NCBI RefSeq assembly: GCF_000468495.1
Contig: NC_022444.1
Coordinates: forward strand, 2,085,737-2,136,346
Source: Megalodesulfovibrio gigas DSM 1382 = ATCC 19364
GTDB taxonomy: Bacteria > Desulfobacterota > Desulfovibrionia > Desulfovibrionales > Desulfovibrionaceae
Direction: 5' to 3'
Length of the DNA stretch: 50,610 bases
Position numbers and translations under genes: made by a program
Shown here: positions 1-50,610 of the stretch, piece by piece
How the letters are laid out: the number at the start of each line of letters is the position of its first letter
How positions within the stretch are numbered: position 1 is the stretch's first letter
The notes under the pieces: generated by a model
What the model was told of the DNA's origin: nothing
Databases searched by the model: none
Seen by the model: only the letters and a program-made list of their open reading frames with translations

Positions 1-35
1 AGGTTTTCCCCCGAGAGTTCTTTTCAAAAACAACG
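1..35. repeat. Partial copy of a dispersed hairpin repeat
   Basis: The first 20 bases match, with two differences, the reverse complement of 13281-13300. They are followed by TTCTTTTCAAAAACAACG, which resembles the CAACGTCCTTTTTCAAAAG stretch at 13434-13452. The copy lies immediately downstream of the gcvPB stop codon in the direction of transcription, where a terminator is expected. It is cut by the window edge, so the full hairpin cannot be seen. Confidence 0.6.
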
Positions 36-39
36 TGCT

Positions 40-1485
40 CTACGCGTCGTCGGTCAGCACCATGTCGCGGGCGGCTTTGGTTTCATCCAGGCGGCCCACG
101 GGGGTGGTGTGCGGGGCGTGCTGCAGGAAGGCGGGATCCGTCCCGGCCAGGGAGAGGATCTCGATGAGATCATCCACAAACTGGTCCATGGTCTCGCGGC
201 TTTCGGTCTCCGTGGGCTCAAACATCAGGCATTCCTTGACGATGAGCGGGAAGTAGACCGTGGGGGCGTGGTGGCCTTTGTCCAGCAGGGCCTTGGCCAC
301 ATCCAGGGCCTTGACGCCCTGTTTGGCCTGGGCCACGGCCGAGGCCACGAATTCGTGCATGCACAGGCGGTCGTGGGGAATCTCCACATGGGATTCCAGA
401 CGCTTGCGCATGTAGTTGGCGTTCAGTACGGCATATTCGCTCACGCGGGTCAGGCCTTCGCGGCCCTGGCGCAGGATATAGGCATACGCCTTCAGCACCA
501 CGCCGAAGTTGCCGTAAAAGGGCGCCATGTATCCGATGGACTTGGGGTAGTCGTAGTCCAGGAACAGGCGGCCGTCCTTGAGTTTGACCACACGGGAGAC
601 GGGCAGGAAGGGGGTCAGGCGTTCGGCCACGCCCACCGGTCCTGCGCCCGGGCCGCCGGCGCCGTGGGGGGTGGCGAAGGTCTTGTGCAGGTTCAGGTGT
701 ACGACGTCGAAGCCCACGTCGCCCACGCGCATCTTGCCCAGGATGGCGTTGAGGTTGGCGCCGTCGTAATAGAGCAGGGCGTCTTTGGCGTGGGTGAGGG
801 CGACGATGCGCTCCAGATGGCGTTCAAAGAGCCCCAGGGTGTTGGGGCAGGTCATCATCACCGCGGCCACGTCGTCGTCCAGGGCATTTTCGAGGTGCTC
901 GGGATCGATCATGCCGTCCACGGAGGCGATGTTCACCACATCATAGCCGGCCAGGGCGGCGGTGGCGGGGTTGGTGCCGTGGGCGGAATCCGGGCAGATG
1001 ACCTTGGTTTTTTTGTTGCCCTTGTCCCGATGGTAGGCCGCGATGCACATGACGCCGGTAAGCTCGCCGTGGGCCCCGGCCATGGGATGCAGGGTGAAGG
1101 CAGCCATGCCCGTGATTTCGCACAGGAGCTGCTCGGTCTCGTACATCACCTCAAGCGCGCCCTGGGTAAAGTGCCCGGCCCCGCGCAGCTGGGCCATGAG
1201 GGGATGCAGTTTGGTGAAGCCGTCCAGGCTGGCCACGTGTTCCATGAAGCGCGGATTGTACTTCATGGTGCAGGAGCCCAGGGGATAGAAGTTGGTATCC
1301 ACGCCGAAGTTGCGGCGGGAAAGCTCGCTCACGTGGCGCATGACGTCCAGTTCCGAGACTTCGGGCAGCCGTGGTGCGGCCGGGCGCAGCAGGTCCTGCG
1401 GCAGATGCGCGGCCGCCGGCGCTGCCGGCGCGTCTGGCATGAGGCCCTGACGTCCGGGGATGGATTTGGCGAAGATGGTTTTCAC
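40..1485 (-). CDS. gcvPB: Glycine dehydrogenase (decarboxylating) subunit 2
   Basis: This is the PLP-binding half of the split P protein of the glycine cleavage system. With subunit 1 it decarboxylates glycine and passes the aminomethyl group to the lipoyl arm of GcvH in the cytoplasm. The 481-residue product carries the conserved NLHKTFATPHGAGGPG segment, whose lysine binds PLP, and the NFYPLGSCTMKYNPR signature near the N-terminus. The start is taken as GTG at 1485 because it overlaps the TGA of gcvPA (GTGA), which implies translational coupling. The frame stays open upstream but only through gcvPA. It is the last gene of a gcvH-gcvPA-gcvPB operon; no gcvT (aminomethyltransferase) is in the window. 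Confidence 0.96.
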   Translation of the reverse strand: MKTIFAKSIPGRQGLMPDAPAAPAAAHLPQDLLRPAAPRLPEVSELDVMRHVSELSRRNFGVDTNFYPLGSCTMKYNPRFMEHVASLDGFTKLHPLMAQLRGAGHFTQGALEVMYETEQLLCEITGMAAFTLHPMAGAHGELTGVMCIAAYHRDKGNKKTKVICPDSAHGTNPATAALAGYDVVNIASVDGMIDPEHLENALDDDVAAVMMTCPNTLGLFERHLERIVALTHAKDALLYYDGANLNAILGKMRVGDVGFDVVHLNLHKTFATPHGAGGPGAGPVGVAERLTPFLPVSRVVKLKDGRLFLDYDYPKSIGYMAPFYGNFGVVLKAYAYILRQGREGLTRVSEYAVLNANYMRKRLESHVEIPHDRLCMHEFVASAVAQAKQGVKALDVAKALLDKGHHAPTVYFPLIVKECLMFEPTETESRETMDQFVDDLIEILSLAGTDPAFLQHAPHTTPVGRLDETKAARDMVLTDDA

Positions 1486-2813
1486 AGCAAGCCTCCCACC
1501 ATTTCTGCCAGGTGGCCAATCTGCTCCCGGCTGGTCTTTTCGGTGCAGGCCACCAGCAGGACGTTGTCCATCCCGGCAAAGTAGCCGCCCAGGGGGAAGC
1601 CGGGCACCAGGCCGCGGCTGGCGCATTTGTCCACCACCTCGTGGGCGTTCCGGGGCAGCACCACGGCGAATTCGTTGCCGAAGGGCGCATCGGACAGCAG
1701 GCGCACCCCGGGCAGGGCTGCCAGACGGGCGGCGGCGTAGTGGGCCTTGTCCACGGCGTCTTCGGCCATGCGGGCCAGCCCCTGGGGACCAAGCACGCAC
1801 AGGGTGACGTATGCGCGGAAGGCGCACAGCGCCTGGTTGGAGCAGATGTTCGAGGTGGCCTTGGCCCGGCGGATGTGCTGCTCGCGCGCCTGCAGGGTGA
1901 GCACGTAGCCCGTGCGGCCCTGGTGGTCCACGGTGCGGCCGACGATACGGCCGGGCATCTGGCGGACGATCTCCCGTGTGCAGGTCATGATGCCCAGGTA
2001 CGGCCCGCCAAAGGAGAGGGGCAGCCCCAGGCTCTGGCCTTCGGCCACGGCCACGTCGGCCCCCATCTGGCCGGGCGTCTTGAGGATGGATTGCAGCACC
2101 GGATAGCAGGTCAGCACGCTCACGGCGCCCTTGGCCTTGGCCTGGGCGAAGAGGGCAGTGTAGTCGTGGATGGTGCCGAAAAAGGTGGGGTTCTGCACCA
2201 CCACGGCGGCGGTTTTGTCGTCAATGGCCGCCAGCAGCGCCTGCATGTCGGAAACACCGCCGCCGTGGGGCACGGTGGCCAGCTCCAATTGCAGGTTGGT
2301 GGTGTAGGTGGCCAGCATGGTGCGGTAAATGGGCGAGAGACTCTCATCCACCACAATGCGGGATCGTTTGGTGGCGCGCACGGCCATCATGCAGGCCTCA
2401 AACAGGGCTGAGCCGCCATCGTACACGCTGGCGTTGGCGCAATCCATGTCCAGGAGCCGGCTGACCGCAGTCTGATATTCGAAGATGGCCTGCAAGGTGC
2501 CCTGGGAGGCCTCGGCCTGGTAGGGCGTATAGGCGGTGAGAAATTCGCCGCGGGAGGAAAGGGCATCCACGATGGCCGGGATGTGGTGGTCGTAGAACCC
2601 GCCACCCAGAAAGCTGACCACGTCCGTCTTGTTGGCGCGGGCCAGTTCTTCCAGACGGGCGCACACGGCGCGCTCGCTCATGCCAGGGGGCAGGTTGAAG
2701 GACTTGGGCCGCATGGAGGCGGGAATATCCTGGAAGAGCGCTTCCAGCGATTCAACGCCCACCACCTTGAGCATCTCTTGCGTCTGCTCCGGAGTATGGG
2801 GGATGTATGGCAT
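1482..2813 (-). CDS. gcvPA: Glycine dehydrogenase (decarboxylating) subunit 1
   Basis: This is the partner subunit of the two-part P protein found in many anaerobes and Gram-positive bacteria. The 443-residue protein begins MPYIPHTPEQTQEMLKVVG, typical of the family, and carries the FLGGGFYDHHIP and PYQAEASQGTLQAIFEYQT blocks. Its length is normal for subunit 1. It lies 26 bases downstream of gcvH, and its stop overlaps the GTG start of gcvPB, so the three genes should be expressed together. In E. coli-type bacteria both halves are one GcvP chain; the split form is an expected lineage feature and not a frameshift. Confidence 0.96.
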   Translation of the reverse strand: MPYIPHTPEQTQEMLKVVGVESLEALFQDIPASMRPKSFNLPPGMSERAVCARLEELARANKTDVVSFLGGGFYDHHIPAIVDALSSRGEFLTAYTPYQAEASQGTLQAIFEYQTAVSRLLDMDCANASVYDGGSALFEACMMAVRATKRSRIVVDESLSPIYRTMLATYTTNLQLELATVPHGGGVSDMQALLAAIDDKTAAVVVQNPTFFGTIHDYTALFAQAKAKGAVSVLTCYPVLQSILKTPGQMGADVAVAEGQSLGLPLSFGGPYLGIMTCTREIVRQMPGRIVGRTVDHQGRTGYVLTLQAREQHIRRAKATSNICSNQALCAFRAYVTLCVLGPQGLARMAEDAVDKAHYAAARLAALPGVRLLSDAPFGNEFAVVLPRNAHEVVDKCASRGLVPGFPLGGYFAGMDNVLLVACTEKTSREQIGHLAEMVGGLL

Positions 2814-2839
2814 GCAGGTGGCCGATCCTTTGGGTTTGG

Positions 2840-3217
2840 TTATTCCTCAAGCAGGTCGGCGTATTCTTCGGGCGTGAGCAGGCCGTCGGAGGGCTGGCCC
2901 CCGGTCACACGCACGCGCACCATCCAGCCTTCACCATACGGATCTTCGTTGATGACCTCGGGCGTATCCACCAGCTCCTCATTGACGGCGATTACCTCGC
3001 CATCCACGGGGGAGTAGATCTCGCTGGCTGCCTTGACGGACTCCACGGATCCCATTTCCTCGCCTGCGGTCACCGTGTCGCCCACCTTGGGCAGCTCCAC
3101 GAACGTGAGATCGCCAAGCTGGGACTGGGCAAACTGGGTGATGCCCACCACGGCCTCGTCGTCTTCCATGCGGATCCATTCATGCGTTTTGGTATACAGC
3201 AGATCATCAGGAATCAT
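2840..3217 (-). CDS. gcvH: Glycine cleavage system H protein
   Basis: This is the lipoyl carrier that shuttles the aminomethyl group between the P, T and L proteins. The 125-residue protein has the usual length. The lipoylation motif SVESVKAAS is present, with the attachment lysine at K62, and the N-terminal TKTHEWIR block and the YGEGWMVRV block near the C-terminus are conserved. AGGAGGA lies about 5 bases before the ATG. It is the first gene of the gcv operon. The roughly 200-base leader holds a GC-rich hairpin with a UUCG-like loop (about 3357-3383), but I could not match it to the glycine riboswitch consensus, so regulation is unknown. Confidence 0.97.
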
Positions 3218-3426
3218 ACATTCCTCCTAAAAGATAAGGAAAAAGGGGAACGCGCCCCCGGTCTTCCGTGGCGAGATGTCCCGGCCCGTGACGTTTCATA
3301 CGTGCGCCGCGGCGCAACTGCAAGCCGTCTGGGCTGGCAAGTTGAGAAGTTTTTTGGAGCGACCCCGAAGGCGCTGTCGCCGCGGCAGAGGAATGGCCGC
3401 AGTCAGCACAGGGGAGGGCAGGCAGA

Positions 3427-3840
3427 TTATTCGCTCAGGGGCGCGAGGGTCAGGCCCAGGGCAGCGATTTCTTCAAGTAATAGCTGCTTTCTGATTGGCT
3501 TAACAATATAGGAAGTTGCGTCACCCAGGAAGAAGGCGTCGTGCACTTCGCGGTTGTCATCCAGGCCGCTGATCATGATGACTTTGGCGTGCCGGCAGGC
3601 CTCGCCCAGGAGCTCGCGCTCCACCTCGCGGATTTCGCGCAGGGCTTTCTGCCCGTCCATGTTGGGCATGAGAATATCCAGACACACCAGATCGTACGGC
3701 TCGCCTTCTTTGCAGGCGGCGCGGAATGCCTCCACGCCTTCCTCCCCGTCCACGGCGATATCCACATAGCCGAAAGGATGGAGGATCTTCTGCAAAAGTT
3801 TGCGGCTGTCGAAGTCGTCATCTACAATCAGAAACTTCAT
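3427..3840 (-). CDS. Single-domain response regulator (CheY-like)
   Basis: This is a stand-alone receiver domain of 137 residues with no output domain. The acidic pocket is D7-D9, the phosphoacceptor is D55 (CLDILMPNMDG), the switch serine is S91 (MISG) and the conserved lysine is K114 (VKP). All receiver signature residues are therefore present and the domain should be phosphorylatable. No histidine kinase lies beside it, so its partner is encoded elsewhere. It is transcribed toward gcvH about 210 bases away but with no sign of a shared operon. Its function (chemotaxis, phosphorelay or other) cannot be told from the sequence. Confidence 0.9.
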   Translation of the reverse strand: MKFLIVDDDFDSRKLLQKILHPFGYVDIAVDGEEGVEAFRAACKEGEPYDLVCLDILMPNMDGQKALREIREVERELLGEACRHAKVIMISGLDDNREVHDAFFLGDATSYIVKPIRKQLLLEEIAALGLTLAPLSE

Positions 3841-3916
3841 GCACCCGGCTCCGGTAAGGAAGTGTGCAAAAAATCAGGCCGAACGAATAGTAACCACGGA
3901 TCCGGGAGTGCGTCAA

Positions 3917-3946
3917 TTGCCATGCGCGGTAAAAATGTGGCATAGT
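3917..3946 (+). promoter_or_regulatory. Possible sigma-70 promoter for the 4067 gene
   Basis: TTGCCA and CATAGT are separated by 18 bases in the divergent gap between the receiver gene and the rightward 4067-4386 pair. Both boxes are near consensus. The assignment rests on sequence match and position only. Confidence 0.35.
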
Positions 3947-4066
3947 TGTCTGTTTGGGGCCGGTTGCGGCGATGCTTGCATTTGCCGCCGCCAGGGGCTA
4001 CAGCACAGGAGGGGTACCGTTTCTGCCCCGCAACCCATTTTCGGCGTGCGTTCACGCAAATATCTC

Positions 4067-4384
4067 ATGCATATTGCACTCGTTTTCACCCTCGCGGCCG
4101 CCTCCGGCTGGGAGTTCTGGCCCTTCGATGCCATCTACCCCTCAAACTTCTGGCCATTTTTGGCCAAGATTGGCTTTGTGGCCCTCATTTTCGGGGGGGT
4201 GGTGCTGTATCTGCGCAAACTGTTTGGCCCTGGCGGGCGGCTTCGCCCCGAGGGACTGGAGACAATCCAGGAAGCCCGGGCCCGGGAGGCACGCGAGCGC
4301 CAGGCCGTGGTGGACCAGGCGCAGGACGGCAGCCAGCCCGAGGGGCAGGAACAGGCCCGGGCCGCGGATACCCCGGAGCGTTAG
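4067..4384 (+). CDS. Small membrane protein, unknown function
   Basis: The 105-residue product starts with a hydrophobic stretch (HIALVFTLAAASG), has a tryptophan/phenylalanine-rich segment (WEFWPFDAIYPSNFWPF), and then a clear membrane helix (KIGFVALIFGGVVLYLRKLF, about residues 33-52). A charged, glutamate/arginine/glutamine-rich cytoplasmic tail follows. The ATG at 4067 has no good Shine-Dalgarno sequence, so the start is uncertain. The stop lies one base before the start of the HD-domain gene, so the two are probably co-transcribed. I do not recognise the family. Confidence 0.6.
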   Translation: MHIALVFTLAAASGWEFWPFDAIYPSNFWPFLAKIGFVALIFGGVVLYLRKLFGPGGRLRPEGLETIQEARAREARERQAVVDQAQDGSQPEGQEQARAADTPER

Positions 4385-4385
4385 C

Positions 4386-5210
4386 ATGCTGCAGCAGCCG
4401 GAACTGGGCGCGCTGCCCGAACTGTTTGAGGCCTATGTGGCCCGGCACCGTCTGGGCACGGCTGAGGATGCGCGCAACATTGAGCTCAAGCGCGAGCATT
4501 CCTGGCTGGTGATGGCCAATGCCCGCGCCATTGCCGATTCCCTGACCCTGCCCGATGTGCCGCGCCGCCTGTGTCTGGCCGCGGGATTGTTGCACGATTT
4601 CGGCAGGTTTCCGCAATATCTGCGCTACCGGACCTTTCACGACGGCAAGTCCGAAAACCATGCCCGCCTGGGCGTGCGGCACCTGCGCACGGAGCAGGCC
4701 TGCGCCGTCATGCCGGCTGCTGCCCGCCGGCAGGTGCAGGCCGCGGTAATGCTGCACAACCGTCGGGAGCTACCCCGGGGCATCTCGCCGGCGCTGCGGT
4801 GTCTGGCGGAGGTGGTGCGCGATGCGGACAAGCTGGACATCATCCGGGTCATGGCCGGGCATTTCAGCACGGCGGACACGTCCAATCCGGTGGTCACGCT
4901 GCACGTCAAGGAGGATCCGGAGCAGTACTCCCCGGATCTGCTGGCAGTCATTCTTTCGGGAAAAACAGGCGATTACACGGCCATGCAGTGGACAAACGAC
5001 TTCAAGATCCTGCTATGTGGATGGGTGGGCCAGCTGCATTTTGCCCGCAGCAGAACGCTCCTGAGCGAGCAGGGCCACATCCAGACCTTGCTAGGAACCC
5101 TGCCGGACACTGCAGCCTTGCGCCAGCTGCGGGAAATGGTCCTGAATTTGTTGACATCGCCACTGCCCGAGCCTGCATGCGCACAGGCGTTGCGGCAGTG
5201 GCGATGTTGA
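4386..5210 (+). CDS. HD-domain protein (putative phosphohydrolase)
   Basis: The 274-residue protein has a recognisable HD metal site: H38 (REHSW), H70-D71 (GLLHDFGRF) and D148 (RDADKLD). HD proteins are mostly metal-dependent phosphohydrolases acting on nucleotides or cyclic dinucleotides; the substrate here cannot be inferred. The ATG at 4386 follows the stop of the small membrane protein by one base, which fixes the start and suggests coupling. The frame is open for about 430 bases further upstream, but that part overlaps the preceding gene and has no family resemblance. Confidence 0.8.
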   Translation: MLQQPELGALPELFEAYVARHRLGTAEDARNIELKREHSWLVMANARAIADSLTLPDVPRRLCLAAGLLHDFGRFPQYLRYRTFHDGKSENHARLGVRHLRTEQACAVMPAAARRQVQAAVMLHNRRELPRGISPALRCLAEVVRDADKLDIIRVMAGHFSTADTSNPVVTLHVKEDPEQYSPDLLAVILSGKTGDYTAMQWTNDFKILLCGWVGQLHFARSRTLLSEQGHIQTLLGTLPDTAALRQLREMVLNLLTSPLPEPACAQALRQWRC

Positions 5211-5213
5211 GCG

Positions 5214-5229
5214 GCGGGCTTAGGCCCGC
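5214..5229. terminator. GC-rich hairpin between convergent genes
   Basis: GCGGGC-TTAG-GCCCGC forms a perfect 6-bp stem between the HD-domain gene and the leftward small gene, overlapping the stop codon of the latter. There is no T-tract on either side, so a role as a terminator for both genes is only a guess from position. Confidence 0.3.
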
Positions 5230-5459
5230 TGGCTGATCAGCCGTCCGGCAAGCTGCTCCAGCAGCTCCCCGGCTGTGGTGAAGATGAGGGGTTTCATGTT
5301 TCGTTCGCCCATCTCCACCGCCAGCGGTACCGCTTCGCCAAGATGCTTGGTCTGCTCGTAGGTGGCGTGTTGCATGCGCAACGAGTGGGAGATGTTGTTG
5401 CTGGAGAATTGTTCCCCATCCAGAACGAATTGCCATGCAAGATCGGTGTTCATTGCCAT
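5220..5459 (-). CDS. Small hypothetical protein
   Basis: The 79-residue product begins MAMNTDLAWQFVLDGEQFSS and has no signal peptide or membrane segment. I do not recognise the family. The start at 5459 is chosen because GGAG sits about 9 bases upstream; a second ATG two codons later is possible. It converges with the HD-domain gene and diverges from the aminotransferase gene. Composition is like its neighbours. Confidence 0.6.
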   Translation of the reverse strand: MAMNTDLAWQFVLDGEQFSSNNISHSLRMQHATYEQTKHLGEAVPLAVEMGERNMKPLIFTTAGELLEQLAGRLISQRA

Positions 5460-5608
5460 GATGAATTTCTCCGCGAGTGGCCATTGGGGGCAGCCGCCGG
5501 CGTTTCCCTCTTCAATGAACATGTAACCGCGCCTTGGGCGTCGGTCAAGCAGATGGGCGCAATTTGCCCGGCGGCGGACCGATGCGCGGCGCGTCATGGG
5601 TGATCATC

Positions 5609-6832
5609 ATGCATGCTGTTTCCGCTCCGGCGCCGTCCCGCCGGTCCGCATTGGTCAAGCCGTTTTATGTGATGGAGATTCTGGAGAAGGCCCAGGCCAT
5701 GCAGCGCGCCGGTCTCGACGTGGTGCATCTGGAAGTGGGCGAGCCGGATTTTGAGACGCCGCAGCCCATTCGTGATGCCGCGGAAAAAGCCCTGCGCGAC
5801 GGGCACACCCACTACACCCACAGTCTGGGCCTGCCCGAGCTGCGCGAGGCCATCTGCCAGTGGTATCACGACCGGTACAAGGTGGAAGTGACGCCGGACC
5901 GCATCGCCGTGACCAACGGCGTCTCGCCAGCCATGCTCCTGGCCTTCTGCGCCATCCTGGACAGCGGCGACAAGGTGCTCCTGGCTGACCCGCACTACGC
6001 CTGCTACCCCAATTTCATCCGCCTGGCCGGCGGCGAGCCGGTCTTCGTGCCCGTGCGCGAGGAGGAAGGCTACCAGCCCACGCCAGCGGGCGTGCGCGCC
6101 GCCATGCAGTCGGGAGGACCGGGCGTCAAGGCGTTGCTGGTCAACTCCCCCGGCAACCCCACGGGCACGTGCCTGGATCTGCCTCGCCTGCAGGCCCTGG
6201 CCGATGCCGCTCCCTGTCTGGTGAGTGACGAGATCTACAACGGCCTGGTGTATGCGGCCCCTGGCGCCGCGCTGCAGGAAGTCAGCGCCCTGCAGGCCAC
6301 GGATCAGGCCCTGGTGCTGGACGGCTTTTCCAAACGCTTTGCCATGACGGGCATGCGGCTGGGCTACCTGATTTTCCCGCCGCAGCTGGCCCGGGCCGTC
6401 TCCTCCATGACGCAGACGCTGTTCATCTCCCCCAACACCGTCTCCCAGTGGGCCGGGGTGGCGGCGCTGCGGGAGTGCGCGTCCCACGTGGAGGCCATGC
6501 GCACCACCTACGACCAGCGCCGCCGGCTGATGATCGATCGCCTCACCGGCATGGGCTTCTCCCTGCTCACGGAGCCCACCGGCGCATTCTATGTGTTCGT
6601 CAATGTGCGCCGGATTTGCGAGGCCCTGGGGCAGGATTCCCTGGCCCTGGCCAATCGCATCCTGGAAGAGGCCCATGTGGGCGTGACGCCGGGCATCGAC
6701 TTCGGTCCCGGCGGGGAAGGGCACTTGCGCTTCTCCTATGCCACGTCCCTGGAACGCATCGAGGAAGGCCTGCAGCGTCTGGCCCGGTGGCTGGAGCGCA
6801 CGGGCTGTCATCCGGCCGGACTTCTGGGATAA
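5609..6832 (+). CDS. Class I/II pyridoxal-phosphate aminotransferase
   Basis: This is a fold-type I aminotransferase of the aspartate aminotransferase superfamily, 407 residues, the normal length. It shows the N-terminal HLEVGEPDFETP block, the NSPGNPTG motif, SDEIYNGLVY, and the PLP lysine in DGFSKRFAMTGMRLGY. The C-terminal arginine block LRFSYATSLERI is also present. It should transfer an amino group from an amino acid to a 2-oxo acid in the cytoplasm; the exact substrate (aspartate, alanine or aromatic) cannot be fixed. The start at 5609 has GGGTGA about 7 bases upstream. The methyltransferase gene follows after 6 bases. Confidence 0.92.
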   Translation: MHAVSAPAPSRRSALVKPFYVMEILEKAQAMQRAGLDVVHLEVGEPDFETPQPIRDAAEKALRDGHTHYTHSLGLPELREAICQWYHDRYKVEVTPDRIAVTNGVSPAMLLAFCAILDSGDKVLLADPHYACYPNFIRLAGGEPVFVPVREEEGYQPTPAGVRAAMQSGGPGVKALLVNSPGNPTGTCLDLPRLQALADAAPCLVSDEIYNGLVYAAPGAALQEVSALQATDQALVLDGFSKRFAMTGMRLGYLIFPPQLARAVSSMTQTLFISPNTVSQWAGVAALRECASHVEAMRTTYDQRRRLMIDRLTGMGFSLLTEPTGAFYVFVNVRRICEALGQDSLALANRILEEAHVGVTPGIDFGPGGEGHLRFSYATSLERIEEGLQRLARWLERTGCHPAGLLG

Positions 6833-6838
6833 TCCGGC

Positions 6839-7477
6839 ATGACGGAAGACGAATACGGGGTGGTTTCAGGGATCTATGATCCCTTGCTGGATCCGCTGCT
6901 TGCGCCCCTGCGGCGGGCGGTGGCGGCCATGGCCCGCGCCAGGGGCTGGACGCGCATGGTGGATGTGGGCGGCGGCACGGGGCGGCAGTGCCAGGCCCTG
7001 GCCGCCGCAGGGGTCTCGTGTCTGCTGGTGGATCGCTCCCCGGGCATGCTCCGTGTGGCCCGGGGGCGGCGCATGGCGCTGCTGGACGTGCTGCAGGGGG
7101 ACGCCGTATGCCTGCCCCTGGCCGCCGCCGGCGCGGATGCCGTGGTCTTTTCCTTGTGTCTGCACGAGATGCCCCACCATGTCCGACAGGCAGCCCTGGC
7201 GGAAGCCGGCCGTGTGGGCCGGATGGTGGTGGCGGCGGACTATGCCCTGCCGGAGTCGGCAGACTGGCGCGGCCGGGCGGCGCTGCTGGCCGCGCACCTG
7301 CCGGAACGGCTGGCCGGGCGACGGCATTACGCCATGTTTCGGGACTTCCTGGCCCGAGGCGCGGCGGCAGGTGTGCTGCAGGCGGCGGGATTCGAGGTCC
7401 TGGAGCGGGCTTCCCTGTTTCAGGGGGCGCTGGCGGTCATCCTGGCCCGGCCTGGACGCTCCCAGGGGGCGGCGTAG
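6839..7477 (+). CDS. Class I SAM-dependent methyltransferase
   Basis: The 212-residue protein carries the SAM-binding glycine loop VDVGGGTG at residues 41-48, followed by LLVDRSPGML as motif II and GDAVCLPLAAAGADAVVFSL as motifs III-IV. This is the layout of ubiE-like small-molecule methyltransferases. The substrate is unknown. It starts 6 bases after the aminotransferase stop and is probably in its operon. The last 58 bases overlap the 3' end of the opposing lipoprotein gene. Confidence 0.85.
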   Translation: MTEDEYGVVSGIYDPLLDPLLAPLRRAVAAMARARGWTRMVDVGGGTGRQCQALAAAGVSCLLVDRSPGMLRVARGRRMALLDVLQGDAVCLPLAAAGADAVVFSLCLHEMPHHVRQAALAEAGRVGRMVVAADYALPESADWRGRAALLAAHLPERLAGRRHYAMFRDFLARGAAAGVLQAAGFEVLERASLFQGALAVILARPGRSQGAA

Positions 7478-7842
7478 GCACGGGGGCCGGCCCGGAAGGA
7501 TGGATTTTCCAGGCAGGCTTCCGCCACCAGCGCATCGTGCATGGCCAACTGATTGAGATCGTTGTTCTGCAGGCGGGCGTCTTCGGAAAACTCGCCGCGG
7601 TAGTCACGGATGAGCAGCCGCAGTTCGTCGGGATGGAGTTGCAGCCGGTGGTTCTCGGCCACGCAGCGACACAGGCTGTCGGCCTGGCGCTTGTCCAGAT
7701 GCCGCGCGGCCTGCTGCCGGCAGACAGCTTCAAATTCGGCCACAGCGGCTGCCAGGGCTGCCTTGTCGTCCCCTTGTCGCGACGCAGCGCAGCCGGCAGT
7801 CAGCAGGCATGCAACACAGGCGATGACACAGAAGATGCGCAT
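7420..7842 (-). CDS. Putative lipoprotein
   Basis: The 140-residue product begins MRIFCVIACVACLLTAGCAAS, a signal peptide with the lipobox LTAGC, so the mature protein should be lipid-anchored at its cysteine. The mature part has further cysteines (VCRQ, SLCRCVAE, EACLEN) that could form disulfides. The family is not recognised. The start at 7842 places the signal peptide at the N-terminus, although the frame extends upstream. Its 3' end overlaps the methyltransferase gene on the opposite strand by 58 bases. Confidence 0.7.
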   Translation of the reverse strand: MRIFCVIACVACLLTAGCAASRQGDDKAALAAAVAEFEAVCRQQAARHLDKRQADSLCRCVAENHRLQLHPDELRLLIRDYRGEFSEDARLQNNDLNQLAMHDALVAEACLENPSFRAGPRAYAAPWERPGRARMTASAP

Positions 7843-8012
7843 GGCGTGTCCAAAAATGTGGTGCGAGCGGTTGCGCTTTGGCGGCATCCAATGCAAGCTG
7901 GCCATGGTGGCGCCGCAGCATTCAATGCTTCGCATCATATATCCCCGCGGGCTTGCATGGTCAATGCCGGGGTGTGGCGAGCGCCCGGCGCAGGCCGGAT
8001 TCTGATTTGGTT

Positions 8013-8041
8013 TTGACAAGAATTAGACTTGGTTATAGAAT
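8013..8041 (+). promoter_or_regulatory. Strong sigma-70-type promoter
   Basis: TTGACA is separated by 17 bases from TAGAAT, a match of 11 out of 12 to the consensus. It points toward the small membrane protein gene at 8181 and would give a leader of about 135 bases. Confidence 0.6.
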
Positions 8042-8153
8042 TTCTTGAAAACGGCCGCCCAGTCCGGGCGCACCGCATGCTGTGTGGAAATGATTGCGGC
8101 GGGTTACAGCTGCGGCCTTGCCCGATTCCGCATCCCCCCAACGCTGCCCTGCC

Positions 8154-8174
8154 GTCCAGCTTTTTTTCCTGGAG
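8154..8174 (+). promoter_or_regulatory. Hairpin covering the ribosome binding site of the 8181 gene
   Basis: TCCAG and CTGGA enclose a run of T residues. The right arm is part of the Shine-Dalgarno sequence CTGGAGA, so the stem could hide the binding site. The stem is short (5 bp) and the idea is untested. Confidence 0.3.
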
Positions 8175-8180
8175 ACGACC

Positions 8181-8468
8181 ATGAACCAGATGACGCCGGA
8201 ACAATTCAGCGCCCTCACGAAGCAGCTTGAGGAGTGGAAGGAAGATACAGAGTACCAGCTGCAGACGTTCTTTGATGAGACCCGTGTGTTGATCAACGAA
8301 AACCGCAAGCGATACAACCGGCTGCTGGTCATTCTGGCCGTGTCCCTTGCCTTGAATCTGTATTCCACCAGTTTCTTGTACACGGTGCGAGACTATGCCG
8401 TGAACACCACGCAGCACATGACGCACTTGTACGAAAATCTCATGCGGCTTGTGTTGCCCAAGGAGTAG
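8181..8468 (+). CDS. Small membrane protein with coiled-coil N-terminus
   Basis: The 95-residue protein has a charged, heptad-like N-terminal half (KQLEEWKEDTEYQLQTFFDE), then one membrane helix at about residues 48-66 (LLVILAVSLALNLYSTSFL), then a short tail. GGAG lies 7 bases before the ATG. The layout resembles small membrane-anchored scaffold proteins, but I do not recognise the family. It is preceded by a strong promoter at 8013 and followed, after 94 bases, by the AMIN-domain gene. Confidence 0.75.
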   Translation: MNQMTPEQFSALTKQLEEWKEDTEYQLQTFFDETRVLINENRKRYNRLLVILAVSLALNLYSTSFLYTVRDYAVNTTQHMTHLYENLMRLVLPKE

Positions 8469-8483
8469 ATCCGGCGCACCCGT

Positions 8484-8548
8484 CACGACAAGTCACGACA
8501 AGTCAGGATTGGGCAGGAGTGGGCAAGACTGGGCAGGAAAGGGCACGG
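8484..8548 (+). repeat. Short degenerate direct repeats before the AMIN-domain gene
   Basis: CACGACAAGT occurs twice in tandem, followed by four or five spaced copies of GGGCA-type pentamers (TGGGCAGGA, TGGGCAAGA, TGGGCAGGA, AGGGCACGG). The repeats end just before the GGGAGG ribosome binding site. They look like slipped-strand duplication; any regulatory role is unknown. Confidence 0.5.
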
Positions 8549-8562
8549 CAGGGAGGTACGCA

Positions 8563-9591
8563 ATGGCGTCGCCGGTGAAAATCAAGCGTTCGCAAAAGCA
8601 GACCGGAAGCTCCGGCGGCAAAAGATCCAACCACGCCGGCGGTGCACCCCCCAGCAAGCCGATTCATCTGATTCTCGCCACCGTGGCGGTGACGGCGTTG
8701 CTGATCAGCGCGGCGAGCTATTTGTTGCCGCCGCTGCCGTCGCGTTCCCCCTCCCCGCCGCCTGATGCCGAAGAGCGCCAGCCCCTGGTGCCTTTTCCCC
8801 CCATCGGGCAATCCAAGACAACTATTCTGCCGCAGCCGGCAGCGCCACCGGTGTTGCCGCCTGCTGTGGATCTCGCGCCCGTGCCGGCGCGGTCCGCCAC
8901 GGCGCCCATGCCGGCGCCGCCTGTGCCGGCGGCGCCAACGCCTCCCGCTGCCCCTCCGCCCCCCAATCCTGCTGCCCCTCCGTCCCCCAGTTCTGCGACC
9001 AGTTCTGCGCCCAGTCCTGCGCCCAGTCCTGCATCTGGCCAGCCCCGCAGCGAGGGCAAACCCCGTAGCGAGGGCAAGCCCGGGGATGTGGTCCAGCAGG
9101 CCCTGCAGGATGCCGCCCGTCTGGCAGCCGTTTCCACCAGTCCGCCCCCGCCCGCCGCACCAGCCAGAAAATCGACCCCGGACCGCGCGGCCAAGCCTGC
9201 TCCGGCCGTCGCCTCGACACCGGAAAAAGATCCCCCCATCACGGCTGAGGAGCGCGCCCACAAGAACAGTCTGGTGGCCGCCCAGGTGGAGAAGGTCCAA
9301 GGTCGTTGCCTGCTGCGCGTCACCTCGGCCAGGCCCCTGCTGCGCTACAAATGGCTGCAGCTGGAGAATCCGCCCCGGGTAGCCCTGGATCTGGTGGGCA
9401 GCTGGGATGTGAACGCCATGACCCGCGACCGCGGCGACGGCCTGTGCGTGCGCGAACTGCGCCTGGGCCGGCACGCGGACCGGGTGCGGGTGGTGGTGGA
9501 ACTGGCCGGCGGCTCCACCACGGGTCCCAAGGAGGTGGTGGTGGAGAAGACCTCACCCAAGGAACTGCTGATCACCTTGCCGCATCGCTGA
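8563..9591 (+). CDS. Membrane-anchored AMIN-domain protein
   Basis: The 342-residue protein has a short basic N-terminus, one membrane helix at about residues 34-56, a long proline/alanine-rich linker (about 58-200) and a C-terminal AMIN-like domain (about 240-342) containing YKWLQLENPPRVALDLVG and DRVRVVVELAG. AMIN domains target envelope proteins such as amidases and secretins to peptidoglycan or the division site. The layout is TonB-like: the linker would span the periplasm. The start at 8563 has GGGAGG 8 bases upstream. A good terminator follows. The specific role is not known. Confidence 0.8.
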   Translation: MASPVKIKRSQKQTGSSGGKRSNHAGGAPPSKPIHLILATVAVTALLISAASYLLPPLPSRSPSPPPDAEERQPLVPFPPIGQSKTTILPQPAAPPVLPPAVDLAPVPARSATAPMPAPPVPAAPTPPAAPPPPNPAAPPSPSSATSSAPSPAPSPASGQPRSEGKPRSEGKPGDVVQQALQDAARLAAVSTSPPPPAAPARKSTPDRAAKPAPAVASTPEKDPPITAEERAHKNSLVAAQVEKVQGRCLLRVTSARPLLRYKWLQLENPPRVALDLVGSWDVNAMTRDRGDGLCVRELRLGRHADRVRVVVELAGGSTTGPKEVVVEKTSPKELLITLPHR

Positions 9592-9664
9592 GTTCGTCCC
9601 ACGCGCCCACGCGCGCGTGCGCCTGCCCCCCGTGCATCTGGGGTGTCCGGTCCTGTTGCTGCCT

Positions 9665-9698
9665 GCCCTCTCCGGCGTTGTCGGGGAGGGCTTTTTTT
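9665..9698 (+). terminator. Rho-independent terminator
   Basis: GCCCTCTCCG and CGGGGAGGGC form a 10-bp stem with one G-U pair and a 7-base loop, followed by seven T residues. It ends the AMIN-domain transcript. Confidence 0.9.
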
Positions 9699-9731
9699 GG
9701 CGTTGCCAGGGACCGATTCCGAATGATCGTC

Positions 9732-9761
9732 TTGACATTTGCCATTACGCAGACGTATTGA
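9732..9761 (+). promoter_or_regulatory. Promoter of the Lrp-type regulator, possibly leaderless
   Basis: A perfect TTGACA is followed after 18 bases by TATTGA. The expected start of transcription falls at or within a base or two of the ATG at 9767, and there is no Shine-Dalgarno sequence before that ATG. Together this suggests a leaderless or nearly leaderless mRNA. Confidence 0.5.
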
Positions 9762-9766
9762 CGGCC

Positions 9767-10258
9767 ATGGCATACGATCTTGATCGAATCGACGTCCAGA
9801 TACTCCGGCTACTGCAGGAGAACGCCCGCATTTCCAACGCCGCCATTGCCCGCGAGGTGGGCATGGCGCCGTCGGCCGTGCTGGAGCGCATCCGCAAGCT
9901 GGAGCGGCGGCAGGTCATCCTCGGGTACACGGCGCAGCTCAACCCTGCGGCCCTGGGCCGGGGGCTCACCGCCTTCACCAACGTGCGCACCGAGGAGGCC
10001 GTGGGCGCCACCGAAGCCGGCGAGGAGCTGGCCCGGCTCCCCGGCGTGCAGGAGGTGCACCACACCGCCGGCCAGGACTGCTACCTGGTGAAGTTGCGCG
10101 TGGCAGATACCACCGCCCTGGCCCAGCTGCTCAAGCAGTTTGGCGCCGTGCCCACGGTGCGTGACACCCGCACCACCATTGTGCTGACCACGGTTTGTGA
10201 ATCCAACCCCTTGCCCCTTCCCGACCTTGAGGCCGGGGAGGGCGGCCGCCAGGCATAA
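9767..10258 (+). CDS. Lrp/AsnC-family transcriptional regulator
   Basis: The 163-residue protein has an N-terminal winged helix (DRIDVQILRLLQENARISN, then IAREVGMAPSAVLERIRKLE) and a C-terminal ligand-sensing RAM domain (GVQEVHHTAGQDCYLVKLRV). Lrp-type proteins bind DNA as dimers to octamers and respond to amino acids. It ends 12 bases before putA, so it is likely the local regulator of proline use, as Lrp-type PutR is in other bacteria; that role is inferred from position. The ATG at 9767 is the only start that gives the normal family N-terminus. Confidence 0.93.
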   Translation: MAYDLDRIDVQILRLLQENARISNAAIAREVGMAPSAVLERIRKLERRQVILGYTAQLNPAALGRGLTAFTNVRTEEAVGATEAGEELARLPGVQEVHHTAGQDCYLVKLRVADTTALAQLLKQFGAVPTVRDTRTTIVLTTVCESNPLPLPDLEAGEGGRQA

Positions 10259-10270
10259 GGAAGCATCCGC

Positions 10271-13261
10271 ATGGATCCTCGCACCCTCGAACCCGCCGTC
10301 ATTGCCCGCGGCAAGGAATTTTTCGCCAGCATCAGCGGCGAGGCCCCATCCATTTTCGATAAGGGCTGGTGGACCGGCAAGGTCATGGACTGGTCCATGA
10401 AGCACGAAGACTTCAAGGTGAAGATGTTCCGCTTTGTGGACGTCATCCCGGCCATCCACGACACCGATTCCCTGGTCCGCCACATCAAGGAATACTTCCA
10501 GGACGGCTGCGGCGAGCTGCCGCCGGTGATGTCTGCCGGCCTCAAGGGGGCCAGTCTGGCCGGGTCCCTCGGCCTGGGGCTGATGGCCAAGGGCATCCGT
10601 TCCAACATCGAGAAGATGGGCCGCCAGTTCATCGTGGGGCAGGACGCCAAGGAGGCCGTGAGCTCCATTGAAAAGCTGCGCAAGGACGGCTTCGCCTTTG
10701 TCATCGACAGCCTGGGCGAAGCGACCATGAGCGAGGAGGAGGCCGACGAGCATCTGGAAGATCACCTCAAGCTCCTGGATGCCCTGGGCGCGGCGCAGAA
10801 AAAGTGGAAGCCCCTGGGCAACGCCGGCAACGAGCTGGACTGGGGCCACGCCCCCAAGGTGAACCTGGCCGTCAAGCCCACGGCCTTCTATTCCCAGGCC
10901 ACCCCGCGGGACTTTGAAGGCTCCGTGCAGGGCATGCTCAAGCGCCTGTTGCCCATGGCCCTGAAGGTCAAGGAGATCGGCGGGTTCTTGTGCATCGACA
11001 TGGAGCAGCTCAGCGTCAAGGACATCACCATCGAGGCCTACAAGCGCCTGCTGCTGCATCCCGAACTCAAGGACTATCCGCACCTGGGTCTGGTGCTCCA
11101 GACCTACCTGCGCGATACCGAAGCCGACCTGGACGATCTGCTGGCCTGGGCCCGGCAGCACAACCGGCCCATCTCCCTGCGCATGGTCAAGGGCGCGTAC
11201 TGGGACTACGAGACCGTCGTGGCCCGGCAGAATGGCTGGGAAGCACCAGTCTGGCTGCAGAAGCCCGAGTCCGACGCCTGCTACGAACGCTGTGCCTGGA
11301 AGATCCTCCAGCATGCGGACATCTGCCACCTGGCCTGCGCCTCCCACAACATCCGCACCATCAGCGCGGTGATGGAGATGGCCAAGGCCCTGGGCGTGGA
11401 TGAGTCCCGCTACGAATTCCAGGTGCTCTATGGCATGGCCGAACCCGTGCGCAAGGGCCTGAAGAACGTGGCCGGCCGCGTGCGGCTGTATTGCCCGTAT
11501 GGCGATCTCATCCCCGGCATGGCCTATCTTGTGCGTCGCCTGCTGGAAAACACGGCCAACGAGAGCTTTTTGCGGCAGAGCTTTGTGGACGAAGCCAGCC
11601 AGGAAGAATTGCTGGCAGACCCGGCCACCAAGATTTTGCCTGCGCCGGAACCTGCCGAACCCGCTGCGGCCTGCGTCAGGAAACCGTTCGACAACGAAGC
11701 CATGGTGGACTTCACCGTGCCGGAAAGCCGGCAGGCCTTCCCGGCGGCCATCGCCATGGTCCGCAGCCGGCTGGGGCGGACGTACCCGCTGTGGATCGAT
11801 GGCAAGGACGTGGAAACGCCGGACACCATCGCCACCCGCAACCCGGCCAGACAGGACGAGGTGATCGGCCATGTCTGCCAGGCCGGCGTGGAAGAGGTGG
11901 AAGCGGCCATCGCCGCCGCCCGGACGCAGCAGAAGGCCTGGGCCCGGCTGCCGGCGTCCCAGCGTGCGGACTGCCTGCGCAAGGCGGCGGGCATTTGCCG
12001 CGAGCGCATCGTTGAACTGAGCGCCTGGCAGGTGCTGGAAGTGGGCAAGCAGTGGGACCAGGCCTATGCGGACGTGGCCGAAGCCATCGACTTCCTGGAC
12101 TATTACGCCAACGAGGCCGAGCGGCTGGCCGCGCCGCGCACCGAGGCCTCCCTGCCCGGCGAGTCCAACCGTCTGGCGTATCGTCCCAAGGGGCTGGTGG
12201 CCGTCATCGCCCCCTGGAACTTCCCCTTTGCCATCTCCGTGGGCATGTGCGCCGCGGCGCTGGTGACGGGCAATGCGGTGCTGTACAAGCCGTCCAGCCT
12301 GTCTTCGGTGGTGGGGTACGGGTTGAAGGAAGTCTTCCAGGCCGCGGGCATTCCCGGCGGCGTCTTCAACTACTTGCCCGGCCGCAGCTCCGTGATGGGC
12401 GATCATCTGGTGGGCCACAAGGACATCCACGGCATCGCCTTCACCGGGTCCATGGAAGTGGGGTTGCACATCATCAAGACGGCTGCCGTCCCGGCTCCCG
12501 GTCAGGCCCATGTGAAGCGGGTGATCGCCGAAATGGGCGGCAAGAACGCCATTGTCATCGACGACGACGCCGAGCTGGACGAAGCCGTGGCCGGCACGCT
12601 GTATTCCGCCTTCGGCTTCCAGGGGCAGAAGTGCTCGGCGTGCTCGCGGGTCATCGTGCTGGATGGCGTGTGCGACCGCTTTGTGCCCCGGCTGGTGGCG
12701 GCGGCGCGATCCGTCAAGATCGGTCCGGCTGAGGACTCGTCCAATGTCATGGGGCCGGTCATCGATCCCAAACAGCAGCGCAACGTCAACCAGTACGTGG
12801 AACTGGCCCACACCGAAGGCAACGTGCTGCTCATGCACACCGCGCCGCAGCCCCTGTGGGCTGAGGGGTGCTACGTGCCCCTGACCATCGTGGAGGGCAT
12901 CACGCCGCAGCATCGTCTGGCCCAGGAGGAAATCTTCGGCCCGGTGCTGTCCGTCATGCGGGCCAAGGATTTTGACCAGGCCATGGACTGGGCCAACAGC
13001 ACACAGTTTGCCCTTACGGCCGGGCTGTATTCCCGCTCTCCGGCGCGCATCGAGCGCTTCAAGCAGGAGATGGAAGCCGGCAACCTGTACATCAACCGCG
13101 GTACCACCGGCGCGCTGGTGCATCGCCAGCCCTTCGGCGGGTTCAAGCTCTCCGGCGTGGGCTCCAAGGCCGGCGGCCCGGACTACCTGCTGCAGTTCGT
13201 GGATCCCGTGAACACCACCGAAAACACCATGCGCCGCGGCTTTGCCCCGGTGGACGAATAG
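10271..13261 (+). CDS. putA: Bifunctional proline dehydrogenase / glutamate semialdehyde dehydrogenase
   Basis: The protein oxidises proline to glutamate in two steps, with FAD in the first domain and NAD in the second. The N-terminal half holds the proline dehydrogenase barrel (FLCIDMEQ, RMVKGAYWDYET, YGMAEPVRKGL). The C-terminal half is an aldehyde dehydrogenase with PWNFPFAI, the general-base motif EMGGKNAIVID and the catalytic cysteine C788 in GQKCSACSR. At 996 residues it is the short PutA form: it lacks the ribbon-helix-helix DNA-binding domain of E. coli PutA, which fits a separate Lrp-type regulator just upstream. A long terminator hairpin follows. Confidence 0.96.
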   Translation: MDPRTLEPAVIARGKEFFASISGEAPSIFDKGWWTGKVMDWSMKHEDFKVKMFRFVDVIPAIHDTDSLVRHIKEYFQDGCGELPPVMSAGLKGASLAGSLGLGLMAKGIRSNIEKMGRQFIVGQDAKEAVSSIEKLRKDGFAFVIDSLGEATMSEEEADEHLEDHLKLLDALGAAQKKWKPLGNAGNELDWGHAPKVNLAVKPTAFYSQATPRDFEGSVQGMLKRLLPMALKVKEIGGFLCIDMEQLSVKDITIEAYKRLLLHPELKDYPHLGLVLQTYLRDTEADLDDLLAWARQHNRPISLRMVKGAYWDYETVVARQNGWEAPVWLQKPESDACYERCAWKILQHADICHLACASHNIRTISAVMEMAKALGVDESRYEFQVLYGMAEPVRKGLKNVAGRVRLYCPYGDLIPGMAYLVRRLLENTANESFLRQSFVDEASQEELLADPATKILPAPEPAEPAAACVRKPFDNEAMVDFTVPESRQAFPAAIAMVRSRLGRTYPLWIDGKDVETPDTIATRNPARQDEVIGHVCQAGVEEVEAAIAAARTQQKAWARLPASQRADCLRKAAGICRERIVELSAWQVLEVGKQWDQAYADVAEAIDFLDYYANEAERLAAPRTEASLPGESNRLAYRPKGLVAVIAPWNFPFAISVGMCAAALVTGNAVLYKPSSLSSVVGYGLKEVFQAAGIPGGVFNYLPGRSSVMGDHLVGHKDIHGIAFTGSMEVGLHIIKTAAVPAPGQAHVKRVIAEMGGKNAIVIDDDAELDEAVAGTLYSAFGFQGQKCSACSRVIVLDGVCDRFVPRLVAAARSVKIGPAEDSSNVMGPVIDPKQQRNVNQYVELAHTEGNVLLMHTAPQPLWAEGCYVPLTIVEGITPQHRLAQEEIFGPVLSVMRAKDFDQAMDWANSTQFALTAGLYSRSPARIERFKQEMEAGNLYINRGTTGALVHRQPFGGFKLSGVGSKAGGPDYLLQFVDPVNTTENTMRRGFAPVDE

Positions 13262-13271
13262 GGCAAGGTAT

Positions 13272-13349
13272 CTTTGAAAGGAGTTCTCGGGGGAAAACCT
13301 TTCTGAAGAAAGGTTCTTCCCCCGAACCCCCTTTCCAAAGACTTTTTTT
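13272..13349 (+). terminator. Long terminator hairpin after putA, copy of a dispersed repeat
   Basis: An imperfect stem runs from CTTTGAAAGGAGTTC to GAACCCCCTTTCCAAAG. Its core is GGGGGAAAACCTTT against AAAGGTTCTTCCCCC (13289-13323, one bulge). ACTTTTTTTGG follows the stem, so it should terminate putA. Part of the same sequence occurs at position 1-20 after gcvPB. Confidence 0.8.
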
Positions 13350-13392
13350 GGTATAATTACAAAGAACTATCAAAGTGTTGGAAGGGGAGAGC

Positions 13393-13435
13393 GCGAGAGG
13401 GGAGAACCTTTTGCAAAAAGGTTCTCCCCTCTCGC
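13393..13435. repeat. Perfect 20-bp inverted repeat (hairpin)
   Basis: Two 20-base arms, GCGAGAGGGGAGAACCTTTT and its exact complement, enclose the loop GCA. It lies just downstream of alaS on the minus strand and shares the GAACCTTT/AAAGGTTC core with the putA terminator at 13289-13323. No T-tract follows on either strand, so it may be an mRNA-stabilising or REP-like element and not a simple terminator. Confidence 0.85.
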
Positions 13436-13438
13436 AAC

Positions 13439-13457
13439 GTCCTTTTTCAAAAGGAAC
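13439..13457. repeat. Small inverted repeat next to the 20-bp hairpin
   Basis: GTCCTTTTTCAAAAGGAAC is a short inverted repeat that forms the third member of the hairpin cluster between putA and alaS. The CTTTTTCAAAAG part resembles CTTTTCAAAAAC at 20-31. Confidence 0.5.
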
Positions 13458-13493
13458 ATGCGCTCATTGCGTGGCAGGGTGCGGTGCGTGGAG

Positions 13494-16142
<2,649 letters not shown>

Positions 16143-16193
16143 GATGTGGGGCTCCTGAAAAGTGAACTCGGATACTGGGGAAAATGGCTGACG

Positions 16194-17309
16194 CTAGTCG
16201 GGCATGGTGTCGTCGTCGTAGCCGGCGTCCGGAGGAAAAGGGCTGTCGTCGTCGGCGGCGGGCATGGCGCCCGTGAGTTTGGGCGGGCCTTCCATGCCGA
16301 AGTGGGCCAGCAGCTTTTCTTCCACCTGCTGGCGAATGTCCGGATGTTCTTGGAGAAAGTCGCGAACCTTCTCCTTGCCCTGGCCCAGGCGCTCCGAGCC
16401 GAAGGCGAACCACGCGCCGCTCTTGTCCACAATCTTGGCTTCCACGCCCAGGTCGATGAGTTCGCCCTCGCGGGAGATGCCCTGGCCGTAGAGGATGTCG
16501 AAGATGGCCTCGCGGAACGGGGGGGCCACCTTGTTCTTGACCACCTTCACCTTCACCCGGGAGCCGTAGACTTCTTCCTTGTCCTTCAGGGTCTGGATTT
16601 TGCGGATGTCCAGCCGGATGGAGGCATAGAACTTGAGGGCGTTGCCGCCGGAGGTGGTCTCGGGGCTGCCATAGCCCATGGTGCCGATCTTCATGCGGAT
16701 CTGGTTGATGAAGATGATGGACGTGCGGGACTTGTGGATGGTGCCCGTGAGCTTGCGCATGGCGTGGCTCATGAGCCGCGCCTGACCGCCCACCTGGGTT
16801 TCTCCCATCTGGCCTTCCAGTTCCGCCTGGGGAATGAGGGCGGCCACGGAGTCCACCACCACCAGATCCACGGCATTGGAGCGCACCAGCATGTCGGCAA
16901 TGTCCAGGGCCTGCTCGCCGTAATCGGGTTGGGAGATGAGCAGCTCATCCGTCTTCACGCCCAGGCGGCGGGCATAGTTCACGTCCAGGGCATGTTCGGC
17001 GTCGATGAAGGCGGCGGTGCCGCCCAGCTTTTGGCATTCGGCGATGACATGCAGGGCAATGGTGGTCTTGCCCGAGGACTCCGGCCCGTATATCTCGCTC
17101 ACCCGGCCGCGGGGGATGCCGCCCACGCCCAGGGCAAGATCCAGGCCGATGGAGCCGGTGGGGATGACCGGGATGGCGACATGATGCTCGTCGGAGAGTT
17201 TCATCACCGAGCCGGTCCCGTATTTGCGCTCGATGGTGGCCAGGGCGGTGGAGAGGGCCTCCTGCCGGGCGGCCAGGGGATCGACAGGTGCGGCGGGTTT
17301 GCGCGCCAT
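16194..17309 (-). CDS. recA: Recombinase A
   Basis: RecA forms filaments on single-stranded DNA, carries out strand exchange and triggers LexA cleavage. The 371-residue protein has the Walker A motif GPESSGKTT, the Walker B region [12 protein letters not shown] and the L2 loop block [16 protein letters not shown]. The acidic C-terminal tail is present. The start MARKPAAP at 17309 is preferred because GGAG lies 10 bases upstream; an ATG six codons earlier has no binding site. I saw no LexA box of the CTGT-N8-ACAG type in the 190 bases upstream, so SOS control is not supported here. Confidence 0.98.
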
Positions 17310-17496
17310 GAAGGATGCTCCGTACAAAAAGGGAAATCAGGTGGAAGGAGGCATAGCAGAAGGGAGGGGGAGGGGGCAAGGGCAGGGACAGCCCGTGGCG
17401 CAGGGAATTCTGCACACGCGCCCCCGGCCTTTGTCGGGCTCCGCACACCGGGCGATGGGGGGCTTCCCGTGGCGGCGGCTGTCCCCGGAGTGAAGG

Positions 17497-18855
17497 CTAC
17501 GCGGGGAACATCAACCTGCCGTAAAGCCGGCCCAGGCGCGGGGAGCGGCGCATGATCTTCATGCCCAGGCGCGCCAGCTTGAGCAGCCTGTTGCGCCGGG
17601 CGGTGCTGCCCTGGTGCATGGGCCAGGGGGAGCGCTTGGTGTCGAAGGTGTCCCAGTGCAGGCGGTCAAGACCGTGCTTGGCCTTGAGGGCCTGATACAC
17701 CTGGGAGCCCGGCAGGGGGTAGCAGGGCGTCACCGTGGCCATGGCCAGATCCAGGGAGAAGGCAAAGCGCAGGGTCTGGTGCATTTCCGCCAGGCTTTCG
17801 TCAGGAAAGCCAAGGATGAACCACCCCACAGGGGCGATGCCGTGGGCGTTGCACAGCGCCGTCACCCGGCGGTAGTCCTCCAGGCTGCAATGCTTTTGCA
17901 AGCCGGTGCGAATGCGCGGCGCGGCGGACTCGATGCCCAGGTGCAGCATGCGGCAGCCGGCGCGGTGCATGAGGGAGACGGTTTCCTCGGTCAGATGATC
18001 CAGCCGCTCGTAGCTGCAGCAGTCCCAGGTGGCCTGGATGTTCTCCCGCAGCATGGTTTCGCAGATGCCGGTGAAATGCGCAGAGGAGGACGTGAAGCAG
18101 TTGTCCATGATCATGAAACTCTTCACGCCATGGTCGCGTTGCAGGCGGCGCATTTCGTCCACCACCTCTTCGGGATCGCGGAAACGGATGCGCTTGCCGC
18201 TGACCATCCAGGCACTGCAGAAGCTGCAGGCCCCCGGACATCCCCGGGTGGTGATGATGGGCGCGGCAGCTCCCCCCAGCGCATCTGCCAGGCCAAGGAC
18301 ATTATAGGATTCCGGAGCCAGCAGATCCCAGGCAGGCTGCGGCAGACCGGGCAGATCCCTCGTCAGGGCCGGCGGGTTGGCCCGCACGCCGTCGGCGCTG
18401 CGCCACACCAGCCCGGGGATGGCAGCCAGGGAGTCATCGTCAGGAGATCCGTGCTCCAGCAGGCTGGCCAGGGCTGGCAGGGCGGCTTCGGCCTCGCCGC
18501 GGAAGGCGTAATCCAGCTCGGGAAAGTCTGCCATCACTTCCGCCGGTTCGGCGCAGGAGGGATGCGGCCCGCCCAGGATGATGCGCGTGCCCGACAGGGC
18601 GCGGCGGATGGCGCGCACCGTGGCCATGGCGGCGGCCGTATCCTTGGTGAACACCTTGACGCCGACGAGTCCGGGGGCGAGGCGTCGGCAGTCTTCCAGC
18701 AAAGAGGCCTCGTCGCCGGGGGCGTTCCAGTCCCGCACATGCACCGCATGGCCGGCCGCCTGCAGGGAGGACGCGAGATAACCCAGGCCCAGATCGGGCA
18801 GATGCGGCGGCTCCAACACAAGGGACACCAGGGGCTGCGTGAGGAGGATATGCAT
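17497..18855 (-). CDS. B12-binding-domain radical SAM protein
   Basis: The 452-residue protein has an N-terminal cobalamin-binding Rossmann domain (residues about 1-125, with LGYLASSLQAAGHAV) and a radical SAM core with the 4Fe-4S motif C206-x3-C210-x2-C213 (RGCPGACSFCSAW). FILGFPDES near the end of the barrel is typical of this class B group, which includes methyltransferases and ring-forming enzymes. The substrate cannot be inferred. It stands alone, 170 bases before recA on the same strand. The start ATG at 18855 gives the usual MHILLTQP beginning. Confidence 0.88.
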   Translation of the reverse strand: MHILLTQPLVSLVLEPPHLPDLGLGYLASSLQAAGHAVHVRDWNAPGDEASLLEDCRRLAPGLVGVKVFTKDTAAAMATVRAIRRALSGTRIILGGPHPSCAEPAEVMADFPELDYAFRGEAEAALPALASLLEHGSPDDDSLAAIPGLVWRSADGVRANPPALTRDLPGLPQPAWDLLAPESYNVLGLADALGGAAAPIITTRGCPGACSFCSAWMVSGKRIRFRDPEEVVDEMRRLQRDHGVKSFMIMDNCFTSSSAHFTGICETMLRENIQATWDCCSYERLDHLTEETVSLMHRAGCRMLHLGIESAAPRIRTGLQKHCSLEDYRRVTALCNAHGIAPVGWFILGFPDESLAEMHQTLRFAFSLDLAMATVTPCYPLPGSQVYQALKAKHGLDRLHWDTFDTKRSPWPMHQGSTARRNRLLKLARLGMKIMRRSPRLGRLYGRLMFPA

Positions 18856-19019
18856 GTGTTCCTCAAGGACGGTGCGAAAGGTCGTGCAAGGGGGCGACAG
18901 CTCACCCTATTTTGAACATAGCCGCATGGCCCCCGACCGTCAAGCGAACGCGCAGCGCCTGCCGCCCTGGCCAGCAGCCCCGTCGGCGGGCTCCTGCCCC
19001 CAGTAAAATGGACCTGGAC

Positions 19020-19598
19020 TCATTCCTGCCAATGCCTGGGATCGGTAAGCGTCTGGGCGCAGGCCACCGTTCCCGTCACGGTGCCGAGCAGGTCCGGTCG
19101 CAGTGCCTGCACCATCCAGGCGTCGGCATGTTCCGGCGGAATCGGGTAGGGGGCCGCCAGACCGCGCTCGCCGGCGGGCACAAAGCCGTGGCGAGGGTAA
19201 TAGCCTGGATGTCCCAGCACGAATACCAGCCCAACGCCCATGGCCTGCAAGCGGCTGAGTCCGAAACGGATCAGGCTTCCGCCGATTCCCTGCTGCTGGA
19301 AGTCCGGATGCACACACAGCGGCGCCAGAATGGACGCCGCCACCTGTTCGCGCGCGCCCGTGAGCCGTACACTCGAGAACAGGATATGCCCGACAACTCG
19401 CGCCTGGCAGGTGGCAACGAACGACAGCACAGGCATGGCGCTGGCATCCTTGGACAGGCTGTCGATGAGGTCCACGATTTCCGGGCCCTGCGCCTTGCCG
19501 AACGCCGCCAGGGCGACTGCATGCACCGCTGGCGAGTCTGCATCCATGGCGCTTCGGATTTCGAGAGGGGGCGCGTTGCCGTGCAATGTCGCGTGCAT
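19020..19598 (-). CDS. GNAT-family N-acetyltransferase (YhbS-like)
   Basis: The 192-residue protein carries the acetyl-CoA loop VHPDFQQQGIGGSLI (about residues 96-110) and the GHPGYYPRHGFVPAGERGL block typical of the YhbS group of GNAT enzymes. It would acetylate an amino group on an unknown small molecule or protein. It is transcribed away from the structured intergenic region at 19689-19793 and toward the radical SAM gene. It is the last clear core gene before the island. Confidence 0.85.
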   Translation of the reverse strand: MHATLHGNAPPLEIRSAMDADSPAVHAVALAAFGKAQGPEIVDLIDSLSKDASAMPVLSFVATCQARVVGHILFSSVRLTGAREQVAASILAPLCVHPDFQQQGIGGSLIRFGLSRLQAMGVGLVFVLGHPGYYPRHGFVPAGERGLAAPYPIPPEHADAWMVQALRPDLLGTVTGTVACAQTLTDPRHWQE

Positions 19599-19688
19599 GG
19601 TGGTTCCTGTGACGCGTTCTGCGGGCCACTCCTGCCAGTGTTCCCAGTTCTCGCCGGATACGTATCCAACGAATCAGGGCGCTTCCGC

Positions 19689-19755
19689 CTAGCCCGCATA
19701 TTGCCCGAACGTCTGCGCCAAGGACATGAGGGCGTTCGTGCAATATGCGGGTTAG
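19689..19755 (+). ncRNA. Candidate structured RNA or long hairpin
   Basis: CTAGCCCGCATATTGC pairs with GCAATATGCGGGTTAG over 16 bases (one G-U pair). Inside, CGAA/TTCG and CGCC/GGCG can pair and leave the loop AAGGACATGAG. Nine bases after the outer stem comes a separate terminator hairpin (19764-19793). A stem followed by a terminator is the usual look of a small RNA, and the apical GGA resembles CsrA-binding loops. No upstream promoter was convincing, so it may also be a decayed mobile-element end. Confidence 0.4.
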
Positions 19756-19763
19756 CTGGACAC

Positions 19764-19793
19764 GGAGGGGCAGCAATGTCCCTCCTTTTATTT
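19764..19793 (+). terminator. Rho-independent terminator
   Basis: GGAGGG and CCCTCC form a 6-bp stem around a 10-base loop, followed by TTTTATTT. There is no annotated plus-strand gene before it, which is why a small RNA is suspected at 19689-19755. Confidence 0.7.
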
Positions 19794-20015
19794 CAAAGAT
19801 ACGCCCCAAATGAAACAGCCCACCGTACATCAAGTCTCATACGGTGTTTGAGGGTGTCTGAGGTAATTGCAGAAGGATGTATGAAGCACCCGGGAAATTA
19901 GGGGGCAGCCTTCATCCCTTTCATACAGGTCCAGACACAGTGATTACAGTTGCTTAAACAGTTCTCTCCAACACCCCGGTCAACCAGAGGTTCACCAGGA
20001 GGTTGACAGCAACGA
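19794..20015. other. Intergenic region with no recognised gene
   Basis: No reading frame here resembles a protein. The stretch is the chromosomal flank of the island and shows no repeats beyond the neighbouring hairpins. Confidence 0.5.
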
Positions 20016-20056
20016 AAAATGGGCCAGTCAACCTTGTCAGTTAACCGGCCCATTTT
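20016..20056 (-). terminator. Terminator of the disrupted tRNA-Pro locus
   Basis: AAAATGGGCC and GGCCCATTTT form a 10-bp stem with additional pairing (GT-AA/TT-AC) inside. On the minus strand it is followed by TTTTTCG. It lies 15 bases beyond the CCA end of the tRNA-Pro fragment in the tRNA sense direction, so it is the original terminator of that gene, left on the chromosome side of the junction. Confidence 0.8.
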
Positions 20057-20070
20057 CTTGGGGAAATCTG

Positions 20071-20118
20071 TGGTCGGGATGAGAGGATTTGAACCTCCGA
20101 CCCCCTGAACCCCATTCA
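20071..20118 (-). other. Attachment site: 3' part of tRNA-Pro(GGG)
   Basis: Read on the minus strand, the sequence runs from an anticodon loop ATGGGGT (anticodon GGG) through the variable loop and the T arm GGAGGTTCAAATCCTC to CATCCCGA and CCA. The 5' half is absent: no CGGGATG acceptor arm lies at the expected 76-base distance. A tRNA 3' end next to a tyrosine integrase is the classic att junction of an integrated element. The intact tRNA-Pro should lie at the other end of the element, outside this window. Confidence 0.85.
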
Positions 20119-20250
20119 TGGGGTCGTGCATCTACGCATGGAAATTGCTTGATATTTTTCCGCCAGAGTAGCTGTCTGCGGGCTTTTTTTCGCCTGAAAC
20201 AACCTACCAAACAGCCTACCAGCCCACACCCGCGCATCCAGAAAAAACAG

Positions 20251-21312
20251 CTACTTCACGCGATGGATGACAGCCTTCTGCTTCGGGCCCGGGAGCGCCG
20301 GTTTCTTGGCAATGGCCTGGGCCAGTTCACCATGCAGGAGGTGGCGATAGTGCTTCAGCGTTGTCTGAACCGTCGAATGCCCCAACAGCTTGGAGACCAA
20401 TGCCACGTCTGCCCCTTCCTTGATCATCACAGAGGCGAACAGGTGCCGGATGTCGTACATGCGAACAGGGTAGGGGATGCCGGCCCGTTCCACGGTGGAG
20501 GTCAGGCTGCGGCGAAATTTCTTCACGGGCTTGCCCTGGTATTCGATGACATGGGTGCACCTCGACCGCTGGCGCATGACCAGCAGCCGGGCGCGGAAGT
20601 CTTCCGTGATGGGCATCACCCTGTCGGCGCCTTCTGTCTTCGTGCCTGGGACGTGGATGGTCAGCCCGACAAAATCCACGTGCTCCCACCTGAGGGCCAG
20701 CAGCTCGGATTCCCCCGGGCGTGCGCCCAGTTCCCACATGACTTCCAGCGCCCACGCGAGGTGCTCCGGGGCATGCTCCTTGATGCGGGCCAGGTCTTCA
20801 AGCGTGAGCTGCAGGGGGCGCCGGTCCTCGCGGGCCTTCTTCCAGTGCGCCAGCGGTGATTTGCCGGTCAGCTCCTGCATGATCCCAAAGCGGAAGATGG
20901 CCTGAAGGTAGCTCAGATAGCGGTTGATGGTGGCGGGGCTGCGTCCTGGCCACGCGGCATTGACCAGGGCCAGCACGTCCGCATAGGCAAGGTCGTCCAC
21001 GGGCCGCGTGGCAAGGCGGGGCAACACCACACCGTTGAGCAGTTGCCCCAACTCCTTGCGCCAGCGCTCGCTTTTCCCCTGGCTCTTGGCGTGGTCCAGG
21101 TAAAGCTGGGCCAGCTCATCCAGGTGCATCCGTCCGCGGCGCTGGGGCTTGAGCGCGCCCTTGGCCTTGAGCAGCCGGATTTCCGCATCGCGCACCTTGG
21201 CACGCGTGCGCCCGGCCTCGCCCACGCCCGTGTACTCCTTCTCGGGGCTCTTCTGCCCGGGCAGGTAATACTGGACGAACCAGACGCCTTTCTTGGTTTG
21301 GTAGATGGGCAT
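20251..21312 (-). CDS. int: Tyrosine-family site-specific integrase
   Basis: The 353-residue protein (from MPIYQTKKG) inserts and excises the island at tRNA-Pro. It has an N-terminal arm-binding region, a SAM-like core-binding domain (about residues 63-160) and the catalytic domain with R198 (ARPGES), K225, R289-H290, H312 (LLGHS) and Y322 (KHYRH). The first position of the HxxRH box is tyrosine (YDIRH), a tolerated variant. Its 3' end faces the att site 130 bases away. The start is uncertain: ATG at 21324 is also possible, and neither has an ideal binding site. Confidence 0.95.
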   Translation of the reverse strand: MPIYQTKKGVWFVQYYLPGQKSPEKEYTGVGEAGRTRAKVRDAEIRLLKAKGALKPQRRGRMHLDELAQLYLDHAKSQGKSERWRKELGQLLNGVVLPRLATRPVDDLAYADVLALVNAAWPGRSPATINRYLSYLQAIFRFGIMQELTGKSPLAHWKKAREDRRPLQLTLEDLARIKEHAPEHLAWALEVMWELGARPGESELLALRWEHVDFVGLTIHVPGTKTEGADRVMPITEDFRARLLVMRQRSRCTHVIEYQGKPVKKFRRSLTSTVERAGIPYPVRMYDIRHLFASVMIKEGADVALVSKLLGHSTVQTTLKHYRHLLHGELAQAIAKKPALPGPKQKAVIHRVK

Positions 21313-21471
21313 AGGGATGAGCATACTCCAGGTGGAACGAGTGGACAATGAGAATGCGGGCCGTGGGGGGTGCCTGCCCTGCCTGGGGATTGTCTGTATT
21401 GGGGATTGCGGTTTGTTGCGGCTTCTGCCATTTCCTCTGAAACGGGAACCAGCAGTAGGTGAGGGATGTCG

Positions 21472-24315
21472 ATGGGGAACCAGCTCGAAGCCAAGTGCCC
21501 AGCCTCAATCTGGCGCAAGGATGTCACGGGCGACTTGAAAGTCGTGCTCAAGCATGTGGTGAAGGGGGCATTCAACATTGCCCGCCTGGATCCTGAAAAC
21601 ATTCTCACCCAGGGCACGGAAGCGCTCAAAGATTTCGGCCTGAAGGATTCGGCCGGGGAGTGCCTGCTCCAGTTTCTCCTTTCCGCCGCAACCATGGCGG
21701 CGCAGAAGTTGCTATTTGATACCCCTCGTCTGCAACATACTCCCCATGAAGCCCGTAGCGACCTGGCCACTGCCATGGCCGAAGCCATTGCCAAGGAGGC
21801 GGAACAACAGACCCTTGCAGTGGACCAGGCATTTCTCGAAACCCCGCGGGAGCATCTGCCATTCAGCGCGGTGCATACCGTCTTGCAGCCTTGGCTACAT
21901 GATCGTCTGGGGGACAAACTGGCCGCGGAGTGGACGGTCACGCGCTTTGCCGTCACCTTCGAAGCCATGTGGTTTGCTGTCTGTGCGAAGGATCTGGAGC
22001 GGTACACGACCATTCTCAAGGGCGTCGGGGTTTCAGAAAATGACATCGCCTCCAGGGCCACGCCGAACGCGCTTGCGTGGAACCGGTACAACGCCCTGCT
22101 GCAGCTGCAGCCCCGGCTGCCCATGATGGGTGAAGCCTTTGGGTTGGACGCCGTCTACATTTCGTTGCGGGGCTATTACGAGGGAAATGACACGGATAAC
22201 CAAAAACAGCAGCATGTGGTTTGGCTGGACAAATCCATTGATGCTTGGTTGGCATCTCCCAACATACGCGATGCCCTTCGCATCGTCTGCGGCGGTCCGG
22301 GAAGCGGCAAGTCCTCCTTCACCAAGATGCTGGCGGCGCGTCTGGCAACATCGTATGCCACCACTGGCTGGCGGGTGCTGTTTGTGCCATTGCATAGACT
22401 GCAGAACCTGGAACGATCTTTTGACAAGGCGCTCAGGGGCTATGTGCAGGCAGCCGAATTGCTGCCGTTCGACCCCTTGAACGAATCACGCGATCCCCTG
22501 CTGGTCATCCTGGACGGGCTTGATGAGCTGGCCATGGAAGATGGCACCCGTGGGGTCGAGGCTGCCAAGCTGTATGTTGCCAAGGTCATCAAGAGTTTGA
22601 AAGCATATAACTCACAGCGGGCACGGCTGAAGGTGTTGGTATCAGGTCGGGACCTGGTGGTTCAGGGTGCAACGCAGGAGCTGCGTCAGGCGAATATGGG
22701 GACGGACCAGTCCATGCTGCATGTCTTGCCATATGTAATCACCTCCAAAGATGTCCCCAACGCAGTGGATCCTGATGACCTGCGAGGCAAAGACCAGCGC
22801 ACGGTGTGGTGGGAGCACTACGGCAAGGCCACAGGTCGTGCGGCGACTGGCATGCCTGAGGAACTTGATACGGAAGGGCTCTTCGAAATGACCAGACGGC
22901 CATTGCTTGGCTATCTGGTCGCTCGCCTCCATGCCCGAACCCCCCTCAGCCAGGAGGAAAGCCGGGTCAGCATTTACGAAAAACTGCTTGCGGAAGTCCA
23001 CAGGCGGGATTGGGACGAGGGAGGGCCTGGGCATCCCTTGGACAAGGACTCTTTTTTCCAGGTGTTGGAGGAAGTTGCCGTGTGCGTCTGGCACAATGGC
23101 GCAGGCATCGCGACACTCAAGGACGTGGAAAAAAGGGTCTGCGGGAATTCCCAGTGCGTCAAGGCCTTGGAGACGATTGCCGATGGGGCAAAGAAACAGT
23201 CCCTTGGGACGATTTTGCTGGCATTCTATTTTCGGCACGGCCTTGGTGACACCTCCACCATCGAATTTACGCACAAGACCTTTTGGGAGTATTTGACAGC
23301 CAGAAGTATTGTGAGGACGTTCCGACAGATGCATGAAGAGAAAATGAACCTTGGTTCCGCAAAGTGGAACCCTCAAGCCTCCTTGGAAACGTGGATTGGG
23401 CTTTGCTGTGCCCAAAACATGGACCAAGATATGTATGATTATGTCAAGGAACTTGTCGCTGAGGAGCCTCAAAAAACACTGGTGAAGTGGCAAGAGCTGT
23501 GCGCTGCGCTCTTGAGCTATACGGTGGTTCATGGGATGCCCATGGGGGCTCGACCGGAGAGCCTATCTTTCAAGGCCCAGTGCCAGCAGGCTCGCAATGC
23601 AGAAATAGCGTTGCTGGCCATGCATTGTGCTTGTGCAACGAAGACGCAGCAGCGGACAGCGCTCCCATGGCCTGATGAACAAGGCTTCCACGCATGGTTG
23701 GCATGGCTTGAGCCAGTGTGGGGGACTGGTTTGACAGGTCGCCTACTGCAGGGATTGGTGCTTGAGGAACAGAACTTACAGGGGGAAAACCTCAACCATG
23801 CGGACCTCAGCCGTGCGGACCTCCGCGGTGCGGACCTCCGCCGTGCGACCCTCAGCGGTGCGGACCTCCGCGGTGCGGACCTCAACGGTGCGGCCCTCGG
23901 CCTTGCGGCCCTCGGCCTTGCGGACCTCGGCCTTGCGGCCCTCGGCTTTGCGGACCTCCGCGGTGCGGACCTCCGCCGTGCGAACTTCAACGGTGCGGAC
24001 CTCAGCGGTGCGGACCTCCGCGGTGCGGACCTCGGCCGTGCGGACCTCAGCGGTGCGGACCTCAGCGGTGCGGACCTCCGCCGTGCGACCCTCCACGATG
24101 CGATAGTTACTAATGCGTTGTTGAAGTACGCCAACGTCGAATGTGAGGCATTAGCCAAAGCATACTTTGACGACCCCGCCCTGAGTGAGGCCCTTGCCAT
24201 TGGCATAGACCTCGCTGAACTCCCCGAGTACCGCATCGGCAGCCCCACGTCGGAGCAGGTTGCGGCACTGGAAACGCTGGTGACGAAAACCAAGGCCGCC
24301 GAGGCCCAAAAATAA
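21472..24315 (+). CDS. NACHT-type NTPase with pentapeptide-repeat C-terminus
   Basis: The 947-residue protein has a helical N-terminal region (about 1-250, no match I know), a P-loop NTPase with Walker A GGPGSGKSS (K280) and Walker B LLVILDGLDELA (D348), a helical arm, and about 21 pentapeptide repeats of the ADLRG type (about 768-880) with a short helical cap. The DGLDE Walker B and the layout are those of NACHT/STAND proteins, many of which are anti-phage sensors; here the repeats take the place of the usual sensor repeats. The position beside the integrase fits island cargo. ATG at 21472 has AGGTGAG 8 bases upstream; ATG at 21466 is too close to it. Confidence 0.85.
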   Translation: MGNQLEAKCPASIWRKDVTGDLKVVLKHVVKGAFNIARLDPENILTQGTEALKDFGLKDSAGECLLQFLLSAATMAAQKLLFDTPRLQHTPHEARSDLATAMAEAIAKEAEQQTLAVDQAFLETPREHLPFSAVHTVLQPWLHDRLGDKLAAEWTVTRFAVTFEAMWFAVCAKDLERYTTILKGVGVSENDIASRATPNALAWNRYNALLQLQPRLPMMGEAFGLDAVYISLRGYYEGNDTDNQKQQHVVWLDKSIDAWLASPNIRDALRIVCGGPGSGKSSFTKMLAARLATSYATTGWRVLFVPLHRLQNLERSFDKALRGYVQAAELLPFDPLNESRDPLLVILDGLDELAMEDGTRGVEAAKLYVAKVIKSLKAYNSQRARLKVLVSGRDLVVQGATQELRQANMGTDQSMLHVLPYVITSKDVPNAVDPDDLRGKDQRTVWWEHYGKATGRAATGMPEELDTEGLFEMTRRPLLGYLVARLHARTPLSQEESRVSIYEKLLAEVHRRDWDEGGPGHPLDKDSFFQVLEEVAVCVWHNGAGIATLKDVEKRVCGNSQCVKALETIADGAKKQSLGTILLAFYFRHGLGDTSTIEFTHKTFWEYLTARSIVRTFRQMHEEKMNLGSAKWNPQASLETWIGLCCAQNMDQDMYDYVKELVAEEPQKTLVKWQELCAALLSYTVVHGMPMGARPESLSFKAQCQQARNAEIALLAMHCACATKTQQRTALPWPDEQGFHAWLAWLEPVWGTGLTGRLLQGLVLEEQNLQGENLNHADLSRADLRGADLRRATLSGADLRGADLNGAALGLAALGLADLGLAALGFADLRGADLRRANFNGADLSGADLRGADLGRADLSGADLSGADLRRATLHDAIVTNALLKYANVECEALAKAYFDDPALSEALAIGIDLAELPEYRIGSPTSEQVAALETLVTKTKAAEAQK
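23787..24095 (+). repeat. 15-bp tandem repeats coding for pentapeptides
   Basis: About 20 units related to GCGGACCTCCGCGGT are repeated in frame. They encode A-D/N-L-x-x pentapeptides, which form a square beta-helix. The units GGCCTTGCGGCCCTC (about 23898-23950) are a distinct sub-block. High DNA identity between units suggests recent expansion. Confidence 0.9.
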
Positions 24316-24319
24316 CCCC

Positions 24320-24547
24320 TCACACCTGCACCGGCTTCCATTCCATTGCCCTCGGCCGTCTGGCCGTGGGTGTGGGTTTGAAGTCTTCGGGGCGTTCCAT
24401 CCAGGCGTCCAGGTCGGCCAGGCGGTAGCGGGTTCGCTTGGGGCCGTAGCGGGGCAGGGGGTATTGCCGCAGCAGGGCGCCGAACTGGCTCTCGGAGTAG
24501 CCGCAATATTCGGCGGCCTCCTTGAGGTTGAGGTAGGGGCCCTGCAT
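24320..24547 (-). CDS. Excisionase/AlpA-like helix-turn-helix protein
   Basis: The 75-residue protein has the layout LNLKEAAEYCGYSESQFGALLRQ followed by PRYGPKRTRYRLADLDAWM, a MerR-like winged helix used by AlpA regulators and excisionases. Its likely jobs are control of the integrase or of the early operon. The ATG at 24547 overlaps the stop of the gene before it (ATGA). It is the last gene of the minus-strand early operon and converges with the NACHT gene, with 4 bases between the stops. Confidence 0.75.
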   Translation of the reverse strand: MQGPYLNLKEAAEYCGYSESQFGALLRQYPLPRYGPKRTRYRLADLDAWMERPEDFKPTPTARRPRAMEWKPVQV

Positions 24548-24816
24548 CAGCACCACCTGTCGGCCAGGGTCGTCGCACTGCCGGCAGCGCGGATGGCGTC
24601 CACGGCCTCGGTGCCGGCCGGGGTGAGCACCCAGCCGCAGCGGCCGCGGCAGGCCACACCCGCTACCAGTCCCCGGTCACTCAGGGCGTACAGGGTGCGC
24701 TCCACCTGACCGGGCGTGCGGCCCAGGGCGGCGGCGAGGGTTTCGGCCAGCGAGCACCCGGCCGCGTCGATCCCCGTCAGCACGTCTTCCTGGGGCGCGG
24801 AAAGGGGGCGGCTCAT
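24547..24816 (-). CDS. Small winged-helix-like protein
   Basis: The 89-residue product has a helix pattern compatible with a winged helix (LAETLAAALGRTPGQVERTL, then LYALSDRGLVAGVACRGRCG). It may be a regulator of the island. It overlaps its upstream neighbour by 4 bases and its downstream neighbour by 3. The DNA-binding role is inferred from pattern only. Confidence 0.6.
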   Translation of the reverse strand: MSRPLSAPQEDVLTGIDAAGCSLAETLAAALGRTPGQVERTLYALSDRGLVAGVACRGRCGWVLTPAGTEAVDAIRAAGSATTLADRWC

Positions 24817-25049
24817 TGCCGGGCGCCTCCGGCGTCGGTTTCTTCCTCCGAGTCGGCTTCTTGCAGGATATCAAATTTGGCCAGGAACTCCTGCAGCTCG
24901 CGCACAAAGGGGCCGGCTGCGGGGTCGCTGCAGGCCTGGTAGAGCACCATTTGCTGCCCATCCTGGGCGTTGGTGCAGTTGATGACGAGGTTGAAGGCAC
25001 GGTAGCGTTTGCCGTTTTTCCTGTTGCGGCAGATGGCGGGAAGGTTCAT
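24813..25049 (-). CDS. Small phage-type protein (DUF1653-like)
   Basis: The 78-residue protein has the pattern NGKRYRAFNLVINCTNAQDG, then QQMVLYQ, then PFVRELQEFLAKFD. This is the layout of small beta-rich proteins of the DUF1653 type found in phages and mobile elements; their function is unknown. GAGGAG lies 6 bases before the ATG at 25049. Its stop overlaps the start of the next gene. Confidence 0.65.
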   Translation of the reverse strand: MNLPAICRNRKNGKRYRAFNLVINCTNAQDGQQMVLYQACSDPAAGPFVRELQEFLAKFDILQEADSEEETDAGGARQ

Positions 25050-25192
25050 GGCGTGCTCCTCAGCCCGGACACGGTGCGGGCGGCTATTGGGGAATTGGTT
25101 GCGTCCCCACGCTGTATGGTGTTTCGCGATCCCTGGGCAACCTCGCTGCATGCGCGGCTGCGGTGGGGGCCGCGAGGCCCCGGTGTACGCTC

Positions 25193-26212
25193 CTAGGCGG
25201 TGGCTGTTTCGAGTGCGGCGGGATGGGCTTCGGCTTCTGCGGCTTCGGGGGCGTCCAGGTCTTCCATGGGCAGGAGGAAGCCCAGCTCCCGGGCGAGGGC
25301 TTCGGGCAGGGCGAGGCGGATTTCATCGCCCGGTTCCAGGGCCTGCAGGTCGCTGAAGACGAGGGCCTGTTCCTTGGCGATTTCGGCCTGGACGCCTTGG
25401 GCGGCGTCGTAGACGTAGAGGGTGCCGTCGGCCTCGTCGTCAAACTCCAGGGCAAAAAGCCGCCATCCGGGCGGGATGCCAGGGCCTTTCGAAGGCGCCG
25501 GGATGGCTGGCGGTGCGGGCGGGGCGTCGTCGTCCTTCATGCCCCCTGCCGGCTGGGGGATGCGACCGTTTTCCGGGATGGGCTTGCACTGCAGGGGGAA
25601 CTGGCGTTCCTCTTCCGTGAGGGGCCGGCGCTTGATGACTTCACGCGTCTCAATCTCCAGGAACTGCTTCTGGTTCAGGTCGAAGTTCCGGACCTCATAG
25701 CAGCGCAGGGTGCGCATTTCCTTGCCGCGCCTGATGCGGTGGGCCAGGGTGGTGGAGTCCTTTTCCACCACCTTGATGCGGCTGTTGAAGTGGTCCACAT
25801 GGCTCTTCTTCTCGGCCTCCAGGTCTTCGATGTGGACCACCAGCTTGGCCAGCTCCTGGCCCATGGCCTCCAGCTCGGCGCGGGTGAAGATGTGCTCCAC
25901 TTCCACGTCGGTGGTGCCTTCGAAGTGCAGGGTGTGGGGGCCGGCGTGGGGCTGGGGGTCATCTTCCCCGTCGCCGTCCGCGTCATGGGCTTCGCTGGCG
26001 TCGGCCTGTCTCGCCTGTCCCGCCTGTCCCGCCTGTCCCGCCTGTCCCGCCTGTCCCGCGTGTTCCGCGTGTTCCGCGTGTTCCGCGTCGGCCAGGGGCT
26101 CCAGCTCGGGGAAGGCCGGGGTTTCCTCGGCCTGGGCAACGTCCTGGGGATCATCCCAATACCCGACCGGGAAGCCGTCTTCGTCCAGCTCGCCTTCGGT
26201 CCAGCGGATCAC
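25193..26212 (-). CDS. Phage-type hypothetical protein with low-complexity repeat
   Basis: The 339-residue protein has an acidic N-terminus, a run of EHA and GQA triplets (about residues 44-70), a coiled-coil centre (ELAKLVVHIEDLEAEKKSHV, about 118-137) and a region TLRCYEVRNFDLNQKQFLEI seen in phage proteins of unknown role. The C-terminal part is acidic and alanine-rich. The ATG overlaps the stop of the gene before it by 4 bases (ATGA). A GGGGCC-GCGA-GGCCCC hairpin lies in the 143-base gap before the next gene (25166-25181). Confidence 0.7.
   Translation of the reverse strand: MIRWTEGELDEDGFPVGYWDDPQDVAQAEETPAFPELEPLADAEHAEHAEHAGQAGQAGQAGQAGQARQADASEAHDADGDGEDDPQPHAGPHTLHFEGTTDVEVEHIFTRAELEAMGQELAKLVVHIEDLEAEKKSHVDHFNSRIKVVEKDSTTLAHRIRRGKEMRTLRCYEVRNFDLNQKQFLEIETREVIKRRPLTEEERQFPLQCKPIPENGRIPQPAGGMKDDDAPPAPPAIPAPSKGPGIPPGWRLFALEFDDEADGTLYVYDAAQGVQAEIAKEQALVFSDLQALEPGDEIRLALPEALARELGFLLPMEDLDAPEAAEAEAHPAALETATA
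26004..26084. repeat. Nine-bp tandem repeat, nine units
   Basis: The units are one GCCTGTCTC, five GCCTGTCCC and three GCGTGTTCC in a row. They keep the frame of the overlapping gene and encode (EHA)3(GQA)5RQA. Such repeats change length easily by slippage. Confidence 0.95.
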
Positions 26213-26802
26213 ATGTCTCTGGTGGTGATGAAGAGGCCCTCCAGGTGCGTTGCAGGCTGGAGGCGCGCGTCATCATGGGCTGGGGCCGGATTGCCCGTAT
26301 CCTCCCAGGCCGGGCCGTCCAGGGAGTGAACCACGGGGGGCGGCAGGGCTTCGGCCTGCAAAGACACGTCCGCTGCCTCCAGCTGCAGGGCGTGCTCGGT
26401 CAGCGCCGGAAGGCCAGGGTCAGCCACATGCGCAGCTGCATCCACTGCAGCCACAGCCAGCGGCGCAGGCGCATCCTGAGGAGCTTCCAGAGCGGGGGCA
26501 TGGTGTTCGGCGGAGGCGGCAAGGGCATGGTCGGGTGTCTCCTGCAGCAAGGGTTCGGGGGTGTCGGTGCCGAGGGTGAAGCCGGCGAAGACGGCCAGGT
26601 CCTGGGGGATGGTCAGCAGGGCCCGGCTGTTGGGCGGCAGGGTCTGCAGCACCTCCAGGGGCGGGTTGATGGCCTCGATGTCTTCGAAGTCGATGACCGT
26701 GGGCATGTCGGCGGGAGCCTCGACAGGGCGGGCCAGGATATTGTGTTCCGTCACTTCGGATACGAGCACAGCGACACGAACAGCAGCGGTAGCGGCAGAC
26801 AT
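26209..26802 (-). CDS. Hypothetical protein of the early operon
   Basis: The 197-residue product has a compact N-terminal part (VAVLVSEVTEHNILARPVEA, then PPNSRALLTIPQDLAVFAGF) and a long alanine/proline-rich tail likely to be disordered. I do not recognise it. It overlaps the exonuclease gene before it and the next gene by 4 bases each, so it is part of the same translation-coupled operon. Confidence 0.65.
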   Translation of the reverse strand: MSAATAAVRVAVLVSEVTEHNILARPVEAPADMPTVIDFEDIEAINPPLEVLQTLPPNSRALLTIPQDLAVFAGFTLGTDTPEPLLQETPDHALAASAEHHAPALEAPQDAPAPLAVAAVDAAAHVADPGLPALTEHALQLEAADVSLQAEALPPPVVHSLDGPAWEDTGNPAPAHDDARLQPATHLEGLFITTRDM

Positions 26803-27578
26803 CACAGCACCTCCTCCGCTTCGGGGGTATGTTCGGGTTCCAGCATCTGCCGCACCCTGGGGGAGACCGGCTTCAGGCGGTTGTGCACGGCCCGGGTCAG
26901 GGCCACATCGTGGGCGCAGTAGTCGGCCAGTTCCTGCCGGCGGCCCTCCTTCCACATGCCCCAGACTTCGGAGCCGTGGGAGGTCTTGACGGGCAGGCCG
27001 AAGAAGGCGGCCAGGTCGTCCAATTTGACGAAGTCCTTCCACGCGCCGCCGCGGGCCATCTCCATGGTATCGTCGATGTTGCTCTTGTAGCGGTCGGCGT
27101 GCAGGTGTTCCGGCAGCCAGTAAAGGCCGTACTTCCAGGCGCGCAGCAGCAGGCGCGGGGCGTCGAAGCTGGCGAAGTTGTGGCCCACCCAGATGATCTT
27201 GGGATCCTCGAAGCGGCCCATGGCCTGCAGGTCCCGGACAAAGGCGGTCAGCACGGCGCGTTCGTCGATGCGGGGGTTGTCCGCCGGCGTCGGGGGTGGG
27301 GCGACCACGGTCTTGACCGGCCCGTCGTTGACCGCCCAGCCGATGCACACGATCTGGGCCTGGGCCAGATGCAGGGCCTGCTTGGCCCATTCGTCGTCCT
27401 TGCCGGCTTCCAGTTCGGCGCGCTTGGATTCGATGTATTCCTTAATGGCCTCGGGCTTTTTGTGGGTCTTGGGGACCTTGATGTTGTCCAGGTCCAGGAC
27501 CGGCGGGATGGGGCCGGGAATGGTTTCAATGTCCACGGTGACGTAGTGCTTGATGGTGGATCGATACAGCTCGGGCAT
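26802..27578 (-). CDS. DEDDy-type 3'-5' exonuclease
   Basis: The 258-residue protein resembles the PolB-related predicted exonucleases of phages. The acidic residues are D16 and E18 (VDIET), D139 (GHNFASFDAP) and D224 in Y220-x3-D224 (YCAHD), which makes it the DEDDy form. It would remove nucleotides from DNA 3' ends. The ATG overlaps the TAA of the upstream gene (TAATG). Next to a possible annealing protein, it could act in a recombination pair, but this pairing is inferred from context. Confidence 0.85.
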   Translation of the reverse strand: MPELYRSTIKHYVTVDIETIPGPIPPVLDLDNIKVPKTHKKPEAIKEYIESKRAELEAGKDDEWAKQALHLAQAQIVCIGWAVNDGPVKTVVAPPPTPADNPRIDERAVLTAFVRDLQAMGRFEDPKIIWVGHNFASFDAPRLLLRAWKYGLYWLPEHLHADRYKSNIDDTMEMARGGAWKDFVKLDDLAAFFGLPVKTSHGSEVWGMWKEGRRQELADYCAHDVALTRAVHNRLKPVSPRVRQMLEPEHTPEAEEVL

Positions 27579-28729
27579 TACGCGGCCTCCTCGGCGTGGT
27601 GGGTGTGTTCCTGGTGCGTGTTGGGCGGCGGGATGTATTCGGGGTCTCCGGCGTCTCCGGGCTCTGGGGTGCGTTTGGCCTCGGCGGCCTGGAGCCTGGC
27701 GCGGGCCTGGGAAAAGTAGCGGCAGATGGCCGAAGTGTCGGGATGGCCCTGGATGGAGTGACCATGCCGCTTCCACAGGGCCAGGATGTCCGATTCGGTG
27801 CGGCAGGCGTCGATGTCGTCGTAGATGGTGGCCAGGGGATCGGCCGTGGAATTGGCCGCGGGCTCGACCTGCCGGGCTTCCTGCCGGGCCTCCTGGCGAG
27901 GAGACGGCTGCCGATCCTGCCGGCGCTGGCTGCCCCTGGAGGCGTTGCCGCCCGCGGGGGCGCTATGGGGCTGGCGGGCCGCGCCCTGACGCGCGGGAGG
28001 CTGGGGATCGTCGTAGGCCCCGTGGCCCCCGCCCATGGCCTCGGGGTCTTCGTCCAGGTCCTGGGCGAACATGTCGCTGGCCGCGGTGGCCGTGATCACG
28101 GCGTCCACCAGGGAGCGCTTCTTGGCCATCTTGAGGACGGTGTTCCAGACGTCGGCCGGGTCCGGGTTTTCCACGCGGCCCACCTGCTGGCCGGTGATAA
28201 GCGGGTCCTTGTCCTGGAACTTGGCCCCACAGCCGCCCTTGTTTTTGAAACAGACCCAGCCGCCGCCGTACTCTTCCCTTCCCTTGATGATGGCCGCGGC
28301 GCCGCACTTGGGGCATTGCCGCTCGCCCTTGCGCCAGCGGTACTTGCTTTCCATGGTGGAGCAGGTGCCCAGGCCCTGGCCGATGAACTCGCCCGCGGGC
28401 GAGGCCAGGGTGGTGACGATCTGGTATTCCCGGTGCCCGCCGCCCAGGTCCCGTTCCTGGATCTGGAAACTGGGGCTGAATCGGAACAGCAGGTTCAGGG
28501 CTTCGGCGCCGGCCTTGAGCAGGACCATGCGCTGCTTCTTGGACCCGTCGCGGCCTTCGAAGATGCTGTCGTAATGTTCGCCCTTGCGCATCACCTGGCC
28601 CATGGCTTCCTGGATGACGCGCTTTTGGGCGACAATGGCCTCGGCCGAGGCCGGGGCGTAGACGGCAGGCATGGGCACGGCGTCGTTGCGCACTGCCAAG
28701 TCTGTACGAGATTCGGCAGGCGTGGTCAT
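27578..28729 (-). CDS. Phage-type DNA-binding protein with zinc ribbon, possible annealing protein
   Basis: The 383-residue protein has an N-terminal alpha/beta region (VMRKGEHYDSIFEGRDGSKK, VLLKAGAEALNLLFRF), a zinc-ribbon-like insert C139-x2-C142...C160-x6-C167, and the block VWNTVLKMAKKRSLVDAVIT. That block and the domain order resemble phage single-strand annealing or replication proteins. The C-terminal third is polar and repetitive (PSPRQEARQEARQVEP). It sits directly upstream of a DEDDy exonuclease gene. The annealing role is an inference; the zinc site and phage origin are better supported. Confidence 0.65.
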   Translation of the reverse strand: MTTPAESRTDLAVRNDAVPMPAVYAPASAEAIVAQKRVIQEAMGQVMRKGEHYDSIFEGRDGSKKQRMVLLKAGAEALNLLFRFSPSFQIQERDLGGGHREYQIVTTLASPAGEFIGQGLGTCSTMESKYRWRKGERQCPKCGAAAIIKGREEYGGGWVCFKNKGGCGAKFQDKDPLITGQQVGRVENPDPADVWNTVLKMAKKRSLVDAVITATAASDMFAQDLDEDPEAMGGGHGAYDDPQPPARQGAARQPHSAPAGGNASRGSQRRQDRQPSPRQEARQEARQVEPAANSTADPLATIYDDIDACRTESDILALWKRHGHSIQGHPDTSAICRYFSQARARLQAAEAKRTPEPGDAGDPEYIPPPNTHQEHTHHAEEAA

Positions 28730-28905
28730 GGCATGATCCCCTTGTGTTTGAGGCGTTCTTCCAGGGAAAAACAGGGCGGCAGGCCCAGGCGCTTGTCCAT
28801 GGCGGCAATGTCCCGGGTGAATTTACGATCCGCCGCGGTGAAGGCGTGCAGGGAGATGCAGACGGCGGCCAGGAGGAGGCAGATGGCGAAGACCAGTTCA
28901 GGCAT
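28726..28905 (-). CDS. Small membrane protein, first gene of the early operon
   Basis: This 59-codon frame starts at ATG 28905 behind a strong binding site (AAGGAGAGGTGG) and ends with a TGA that overlaps the next ATG (ATGA). The N-terminus is one membrane helix (LVFAICLLLAAVCISLHAF), followed by a charged segment. The family is unknown. The binding site and coupling make it a real gene despite its size. Its promoter region holds two copies of the island operator. Confidence 0.75.
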   Translation of the reverse strand: MPELVFAICLLLAAVCISLHAFTAADRKFTRDIAAMDKRLGLPPCFSLEERLKHKGIMP

Positions 28906-28983
28906 GGACCACCTCTCCTTGCATTCCGTCCGTTGCGGCGAACCCGCCGCCGCCTCGGCAGTACGTCCGCCGGTGAAAATGTA

Positions 28984-28997
28984 TTGTCACAAGACAA
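28984..28997. promoter_or_regulatory. CI/Cro-type operator, copy 1
   Basis: TTGTC-ACAA-GACAA is a perfect inverted repeat of 5-base half sites. It lies 79 bases upstream of the early operon start and 32 bases (centre to centre, three helical turns) from copy 2. Confidence 0.75.
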
Positions 28998-29015
28998 AGA
29001 CAAAGGCAAGTAAAA

Positions 29016-29029
29016 TTGTCTCATGACAA
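29016..29029. promoter_or_regulatory. CI/Cro-type operator, copy 2
   Basis: TTGTC-TCAT-GACAA, extended by A and T to 16 bases, is the same motif as copy 1 and as the copy between the repressor and Cro-like genes. Binding by the repressor encoded at 31472-32194 is inferred. Confidence 0.75.
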
Positions 29030-29030
29030 T

Positions 29031-29198
29031 AAAAGCGCAAAAAAAACCGGCACGGCCGGGCATCGTACGTTGGGGGCAAAGCTTCCCTCGCGGTGGCCCC
29101 CAAAAATCCCGCCGCTGGGGGGGAGGGGAAGAGAGGTGGCGACCGAGTGCGGGCTGCCCAGTGTCGGCAATGAAGCGCTTTGGCCTTGCCATGGTGCA
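29031..29198. other. Gene-free stretch with a hairpin
   Basis: TTGGGGGC (29070) and GCCCCCAA (29096) can form an 8-bp stem with an 18-base loop. No T-tract follows. No gene is seen between the operators and the DUF4160 gene. Confidence 0.4.
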
Positions 29199-29447
29199 AT
29201 GATTGCACTATGGCAATTCATGGTCACGGCGCACCGCATTGGCAATATTCGGATTGATGTCCGCGGCAGGGAGCATAACCCGCCGCATGTGCATATTGAT
29301 GGCCCGAATGGGCCAGTGCGGGTGTTCCTGAATGACATGACGGTACTTGGGTCGCGCAAGGCTATCCGGGCCAGCGGCGAGGCCTTGGCCTGGGTTGAGG
29401 CTAATCGTCAGGCGCTGTTGCAACTTTGGGAGGAACTGAACCCATGA
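29199..29447 (+). CDS. DUF4160-family protein
   Basis: The 82-residue protein shows the family signature REHNPPHVHI and the tail ALAWVEANRQALLQLWEELN. DUF4160 genes usually sit next to DUF2442 genes, as here, and the pair is often listed as a toxin-antitoxin-like module without proven activity. The start could also be the ATG at 29220. Its stop overlaps the next start (ATGA). Confidence 0.8.
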   Translation: MIALWQFMVTAHRIGNIRIDVRGREHNPPHVHIDGPNGPVRVFLNDMTVLGSRKAIRASGEALAWVEANRQALLQLWEELNP

Positions 29448-29920
29448 AACGAATTGCCTATCCTGACACTGCCCACGCACGAATTGCCGAGGCGACCGCA
29501 GAAGGCGGCACGGTGCTGCTGGTTGTCTGGGAAAACGGCAGCGCCAGCCGCATCGATCTCGCCTCGTGGCTCGACGCCCACGCAGACTTGGCCGGGCTTC
29601 GCACCCCCGACACCTTCGCCCGCGTCCAGGTGGGCGAGTTCGGCGGGTTCGTTCATTGGGGCGAGGACGGCGAAGAGGAGCCGGCCATTGACGGGCTGCA
29701 TCTGTGGCTCATGGAGCAGGGACAGCGCGGGGTGCCCCTGACCCCTGATGCGCTGAGGCGCTGGCGTGAATCAAGAGGGTTGACGTTGGGCTAGGCTGCC
29801 GAGGTCACGGGCGTCAGCCGACGGCAATGGGCATATTACGAGGCCGGACAGACGATAATTCCGTATGGCCTGGGCCTGGTTTGCAAGGGGTATGACGCGC
29901 TACGGGACGAGGCGGCGTGA
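29444..29920 (+). pseudogene. DUF2442-HTH protein interrupted by an amber codon
   Basis: The first 116 codons encode a DUF2442-like domain (VVWENGSASRIDLASWL, TPDTFARVQVGEFGGFVHW) and the start of a helix-turn-helix (PDALRRWRESRGLTLG). A TAG at 29792 stops it. In the same frame the sequence continues as AAEVTGVSRRQWAYYEAGQT and ends at TGA 29918, which completes an XRE-type domain. A CAG-to-TAG change would explain this (LTLGQAAEVTGVS is the expected pattern). The shortened protein would lack DNA binding. A sequencing error cannot be excluded. Confidence 0.75.
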
Positions 29921-30033
29921 GGGGGAGGAACCATTTTCCCGGCGCCGGGGAAATGGTAGGGCAAAAGAAAACCCCGCCGGGGCGGGAAAGAGAGGATATT
30001 GCCAGAGCGAGGGCAAGCGGTTATTTCATAGTC

Positions 30034-30591
30034 ATGAGCAGCCACATTGCCACTTTTGATCCATCCATTGCCCCCCGCCTTTCGATGATTGCGGCGTGCC
30101 TGGATCGCCTTCGTGTGGAGTGGGGCTTCTTTTGGTTTATTGTTCCGGAAACGTGGCGCTGCGCCAGGGATTTACGAGCGACGCGTGACAAAATGGCCAG
30201 CCATTTGGACATGCTCAAAGGGTCCATCGCCATGTGCGAGCGCTGCCGCAATCCGCACGGTTGCGAGTTGCGTAACGACGTGCTGGGGCTGGCGCGAGGC
30301 GGGCTCGACATCATGGACCGCATGACCATCATGCTTCGAGACGCTACGCCTTTTCGTTACATCTACAAGTCATGCCTTGCCCTCTCCTGGCAATGGCAAG
30401 ACGCCTATGACGCGGCCTACCTCCTCCAGCACCCTGAATTGCGCGCACGCATCGACGCGGCGATTGCAGACGTGAAAGACCGGGAAGACGCCGCGGACAT
30501 CGCTGCGGTCATGCTGGCGCAAGACCGGATCGAACGCGGCGAAGACACGTTCTTCACCCCTGACGAATTCTCCAAGTCCCTGGGCCTGTGA
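30034..30591 (+). CDS. Antitoxin-like protein with a cysteine cluster
   Basis: The 185-residue protein is mostly helical and has a C-x2-C-x5-C group (MCERCRNPHGCELR, about residues 69-77). Its C-terminus, ERGEDTFFTPDEFSKSLGL, looks like the toxin-binding tail of RelB-type antitoxins. The next gene is a RelE-like remnant that overlaps its stop by 4 bases (GTGA), which supports the antitoxin reading. The N-terminal part is not a known antitoxin domain to me, so the assignment is partial. Confidence 0.55.
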   Translation: MSSHIATFDPSIAPRLSMIAACLDRLRVEWGFFWFIVPETWRCARDLRATRDKMASHLDMLKGSIAMCERCRNPHGCELRNDVLGLARGGLDIMDRMTIMLRDATPFRYIYKSCLALSWQWQDAYDAAYLLQHPELRARIDAAIADVKDREDAADIAAVMLAQDRIERGEDTFFTPDEFSKSLGL

Positions 30592-30872
30592 CGCGCTATT
30601 CCCTGGTCATCCAGAGCAGCGCGACGCATGCTTTGAAGCGGCTGCCCGTTGACGCCAGGCAGGCTTTCCGCGACGCCATCCTCTCCCTTGCCGATAATCC
30701 ATTTCTTCCCACCAGCAAGCCCATGGCGGGCGCGAAGAACCGCCACCGGCTCAGGCTCCCCTGCCAAGCATGGGCCGGGAGGGCGATGAAAAACATGGCG
30801 AGGAAGAGGAAGCGGGGGCGCATGGGGCTACTGGACTATTCGTTTTCTTTTCTTGGGCGCTGCCGAGTCTAG
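30588..30872 (+). pseudogene. Truncated RelE/ParE-type toxin
   Basis: The first 57 codons match the RelE/ParE pattern (SLVIQSSATHALKRLPVDAR, ADNPFLPTSKPMAGAKNRHR). After NRHRLRL the expected strand with the motif YRVIY is missing and is replaced by unrelated sequence up to a stop at 30872. The toxin core is therefore incomplete and probably inactive. The GTG start overlaps the stop of the antitoxin-like gene. Confidence 0.7.
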
Positions 30873-31394
30873 AGAAACAAAAATAACAATCTTTTCTTTT
30901 ATTTCCATATCACCATCAACAACTGTTATATAAATCCCATTATCCCCACCCGGTAATGAGTGGTTTGACCAGCGCCGGTTGAAAGTTGCAAGCGCCGATG
31001 GGTATATTACCTTATCAAGAACACTATTTGCGAAGACAACATCATTTGGCTTGCTGTCGTTTTTCTTCAAATACATGATCCCGTCAAACATAAACGTTCC
31101 CTGTGTTTGCCCGCCATGTATGTAGTATGTCTTATCCCATAAAATCTCAATATCCCTGCTTGTTTTGTTTTGTATTTTTATTCTGAATGCATTTGCAGGA
31201 AGAAATTTTATATCTTGAACTGGCTCGATTGATGCAAAAAATATATTATTATCTGCCGTGTTGTTGCCTTCAAACTTGACTTGATATTCTTTTGGTGGCT
31301 GCTTTGCTTTCGGTTCATATGTCTGATGCGGAACACATCCCGGAGCAACAGCAAGAAAAGCAAATATACCCACCATAATTATCTGAATTTTCAT
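30828..31394 (-). CDS. AT-rich putative lipoprotein
   Basis: The 188-residue product starts with a signal peptide and the lipobox VAPGC (FAFLAVAPGC). The mature part is beta-rich (DIEILWDKTYYIHGGQTQG, GIYITVVDGDMEIKEKIVIF) and is not recognised. Base composition is clearly more AT-rich than the neighbours, which indicates recent acquisition. It lies between the RelE remnant and the repressor gene, the usual place for a lysogenic-conversion gene that is expressed from the integrated state. Confidence 0.7.
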   Translation of the reverse strand: MKIQIIMVGIFAFLAVAPGCVPHQTYEPKAKQPPKEYQVKFEGNNTADNNIFFASIEPVQDIKFLPANAFRIKIQNKTSRDIEILWDKTYYIHGGQTQGTFMFDGIMYLKKNDSKPNDVVFANSVLDKVIYPSALATFNRRWSNHSLPGGDNGIYITVVDGDMEIKEKIVIFVSLDSAAPKKRKRIVQ

Positions 31395-31471
31395 GCCTCT
31401 TACTCCGTTTATTTTGATTCTACCTATGTCGTTCCATATGCTTCGATTGTAGCGGGGTCCATGTTTTTACC

Positions 31472-32194
31472 TCACAGCATTTGCAGGTCACGACCAAGCC
31501 ACTTCACATGGCCGATCACTTCAAAATCTACAGACTCATCGTGTGGATTTATTTCTATATCCCTATATAATTGCTTGTCATGGTTGTCGCTCCTCAAAAT
31601 AATAAGCCCCTTTTCACGGAAAAGGCGCTTTACCATAAGTTGCCCATCATGTCGCACAGCGTAAATATCCCCGCTTGTTGTGAACAGCCTTTCATCTTGG
31701 CGAGTCGAGACCAACAACATGTCGCCATTCGTTATTGTCGGTTCCATTGAATGCCCACGGGCATCCATCAACACGATAGAATCCAGATTCCCCTTTTTTA
31801 CCAACCAGTCTTTCCTGAATGCGTACAAATCTTCATATGAAGAGTCAAACTCAAGGCCACCATCTCCCCCGACAGGACGAGCAAAAACTTTTGGGACAAA
31901 CTCAAAATTTTCTTTAATTTCTTTGCCTTCGCTTAGTATCTCTACGGTGTCTATCCCTAATTTGTTCATATAGCGAAACAAGTCGATTGCTGCTGTTTTT
32001 TGCCCGCCACGCTCACCGTCGATCCACCGCTTGATCGTTGCTGGATTCACCCCCCCGAGCCTTTTCCCAATTGACGCAAGGGTCTCGCCGTCATCTCTGA
32101 GCTTTTTGAGCGCATCGATAACAGCAGACCATGCCAACAAAAAAACCTTGTCCGCGTTCATAGTTGCCGCTGTTAGCAGTTTAGCATTTGTCAT
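31472..32194 (-). CDS. CI-like repressor (HTH plus S24 peptidase-type domain)
   Basis: The 240-residue protein has an N-terminal helix-turn-helix (ETLASIGKRLGGVNPATIKR, residues 38-56) and a LexA/S24 C-terminal domain with catalytic S149 (GHSMEP) and K189 (LMVKRL). Such repressors keep the element silent and are inactivated on DNA damage by self-cleavage; whether this one has a cleavable linker is unclear. It diverges from the Cro-like gene across an operator at 32223. The start at 32194 is a choice; ATG 32161 would still keep the HTH. Confidence 0.88.
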   Translation of the reverse strand: MTNAKLLTAATMNADKVFLLAWSAVIDALKKLRDDGETLASIGKRLGGVNPATIKRWIDGERGGQKTAAIDLFRYMNKLGIDTVEILSEGKEIKENFEFVPKVFARPVGGDGGLEFDSSYEDLYAFRKDWLVKKGNLDSIVLMDARGHSMEPTITNGDMLLVSTRQDERLFTTSGDIYAVRHDGQLMVKRLFREKGLIILRSDNHDKQLYRDIEINPHDESVDFEVIGHVKWLGRDLQML

Positions 32195-32210
32195 GCGACC
32201 ATAATTCCTG

Positions 32211-32239
32211 TTGACTTTTGTTTTGTCTCGCGACAAAAT
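32211..32239 (+). promoter_or_regulatory. Promoter of the Cro-like gene
   Basis: TTGACT is followed after 17 bases by CAAAAT. Transcription would start at or next to the ATG at 32246, so the mRNA may be leaderless. The operator at 32223-32236 fills the spacer, where bound repressor would block RNA polymerase. Confidence 0.5.
32223..32236. promoter_or_regulatory. CI/Cro-type operator, copy 3
   Basis: TTGTC-TCGC-GACAA is embedded in a longer palindrome, TTTTGTCTCGCGACAAAA (32221-32238). It lies between the divergent repressor and Cro-like genes and repeats the half sites found at 28984 and 29016. Confidence 0.8.
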
Positions 32240-32245
32240 CAAGCT

Positions 32246-32491
32246 ATGAACGCACTCGAAAAGTTTCGACGGGAACGAGGCCTCAATTATGAGGCCCTCG
32301 CGTCAATGGCGGGTACTGACACCGGGAATACCCACAAGCATTGCCAAGGAAAAAAGCCAATCGGGGCAGAATACGTACTCCGCTACAATGCACGGCTAGG
32401 AATCCCGTTGGAAGAGCTGCGCCCGGACCTCTATGGCGACAAGCGCCCCTCTCTGCCCCCCTCTCCCCCCACCCAGGAGGCCCGGCCATGA
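32246..32491 (+). CDS. Cro-like helix-turn-helix protein
   Basis: The 81-residue protein has an XRE-like helix-turn-helix (RRERGLNYEALASMAGTDTG, about residues 9-28) and a proline-rich tail. It faces the CI-like repressor across a shared operator, which is the usual place of Cro. There is no Shine-Dalgarno sequence before the ATG. Its stop overlaps the next start (ATGA). Confidence 0.75.
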   Translation: MNALEKFRRERGLNYEALASMAGTDTGNTHKHCQGKKPIGAEYVLRYNARLGIPLEELRPDLYGDKRPSLPPSPPTQEARP

Positions 32492-32613
32492 CCGAGCTCG
32501 ACATCCTCGCCCTGGCGATTGTGGCGGCCGGGTTTGCTATCCGCGCCGCGCACCGCAATTTCCTGCGCTTCCTCCACGGCCTGGAGGACGACCTGCGCGA
32601 CCATGGCGAGTGA
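32488..32613 (+). CDS. Small membrane peptide
   Basis: The 41-residue peptide has one membrane helix (LDILALAIVAAGFAIRAA) and a basic/acidic tail. CAGGAGG lies 8 bases before the ATG, and the start overlaps the stop of the Cro-like gene. It is probably a real small gene of unknown function. Confidence 0.6.
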   Translation: MTELDILALAIVAAGFAIRAAHRNFLRFLHGLEDDLRDHGE

Positions 32614-32687
32614 GTCGGCTTTTTCATGCCTTCACCATGGATCATCTTCCAGTCAATAAAAATGAGAATATCTAACGGGGTTTCTCT

Positions 32688-33146
32688 GTGAAAGCGCACG
32701 AACTCATGAAGCTGGTCAGCATGTCCCTTGGGGCGAAGATCGTCGCCGCCATCCTCGGGAAGAGCCTGGCGCAATTTTATCGCTACACCACTGCGCCGAA
32801 CCATAACCCCGACACCCCGTGGAGCCCCGGCGTGTTCGCCCGCGTGGACGACCTTGTCGAGGCGTTGGTCAACTCCGGCGATTTACACACGGCGCGTCTC
32901 GTGGCCGGTCGATGGGTGCATCAGGTGGGCTGCCGGCTGGTGGACATGGCCCCGGCGCACCCGAACCGGCCCACGGTCGAGGGCGAGTGTGTGGACGACC
33001 TGCCGGCCCTCGCTGCCCTGCATGCGGCTATCTGCAGTCCCAAGCCCAGTTACCCGGATGTGCTCGAAAAGTACGAGGCACTGCAGATGGAAATAAATGA
33101 GACGCTGGAGAAATTCAGGGAAAAGATGCTGGCGGAACAGGTGTAG
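32688..33146 (+). CDS. Phage regulatory-type protein, unknown
   Basis: The 152-residue protein begins with a helix-rich segment (SMSLGAKIVAAILGKSLAQF) and the pattern RYTTAPNHNPDTPWSPGVFA, seen in phage CII-type replication or lysogeny regulators. The C-terminus is a coiled-coil-like helix. The GTG at 32688 has a weak binding site; ATG 32706 is an alternative. It is the first of three genes that run toward the primase remnant. Confidence 0.6.
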   Translation: MKAHELMKLVSMSLGAKIVAAILGKSLAQFYRYTTAPNHNPDTPWSPGVFARVDDLVEALVNSGDLHTARLVAGRWVHQVGCRLVDMAPAHPNRPTVEGECVDDLPALAALHAAICSPKPSYPDVLEKYEALQMEINETLEKFREKMLAEQV

Positions 33147-33147
33147 T

Positions 33148-33615
33148 ATGCCACACCAGACCTCGACCTCCTCCACGCTCTTAGATCGCATCGAGGCCCT
33201 GAGCGTGCCGCTTATCGGCGTGTCCGACCTCGCCGGCATTGGCAGGGCCACGGGCTATAGGTTGCTGCGCCAGGGACTCGGCACGCTGGCCACCGCGACG
33301 GCCGTGGAAAAGGCAGTTGCGTTGCTCGAATCCGGCACGGTGTGCCTCCTTTGCAGGGCGCGAGGCCGGGGCAATCGGCTGGTCCCACGGTGGCGCCCGG
33401 AAGACTCCAAGCGCGACACCATCAGCCAGCTTCAGACGCGCATTCAGGAACTGGAACGCGAGCTGGAGGAGGCCCGGGACATCGTTGCCAGCGTGCTGAA
33501 TCTGCCGCAGCTCATGGCGCACGCGTATGATCTGGCTCAAGAGCGCGACACGTGGCGCGCCCGTGCCCTGGCCGCGGAAGACGAGCTGGCGCGCTATGGC
33601 GAGGCGGTGCTGTGA
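33148..33615 (+). CDS. Hypothetical protein with coiled coil
   Basis: The 155-residue protein has a possible helix-turn-helix near the start (SDLAGIGRATGYRLLRQGLG) and a coiled coil (ISQLQTRIQELERELEEARD, about residues 91-110). It lies one base after the stop of the previous gene. The family is unknown. Confidence 0.6.
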   Translation: MPHQTSTSSTLLDRIEALSVPLIGVSDLAGIGRATGYRLLRQGLGTLATATAVEKAVALLESGTVCLLCRARGRGNRLVPRWRPEDSKRDTISQLQTRIQELERELEEARDIVASVLNLPQLMAHAYDLAQERDTWRARALAAEDELARYGEAVL

Positions 33616-33617
33616 GC

Positions 33618-34310
33618 ATGGCCCTCGACTTCGCCGCCATCAACGCCGCCGCCCTGGCCGCCTGCCCGGAGATTCTCAAGGGCTGGCTGCCTGGAGGGGA
33701 GAAGCAGGGGAAAAACTATGTCTGCGGCGATCTTGCCGGCAGCCCTGGCCATTCCCTGTCCGTGCACCTGGAAAAGGGATTCTGGAAGGATTTCGGCACA
33801 GGCGAGGGCGGCGGAGACCTGATTTCCCTCTATGCTGCCATCTACCAGCTGTCCCAGGGTGCGGCGGCCAAGGCCCTGGCCCGGGAGCTGGGGCAGGGCG
33901 GGTCCCGCGGGGCAGGGCGGACCCCGCGGCCCGTGGCGACGGGATCAGTCACAGGGGCCTCCACAGGCGAGGCTGCGGCGCAGGTGTGCGTGCTCTCCCT
34001 GGTGCCGGACGCCGCTCCCAGGCCGCCGGACAGTCATCCCCGACATGGCCGGTGCAGCATGGCCTGGGAGTACCGGGACCAGCTGGGCCGGCTGCTGGGG
34101 CGGGTGCTGCGGTTCGACACGGCCCAGGGCAAGCAGATTGTACCCCAGGTGTTTTGCGAGGTGGAGAACCGGGCTCCGCGCTGGCAGTGGAAGAGCTGGC
34201 CGGCCCCGCGCCCCCTCTAAGGCCTGGACCGCCTGCCTGACACCAAGGCCGTGCTCCTGGTGGAGGGGGAAAAGGCGGCGGACGCGGCCCAGCGGCTGCA
34301 TGCCCTCCAC
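33618..34310 (+). pseudogene. Broken phage primase-type gene
   Basis: The open part (200 codons) has the primase-like start PEILKGWLPGGEKQGKNYVC and EKGFWKDFGTGEGGGDLISL, typical of phage DNA primases with an N-terminal zinc-finger-like or DUF3987 partner region. A TAA at 34218 stops it in RPL-stop-GLDRL. The same frame then continues with KAVLLVEGEKAADAAQRL, the TOPRIM-like block, so a TAC/TAT-to-TAA change is likely. Homology ends near 34305, where the IS3-type relic begins to take over. The whole helicase part is missing. Confidence 0.8.
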
Positions 34311-34412
34311 ACCAACCCATACCTCCGTAGCAAGAGAGCGTCCGCCATGAGCAAAGACAAGCGTATCCTGGTGTACCCCATGGCGTCCATCAGCGCCGCC
34401 ATCGCCGCTGAT

Positions 34413-34560
34413 CTGCCGGCCTTCTTCGGACCACTGATTACTTGAGAGTGGCGCTCCGGTTTTGGCCTGCCGCGGCTGTTTCCTTGCAGGCCGCTGGGGG
34501 CATGTTGCCCAGACTGGAGTGCGGGCGCACGGTGTTGTAGTGCCGCCGCCACCTCTCCGG
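34413..34560 (-). mobile_element. IS3-type relic, transposase C-terminus and element end
   Basis: On the minus strand the fragment encodes ERWRRHYNTVRPHSSLGN and continues to a TAA at 34438, the C-terminus of an IS3-family (rve) transposase. The element end after the stop, with ACTGATTACTTGAGAGT on the plus strand, also occurs inverted at 43897-43913. Similarity between the two copies extends from about 34413 to 34550. The rest of the transposase is absent. Confidence 0.85.
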
Positions 34561-34625
34561 ATACAACGAAGAAGAAGAGAACAACACAAAACCCTAAAAA
34601 AATGACAATTGAATATTGAATAATA
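34561..34625. other. Start of AT-rich segment
   Basis: Base composition changes sharply from GC-rich to AT-rich at about 34560, exactly at the edge of the IS3-type relic. No gene lies in this stretch. Confidence 0.6.
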
Positions 34626-34654
34626 TTGACACATACAAGAATCAACTATATTGG
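34626..34654 (+). promoter_or_regulatory. Promoter of the membrane-protein pair
   Basis: A perfect TTGACA is followed after 17 bases by TATTGG; a TATATT two bases earlier is an alternative. It lies in AT-rich DNA 21 bases before the ATG at 34675. Confidence 0.55.
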
Positions 34655-34674
34655 AAGAAATCATCGGAGGAACA

Positions 34675-35673
34675 ATGAAAAAACTGGCAAAATCTGCATT
34701 GCTCTTTTTTGTCTATTTTGGTGTCTCTGCATTGGTGGCACACTTAGTTGTCAGAAGCATAGGCAACTTGACCCTACTCCGCTGTTTTTTGCATGAGTCC
34801 TCAATTTTTAACTATTGTCTAATACTATTGCCAACATACGCAATTATTGACATACTCACGCCCCTACATATAACATTCAACAGTAGCCTTCACCGATTTT
34901 TTGCATTAAGATTTGTACCGTTGATTGCTTCAATAGCCCTGTTAATAATGTCATTTGTCTCAATATTTTTTTCTCGTGCAATATCTGTACATATTTTTAT
35001 TTTTTTCCTTAGCGCCACTTACATTCTGCATTGTATTTTTTCAGTAATCAAAATCAAGAAGGGATCAGAGAAAAAGTTTGACTACATATACTATTACACA
35101 GGAGCACTAGGCCTCCTCCTTATCTCTGGTTATGAGATCGATTTGAATGACTACGTAAGAGCTACTAAGGAGTGGTATAAAAAGCCATTCGCCGTTTCTG
35201 CTATAGAAACCCAATACCGCTGGATTTTTTCTGTCGAGAGAGTACTTCACAATAAGATCACTCAGCACTGCAAAGAACAATACAATGAAAGATCCTGCCG
35301 ACAAGTTCTAAACAAAGCAAATGAAACAAGTCAGCATATCGATGTAGCATTTGATCCTAGTTTAAAAATGGCTTCGATGTTCGAGAAAATTCACAATGAT
35401 GACTATTTACAGGAGCTAATAAACTCAAACGGCACAGGCCTATCTGATTTTTATAAAGATTACTCTGCCATACAAACTGGCGTAACAGTATTCTCATTTG
35501 TCGACCTGCTGTTAAGCTTAGATTTCATAAAGTCGTTCCTTGAATTTGTTCGCTCAGGACTTATCATTATAATTGGTAAACTTATTATATCAATTGCTCT
35601 TGCTTTCAAAATCACGACACTTTCCATCGAGTTGAATTCATGGTATAGTAAGGGGGACATTACAAATGAATGA
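34675..35673 (+). CDS. Multi-pass membrane protein, unknown (pair gene 1)
   Basis: The 332-residue protein has about four to five N-terminal membrane helices (for example SALLFFVYFGVSALVAHLVV, LIASIALLIMSFVSIFF and VHIFIFFLSATYILHCIFSV), then a soluble domain of about 150 residues (residues 145-290) with HCKEQYNERSCRQVLNKANE, then a C-terminal hydrophobic region (LIIIIGKLIISIALAF). CGGAGG lies 6 bases before the ATG at 34675. It overlaps the second gene by 8 bases. GC content is far below the neighbours. I know no family for it; a membrane effector or a toxin-immunity role is possible but not shown. Confidence 0.7.
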   Translation: MKKLAKSALLFFVYFGVSALVAHLVVRSIGNLTLLRCFLHESSIFNYCLILLPTYAIIDILTPLHITFNSSLHRFFALRFVPLIASIALLIMSFVSIFFSRAISVHIFIFFLSATYILHCIFSVIKIKKGSEKKFDYIYYYTGALGLLLISGYEIDLNDYVRATKEWYKKPFAVSAIETQYRWIFSVERVLHNKITQHCKEQYNERSCRQVLNKANETSQHIDVAFDPSLKMASMFEKIHNDDYLQELINSNGTGLSDFYKDYSAIQTGVTVFSFVDLLLSLDFIKSFLEFVRSGLIIIIGKLIISIALAFKITTLSIELNSWYSKGDITNE

Positions 35674-36304
35674 CGCTATTGCAATATCAAAAATGCTTAT
35701 TGTAATAATCTTCTTTATCGCGTCACTATTTTACTTTAACCGCTTCATAAGTCGCAGCAATCCATCACGCAATCTTCTCGTGAAAATTGACTACCTATAT
35801 TATGGCATTTTAATCTGCATAACTGTTTCATCAAGCCTCATACCCCTTAACCGTCTTCTGCTGGATATCATACTTTGCGACAAGATATTTGCTGATTCCT
35901 ACGATACTATTGCAAGCAAGTGGCATTCAACTTCTCGCCAAATAATCTCTTTTGATCAAGGACATAACAATCTTGCCAGTTCGTATCCAGAAATTTTCAA
36001 TGCAATTACTGACATCACAACAGAAAACAACAGTACTGTAATTTTCAAAAAATACTACCACCACATTCCCCTGCGTCAATTCCTTAATTTGTACAATGAA
36101 GTTGCCATAGGTGCAATTGACGACTCTCTTAAATTTTACAATCAAATACTCCAACTTCGTATAGACGCTGCTTCACTTGTTATTAGCAATAGCTTCCAAG
36201 GATTGATTTTTTCTATCCCGAAAATATTGGTTAAGATCTTAGCTTCCATACTAGTTGCATACAGGCTTGCGATATTGACTGGAAAAATTCGCAAGTCAAT
36301 TTAA
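35666..36304 (+). CDS. Membrane protein, unknown (pair gene 2)
   Basis: The 212-residue protein has membrane helices at about residues 5-25 (ISKMLIVIIFFIASLFYFNR), 40-62 (YGILICITVSSSLIPLNRLL) and 177-200 (IFSIPKILVKILASILVAYR), with an extracytoplasmic or cytoplasmic domain of about 110 residues between. The layout (helices at both ends, soluble middle) is like a shorter form of the first gene, and the two may be distant relatives or interacting subunits. The start overlaps the end of gene 1 by 8 bases, so translation is coupled. The function is unknown. Confidence 0.7.
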   Translation: MNDAIAISKMLIVIIFFIASLFYFNRFISRSNPSRNLLVKIDYLYYGILICITVSSSLIPLNRLLLDIILCDKIFADSYDTIASKWHSTSRQIISFDQGHNNLASSYPEIFNAITDITTENNSTVIFKKYYHHIPLRQFLNLYNEVAIGAIDDSLKFYNQILQLRIDAASLVISNSFQGLIFSIPKILVKILASILVAYRLAILTGKIRKSI

Positions 36305-36339
36305 GAAATCAATTTTTCGGGAAACTTCGCCGCCCTGGC

Positions 36340-36560
36340 CAACTCTTTTGAAAGTGGCCTCTTGATCCCGTACCCCAGCTCTTCCTTGCCCAAGCACTGA
36401 GCAGTGGCCGAGCTGGCCAGCAGGCACGGCGTGCACCCCAACCAGGTGGCCGCCTGGAAGCAGCAGGCCAAGGAGGGCATCGTCGCCAGCTTTGATCTGC
36501 CGGCTAGCGACGGGCAACTGATTCCTTGAGAGTGGCACCCGCGTTCTCAAGTTCCAATTG
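36340..36560 (+). mobile_element. IS3-type relic with OrfA fragment
   Basis: At 36401-36493 the plus strand encodes AVAELASRHGVHPNQVAAWK and QQAKEGIVASF, the helix-turn-helix part of an IS3-family OrfA. TGAAAGTGGCC (about 36350) resembles an element end. At 36510-36534 comes CAACTGATTCCTTGAGAGTGGC, close to the tail found at 34433 and 43913 but with several changes. Most of the element is gone. Confidence 0.7.
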
Positions 36561-36643
36561 GCCTGGAATGCGCTAAGCGGGCCAGTGGCAAACATTGATC
36601 TCTACCATGGTTATTGCAACTAGCTGCATTGCCAACTACCCCT

Positions 36644-36681
36644 CCTTGACCTTGTAAGAATTATTCCTTACCTCCTCAAGG
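36644..36681. promoter_or_regulatory. Palindrome before the prlF/yhaV pair
   Basis: CCTTGA...TCAAGG encloses GTAAG...CTTAC in one 38-base imperfect palindrome, ending 19 bases before the antitoxin ATG. Toxin-antitoxin pairs usually bind such a site to control themselves; this is inferred from position. Confidence 0.55.
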
Positions 36682-36700
36682 TCGAACCAAGGAGTTTCTC

Positions 36701-37018
36701 ATGGGCACCATTCACGAACTCGCCTCCATCACATCCAAGGGACAGATCACCCTGCCGAAGTCTATCCGGCAGCTGCTTGGGGTGGGTGCTGGCGACAAGG
36801 TCGCCTTCGAACTGGACGGCTCGCGAGTGGTTGTCAGCCGCGCCGGGGAGCAGCCGCATACGGACCCGGCCATCGTGGGTTTTCTCACGCTGCTGGAGCA
36901 GGACATCCGCAGTGGCCGGCATCTCGGCACACTGCCCGAGGGGTTGGCGCAATCGATGCTTGCGGCTGCAGACGCATCTCCCATGGAGGATGAGATCGAA
37001 GGCGACGTGGCACTGTGA
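36701..37018 (+). CDS. prlF: PrlF-like AbrB/SpoVT-fold antitoxin
   Basis: The 105-residue protein starts with a swapped-hairpin AbrB domain (SITSKGQITLPKSIRQLLGV, then DKVAFELDGSRVVVSRAG) and has a C-terminal tail for toxin binding. In E. coli PrlF neutralises YhaV and represses the operon. AAGGAG lies 8 bases before the ATG. The toxin gene follows with overlapping stop and start. Confidence 0.9.
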   Translation: MGTIHELASITSKGQITLPKSIRQLLGVGAGDKVAFELDGSRVVVSRAGEQPHTDPAIVGFLTLLEQDIRSGRHLGTLPEGLAQSMLAAADASPMEDEIEGDVAL

Positions 37019-37476
37019 TGCAGCGGCACGGCTGGACCCTGCTTTTCCATGACTGCCTGATCGAACAACTGCAGCGACTTGAGCAGGCGGCAGCGCGTGC
37101 CATGGCCCGGAACCCCGAAGAGGCCGCCTCCAACGCCAACGTCAAGCTGTTCCGCGCCCTGTCCCGCCTCATCCTGGAGACCATCCCCGACGATCCCAAT
37201 CGCGAGGAGTACCGGCAAGGCAACACCATGGGGCCTACATTCCGGCACTGGCGGCGTGCCAAGATCGGCAGGCGTTTCCGGCTATTTTTCCGGTTTGACT
37301 CCAACGCCAAGGTCATCGTGTTCGCGTGGGTGAACGACGAGCAGACCCTGCGCTCGGCCGGCAGTAGGTCAGACCCGTATGCTGTTTTCCAAAAGATGTT
37401 GCACTGTGGGCATCCTCCTGACGACTGGGCGGCATTGGTCAAGGCCAGCAAGGAAGACTGGCCCCCAACGGAGTAG
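37018..37476 (+). CDS. yhaV: YhaV-type ribosome-dependent mRNA interferase toxin
   Basis: The 152-residue protein matches the YhaV pattern throughout: WTLLFHDCLIEQL, the NVKLFRALSRLILETIPDDP region and the catalytic strand FRHWRRAKIGRRFRLFFRFD followed by VFAWVNDE. YhaV has a RelE-like fold and cuts mRNA. The length is normal and all core blocks are present, so it should be active. The ATG overlaps the TGA of prlF (TGATG); a GTG three bases earlier is an alternative start. Confidence 0.92.
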   Translation: MQRHGWTLLFHDCLIEQLQRLEQAAARAMARNPEEAASNANVKLFRALSRLILETIPDDPNREEYRQGNTMGPTFRHWRRAKIGRRFRLFFRFDSNAKVIVFAWVNDEQTLRSAGSRSDPYAVFQKMLHCGHPPDDWAALVKASKEDWPPTE

Positions 37477-37906
37477 CACGCGGCCAACGAATTCCGGTTC
37501 CATGGCAACGCATGTATCAAAGGACTAGGCTGGAATCCCAAACAAACCTATTGAAGCGCACCGGATGTGCTGGCCAGTTTTCAGGCTCAGGGTGGGGATG
37601 CGGACGCCCATAAACAAAACACCCTCAGGTCCTATATGGAGAAGCGCTGTGGTGGGGTGAAGGGGAAACGCGCGGAATGCAAATACCGGCAAATATCGCC
37701 TGCCTCTGGACGTGCCTAATCGTGTTTCGTATGCTCATCGCCAGCACAAGTGTCGGCGGGCATGGCGACGTCCTCTTTCCTTCAGGCCCTCCCCGAAGGG
37801 TAAGAACATCGGCAAGGCTAGGAAGGGAGTTATCCCGAGCGGCATCAGCCGTACTGTACCAATGGGCCAACGAACCCAGGAAGATTCGGCGTGATTACGG
37901 GTTGAT
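37477..37906. other. 430-base stretch without a recognised gene
   Basis: Several short open frames occur but none resembles a protein I know and all lack a clear ribosome binding site. The stretch looks like decayed mobile DNA between the toxin pair and the methyltransferase operon. Confidence 0.5.
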
Positions 37907-37934
37907 TTGACAGGCATCCTGTTGCTATTATGTT
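37907..37934 (+). promoter_or_regulatory. Promoter of the methyltransferase-GHKL-receiver operon
   Basis: A perfect TTGACA is followed after 16 bases by TATGTT, 22 bases before the methyltransferase ATG. No other promoter-like site lies inside the three overlapping genes, so they are probably one transcript. Confidence 0.6.
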
Positions 37935-37955
37935 CAAAAATACGGTTAGGTTTGT

Positions 37956-39044
37956 ATGGCAACTTCTCATTCAGCAAATAATCTAGATCCTATGACGCTT
38001 CGGGCTGTTGATTTCTTCTGCGGAGGGGGAGGGATGACATGCGGTTTACGCATGGCTGGAATCAATGTTCTTGGAGGGTTGGATATTGCGGCCGATTGCA
38101 GGGAAACATACGAGTTCAACAACCGTCCCTCGCGCTTCGTAGAGCAGGACGTTGCCGGACTTGACGCGGAGGCCTTGGGCAGCATTTTCGACATCCGCCG
38201 AGACGCCCCCAACTTGATTTTCGTGGGCTGCAGCCCGTGTCAGTATTGGAGCAAGATTCGCACGGACCGCGGCAAAAGTGAGAAGAGTGCCTTTTTGCTC
38301 AAGGAATTTCAACGGTTCATAGACTCCTTTTTGCCGGGATTCGTCGTGCTGGAAAATGTTCCCGGCCTGCGAAGCAATCCGCAAAGCTACCTCCCCCACT
38401 TCCGAGACTTCCTGAAAAACTCCGGCTATTCCTTTGCCGACGATGTCATCGATACGAGCCGGTACGGCGTGCCCCAGCATCGTCATCGGTATCTTCTCGT
38501 AGCCTCGCGTACATGTGCAACCGTAACCTTGCCAATAGGTGATACACCTACAGTCAGCGTGAGGCAGGTAATAGGCGAGAAAAACGGCTTCCCGCGCATT
38601 GCAGCTGGCCATGCAGACAATACAAACTTCATGCATACCTCAGCTGAACTCTCAGCTTTAAATCTGCGTCGCATCCAGACGACGCCGCACGACGGCGGGG
38701 ACAGGCTTAGTTGGAAGGACGACCCGGAGCTGCAAATCGACGCCTACAAGGGCAGGGATGACATCTTTAAGGACGTTTATGGTCGCATTCGATGGGATAC
38801 GCCGGCACCGACCATTACCACCCGGTTTAACAGCCTGTCCAACGGCCGTTTCGGCCATCCAGAGGAAGATCGGGCCCTATCTCTTCGGGAAGGAGCTTGT
38901 CTGCAAACATTTCCGAAAAGCTATCGCTTCTTCGGGCCGAGCCGCAACTCCGTAGCCCGGCAAATCGGCAACGCCGTCCCCCCGTTACTGGCCAGACACA
39001 TCGGAAAACATCTTATAAGGTTGAGTCGTCATGGCGACATTTAA
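37956..39044 (+). CDS. DNA cytosine-C5 methyltransferase
   Basis: The 362-residue protein has motif I (VDFFCGGGGMTCGLRMAGI), the catalytic loop motif IV with C95 (GCSPCQYWSK), motif VI ENV (133-135), motif VIII (QHRHRYLLVAS) and motif X (RQIGNAVPPLLARHI). It should methylate cytosine in double-stranded DNA; the target site is unknown. It overlaps the GHKL ATPase gene by 14 bases, so it belongs to that three-gene operon. No classical endonuclease is in the operon, so any restriction would have to come from the other two proteins or from elsewhere. Confidence 0.95.
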   Translation: MATSHSANNLDPMTLRAVDFFCGGGGMTCGLRMAGINVLGGLDIAADCRETYEFNNRPSRFVEQDVAGLDAEALGSIFDIRRDAPNLIFVGCSPCQYWSKIRTDRGKSEKSAFLLKEFQRFIDSFLPGFVVLENVPGLRSNPQSYLPHFRDFLKNSGYSFADDVIDTSRYGVPQHRHRYLLVASRTCATVTLPIGDTPTVSVRQVIGEKNGFPRIAAGHADNTNFMHTSAELSALNLRRIQTTPHDGGDRLSWKDDPELQIDAYKGRDDIFKDVYGRIRWDTPAPTITTRFNSLSNGRFGHPEEDRALSLREGACLQTFPKSYRFFGPSRNSVARQIGNAVPPLLARHIGKHLIRLSRHGDI

Positions 39045-41970
39045 GGCCCGCGCTCGGGCCTTGGACATGTTAGGACGCCAACAGATCGCGGGCATCCCCA
39101 CGGCTATTAGTGAGCTCTTCAAAAATGCGCACGACGCATACGCAGATCGGGTGGAGGCGGACTACTATCGAACCGATGGACTGTTCGTCCTGAGGGACAA
39201 CGGTCTGGGCATGACCGAGGAGGAGTTCGTCCAGCGCTGGCTGACGCTGGGCACGGAGAGCAAGATCACCTCCAAGAACATGGCAAAACCGCCCGTGGAC
39301 CCGTCCAAGCCATACCGGCGATTGCTTGGTGAAAAGGGCGTGGGGCGTTTGGCCATCGCCATCATTGGTCCCCAGGTGCTGGTGCTGACCCGCGCCAAAC
39401 GGGATGGAATGCTACAGGACACTGTGGCTGCCTTCATCCATTGGGGGTTGTTTGAATGCGCGGGGGTGGATCTGGACCAGATCGAAATTCCCGTCCGTAC
39501 TTTTTCGGGGGGCGTCCTGCCGAACGCCGCCGACCTTCAGTCCATGGTACGCCTCTTCGAGGACAACCTCGCACGGCTACGAAACGTCATGGACGACAAG
39601 GTGCATGACCGAATTCTGTCCGATCTCCGGCAGTTCGACCTGGACCCCTCAGAAGTGGACACTTACCTGCCGGACATGAGCCTTACCGGCAACGGACACG
39701 GCACGCATTTTTTCATCAAACCAGCTTCGGACATGCTGGCTGCAGATATCGAGGATGACGGGGGCGACCGCCCGTCGAACCTCGTAAAGCTGCTTGGTGG
39801 CTTTTCCAACACCATGACGCCGGGGCACACGCCGCCGGTCATCAAACCTGCCTTTCGCGACCACAAGACCGACGATCTGTCCGACGACCTCATTGAGGAA
39901 GGCAAGTTCTTTACGCCCGAAGAATTCCGCAACGCCGACCACCAAATCGCGGGTCGGTTCGACGAATACGGCCAATTTCGGGGCTCTGTTTCCGTCTATG
40001 GTCAACCATTCCATGACCATATCGTATCCTGGCAGGGCGGTCACGGATTCCCGACGCGATGCGGCCCCTTCCGTATTCAGGTGGCCGTTGTACAGGGGGA
40101 GTCGCGGGCTTCGACATTGCAATTAGAAGACTGGAACGCCATGTGCTCCAAGATGGATCGTTTCGGCGGCCTGTACATCTATCGTGACGGCATCCGCGTT
40201 CTCCCCTATGGCAACAACGATTTTGACTTTCTGGACATCGAGAAAAACAGAACCAAGAAAGCCAGCTACTATTACTTCTCCTTTCGGCGCATGTTCGGTG
40301 TGGTGGAGATCGACAGCACGGCCAACGGAGGATTGACAGAAAAGGCCGGCCGTGAAGGGTTTCGCGAGAATGCAGCCTATCGGGAGTTTAAATCCATCCT
40401 CAAGAATTTTTTTGTCCAACTGGCAGCCGATTTTTTCCGGGAAGAATCGCCGGAGACCAGATACTACGACACCAAGATGGAGTACGACAGACAGGACAAA
40501 TTACGAAAGAATAGGGAAAAGCAGGTCGGCGCTAAAAGACGCAAACTGACAGAAGAGTTGGCTACGTTTTTCGACCGATACGATGCAGCCGAACCACGCA
40601 ACAGAGTCGACGCGGTACTTGACCAGCTCAGGCGCGAACTGGACTATGCGGCCTCATTGGACGATCCAGCTGAAGCGGCGAGGGTGTTCCTCGATCTGGA
40701 GGAACAGGCCAAAAAGGGCATTGCGGAGTTGGATGCCCGCTACAAAGTGGCCCGGCCGCGCGGCGTCGGACTGCCGAAAAACCTGACCAGAGATTGGGAG
40801 AATTACGTCAACGCCGTCGGGGAACTGCAAGAAACCCTTTTGATACCAGCCCGGAAGCGAATTGACGAACTCGTCGGCGAACATGCTGCCCGAGCCAGAC
40901 TCATGCTGGATCGCCGCTTGCAACTCGAACGATCGCTGAAGTTGTTGTCCAACGAGACCCAATCCAAGACCGCTCGCGAGCGCAAGGCCACCCACGAAAG
41001 CCTGGACACGGTGTCCAAGGGCGTGGTCGAGGCCGCACGGTCCAGCACCAAGCGCGTCAAGCGGACCCTGGATGAAGTGTTCGCCGAATTCGCCGCCTTG
41101 GATATGACTGACTTGCCTGCGTCCGAAGCCATGGCTACTCGCGACCGTCTTGAAACGGCGCTGCAGACTACACGTGATAGCGAACTTAATTTCCTGCAGA
41201 CTATCCGTGAGCAGTTGGAGGCCATCGACCTCAGTGGTGAGGGTGGTTCACTGGACCAAATGGAGGCCGTGGAGCAACGGGCCATCGCCTTGGAGGAGCA
41301 GGCGGATGTCGATCTGCAACTTACACAGTTGGGCATGGCCATCGAGGTCATCAACCATGAGTTTGACGCGAACATCCGGGCAATCCGAGCCAATGTCCGC
41401 CGCCTCAAGTCCTGGGCGGATGTGAATCCAGACCTTCAGGACTTGTATGCCGGGATCAGGAACAGCTTTGAACATCTGGACGGATACCTTACCCTTTTCA
41501 CGCCGTTGCATCGCCGGCTCTACCGAAAGGAAATTGTTATCCGGGGTCGCGACATCGCAAAATTCATAGCAGACCTGTTCTCCGCGCGGTTCGAAAGGCA
41601 CAAGGTCACGCTGGAATCCACGGATGCATTCCTAAATTTGGAAATCAAGGGATATCCTTCGACGTTCTACCCTGTGTTCGTCAATCTTGCGGATAACGCC
41701 ATCTATTGGCTCAAGGATCGTCCAATGCGCCACATCACGCTGGACGTGCGTGAAGGTCGCATCTTGGTCGCCGATACCGGCCCCGGTATTCCTGAACGGG
41801 ACCGAACCTCGGTGTTTGAACTCGGATTCTCCCGAAAGCCCGGAGGACGGGGGATGGGCTTGTACATTTCTCGTGAGGCTCTGTCTCGAGCGGATTACGA
41901 TCTGGCTATCGCCAACACAAATGCCGGCACCACGTTCACCATCGCACCAAAAGAGGAACAGCAATCATGA
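39031..41970 (+). CDS. Protein with two GHKL ATPase domains (MORC/Hsp90-like plus histidine-kinase-like)
   Basis: The 979-residue protein has an N-terminal GHKL domain with N box ELFKNAHDA (N32), DNGLGM (D56-M61) and the lid GEKGVGRLA (100-108), like MutL/Hsp90/MORC proteins. A long middle region follows, mostly helical and coiled coil (about 480-760). The C-terminus is a second, histidine-kinase-like ATPase: an H-box-like INHEF (H776), N box NLADNAIYW (N889), VADTGPGIP (D915) and GRGMGLYIS. GHKL ATPases of this kind are known partners in restriction-modification loci. It overlaps both neighbours and is followed by a receiver protein, so phosphotransfer from H776 is plausible but not shown. 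Confidence 0.85.
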   Translation: MATFKARARALDMLGRQQIAGIPTAISELFKNAHDAYADRVEADYYRTDGLFVLRDNGLGMTEEEFVQRWLTLGTESKITSKNMAKPPVDPSKPYRRLLGEKGVGRLAIAIIGPQVLVLTRAKRDGMLQDTVAAFIHWGLFECAGVDLDQIEIPVRTFSGGVLPNAADLQSMVRLFEDNLARLRNVMDDKVHDRILSDLRQFDLDPSEVDTYLPDMSLTGNGHGTHFFIKPASDMLAADIEDDGGDRPSNLVKLLGGFSNTMTPGHTPPVIKPAFRDHKTDDLSDDLIEEGKFFTPEEFRNADHQIAGRFDEYGQFRGSVSVYGQPFHDHIVSWQGGHGFPTRCGPFRIQVAVVQGESRASTLQLEDWNAMCSKMDRFGGLYIYRDGIRVLPYGNNDFDFLDIEKNRTKKASYYYFSFRRMFGVVEIDSTANGGLTEKAGREGFRENAAYREFKSILKNFFVQLAADFFREESPETRYYDTKMEYDRQDKLRKNREKQVGAKRRKLTEELATFFDRYDAAEPRNRVDAVLDQLRRELDYAASLDDPAEAARVFLDLEEQAKKGIAELDARYKVARPRGVGLPKNLTRDWENYVNAVGELQETLLIPARKRIDELVGEHAARARLMLDRRLQLERSLKLLSNETQSKTARERKATHESLDTVSKGVVEAARSSTKRVKRTLDEVFAEFAALDMTDLPASEAMATRDRLETALQTTRDSELNFLQTIREQLEAIDLSGEGGSLDQMEAVEQRAIALEEQADVDLQLTQLGMAIEVINHEFDANIRAIRANVRRLKSWADVNPDLQDLYAGIRNSFEHLDGYLTLFTPLHRRLYRKEIVIRGRDIAKFIADLFSARFERHKVTLESTDAFLNLEIKGYPSTFYPVFVNLADNAIYWLKDRPMRHITLDVREGRILVADTGPGIPERDRTSVFELGFSRKPGGRGMGLYISREALSRADYDLAIANTNAGTTFTIAPKEEQQS

Positions 41971-43535
41971 CCGATTTTGCCGCATTGTCGAAAGACGTTT
42001 TGGCCGGCTTCCTCCAGACTGTCGTAGTTATCGATGACCAGGCGTATGATGTTCAAAACGAAAAAACTGCCATTCCTCTCAAATCACCTTCACGTGGCCA
42101 GGCGAAGGCGGACGATTCCTCCGAAGACGCGGCCAGGACCCAAGTCGCGCATTCGCTTGATACATCTCAGCTTGTGAGCGCGTTTGCATGTAAGGGGCTG
42201 GTTTGCGCCGTCATCGCGCCGCAAAAGGACGAGCCTGTCGAGCAGCGCTTGGGTAGTGTGGTGGATCGCTGTGACATCGTCATCATTGATTGGCAAATGT
42301 TCAACGACGATGGCAAGCAGACCCTTTCGCTTATCAAGCATCTCTGCGAGGGAGACTGCGGGAATCGGCTGCGCCTGCTATGCGTCTACAGTGGCGAGCC
42401 CGATCTCGAGAAAATATCGGACCAAATTACTGGAAAAAAATTTGGATTTACTTGCCACGACAACAATAAACTCCTTTTACGAAAGGATCATGTTATCGTG
42501 ACGATTCTGGGGAAATCTGTCGTACCCGTCGAACGCCTTGCAGACGAGCTATTTAATTGTTTTTCGATTTTTACAAGGGGATTGCTCTCGAACGCGGTGT
42601 TGGCGGCTTTGACTGGTATCCGACGCAACACACACCGCATCATCCAGAAATTTGATTCATCACTGGACCAAGCTTATATTTCGCACCGTATTTTATCAGT
42701 TCCTGTTGATAATTCTGAGAGTGAAATATTATCAGTTATATGTTCTGAGCTGGAATCTGCAATCCATCAATCACCAAAAATTCCTTACATCAATAGCGGC
42801 GCTATACAGGCGTGGATGAAGTCAGATGCAAGAAAAAATTTCAATTATGATGAGTTAAACGTCAACCCAAATTTCGCTCCTCAAGCCCTGGAGAAACTGA
42901 TAGAGTTTGGCATAAACCATAGCGACCATTCTCACGATAATGTATATCAAAGTATTTGTTCCAAAGTACGTAGCAAAAAATTTGTAAAAGAATCTAAGAT
43001 GACATTAATCCTGGGCGGAAAAAAACCTAAGGATGAAGATCGGCGATTCGCCATCCTATCTACACTTGAGACACGCTATGAGGATTACGTGCCGAAACTT
43101 ACTTTGGGTTCGATCGTACATGATGGGGAACGCTACCTCCTGTGCATCCTACCACGATGCGACAGTGCCAGAGTCCCAACGAAAGGACGTAATTTCTTAT
43201 TTATCCAGCTTGTCGATAAATCTCCACCACAAATTGATATCATTGTAAAAGACAACAATAACTTAGTTGATCTCGGCATAAGCATGCACCCGTATGACAC
43301 CATTATTATCAGGTTTGCTGCATCAACTGCCGGTCAGCCGGTTAAGGCTGTCGAAAAAGACGGAAGCTGGGTGTTCAAAATTAAGAGCGAGGACGACAAT
43401 GTTGAAACCGTGCGTTGGGTGGCAGACGTTAAGCCCCAGGTCGCCCAGGCTTTCGCCAATGAATACGCGTCCAAGGTCAGTCGTGTCGGTGTAAACAAAT
43501 CCCAATGGCTTCATCAATTGGCCAATAAAGAATGA
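41967..43535 (+). CDS. Receiver-domain protein with unknown C-terminal effector region
   Basis: The 522-residue protein begins with a divergent receiver domain: acidic pair D23-D24 (VVVIDDQAYD) and a candidate phosphoacceptor D108 (IVIIDWQMFNDDG), with a long insert between them (about 30-85). The remaining about 340 residues match no domain I know; they contain YVPKLTLGSIVHDGERYLLC and RCDSARVPTKGRNFLFIQLV, which look like a beta-rich fold. It overlaps the GHKL gene by 4 bases (ATGA). The context suggests it is the output of the GHKL protein. Its 3' part is more AT-rich than the rest of the operon. Confidence 0.75.
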   Translation: MTDFAALSKDVLAGFLQTVVVIDDQAYDVQNEKTAIPLKSPSRGQAKADDSSEDAARTQVAHSLDTSQLVSAFACKGLVCAVIAPQKDEPVEQRLGSVVDRCDIVIIDWQMFNDDGKQTLSLIKHLCEGDCGNRLRLLCVYSGEPDLEKISDQITGKKFGFTCHDNNKLLLRKDHVIVTILGKSVVPVERLADELFNCFSIFTRGLLSNAVLAALTGIRRNTHRIIQKFDSSLDQAYISHRILSVPVDNSESEILSVICSELESAIHQSPKIPYINSGAIQAWMKSDARKNFNYDELNVNPNFAPQALEKLIEFGINHSDHSHDNVYQSICSKVRSKKFVKESKMTLILGGKKPKDEDRRFAILSTLETRYEDYVPKLTLGSIVHDGERYLLCILPRCDSARVPTKGRNFLFIQLVDKSPPQIDIIVKDNNNLVDLGISMHPYDTIIIRFAASTAGQPVKAVEKDGSWVFKIKSEDDNVETVRWVADVKPQVAQAFANEYASKVSRVGVNKSQWLHQLANKE

Positions 43536-43601
43536 CCCCACTTCCATGCCAATTTGAACTTGAGACTACGGGTTCCAGAAGGAAACGAGGGGGCCCGCTG
43601 G

Positions 43602-43938
43602 TGGCCAAACGATACGGCGTCAGTGAGTCCGCCGCGCTGCTGCGTTGGGCGGCAATGAAATCCCTCGGCTCGGCATTGATTGTTCCTGGCAAGCCATGGC
43701 ATAATGGCACCGTCGATAGTTGGACTGGCAAGAATCACGAAAATTGCCTATCTATTGAGTGGTTTCACAGCGGGGCAGAGGCGATGACAATCATTGAGGG
43801 ATGGCGGCGGCACTACAACACCGTGCGCCCGCACTCCAGCCTGTGCAACTTGACCCCGACGGCCTACAAAGAGACCGCGACGGGCCAAAACCGGAGCGCG
43901 ACTCTCAAGTAATCAGTGGTCCGAAGAAGGCCGGCAGG
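43602..43938 (+). mobile_element. IS3-type relic, transposase C-terminus and element end
   Basis: The plus strand encodes PGKPWHNGTVDSWTGKNHEN, then WFHSGAEAMTIIEGWRRHYN and VRPHSSL, ending at TAA 43910-43912. This is the last part of the IS3-family rve domain. The catalytic glutamate position is aspartate (VDSW for VESF), and the frame lacks the rest of the domain, so it is dead. The end of the element is nearly identical, in inverted orientation, to 34413-34550. The first 70 bases of the open frame (from 43532) are not transposase. Confidence 0.85.
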
Positions 43939-44437
43939 TCGCCTCCCGCTCCAACACAGCCGCAATCCGGGCGGCGACCGCTTCGGCATCCTGCCGCAGC
44001 TCGTGCTCCCAGACGCGGATGACCTGCCAGCCCGCTACGGCGAGCTGCGCATTGATCAGAGCGTCACGGTCGACATTGCGCTGGATTTTGGCCTCCCAGA
44101 ACGGCTGGTTCGTTTTGGGCGGCCTGTAGTGTTCCGGGCAACGGTGCCAGAAGCAGCCATCCACAAAAACAACCACCCGGCGCGAGGGGAAGACGATGTC
44201 CGGCCTCCCCGGCAGACCGTGCCCGATGCGGTAGCGGTAGCCCATGCGCCAGAGGCGTTGCCGGAGCATGCGCTCCGGCCTGGTGTTTTTCCCTTTGATG
44301 GCGGCCATGCAGCGCCGGCGCTGTTCCCGGGTCAGGACATCCGTCCGGGCGCGGCCCTGGCCTTGGCTCTCCTGATCGTGGCGATGGTCGCCATGATCAG
44401 GACCGTTCGCGGTGTCATGGCCGTTACCGCCCTGCAT
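43913..44437 (-). CDS. vsr: Very short patch repair endonuclease (Vsr)
   Basis: Vsr nicks DNA at T:G mismatches made by deamination of 5-methylcytosine. The 174-residue protein has the family blocks MAAIKGKNTRPERMLRQRLW, GRPDIVFPSRRVVVFVDGCF with the catalytic aspartate, and WHRCPEHYRPPKTNQPFWEA. It lies 3 bases after the DUF3883 gene, in the same direction as the second methyltransferase, which it probably serves. The last nine residues (ATCRPSSDH) and the stop are read from IS3-type sequence, so the original C-terminus was replaced, though the catalytic core is intact. Confidence 0.93.
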   Translation of the reverse strand: MQGGNGHDTANGPDHGDHRHDQESQGQGRARTDVLTREQRRRCMAAIKGKNTRPERMLRQRLWRMGYRYRIGHGLPGRPDIVFPSRRVVVFVDGCFWHRCPEHYRPPKTNQPFWEAKIQRNVDRDALINAQLAVAGWQVIRVWEHELRQDAEAVAARIAAVLEREATCRPSSDH

Positions 44438-44440
44438 CCA

Positions 44441-45559
44441 TTAGTCCTCTTCGTCCTCTGGCAGGCGGATTTCAATCTCAGGGCCGAACAGAAGCACCGC
44501 CGGAGAGATGGAAACCCCGTCCGGGGTGACACCTTCCGGAAGTTCGGAAAACGTGTGGAGCAGGGAATCTGCGAACCCGGCCATGTCCTCCGCAATCCTG
44601 AGCCTGGCCGTCCCCGCTTCCAGGGCATAGACCCGGTAGAGATCGTACCGCCGGCCTGCATCGGCCATTTCCTGAAGCTCAGCCATGGAGATGTGCAGCG
44701 TCCGCTCAAAGGGGCCGGCAGTTGATTTGACGTCCAGCCTGATCGTGTTCCCGGCCGCGTCCTCCACAGAGAAATCGTAGGGGGCGACGGCATTCAAGTC
44801 CGACACCCAGCGGTGACTCCGGATCACGCCCTGGCGGGCCTGTAAGGCAAGCCAGCCGTCGATCAGGGCCTCGCCCTCCCGCCCGACGGCCTCCGCCCTG
44901 AGCCGGGCACGCTGCAGGGCCTCCTGGTCCATCGTGGTCCCGGAGCGGCGGCGGAACAGTCGTTCCACCCCTGCCACGCCCCCCAGGGCGGCATCCTCAA
45001 TGGCTTCACCCAGGGTGAACTCAAGCGCCGGGTGGGAATCCGGAAGCGCTGCGGCGTCAATGAGGCTGCCCAGTTCGGAAGAGTCCAGGGGAATCATTTT
45101 CCGGGAACCCAGGCGCTCCGCAAGGATTCCATGAAGCGTGGCGTCTTCCGGCACAGCTGCGGCGACAAACAGCAGGCGCGCGGCAGTGGGGAAGACATTG
45201 CCGGAGAAATCGAAAACAACAAAGTCGCCGGGCTGCAGGGGGTCAAACCGTGCCCCGGCGGCAGCTTTTGGGACGAGCTCGCCGTTGAGCCGCCAGTTCT
45301 TGTAGGTGCTGCGTTTGACAATCTTGCGCTGGAGGCGCAGGGCAGTATGGATCCCCGGCCCCAGCAGTACCAGGTCCATGCCCAGGTATCCAGACCGCCC
45401 CTCCGGCGTATCCGGCAGCGCGGGGAACAGCGCTCCGACAAACACATCCTGGTTCAGATTGATGGACTTCTGATGCCCGGCCTGGAGGACCTCATGCTGG
45501 TGCTGGAAAAAGGTGAGGTCCGAGCGGGTCAGCTGTTTCAAGGCGATTTTACCGGCCAC
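44441..45559 (-). CDS. DUF3883-type protein, candidate restriction nuclease
   Basis: The 372-residue protein has an N-terminal domain of about 180 residues (KSINLNQDVFVGALFPALPD, GDFVVFDFSGNVFPTAARLL) and a C-terminal DUF3883 region. The latter has the PD-(D/E)xK-like pattern: E in REGEALIDGWL, D in APYDFSV, and D276-V-K278-ST. This fold is typical of restriction endonucleases. It lies between a cytosine methyltransferase and vsr on the minus strand and overlaps the methyltransferase gene by 11 bases. It is probably the nuclease of that restriction-modification system; no cleavage site can be given. Confidence 0.8.
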   Translation of the reverse strand: MAGKIALKQLTRSDLTFFQHQHEVLQAGHQKSINLNQDVFVGALFPALPDTPEGRSGYLGMDLVLLGPGIHTALRLQRKIVKRSTYKNWRLNGELVPKAAAGARFDPLQPGDFVVFDFSGNVFPTAARLLFVAAAVPEDATLHGILAERLGSRKMIPLDSSELGSLIDAAALPDSHPALEFTLGEAIEDAALGGVAGVERLFRRRSGTTMDQEALQRARLRAEAVGREGEALIDGWLALQARQGVIRSHRWVSDLNAVAPYDFSVEDAAGNTIRLDVKSTAGPFERTLHISMAELQEMADAGRRYDLYRVYALEAGTARLRIAEDMAGFADSLLHTFSELPEGVTPDGVSISPAVLLFGPEIEIRLPEDEED

Positions 45560-47027
45560 CGTGTCCTCGCAGGGTTGAAAGCATGACGTCCGCCAGCGCC
45601 CTGGCCATGAGCGGGGGCACGGCGTTGCCGATCTGCCGGAACCCGGGATTCATGGGGCCGACGAATCTGAATCCATCCGGGAAGGACTGCAGCCGGGCCG
45701 CCTCGCGCACGGAGATGGTCCGGGCCTGGCTGCTGTCATAGTGGATGTGGGAATAGCTGTCCTTGCCCAGGTGCGCCATCAGGGTCCTGGCGGGCTGGTC
45801 AGCCTCCATCTTCCGCCACTTGTTCGGGAATTTACCCGGATCATACGGGGGGACCGTCGCATCCCGGAGACTTGTGTACTCATGGCTCCCCTCGGCCGGG
45901 GCCTGCCCCTTCGCCTGCAGTGCCGCAAGCTTTTCATCGAAGAGGGCAAGGGCGTGCCGGTAGGCCTGCGGATACTGGTCCCCGGCCTGCATCCGGGCAA
46001 AGATGGCGTAGTCCCGGGGGAGGTACCGGATCACGTGGTCATAGACGCCGAGGCTGTTTTCAAACCCGGGCCAGGTGCGCATGCGCCTGCCATACTCTGT
46101 GACCGGCCGGGTTTCGTCGTACGGGCACAGCCTGTCGAACCGCCGCGGCCCTTTTTTGAGCCTGCCCTCCAGGTGATCCCTGATGGGGGGAAGGTCCTGG
46201 AGCGCCTCCCAGGCCGTAATGGCCGGCGGCAGTTCCGGACCGCCCTGCGGGGTGGCGACAAGCCGTGAATGTTGCCCATCGGGGCCGCAACAACCAGCCT
46301 CGGGCTGGTACTTGAGCGCCACCTGCCGCGAGCCCTCATAGCCCTTTGGGAGCACATGCCGGTGGGTTGGCGCGGGAAAGACCACCTCTGCGGACACCCC
46401 CGCCGCATACCCGATCAGGAACGCCCGCTCGCGCATCTCCGGCACGCCGTAATGGACCGCGTTGAGCAGGGTGTACCTGCAGGTATAGCCAAGGTCCTCC
46501 AGGACCTCGCCCATCTCCTCGTAGATGTTGTGTCCGCCGTGGTTGAGGATGTCGGGCACGTTCTCCACCAGCAGCGCGACAGGTTTCAGCTGCCGGATAT
46601 ACTCCAGATAGCGCAGGTACAGGTCGCTGCGTGGATCCCTGATGAAAGCATGGGGGTGCTCGGCCACCTCACGCAGCTTGGCGCGGCCCACCCGGGCAAA
46701 CGCCTGGCAGGGAGGGCCGCCCACAATAACATCGATGGCGGCTTCCGGCTCGGCAAAGCCCAGTTCCTGCAGGAACGGATATGGCTCGGTCAGGACGATG
46801 TCACGGCTGCGGGCGTGGCGGTTTCGTCCGGCCTCATCATGATGCGGGAAGAAGTTCAGGGCATGGGAGGCCGCGGCCACAGGGTCCATCTCGATGGCGG
46901 CGCAGAGCGCGTACCCGGCGGCATGGAACCCCAGGGAGATGCCGCCGCAGCCGGCAAAGAGGTCCAGCACCCGCGGAGCCCCGCCGTTATTCAGCCTGTC
47001 GATCTTTTTCTGGACGTCAAAGGGCAT
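45549..47027 (-). CDS. dcm: DNA cytosine-C5 methyltransferase (Dcm-like)
   Basis: The 492-residue protein has motif I (VLDLFAGCGGISLGFHAAGY), motif IV with catalytic C107 (GGPPCQAF), motif VI (ENVPDI), motif VIII (EMRERAFLIGY) and motif X (RQIGNAVPPLMARALADVML). It is longer than the methyltransferase at 37956 and only distantly related, so the two probably have different target sites. GGAG lies 9 bases before the ATG. It starts a minus-strand operon with the DUF3883 nuclease candidate and vsr, a classic methyltransferase-endonuclease-Vsr set. Confidence 0.95.
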   Translation of the reverse strand: MPFDVQKKIDRLNNGGAPRVLDLFAGCGGISLGFHAAGYALCAAIEMDPVAAASHALNFFPHHDEAGRNRHARSRDIVLTEPYPFLQELGFAEPEAAIDVIVGGPPCQAFARVGRAKLREVAEHPHAFIRDPRSDLYLRYLEYIRQLKPVALLVENVPDILNHGGHNIYEEMGEVLEDLGYTCRYTLLNAVHYGVPEMRERAFLIGYAAGVSAEVVFPAPTHRHVLPKGYEGSRQVALKYQPEAGCCGPDGQHSRLVATPQGGPELPPAITAWEALQDLPPIRDHLEGRLKKGPRRFDRLCPYDETRPVTEYGRRMRTWPGFENSLGVYDHVIRYLPRDYAIFARMQAGDQYPQAYRHALALFDEKLAALQAKGQAPAEGSHEYTSLRDATVPPYDPGKFPNKWRKMEADQPARTLMAHLGKDSYSHIHYDSSQARTISVREAARLQSFPDGFRFVGPMNPGFRQIGNAVPPLMARALADVMLSTLRGHGGR

Positions 47028-47202
47028 CAGTCATTCTCCGGAAACATTGCGCAGGGCCCCTCCCGTTAGGCGGGCCTGAGGGGTAATTAGCATCGGGCAC
47101 GGCCGGAGTCAAAAATAGGGGGGGCCTGCGCGAGGGCAGGAGCCGGCAGACAGGCTGCCATCATATCCGCCTTGAAAAAATCGTTGCAAAGACATTGCCC
47201 AT
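47028..47202. other. Intergenic region between divergent defence modules
   Basis: CCCCT and AGGGG (47053-47080) can pair around a GC-rich loop. TTGCAA at 47184 followed after 16 bases by ATTAAT (47206) may be a promoter for the Panacea gene. No gene is seen. Confidence 0.4.
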
Positions 47203-47229
47203 GTGATTAATCGAACTTAAGCTAATCAC
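47203..47229. promoter_or_regulatory. Inverted repeat before the Panacea-type pair
   Basis: GTGATTA and TAATCAC are a perfect 7-base inverted repeat around ATCGAACTTAAGC. It overlaps the presumed -10 box of the rightward promoter and could be the operator of the toxin-antitoxin pair. Confidence 0.5.
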
Positions 47230-47306
47230 GTTTCCCAAGGCTCTGGATGCTGGTCGGACAACCCAGGATTCAGGGCTTTTTTGCCCGGTGCAGCCCCGGA
47301 GCCTTC

Positions 47307-48095
47307 ATGGACACTATCCGCGTGGACACCATCATCCAGTACGCGTTGACCATTGCCAGCGAGCAGGATGAGTATCGCGACCGGGAGCTCGGCTCCATTC
47401 ATCTGATCAAGTACCTCTACCTGGCTGATCTCGATTATGCGGCAATGCACGGCGGGGAAACGTACACAGGGATTCCCTGGGTGTTCTTCCGCTTCGGGCC
47501 ATGGGCCGCGGAAATCCAGGAAAGGATTCCTGTCGCTGCCAGGGCCATGGGCGCGGAGCGACGCACTTTCCAGACCGATGCCTACGGCGAGCTGGAACGG
47601 TATTTCGCGCCCTGCCATGCCCCCAGGGCAGGGCTTGAACGCAAGCTTGATGTCATTGTTGCGACTTCCGTTGCGCACAAGGTCAAAAAATTCGGCGCAG
47701 ATACTGACAGTCTGCTGCAGCATGTCTACGGGACAGAGCCCCTCCTGCGTGCGGCTCCCAGAGAGCCTCTCGATTTTACCCTAGCGGCCAGGCCACTCTC
47801 CGATCAGGAGCAGAAGGCGGCCCAAATCAAAACGATGACGCCAAAGCAAGCAAAGAAACTGGAGGCATGGAAGAAGGAAGGTCGCGCAAGATTCCAGCGA
47901 TGCCTTGCAGAAAAAAAAGCTCGGGAAAGCAAAAGGATCACGCCCCCCCCGCCCAGGTTCGACGACGTTTATTTCGCCGGGCTGGCGGCTCTGGATGAAC
48001 AGGCTGGTGAATCCGTTCCTTCGGGCGGTATGACATGCTCAATCTCCCCTGATGTCTGGAAATCCCCTGCCAGGTATGATCCCGACCTATCCTGA
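47307..48095 (+). CDS. Panacea-domain (DUF4065/SocA-like) antitoxin candidate
   Basis: The 262-residue protein has the Panacea pattern near its N-terminus: HLIKYLYLADLDYAAMHGG (residues 32-50) and GIPWVFFRFGPWAAEI (55-70). Panacea domains act as antitoxins against many unrelated toxins. The C-terminal half is basic and helical (PKQAKKLEAWKKEGRARFQR) and may bind nucleic acid or the partner. CGGAG lies 6 bases before the ATG at 47307; an ATG at 47247 is possible but lacks a binding site. It overlaps the next gene by 44 bases. Confidence 0.75.
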   Translation: MDTIRVDTIIQYALTIASEQDEYRDRELGSIHLIKYLYLADLDYAAMHGGETYTGIPWVFFRFGPWAAEIQERIPVAARAMGAERRTFQTDAYGELERYFAPCHAPRAGLERKLDVIVATSVAHKVKKFGADTDSLLQHVYGTEPLLRAAPREPLDFTLAARPLSDQEQKAAQIKTMTPKQAKKLEAWKKEGRARFQRCLAEKKARESKRITPPPPRFDDVYFAGLAALDEQAGESVPSGGMTCSISPDVWKSPARYDPDLS

Positions 48096-48807
48096 CGACT
48101 GCATTCAGACGCTCACCAACGCATGGTGGGTTCAGACAGACAATAAAACCCCAACAAAATGGCGGCTGGCCTGGGCATTTGTCCCTTATGTCGACCAGCT
48201 CCCTTATCAGCTCATACCCAAAGCCCGGACAGATGACAGGGAGCATGATCGTGCCGAATGCGAAATTGCGCCCTGCAATGTTGCGGCACCCCCAGCACTC
48301 CCAAGGCTCCCGGTTGCAGCGTTGCCCCGACACGACCCAAAAGAGATTTTTGCGGTCTATCGTGCCAAAAAACGCCCTGTCCTGATAGCCGCTGATCTCG
48401 GTGCCACAGTTCACAAACAGTTACAGACAGGATTTCCGAAGCGAAGCTTCGCATCCTCATATCTCTGCGTTCCCTACTATGGCGTTGACGCCGGGACAGG
48501 AAAACGGGCTGGCTACCCTCCGGCCTTCACTGCCAGAGTGAAGGCCGGAGAATATTCGCAATTCTTCTGGGATATGCTCCCTGTTCCTGGGGCAAGAGAA
48601 TCAATCCTCCGCCTGGACCAGATGCAACCCGTTGGTGGCCACCATCAATCACTCGAACTCACGCTCTATTCACTGAGCGAGGAGGCCGGAAGCATTATGG
48701 ACGAGTGGATGCAGTGGCATCTGACTGGCCAGATCGCGGAAAACGGCCCCATCTCGCTCTGGCTGGACATGCTGGCAGAAAACCACTTGCGGCTCGGCGA
48801 GCTATAG
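48052..48807 (+). CDS. Putative toxin partner with PemK/MazF-like features
   Basis: The 251-residue protein contains FAVYRAKKRPVLIAAD (residues 100-115), EYSQFFWDMLPVPG (167-180) and ARESILRLDQMQPVG (181-195). These resemble the strands of PemK/MazF endoribonucleases (R-P-V-L-I and S-I-L-R-L-D-Q). The first 90 residues form an extra domain with WWVQTDNKTPTKWRLAWAF. The overlap with the Panacea gene suggests coupled expression as a toxin-antitoxin pair. The start may be the ATG at 48076. The toxin identity is an inference. Confidence 0.6.
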   Translation: MSGNPLPGMIPTYPDDCIQTLTNAWWVQTDNKTPTKWRLAWAFVPYVDQLPYQLIPKARTDDREHDRAECEIAPCNVAAPPALPRLPVAALPRHDPKEIFAVYRAKKRPVLIAADLGATVHKQLQTGFPKRSFASSYLCVPYYGVDAGTGKRAGYPPAFTARVKAGEYSQFFWDMLPVPGARESILRLDQMQPVGGHHQSLELTLYSLSEEAGSIMDEWMQWHLTGQIAENGPISLWLDMLAENHLRLGEL

Positions 48808-48863
48808 CATAGCACTTACCAGAGAATTACATCGAGTAACCTCACAACGACGCAAGGCGAAAT

Positions 48864-50610
48864 ATGAAGCATTGTATTATGTTGTTAATTTTATTAGTTC
48901 AAATCCAGGTTGCGAACGCAGCATCGATCCCTTCGCCCTCATCGGCATGGACTGAGACAGAGCGCTGGGTTTGGCAGAAAATAACTGCTGGAGAAATCGC
49001 CAACCTCGATGAATTTTGTACTTCGTCGGGAACTAATACAAAGAAAAAGGATAACTATTCAAGATCAGAATGTTCAACCTTGCGTTCTCTTTTTTTTGAA
49101 GACGTACTGACGCGTGACCCCTGGAGGAACTCCATCACCAAAGATGGCGTCAGGGTCTTGCATGCCTTTATTCCACACGATCTTGACCTTCAAAATTCCA
49201 ACATAACCACACCGCTCTGGATTCAATCAAGCTATATTAACGGCGAGTTGCGGCTCTATGATTCAAAAGCCGCGTTTCCAGTGTTGCTCTCTGGGAGCAC
49301 CATTCATGGCATTAACGCAGAGCGTGCACACTTTGAGAGTGCTTTTCGTGTGCACAATTCCGCTGTCGTTTTTAAGAATGTGAACTTAACCAACAGTAAA
49401 ATTGACGGCTCGTTAGACTTGGAGAGGGCAGCGTTTGGCAACGTTACGGCGCAAGGGGTCACGGTTGCCCAGGACCTGACGCTGTGGAAATCGACCGTAA
49501 CAGATAGCATCTCCCTTGCATTCGCGAATATTGGAACCTATCTTGACATGCAATATGGCAAGTTCAATTCGATCAGTTTAAACGCTGCTCAAATCAATGG
49601 CAGCGTACTCCTTCGCAATGATACCGTGGTGACAGGTAATCTGGACATTTCGTATGCGAAAATAGGTTCAGCACTTGCAATGCACGGTTCAAAATTCAGC
49701 TCTATCACTGCATTTTCCGTAGACATAGGAGACACAGCGCTACTAAACAATGCAACATTTAGCGGCGACATTATTTTCACTAGCGGAAAAATCGGTGGAA
49801 ATGTTACTTTTAATGGAAGCCAATTGCATAGCTTAGGGCTAAATTCACTTAGCGTTAGCAAAAGTCTATTACTAAATAACGTTACAGCCATAAAAGGCGA
49901 TCTCGATCTTCAAGCTGCTGTTGTTAAAGGCACGCTTGAAATGAACAATTCAAATTTCAACACAATAAAGGCTGGGAGTCTAAAAGTTGACGATAATGTT
50001 AGCCTAAAAGGGACCATCGTTAAAAAATCATTAACGTTTAATAAATCTTCTATCGGTGGCTTTCTCGACATGGACGGTGGGATTTTCAAAGAAGAAGCTA
50101 GCCTCAATTCTATTCGAGTTGGCCACTCACTACATATTCGCAATGCTACCGTGCAGGGGAAGCTTGATCTTCAATTAGCTGAGGTCAAAGATAATGTTGC
50201 TCTGGACAACTCAATATTTAATAAAATCATGGCCGGCGGCTCAAAAATTGGTTTCGATTTAACAATGATGAGATCAAAGGTTTTTGGCGAGCTAAAATTA
50301 AACATGGCAAGCGTTGGCAGCTCACTCAACATGGGTAACGGGAATTTTCAAAATGTAAACCTAAATTCAATCCAGGTTCAACAAGGGATATTTATAAACA
50401 GTAACGCAACGGTTTCCGGTGAACTTGATCTTCAAATGGCTCAAATTAAAGCCAATATACAAATGGACGACTCAAGATTTAATATTATCAAGGCTGGAGG
50501 CATAAACACTGGAGGCAATGTAAGTCTCTATAAATCCGAGGTTAACGGCACACTCAATCTCAACATGGCAAGCGTTGGGAGCTCACTCGACATGGGTAAC
50601 GGGAATTTTC
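48864..50610 (+). CDS. Exported beta-helical repeat protein, cut by the window end
   Basis: An open frame of 582 codons runs from ATG 48864 (AAGG 9 bases upstream) past the end of the window without a stop. It begins with a signal peptide (MLLILLVQIQVANA-AS, cut after about residue 19), a domain of about 95 residues (WTETERWVWQKITAGEIANL and three cysteines) and then imperfect 20-22-residue repeats of the form GxLDLxxAxVxGxLxMxxSxF. This pattern predicts a right-handed beta-helix outside the cytoplasm. It is AT-rich compared with the flanking genes. Function unknown; adhesin-like, surface or phage-blocking roles are all possible. Confidence 0.8.
   Translation, partial: MKHCIMLLILLVQIQVANAASIPSPSSAWTETERWVWQKITAGEIANLDEFCTSSGTNTKKKDNYSRSECSTLRSLFFEDVLTRDPWRNSITKDGVRVLHAFIPHDLDLQNSNITTPLWIQSSYINGELRLYDSKAAFPVLLSGSTIHGINAERAHFESAFRVHNSAVVFKNVNLTNSKIDGSLDLERAAFGNVTAQGVTVAQDLTLWKSTVTDSISLAFANIGTYLDMQYGKFNSISLNAAQINGSVLLRNDTVVTGNLDISYAKIGSALAMHGSKFSSITAFSVDIGDTALLNNATFSGDIIFTSGKIGGNVTFNGSQLHSLGLNSLSVSKSLLLNNVTAIKGDLDLQAAVVKGTLEMNNSNFNTIKAGSLKVDDNVSLKGTIVKKSLTFNKSSIGGFLDMDGGIFKEEASLNSIRVGHSLHIRNATVQGKLDLQLAEVKDNVALDNSIFNKIMAGGSKIGFDLTMMRSKVFGELKLNMASVGSSLNMGNGNFQNVNLNSIQVQQGIFINSNATVSGELDLQMAQIKANIQMDDSRFNIIKAGGINTGGNVSLYKSEVNGTLNLNMASVGSSLDMGNGNF
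50301..50610 (+). repeat. 261-bp higher-order repeat in the beta-helix gene
   Basis: AACATGGCAAGCGTTGG at 50301 recurs at 50562 and the following 32 bases (to GGGAATTTTC) also match with two changes, which gives a period of 261 bases or 87 residues. The second copy is cut by the window end. Confidence 0.85.

What the first reader, a model, noticed from the sequence alone, without database searches (positions are those of the whole stretch)
21472..24315. NACHT ATPase with a pentapeptide-repeat tail next to the integrase
Walker A (K280) and the DGLDE Walker B are clear. The C-terminal about 21 pentapeptides are encoded by nearly identical 15-bp units, a sign of recent expansion. Bacterial NACHT proteins are often anti-phage sensors; a pentapeptide beta-helix, which can mimic DNA, would be an uncommon sensor or effector surface. 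The N-terminal 250 residues match no effector I can name.
Basis: partly seen in the sequence, partly recalled or inferred. Interest (0 to 1): 0.7.

Follow-up and report, generated by a model that had tools for sequence, protein, structure and literature searches.

The report
Prophage NLR-like ATPase with hypervariable tail
A prophage in the sulfate reducer Desulfovibrio gigas carries one gene for a bacterial relative of animal and plant immune receptors; its repeat-built tail, in the wider family, evolves far faster than the rest of the protein, as expected of a recognition surface for invaders.

Summary
ORF 21466-24315 (+; better start 21472) encodes NNH3-like helical domain – NACHT ATPase (Walker A K280 in reader numbering, DGLDE) – pentapeptide solenoid (23-25 units, 20 near-identical at DNA level). 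The genome is D. gigas ATCC 19364. The gene lies between integrase and excisionase of a ~60-kb prophage inserted at tRNA-Pro(GGG).

It is not a one-off. It belongs to a widespread, mostly single-gene family: 80 best loci kept of 324 confirmed across bacteria and Methanothrix archaea, nearly all with pentapeptide tails. The 'unnameable' N-terminus is Pfam NNH3, below cut-off here but well above it in relatives. A second member in the same genome sits beside Shango and partial type I-G cas genes; a family-level relative sits beside Hachiman in a conjugative-type element. Family-wide, enrichment of immediate neighbours for known defence genes is weak.

The main new finding: the tail is hypervariable. 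Relatives with bodies at least 85% identical have tails whose outward-facing residues match no better than tails with shuffled repeat order (0.56-0.57 vs 0.54). This resembles fungal HET NLR repeats. Best reading: a STAND immune sensor whose solenoid recognises and whose helical N-terminus acts on oligomerisation. Phage defence is inferred, not shown. DNA mimicry is not supported.

The parts
21472..24315 (+). NNH3-like / NACHT / pentapeptide-repeat STAND ATPase gene (947 aa from ATG 21472; 949 aa from ATG 21466)
21472..22266 (+). N-terminal all-helical domain (about residues 1-265 of the 949-aa form), NNH3-like, no catalytic signature
   Evidence: PF22735 21 bits at 45-227, relatives 64-83 bits; AlphaFold pLDDT 81, no PDB or BFVD match at E<=0.001
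22282..22650 (+). NACHT ATPase core with Walker A GGPGSGKSS and Walker B LVILDGLDE (residues 273-395)
   Evidence: PF05729 above cut-off; invariant residues
22651..23769 (+). post-NACHT helical region with conserved EFTHK[ST]FxEYLxA motif
23770..24144 (+). pentapeptide-repeat beta-solenoid, 25 units of 15 bp (20 near-identical, 23800-24099)
   Evidence: solenoid in model matches 2j8k and designed PRPs
24145..24312 (+). C-terminal cap, similar in the Solidesulfovibrio relative
20251..21348 (-). tyrosine integrase of the prophage
   Evidence: PF00589, phrog_1
20072..20118 (-). 3' fragment of tRNA-Pro(GGG): left attachment site (attL); similar fragment at L122:10088 and intact tRNA-Pro at L123:10667-10743
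24320..24556 (-). AlpA/Xis-like excisionase, 3' neighbour
   Evidence: phrog_66 5.6e-7
31472..32242 (-). CI/LexA-like prophage repressor
   Evidence: phrog_4, phrog_6201

Best explanation
A prophage-borne, single-gene bacterial NLR-like (STAND) immune sensor. Shown: three-part architecture with an intact NACHT nucleotide site; a helical N-terminus without conserved catalytic residues; a pentapeptide beta-solenoid that turns over much faster than the rest of the protein in relatives; residence beside the integrase in a ~60-kb prophage. Inferred: the solenoid recognises a phage- or invader-derived molecule, or a guarded host protein; recognition releases auto-inhibition, ADP is exchanged for ATP, NACHT domains oligomerise, and clustered N-terminal helical domains act directly (perhaps on membranes) or as adaptors, halting or killing the cell. 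The prophage gains exclusion of competing phages. Repeat duplication and homogenisation with changes at outward-facing residues re-tunes specificity, as proposed for fungal HET-D/E NLRs.
For: NACHT and NNH3-NACHT-PPR architecture in window protein and relatives. Full model pLDDT 82.6 matching NLRP3, NLRC4 and PRP solenoids. Near-invariant N-terminal positions mostly hydrophobic or aromatic, no catalytic set. Prophage: int, xis, repressor, terminase, portal, tape measure, tail genes, att fragments at tRNA-Pro(GGG). Relatives: L011/L017 beside Hachiman HamAB, between integrase and VirB-type genes; own paralogue beside Shango and type I-G cas genes; three viral contigs L102-L104. Hypervariable tail: bodies >=85% identical, outward identity 0.56-0.57 against 0.54 unit-shuffled; L054/L061 bodies 95% identical, tails 40% at outward positions. 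Window tail: 0 synonymous and 15 nonsynonymous steps among 15 unit types, p=0.009. Precedents: PMC12169576, PMC12222747, PMC4986451.
Against: No phage phenotype is known to me for any NNH3-NACHT-PPR protein. Known defence genes are only weakly enriched next to family members. Some Nostoc members are chromosomal in conserved surroundings. No stand-alone pentapeptide family was used as a control, so fast turnover may be intrinsic to such repeats. The zero-synonymous result is one of about 23 tails tested, without correction; OWN2 and most others do not show it and two show the opposite. Many relatives are short-read assemblies, which can misassemble near-identical repeats (PMC12222747). The window protein alone is below the NNH3 cut-off.
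Confidence: 0.55

Rival explanations
1. A STAND signalling or regulatory ATPase of cellular physiology, not of phage defence, which a prophage happens to carry; the tail binds host partners.
For: Conserved chromosomal surroundings in several Nostoc relatives; weak defence-gene enrichment around the family; a stand-alone PRP, HetL, acts in heterocyst regulation (PMC8145042).
Against: Patchy occurrence: 3 of 150 genomes in the order by protein search, 1 of 395 in the phylum sample by NNH3 model. Prophage, ICE-like and plasmid locations. A hypervariable tail is odd for a fixed physiological partner.
Confidence: 0.22
2. Fast tail turnover is neutral: 15-bp units slip and convert because any register folds, and the tail is only a spacer or scaffold while sensing lies elsewhere.
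For: Strong DNA-level homogenisation; near-neutral balance of synonymous and nonsynonymous steps in most tails, including the D. gigas paralogue; no stand-alone PRP control.
Against: Window tail has no synonymous differences, with changes mainly at unit positions expected to face outward; tails are kept in nearly all members; the C-terminal cap is kept in the Solidesulfovibrio/Acidocella pair.
Confidence: 0.19
3. The pentapeptide solenoid mimics DNA, as in MfpA and Qnr, and binds topoisomerase or a nuclease as sensor or effector surface.
For: Same fold: Foldseek matches to MfpA and QnrB1.
Against: Tail net charge -3 over 115 residues; family median -0.13 per unit, range -0.83 to +0.44; far below the Qnr and MfpA family cut-offs; rapid change of surface residues.
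Confidence: 0.04

Closest known systems
Pfam NNH3 (PF22735) NACHT proteins with pentapeptide tails (Nostoc, Solidesulfovibrio and others), annotated 'pentapeptide repeat-containing protein'
   Same: Same order of domains, same motifs, single gene; the Solidesulfovibrio aerotolerans copy is 38-41% identical over NTD-NACHT with a similar C-terminal cap
   Different: The D. gigas N-terminus is divergent (21 bits, below cut-off 27); its repeats are more homogeneous in DNA, after codon control, than those of the six other members compared
bacterial NACHT anti-phage proteins (bNACHT, e.g. bNACHT25 clade 6, bNACHT02/12 clade 14; PMC12169576)
   Same: Central NACHT module in a three-part protein; single-gene defence is the precedent
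   Different: Those have PD-(D/E)XK effectors with NCH1, or short SNaCT C-termini; here a helical N-terminus and pentapeptide solenoid; clade placement not tested, no phage data
fungal HET-D/HET-E NLRs (PMC12222747) and fungal NLRs with high internal repeat conservation (PMC4986451)
   Same: NACHT-type NLRs with C-terminal tandem repeats homogenised in sequence, with some variable sites
   Different: WD40, ANK or TPR repeats and other effectors; diversifying selection is reported there, here only suggested
Qnr/MfpA/HetL pentapeptide proteins
   Same: Solenoid fold
   Different: Stand-alone, no ATPase; Qnr and MfpA act as DNA mimics (PMC8145042), this tail is nearly neutral
DGR-diversified NACHT/STAND sensors (PMC10907252)
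   Same: STAND protein with a hypervariable putative sensor
   Different: There variability comes from a retroelement acting on CLec domains; here from tandem repeat turnover; no retroelement was sought

Membership tests
bacterial NACHT STAND NTPases | NACHT domain over curated cut-off | tested here: met
   PF05729 29.6 bits vs 26.7
bacterial NACHT STAND NTPases | intact Walker A and B | tested here: met
   GGPGSGKSS, LVILDGLDE; invariant columns G279 G281 K282 S283 D350 D353 E354
bacterial NACHT STAND NTPases | three-part architecture with NLR-like central fold | tested here: met
   AlphaFold model, Foldseek to NLRP3/NLRC4 at E about 1e-8 to 1e-6 with low overall TM-scores
bacterial NACHT STAND NTPases | anti-phage activity | not testable with these tools
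   needs a bench assay
bNACHT clades of Kibby et al. | placement in a defined clade | not tested
   reference alignment not held
Pfam NNH3 (PF22735) | score over curated cut-off | tested here: not met
   window protein 21.0 bits vs 27
Pfam NNH3 (PF22735) | homology of this region to proteins that pass | tested here: met
   aligned relatives 64.3, 74.0, 82.1, 82.7 bits; 38-41% identity to the Solidesulfovibrio member
systems modelled in PADLOC-DB 2.0.0 (incl. Avs) | match to a PADLOC model | tested here: not met
   best E 0.0019, generic AAA match; whether a bNACHT model is held is unknown to me
Qnr/MfpA gyrase-protecting PRPs | family cut-off | tested here: not met
   MfpA 36.5 bits vs 360; Qnr 33.5 vs 240
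Qnr/MfpA gyrase-protecting PRPs | strongly acidic DNA-like surface | tested here: not met
   net charge -3 over 115 residues; no surface potential computed

The most novel reading that the evidence does not exclude
Bacteria and their prophages use a family of NLR-like proteins whose pentapeptide solenoid is a fast-diversifying recognition surface, rebuilt by repeat duplication and homogenisation, with specificity set by outward-facing residues: a bacterial counterpart of the hypervariable NLR repeats of fungi and plants.
Probability: 0.35. Interest if true: 0.85.

Novelty: new variant of a known kind. Interest (0 to 1): 0.58.

Why it matters
No biochemical role is known for most pentapeptide proteins (PMC8145042), and the sensing side of bacterial NLR relatives is largely open. 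A widespread family in which near-identical bodies carry unrelated solenoid surfaces makes both questions testable by tail swaps: does the tail set phage specificity? If so, solenoid repeat turnover would be a way for bacteria to generate immune-receptor diversity. The literature library held no paper found by these searches that describes this tail turnover.

Tried and rejected
Single-protein scans of genome and viral collections found nothing; only an alignment did. Profile search of PDB sequences: no match. N-terminal model against PDB and BFVD: no match at E<=0.001, so no named effector fold. A conserved partner gene was sought by clustering 867 neighbouring ORFs: the recurrent ones are largely cyanobacterial chromosomal genes, no universal partner, so I treat it as single-gene. 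Defence-neighbour test: nearest genes against distant ones, 124 against 114 proteins; 79 against 36 PADLOC models hit at E<=1e-12, but nearly all by one protein each and with redundant models: suggestive, not a test. ORFs there were picked by a simple longest-ORF rule, so some are spurious. Exact direct repeats of 14 bp or more from the integrase flank to the window's right side and the next 19 kb: none; the partner sites lie further right. DNA mimicry rejected on charge.

Full report
IDENTITY AND OBSERVATION. The window lies on a 3,693,899-base contig, the length published for the Desulfovibrio gigas ATCC 19364 chromosome (PMC4287179). ORF 21466-24315 (+) is open and complete. NACHT scores over its cut-off; pentapeptide repeats are unmistakable. 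A profile built from six members finds no relative among PDB sequences.

REPEATS. Twenty units (residues 779-878) share 82% mean pairwise nucleotide identity; redrawing synonymous codons from local usage gives 61% (sd 1.8), shuffling codons within the repeats 70% (sd 0.8). Codon choice depends on position in the unit (Arg CGC at position 4, CGT at position 5), which points to shared descent or conversion of the DNA rather than to codon bias. On a minimum spanning tree of the 15 unit types there are 15 nonsynonymous and no synonymous steps (expected 28% synonymous, p=0.009), at unit positions 1 (4), 2 (1), 3 (5) and 4 (5) counted from 0, i.e. mainly those expected to face outward. This was one of about 23 tails tested without correction; the paralogue and most others look neutral by this measure and two have an excess of synonymous steps. 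I treat it as a hint.

N-TERMINUS AND STRUCTURE. Residues 45-227 match Pfam NNH3 weakly (21.0 bits, cut-off 27), but relatives that align with it score 64-83. In 48 members the near-invariant N-terminal positions are mostly hydrophobic or aromatic, with no catalytic set. AlphaFold gives an all-helical bundle (pLDDT 81) with no PDB or BFVD match at E<=0.001. The full model (pLDDT 82.6, pTM 0.77) matches PRP solenoids and NLRP3 and NLRC4, the latter with low overall TM-scores.

CONTEXT. The integrase (20251-21348) and an AlpA/Xis-like gene (24320-24556) flank the gene; a CI-like repressor is at 31472-32242. A 3' fragment of tRNA-Pro(GGG) lies at 20072-20118; a second fragment lies at chromosome ~2,165,587 and the intact tRNA at ~2,185,666. 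Between the first two are terminase, portal, head-tail adaptor, tape-measure and tail genes. So the gene is in a ~60-kb prophage, in tandem with a second, 20-kb element with its own integrase-like gene.

FAMILY. Nearly all have pentapeptide tails; most exceptions have truncated contigs or short tails. Within Desulfobacterota they are rare and patchy. D. gigas has a second member (1073 aa) next to Shango SngABC and partial type I-G cas genes. A relative in another genome of the same family lies between an integrase and conjugation-type genes, beside Hachiman HamAB. Viral contigs L102-L104 carry it near integrase, repressor or regulatory genes (read by eye). But family-wide, known defence genes are at best weakly enriched next to members, and some Nostoc members sit in conserved chromosomal neighbourhoods. 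No partner gene is universal.

TAIL TURNOVER. In pairs with bodies 85-90% and 90-100% identical, outward positions of aligned tail units match at 0.56 and 0.57; shuffling the order of units within each tail gives 0.54 (22 pairs). Positional orthology in the tail is therefore essentially erased while the body is kept. Examples: L054/L061, bodies 95% identical, 28 units each, 40% outward identity; Solidesulfovibrio L022 and Acidocella MAG L023, about 86% identical bodies over 461 residues, different repeats, conserved C-terminal cap. Unit counts among Nostoc orthologues with ~90% identical bodies run from about 9 to 31; contig ends, interrupted runs and short-read assembly can lower such counts, a problem documented for fungal NLR repeats (PMC12222747), but collapse would not change the residues of the units.

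INTERPRETATION. Shown: architecture, family, prophage location, DNA-level homogenisation and tail hypervariability. Inferred: sensing by the solenoid, ATP-driven oligomerisation (from the STAND family), N-terminal output, and phage exclusion. Bacterial NACHT proteins with other ends are anti-phage (PMC12169576), and fungal HET NLRs have homogenised repeats with diversifying sites in the sensor (PMC12222747, PMC4986451). The main weakness is the missing control: stand-alone pentapeptide proteins might turn over as fast. DNA mimicry is disfavoured by a near-neutral tail.

VERDICT. Observation confirmed; interpretation partly supported. The architecture's parts are known to Pfam, but it differs from the bacterial NACHT proteins with published phage data that I could read, and tail turnover was not found described in the library searched. 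Hence a new variant of a known kind, function unproven.

Noticed in passing
L019:7378-10599 (chromosome ~2,556,877-2,560,098): Second NNH3-NACHT-pentapeptide protein (1073 aa) of D. gigas, between partial type I-G cas genes (Cas7g, Cas56g) and a Shango system (SngABC).
   Followed up: partly
L118:334-2337 (near chromosome 2.8-5.1 kb): A 667-aa protein with apparent membrane segments, a run of HNATEAS-type repeats and a long pentapeptide tail; another repetitive PPR tail in the same genome.
   Followed up: no
39031-43535: Two-gene unit: double HATPase/HEF_HK protein and Response_reg_2 protein directly after a cytosine methyltransferase (37956-39044); possibly an uncharacterised defence or signalling unit on the prophage.
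   Followed up: no
43913-47027: Vsr nickase, NOV_C-domain protein and a second cytosine methyltransferase in a row: looks like a type II restriction-modification unit.
   Followed up: partly
37015-37476: YhaV-type toxin (PF11663, 192 bits) on the prophage.
   Followed up: no
L122:17056-18537: A flagellin-like gene inside the 20-kb element in tandem with the prophage at tRNA-Pro(GGG).
   Followed up: no
L017:4128-7489: Complete Hachiman HamAB next to a NACHT-pentapeptide gene between an integrase and conjugation-type genes.
   Followed up: yes
L022 and L023: Bodies about 86% identical between Solidesulfovibrio and an Acidocella MAG (different phyla) with different tails: recent transfer, or contamination or misbinning of the MAG contig.
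   Followed up: partly
L025, L026, L032, L033, L041, L045, L048, L059, L063, L065, L089: A ~157-aa gene of unknown function lies about 0.5-0.9 kb upstream in many Nostocales relatives; probably conserved chromosomal synteny.
   Followed up: partly
26004-26086: Nine-base tandem repeat (9 copies, 95% matches) inside a phage gene on the minus strand.
   Followed up: no

Follow-up and report, generated by a model that had tools for sequence, protein, structure and literature searches.

The sequence of a prophage region of Megalodesulfovibrio gigas argues for a lysis-lysogeny switch built on the logic of phage lambda, in which a CI-like repressor would act on two promoters and a Cro-like protein probably on both as well; we put the probability of this reading at roughly 0.87. 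The window (the whole stretch of 50,610 nucleotides that was analysed) had been predicted to share one operator between two control regions about 3 kb apart, and this is supported by the operator pairs of a syntenic prophage, L140, and by homologous switches that repeat their own operator downstream of cI. These comparisons, made at the level of sequence, are the deciding support.

The motif TTGTC-N4-GACAA has exactly three perfect matches in the window, at 28984, 29016 and 32223, as the original prediction had it, compared with 0.03 expected; none of 100 dinucleotide shuffles reaches three. A fourth site, overlooked at first, lies at 32188–32201 (TTGTCATGCGACCA), with one mismatch and 35 bp from the site at cro, so that both control regions carry an operator pair. 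The members are 32 bp apart in one pair (28984/29016) and 35 bp apart in the other (32188/32223). Taken as 16-bp palindromes, the operators at the cI/cro region are O1 (TTTGTCTCGCGACAAA, 32222–32237), in the −35/−10 spacer of cro, and O2 (ATGGTCGCATGACAAA on the minus strand, 32187–32202), which is 35 bp from O1, holds the probable cI start codon and has the same inner 14 bp in L140. Those at the early promoter are an inner operator (TTTGTCTTGTGACAAT on the minus strand, 28983–28998) and an outer operator (ATTGTCATGAGACAAT, 29015–29030) 32 bp upstream of it. A whole-genome scan, proposed with the original prediction in case the motif should prove common genome-wide, found only five sites in 3.8 Mb and none for a reversed control pattern. 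The two sites outside the prophage, one inside an arsM-like coding sequence and one at the 5′ end of a citrate-synthase coding sequence, correspond to about the chance rate.

In each pair, the inner operator lies within a predicted promoter, immediately behind the −35 hexamer. At cro, the predicted promoter TTGACT-N17-CAAAAT (32211–32239, plus strand) has a position that is conserved in homologues; its −35 (32211–32216) and −10 (32234–32239) hexamers flank the site at 32223–32236 across a 17-bp spacer, where the third copy had been placed. At the early promoter, the predicted −35 hexamer TTGCCT (29004–29009, minus strand) stands 5 bp before the 16-bp inner operator. The early pair was at first assigned to the transcribed leader of the operon, and this did not hold: it overlaps the predicted promoter, and 77 bp separate the inner site from the first open reading frame, which begins at 28905. 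The −10 at cro, CAAAAT, is poor and that of the early promoter is poorly matched; a promoter scan of the window did not report the early promoter, which has no good −10. These weak predicted −10 elements are the main loose end of the circuit reading. In most homologues the predicted start of cro mRNA lies at about the ATG, and no ribosome-binding sequence was seen at the cro start of these switches. The cro mRNA may therefore be leaderless, possibly also in the window, whose predicted start is likewise close to the ATG of cro.

The repressor gene (31472–32194, minus strand) encodes an N-terminal helix-turn-helix (HTH) domain and a C-terminal Peptidase_S24 domain (PF00717, 1.6e-18, residues 103–219; phrog_4 transcriptional repressor, 2.6e-35), the architecture of LexA/CI-type S24 repressors. 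HTH_23 is weak in the window CI (0.0018), yet of 16 N-terminal domains in the alignment 14 match it. Most homologues with the CI DNA-binding domain are 147–190 residues long and have a short C-terminal part that, read by eye, is unlike S24, so that induction must differ there. The divergent cro-like gene (32246–32491, plus strand) encodes an HTH protein of 81 residues, whose family is present in 37 of 288 host-family genomes (E≤1e-8); of 395 sampled genomes from the phylum, only those of the host family gave strong matches. Searches of 50,697 phage records gave no convincing relative of the CI N-terminal domain or of Cro, queried as its L140 orthologue, and looking CI up directly in collections of genomes and viruses gave no match. 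Single-sequence structure models (mean pLDDT 53 and 41) were too poor for use.

The early, pL-like operon (25193–28905, minus strand) comprises genes for a small protein (28726–28905), a protein matching a PHROG of unknown function (27578–28729; phrog_10048, 7.8e-37) and a PolB-type 3′-5′ exonuclease (26802–27569; PF10108, 1e-13), and an uncharacterised gene (25193–26212), all on the minus strand. An exonuclease and a possible annealing protein had been predicted here; the former is confirmed by its PF10108 match, and 27578–28729, matching phrog_10048 only, gives no sign of the latter. An excisionase-like HTH_17 gene (24320–24556; PF12728, 1.4e-8; phrog_66 excisionase, 5.6e-7) follows on the same strand, and farther on lies a tyrosine integrase gene (20251–21348, minus strand; phrog_1, 1.8e-50) at the end of the element that adjoins the core genome, represented by PutA and GcvP to its left. 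Between these two genes, a NACHT-type ATPase with pentapeptide repeats (21466–24315, plus strand) is a candidate defence cargo.

At the other end, genes for a tape-measure protein, a head-tail connector and tail proteins lie on the minus strand beyond the right edge of the window. The rightward operon is broken near 34.2 kb, where transposase remnants and a restriction-modification cluster intervene; within 33618–34600, a frame located where a replication gene would be expected (33618–34220) stops beside the transposase remnants. The prophage is thus probably damaged, and its circuit may no longer yield phage. The segment 37956–47027, with two C5-cytosine methylase genes, a BbrUII-like/GHKL ATPase protein and a NOV_C protein, is an island of restriction or defence genes that lies either within the prophage or next to it.

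The 288 host-family genomes were searched with the repressor N-terminal domain and with the early protein, and the two were found close together in three of them (G182, G072 and G078). The G182 locus, L140, is a syntenic prophage in another genus, with orthologues of cro, cI, the early protein (52% identity) and the exonuclease in the order of the window. It has an operator pair at cI/cro (6796 and 6830; GTTGCCACGAGACAAC and GTGGTCGCATGACAAC) and another at the early promoter (9496 and 9530; GTTGTCGCAAGGCAAC and GTTGCCATGTGGCAAC), each with a separation of 34 bp. The window and L140 share, without a difference, the 14-mer TGGTCGCATGACAA, in which the probable cI start codon lies.

Wider comparisons were anchored on cI, which yielded 34 homologous switches from the same bacterial family. 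In most of these a 16-bp palindrome lies 5–6 bp downstream of a TTGAC-like hexamer and 7–10 bp before the cro start, and about 20 align as TTGAC-N5/6-GTTnnn-N4-nnnAAC-N7..10-ATG of cro. The half-sites differ by system: TTTGTC in the window, and elsewhere GTTGTC/GCC, GTTGGC, GTTAAC/ACC, GTTCTC, GTTACG, GTTGTG, GTTACA, GTTACT and others. The palindromes were chosen partly by their symmetry, which alone is therefore no evidence; the test is recurrence, scored in 24 loci by searching the rest of each locus for the half-sites of that system, one mismatch being allowed, the expectation being taken from scans of each locus with operators of unrelated type. Own operators recur 24 times against 1.8 expected, in 18 of the 24 loci, which are related and so do not count independently. 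Nearly all of the recurring operators lie downstream of cI, and the genes behind the second site are those of recombination, excisionase or integrase. TTGAC stands 5–6 bp upstream of the operator, at the position of the window's TTGCCT, in 12 of 19 second sites, several of which directly precede excisionase/integrase genes. Two operators at each region are found in the window and in L140, L149, L151, L154, L157, L159 and L167, and one at each in L164, L177, L181 and L182; the outer operator is missing in some homologues. In a held-out set of eight further loci found through Cro only, a script places the palindrome 8–9 bp ahead of the cro start in six, and inspection by eye does so in all eight; the operator recurs in four, always on the cI side. 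One 5.6-kb contig without recognised cI or cro (L158, G108:C77) carries the arrangement O2-TTGACT-O1 at 4169–4216.

Within a system the recognition helices of CI and Cro are alike, as in GRDTVSR/GRDTISR (L156), DRATVNR/DRATVWK (L177), SKAAVSR/SKPGVFR (L149) and QRGSVQN/KRGVVHN (L153). This likeness is suggestive of CI and Cro reading one operator, as in lambda. The first residue of the CI helix is Asn, Asp or Gly where base 4 of the half-site is G, and Ser, Ala or Thr where it is A. This holds in all 19 scorable systems, but the tree contains only two independent changes, and the covariation is thus only a hint.

The same comparisons bear on whether the operators could be primarily Cro sites, with CI acting at Pcro only or elsewhere. 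The Cro recognition helices track the operator too, and the Cro of phage PY54 binds a 16-bp palindrome (PMC4488713). Cro tracking has an exception, however, in L182, where Asp occurs with GTTACT, whereas the CI correspondence has none, even if it reflects two changes; moreover, the operators recur in L165, L168 and L172, where no adjoining cro frame of at least 50 residues was found. We consider a primary role as Cro sites unlikely. Still less likely is control by the 28983–29030 pair of the divergent rightward DUF4160/DUF2442 genes (29.0–29.8 kb) in place of the leftward early operon. The DUF4160 frame does lie just to the right of the pair, but the second operator of L140 and of other homologues, with its upstream TTGAC, reads into a recombination or xis/int operon on the corresponding strand. 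The DUF4160 and DUF2442 genes themselves, in tandem at 29016–29794 (plus strand), may form a two-gene module.

Short palindromes are also typical of host regulators, and a LexA-, Fur- or redox-type protein might use these sites. Of the five genomic sites, however, three are in the prophage and two in coding sequence, and within one host family homologous prophages differ in their operator letters yet preserve the layout, a pattern that does not allow a shared host regulator; we regard this explanation as highly improbable.

The reading that we favour, a lambda-like circuit, would operate as follows. A dimer of the CI-like repressor would bind the 16-bp palindrome WTTGTC-N4-GACAAW, which is paired at Pcro/cI (32187–32237) and at the early promoter (28983–29030). 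At each region the inner operator would fill the −35/−10 spacer, so that bound repressor excludes RNA polymerase. The outer operator, 32–35 bp or about three helical turns away, would suit side-by-side binding in which neighbouring dimers touch, possibly with cooperativity. In a lysogen, cro would be silenced together with the rightward replication operon, as would the leftward recombination/excisionase operon, with the integrase farther on if xis and int are co-transcribed. Self-cleavage of the S24 domain would release both promoters at once, giving induction. Cro, with a helix that resembles that of CI system by system, would probably compete for CI's sites.

In lambda, one type of operator occurs at two control regions that flank cI; CI has an S24-type C-terminal domain and Cro is a small HTH protein. 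A rightward operon carries cro and the replication genes, a leftward operon under pL carries the recombination, xis and int genes, and each region has three closely spaced operators. The window resembles lambda OR/OL in its divergent cI and cro with operators in between and, together with L140, in the operator at a second early promoter across cI, before recombination/xis/int genes, an arrangement that recurs in 18 of the 24 homologues. It differs in having two operators per region, 32–35 bp apart (one in some homologues), in the inner operator that fills the promoter spacer at both regions, and in CI and Cro N-terminal sequences without a convincing relative in isolated phages. The switch would work like that of lambda but is not filed as a lambdoid switch.

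The immB switch of PY54, N15 and phiKO2 has a 16-bp palindromic operator in which a few base pairs set specificity; the cI and cro mRNAs of PY54 are leaderless, and its Cro has only one site, at a distance of up to 40 bp from the cro promoter (PMC4488713). The window shares the 16-bp palindrome and a predicted leaderless cro mRNA, but unlike PY54 has operators inside promoters at two loci. The c repressors of D3112 and DMS3 are among the best database matches of full-length CI (about 30% identity) and have an S24-type domain, whereas the N-terminal domain alone gives no phage match. A D3112/Mu-type c repressor was rejected: upstream of DMS3 c there are CTATAG-type repeats but no TTGAC-N5/6-palindrome like those of the window, hence no matching site, and the window element has a tyrosine integrase. 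The repressor regions of DMS3, LPM4 and Vibrio PE001 were likewise dismissed as relatives, the layout being absent. Two papers on Desulfovibrio prophages, when searched, contained no mention of a repressor or an operator.

When viral contigs were scanned for the paired motif, 60 matched, most of them from a high-GC group that has repeat arrays as well as GTTGTCAnnTGACAAC pairs; no link to the window repressor was made, and the lead was dropped. In many contigs of the high-GC group (L039–L097) the spacing of the GTTGTCAnnTGACAAC pair is exactly 29 bp, a conserved arrangement that resembles an operator pair. In G016 (L035, G016:C5 1501–1554), three repeats of the TTGTC type, one of them imperfect, lie in an ssb leader and were set aside.

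Circuits of this type are known; new are the repressor/Cro family and a layout that stays fixed while the half-site varies and the C-terminal domain is swapped. The sequences point to a lambda-like circuit whose repressor family has yet to be found in isolated phages. We see about an even chance that, taken jointly, the homologues represent a clade-wide switch module in mobile elements of the host family: the DNA-binding head would be shared, whereas the C-terminal domain would be S24 in some repressors and another in others; a single promoter layout, its operator in the spacer at both loci, would serve prophages and perhaps conjugative elements; and the inner half-site triplet, diverging along with the recognition helices of CI and Cro, would define the immunity group. 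In L155 and L156 the homologous switches adjoin genes that, by eye, resemble VirB-type conjugation genes, and the module may thus also occur in conjugative elements. For the phages of this bacterial family the finding provides a testable lysis-lysogeny circuit. Some two dozen related systems keep the geometry and change the operator letters, and so form a ready set for the study of how CI and Cro specificity change together; the related switches also predict which prophages share immunity.

Follow-up and report, generated by a model that had tools for sequence, protein, structure and literature searches.

Two-component signalling and restriction-modification (R-M) are usually regarded as separate, and a three-gene operon of Megalodesulfovibrio gigas DSM 1382 that holds parts of both raises the question of what such a combination would do. 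In the window, meaning here the whole stretch of 50,610 nucleotides analysed, the gene of a C5 cytosine DNA methyltransferase is followed by that of a GHKL ATPase/histidine-kinase-like protein and by that of a receiver protein. Since signalling and R-M parts are joined in one operon in at least eight phyla, it becomes testable whether a phosphorelay controls a restriction-type defence. The explanation that we consider best, with a probability of about 0.4, is an R-M-like defence cassette of the HEF_HK/Response_reg_2 kind in which the C terminus of the receiver protein serves as the effector. An anti-phage role of the operon, as raised in a preliminary description of this DNA, is plausible.

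The three genes are tightly packed on the plus strand, with the methylase at 37956-39044 (362 aa), the kinase-like protein at 39031-41970 (979 aa) and the receiver protein at 41967-43535 (522 aa), the first two overlapping by 14 bases and the last two by 4 bases. The coordinates, lengths and overlaps of the preliminary description were exact, and its proposal of a single operon is borne out by the gene order and these overlaps. The promoter that it placed ahead of the genes is there as a site, TTGACA-16-TATGTT (37907..37934, plus strand), scoring 10/12. Such sites number six in 37400-44000 compared to 4.1 ± 1.8 in shuffles, so that by itself this one is no better than chance, and what speaks for it is its position, 21 bases 5' of the methylase start codon. 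The genome has a single match to the receiver protein, namely, the copy in the window.

The first protein matches PF00145 (E value of 4e-48) and TIGR00675 (over the cut-off), and by PF00145 and its catalytic motifs it is predicted to be the DNA methyltransferase of a type II R-M system. C95, previously pointed out in the methylase, is indeed the PCQ cysteine, and both PCQ and ENV are kept in all 30 aligned methylases (an alignment without the partial sequence of L023, the distant methylase of L042 and the second copies in L026 and L032, and a count that omits the second methylase of the window). Across most cassettes, the mean identity of the target region (0.53) is above that of the core (0.45), which suggests that one target motif may be widespread across phyla. 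This conservation is unlike ordinary R-M diversification and counts against a defence reading. Between the window methylase and that of L041 (2798-3850; an Acidobacteria bin), the identity is 59%, compared to 43-48% for the kinase pieces and 25% for the receivers, and the two methylases share a target-region type unlike that of the majority, suggesting that methylases may be exchanged between cassettes. In a set of 12 partial Mantel tests, the helical part of the receiver protein tracked the methylase target region when the kinase core was controlled for (r = 0.37, P = 0.001). Controlling for the methylase core removed the association, which is therefore not used here as evidence.

The middle protein carries HATPase_c_3, HEF_HK and HATPase_c, all over curated cut-offs, and these are the only Pfam domains found in the 26 aligned kinases, a set without L021, L024, L026, L027, L029, L032, L038, L041 and L042, whose kinase genes are interrupted or cut. 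The dual GHKL domains noticed earlier are hence both recognized by Pfam. The N-terminal GHKL domain (HATPase_c_3 at residues 24 to 124) and a second domain together span residues ~1 to 460 (39031..40410), and this end of the AlphaFold model resembles SMCHD1 in Foldseek (best E value of 6.9e-9), followed by Hsp90 and MORC3 (1.1e-7). With its ATP motif residues, the HATPase_c_3 match and this structural likeness, it has the GHKL plus S5-like arrangement that characterizes MORC and paraMORC proteins. A long helical, probably coiled-coil region (residues 477 to 740; 40459..41250) leads to the HEF_HK domain of the DHp type (residues 766 to 832; 41326..41526; PF19191 E value of 5.5e-30) with the predicted phospho-acceptor H776, and then to the kinase ATP-binding domain (residues 878 to 976; 41662..41958; PF02518 E value of 8.8e-18). 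HK853-type kinases appear in the Foldseek list for this other end of the model, the core being HK853-like. The mean pairwise identity is 0.54 in the GHKL domain, 0.56 in the second domain of the ATPase module, 0.63 in DHp and 0.51 in the kinase ATPase, and falls to 0.30 in the coiled coil, the lowest of the five stretches compared. H776, an H-box-like site in the preliminary description, is a genuine DHp histidine, invariant together with E777 in 26 of 26 kinases. The examined GHKL motif residues, N885 and N889, and the four G-box glycines are equally unchanged in all 26, and D915 of the G1 box is replaced by N in four. The model has a pLDDT of 81 and a pTM of only 0.56, making the relative placement of its domains uncertain. 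As SMCHD1 and MORC proteins act on chromatin in animals and plants, a bacterial system of this kind could reveal what SMCHD1/MORC-like ATPases read on DNA.

The receiver protein (Response_reg_2 by Pfam, model and alignment) begins with a receiver domain at residues 15 to 186 (42009..42524; PF19192 E value of 4.6e-45, over the cut-off) that contains D23, D24, D108, S142 and K183. The receiver-like start proposed at the outset is confirmed by this match and by the receiver fold of the AlphaFold model (pLDDT of 83 and pTM of 0.77 with 32 sequences), for which VIA gave a Z score of 11.7 and a root mean square deviation of 2.8 over 121 residues. The three aspartates singled out earlier do not vary in any of the 32 aligned receivers, nor does K183, and residue 142 is T in 29 and S in 3. 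The mean pairwise identity is 0.33 in the receiver domain and 0.22 to 0.45 in the C-terminal parts. Three sequences with a frame that ends prematurely or at a contig boundary (L037, L038 and L044) were dropped from this alignment, the frame of L044 being one that stops early, and the relatives L003 to L010 were excluded from the methylase, kinase and receiver alignments alike.

The preliminary description held the combination of these parts to be unusual and would have yielded to a match with a described system. Such a match exists: a sequence-based description of the gene set was published in 2021 by Bellieny-Rabelo et al. (PMC8011034), who, in the part of their article available to us, defined the HEF_HK and Response_reg_2 domains, found them linked in 91.6% of 644 regions, and proposed a two-component(-like) system tied to R-M. 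There, the HATPase_c_3, HEF_HK and HATPase_c architecture (group 1) accounts for 174 of 222 sequences, a paraMORC ATPase ancestry is proposed, and Response_reg_2 is detected in proteins having no other known domain. The same available text reports C5 methylases as frequent upstream of the pair, Vsr genes in 20 genera, mostly directly 3' of the receiver gene, and type II nuclease domains near some members (HNH_2 in seven genera, MvaI_BcnI, EcoRII-C, ResIII and HSDR). Our locus has the active-site histidine domain, the group 1 architecture and a receiver gene within three genes, and it shares with that system the two signalling proteins, the domain order, the upstream methylase and the often downstream Vsr. 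As far as the available text of PMC8011034 goes, R-M genes are treated there as neighbours, with a Pectobacterium relative as the starting point, whereas the loci here form a tight three-gene unit including the methylase; HNH_2 and other nuclease domains are reported nearby, whereas our loci have no recurrent separate restriction gene; and the invariant C-terminal signature of the receiver described below is not mentioned. What we add is thus the tight triplet, the near-invariant phosphorelay and ATPase residues, this signature, and one locus with Vsr inside. Among the matches listed in a search of open-licence full texts by titles and abstract beginnings, no experimental study of the gene set was found.

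MORC and paraMORC proteins in R-M-like loci with methylases and Vsr were described by Iyer et al. in 2008 (PMC2292703), and these loci share with ours the GHKL ATPase plus a further ATPase-module domain, the methylases and Vsr. The paraMORC families in the available portion of that article have RecB-like nuclease, TIR or HxH C termini and helicase partners, and, unlike the cassette here, none of them is described there as a histidine kinase paired with a receiver. A single phage-protective protein likewise carries a paraMORC-type GHKL ATPase, which its authors take to control a nuclease domain; as far as its accessible description goes, it differs by a PD-(D/E)xK nuclease and by having no methylase, kinase or receiver.

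A neighbourhood survey for a conserved triplet, suggested at the outset, revealed co-occurrence across phyla. Scanning contigs of one genome per species with a three-sequence receiver alignment as the query gave 34 loci in Bacteroidota, Pseudomonadota, Chlorobiota, Chloroflexota, Actinomycetota, Acidobacteriota, Gemmatimonadota, Verrucomicrobiota and others, i.e., at least eight phyla as labelled in the database. The scan was seeded by the receiver protein alone and hence imposed no selection on the neighbouring genes. All 34 loci have a kinase gene, or a fragment of it, 5' of the receiver gene and in the same orientation, and 30 of the 34 also have a codirectional methylase upstream; the methylase is missing at contig ends (L027 and L038) and in two actinobacterial loci (L042 and L043) that have the kinase and receiver without an adjacent methylase. 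With start codons chosen by us, the kinase and receiver genes are separated by -26 to +16 in all 21 loci measured and the methylase and kinase genes by -14 to +81 in 27 of 28; in L032, which has an incomplete kinase gene, the methylase is ~3 kb away. Genome surveys, whose counts include the centre genome, found Response_reg_2 in 7 of 348 genomes (6 over the cut-off) and in 5 of 369 (4 over), and a search with the window receiver protein hit 3 of 395 genomes, centre genome included; the distribution of the cassette is sparse. Twelve survey hits lay beyond the centre genomes, and 11 were extended, a weak below-cut-off gamma hit (G1079) being left out. All three genes are present in 10 of these 11 further loci, L097 stopping at a contig end, and in L098 the methylase comes last in the gene order. 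Pairwise distances between the proteins of 22 cassettes, including that of the window, are correlated (r = 0.93 for kinase-receiver, 0.80 for kinase-methylase and 0.83 for receiver-methylase; P = 0.0002 each, 5,000 permutations each), and this covariation may be partly due to common descent.

In seven of the 34 loci, the kinase gene is broken or incomplete with no contig end to account for it, and every upstream methylase is in a single frame. L024, L041 and L042 have an in-frame stop in the kinase gene, which is split, shifted or incomplete in L021, L026, L029 and L032; the methylase is in one frame in six of these seven loci, the six that have one. These interruptions could be assembly errors or signs that the costly half of the cassette is decaying. 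Only two plasmid records match the receiver, one with broken genes. On a Pseudomonas syringae plasmid (L081, 8807-13232), the genes of both signalling proteins are fragmented, and an IS5 transposase gene lies among the fragments. No receiver relative was found in phage records, and none of the 36 IMG/VR stretches that fit two short patterns encoded one.

We propose the following model, in which the operon structure, the domain content, the catalytic residues, the co-occurrence and the place of Vsr as the sole nuclease gene found to recur nearby in the loci surveyed are read from sequence, and we infer the thing sensed, the direction of phosphotransfer, the chemistry of the effector and the anti-phage role. 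On the host chromosome, the methyltransferase would mark a single sequence motif. Invading DNA, most simply DNA that lacks this methyl mark, would be detected by the middle protein, which presumably dimerizes and combines a MORC/SMCHD1/Hsp90-like ATPase clamp at one end with a histidine kinase core at the opposite end. The signal would then travel through the long coiled coil, resulting in autophosphorylation at H776 and in transfer of the phosphate to D108 of the receiver protein, whose C-terminal region would be released or activated to act on the foreign DNA or on the infected cell. Spelled out in full, as an R-M attack gated by a His-to-Asp phosphorelay, in which a SMCHD1/MORC-like clamp reads the cytosine mark of the cassette itself and phosphorylates a regulator whose new C-x-x-P-x-C-D-x-x-R effector destroys DNA or the cell, the proposal is tentative. 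Detocs, a two-component-like phosphorelay for phage defence, resembles the proposed cassette in this respect and differs by another kinase, a separate effector and, as far as is known, no methylase. Besides the conserved target region, the few plasmid copies, the lack of any in the phage and IMG/VR sets searched, the two loci without an adjacent methylase and the D915N replacement in 4 of 26 kinases count against the defence reading. Moreover, the 2021 study (PMC8011034) began from Pectobacterium genes up-regulated on stressed potato tubers, an origin that fits other roles too.

Classical regulation, in which a soluble two-component system would control the transcription of methylase or R-M genes by sensing nucleotides or the state of DNA, is the alternative that survives best, and we regard it as doubtful. 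It accords with the conserved residue sets of kinase and receiver and comes close to the view held in the available text of PMC8011034, where HATPase_c_3 is suggested to sense NTPs, the signalling to control R-M systems, and nuclease genes lie near other members. What it lacks is a convincing match of the receiver C terminus to a DNA-binding family and a restriction gene recurring beside the cassette in the 34 loci. Among open reading frames of at least 110 aa within 6 kb (blastp, E value of 1e-6), no neighbour family besides Vsr occurs in more than 3 of the 34 loci, and neither a fourth operon gene nor a recurrent nuclease gene emerged, keeping in mind that this crude gene calling may drop overlapping genes and that some loci are shortened by contig ends. 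If the cassette indeed has no separate restriction enzyme, attack would come from a signalling protein, from Vsr, or would be absent. Judging from the nuclease neighbours in the accessible part of PMC8011034, the partner may be a separate restriction enzyme in other branches of the family.

By elimination, the receiver C terminus is the best candidate for the attack in the proposed defence cassette; the effector role is assigned to it in this way because no nuclease motif or known fold was found there. This region (residues 187 to 522; 42525..43532), predicted to be the effector, was called unrecognised from the start, rightly so, as searches of Pfam, PHROGs, NCBIfam and PDB sequences with its 336 residues yielded nothing trustworthy. 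Foldseek of the whole receiver model against the PDB and viral structures returned nothing at an E value of 0.001 or better, and the VIA list, which re-examines only the top chains of Foldseek, was filled by receiver domains covering residues 10 to 214 at most. In the model, a helical part (188 to 366) precedes a beta-rich part (382 to 488) that carries the C-x-x-P-x-C-D-x-x-R signature, with C393, P396, C398, D399 and R402 invariant in 32 of 32 sequences, as are G381, W484 and R506 elsewhere in the C terminus. In 345 genomes of the window's class, a profile of the C terminus found only six proteins, which are the six over-cut-off Response_reg_2 sites. The region is a candidate new effector family. 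In PADLOC-DB 2023, the window receiver protein had no match, 1 of the 32 family members had a weak one (E value of 0.004), and the signalling proteins were not matched as one known anti-phage system.

Several resemblances of the C terminus were discarded. RAG1-like zinc motif matches (hmmsearch E values of 0.87 to 0.89), Flu_M1 matches in 5 of 32 C termini (best E value of 0.0029), and a single NifT match (NCBIfam E value of 0.0015) with other lone weak matches were taken as chance. HEPN RNases have an R-x4-6-H motif, and neither the R219-x3-H223 spacing nor the variation at residue 223 (H in 26 of the 32 sequences, Y in 4, S in 1 and R in 1) fits it. A MazF/PemK-like fold, an idea by eye for the beta-rich end, obtained a probability of 0.3% in hhalign, a profile comparison only, against 21 PemK-like proteins.

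This last comparison bears on abortive infection or addiction, in which the receiver C terminus would be a general toxin restrained by the phosphatase activity of the kinase and by methylation. We judge it unlikely: the seven broken kinase genes beside methylases in one frame would fit a costly effector side, and a toxin-antitoxin pair does lie in the neighbourhood (PrlF antitoxin and YhaV toxin genes with a four-base overlap, 36701-37476, plus strand, upstream of the operon), but the interruptions come largely from draft or metagenome assemblies, the kinase gene offers a larger target by being longer, and the MazF-like profile did not match.

Quite unlikely in our opinion is a middle protein that would itself be the restriction enzyme, similar to BbrUII/HgiDII, with kinase and receiver switching it on and off. 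The NCBIfam model of that family (NF050001) does match residues 9 to 123 (E value of 7.7e-15, 54.4 bits), and PADLOC-DB 2023 gave two REase_II matches for this protein besides a weak Cas8g one. However, the similarity is limited to the N-terminal GHKL domain, ending at residue 123 and staying far under the family cut-off of 550 bits, and we know of no kinase in the BbrUII/HgiDII family. The secondary structure of the AlphaFold model consists of the ATPase module, the coiled coil and the kinase, with no nuclease or other extra domain apparent, a view of the model that is no proof, and Pfam found none beyond the three domains in any of the 26 members.

Turning to Vsr, its gene adjoins the triplet or is one open reading frame off in 12 of 34 loci (codirectional in 5), occurs anywhere in the fetched stretch in 13, lies beside the triplet in 5 of the 11 further loci (codirectional in 5), and in L099 sits between methylase and kinase. 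That Vsr would supply the nuclease or nickase activity of the cassette, with the GHKL module recruiting it in the way that MutL cooperates with Vsr and MutH, is improbable: these adjacencies and the MutL-Vsr parallel drawn in the available text of Iyer et al. (PMC2292703) favour it, but most loci have no Vsr in the fetched stretch, that of the window is on the opposite strand beside a second methylase, and repair of deaminated methylcytosine suffices to account for the gene.

In the window, the preliminary description of an operon with no standard endonuclease is true for the operon itself, and the Vsr-type mismatch endonuclease gene (43913..44437, minus strand; TIGR00632, 148 bits) is convergent to it, beyond an IS3-type transposase remnant (rve_3; 43532-43912, plus strand) whose frame begins within the final four bases of the receiver gene. 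The window receiver ends at about the same place as those of its relatives. Vsr is accompanied on the minus strand by genes for a NOV_C-domain protein (44441-45559) and a second C5 methylase (45549-47027) and seems to belong to this operon; 43913-47027 is probably a separate R-M system. A convergent Vsr gene and second methylase likewise accompany the cassette in L026 and L032. The G+C content, ~0.65 over much of the window, is 0.44 to 0.57 across 34 to 44 kb, and the surroundings of the operon look like a defence-rich island. Farther upstream, a low-G+C stretch with an S24-peptidase, repressor-like gene (31472-32242, minus strand) is perhaps the remnant of a prophage or other element.
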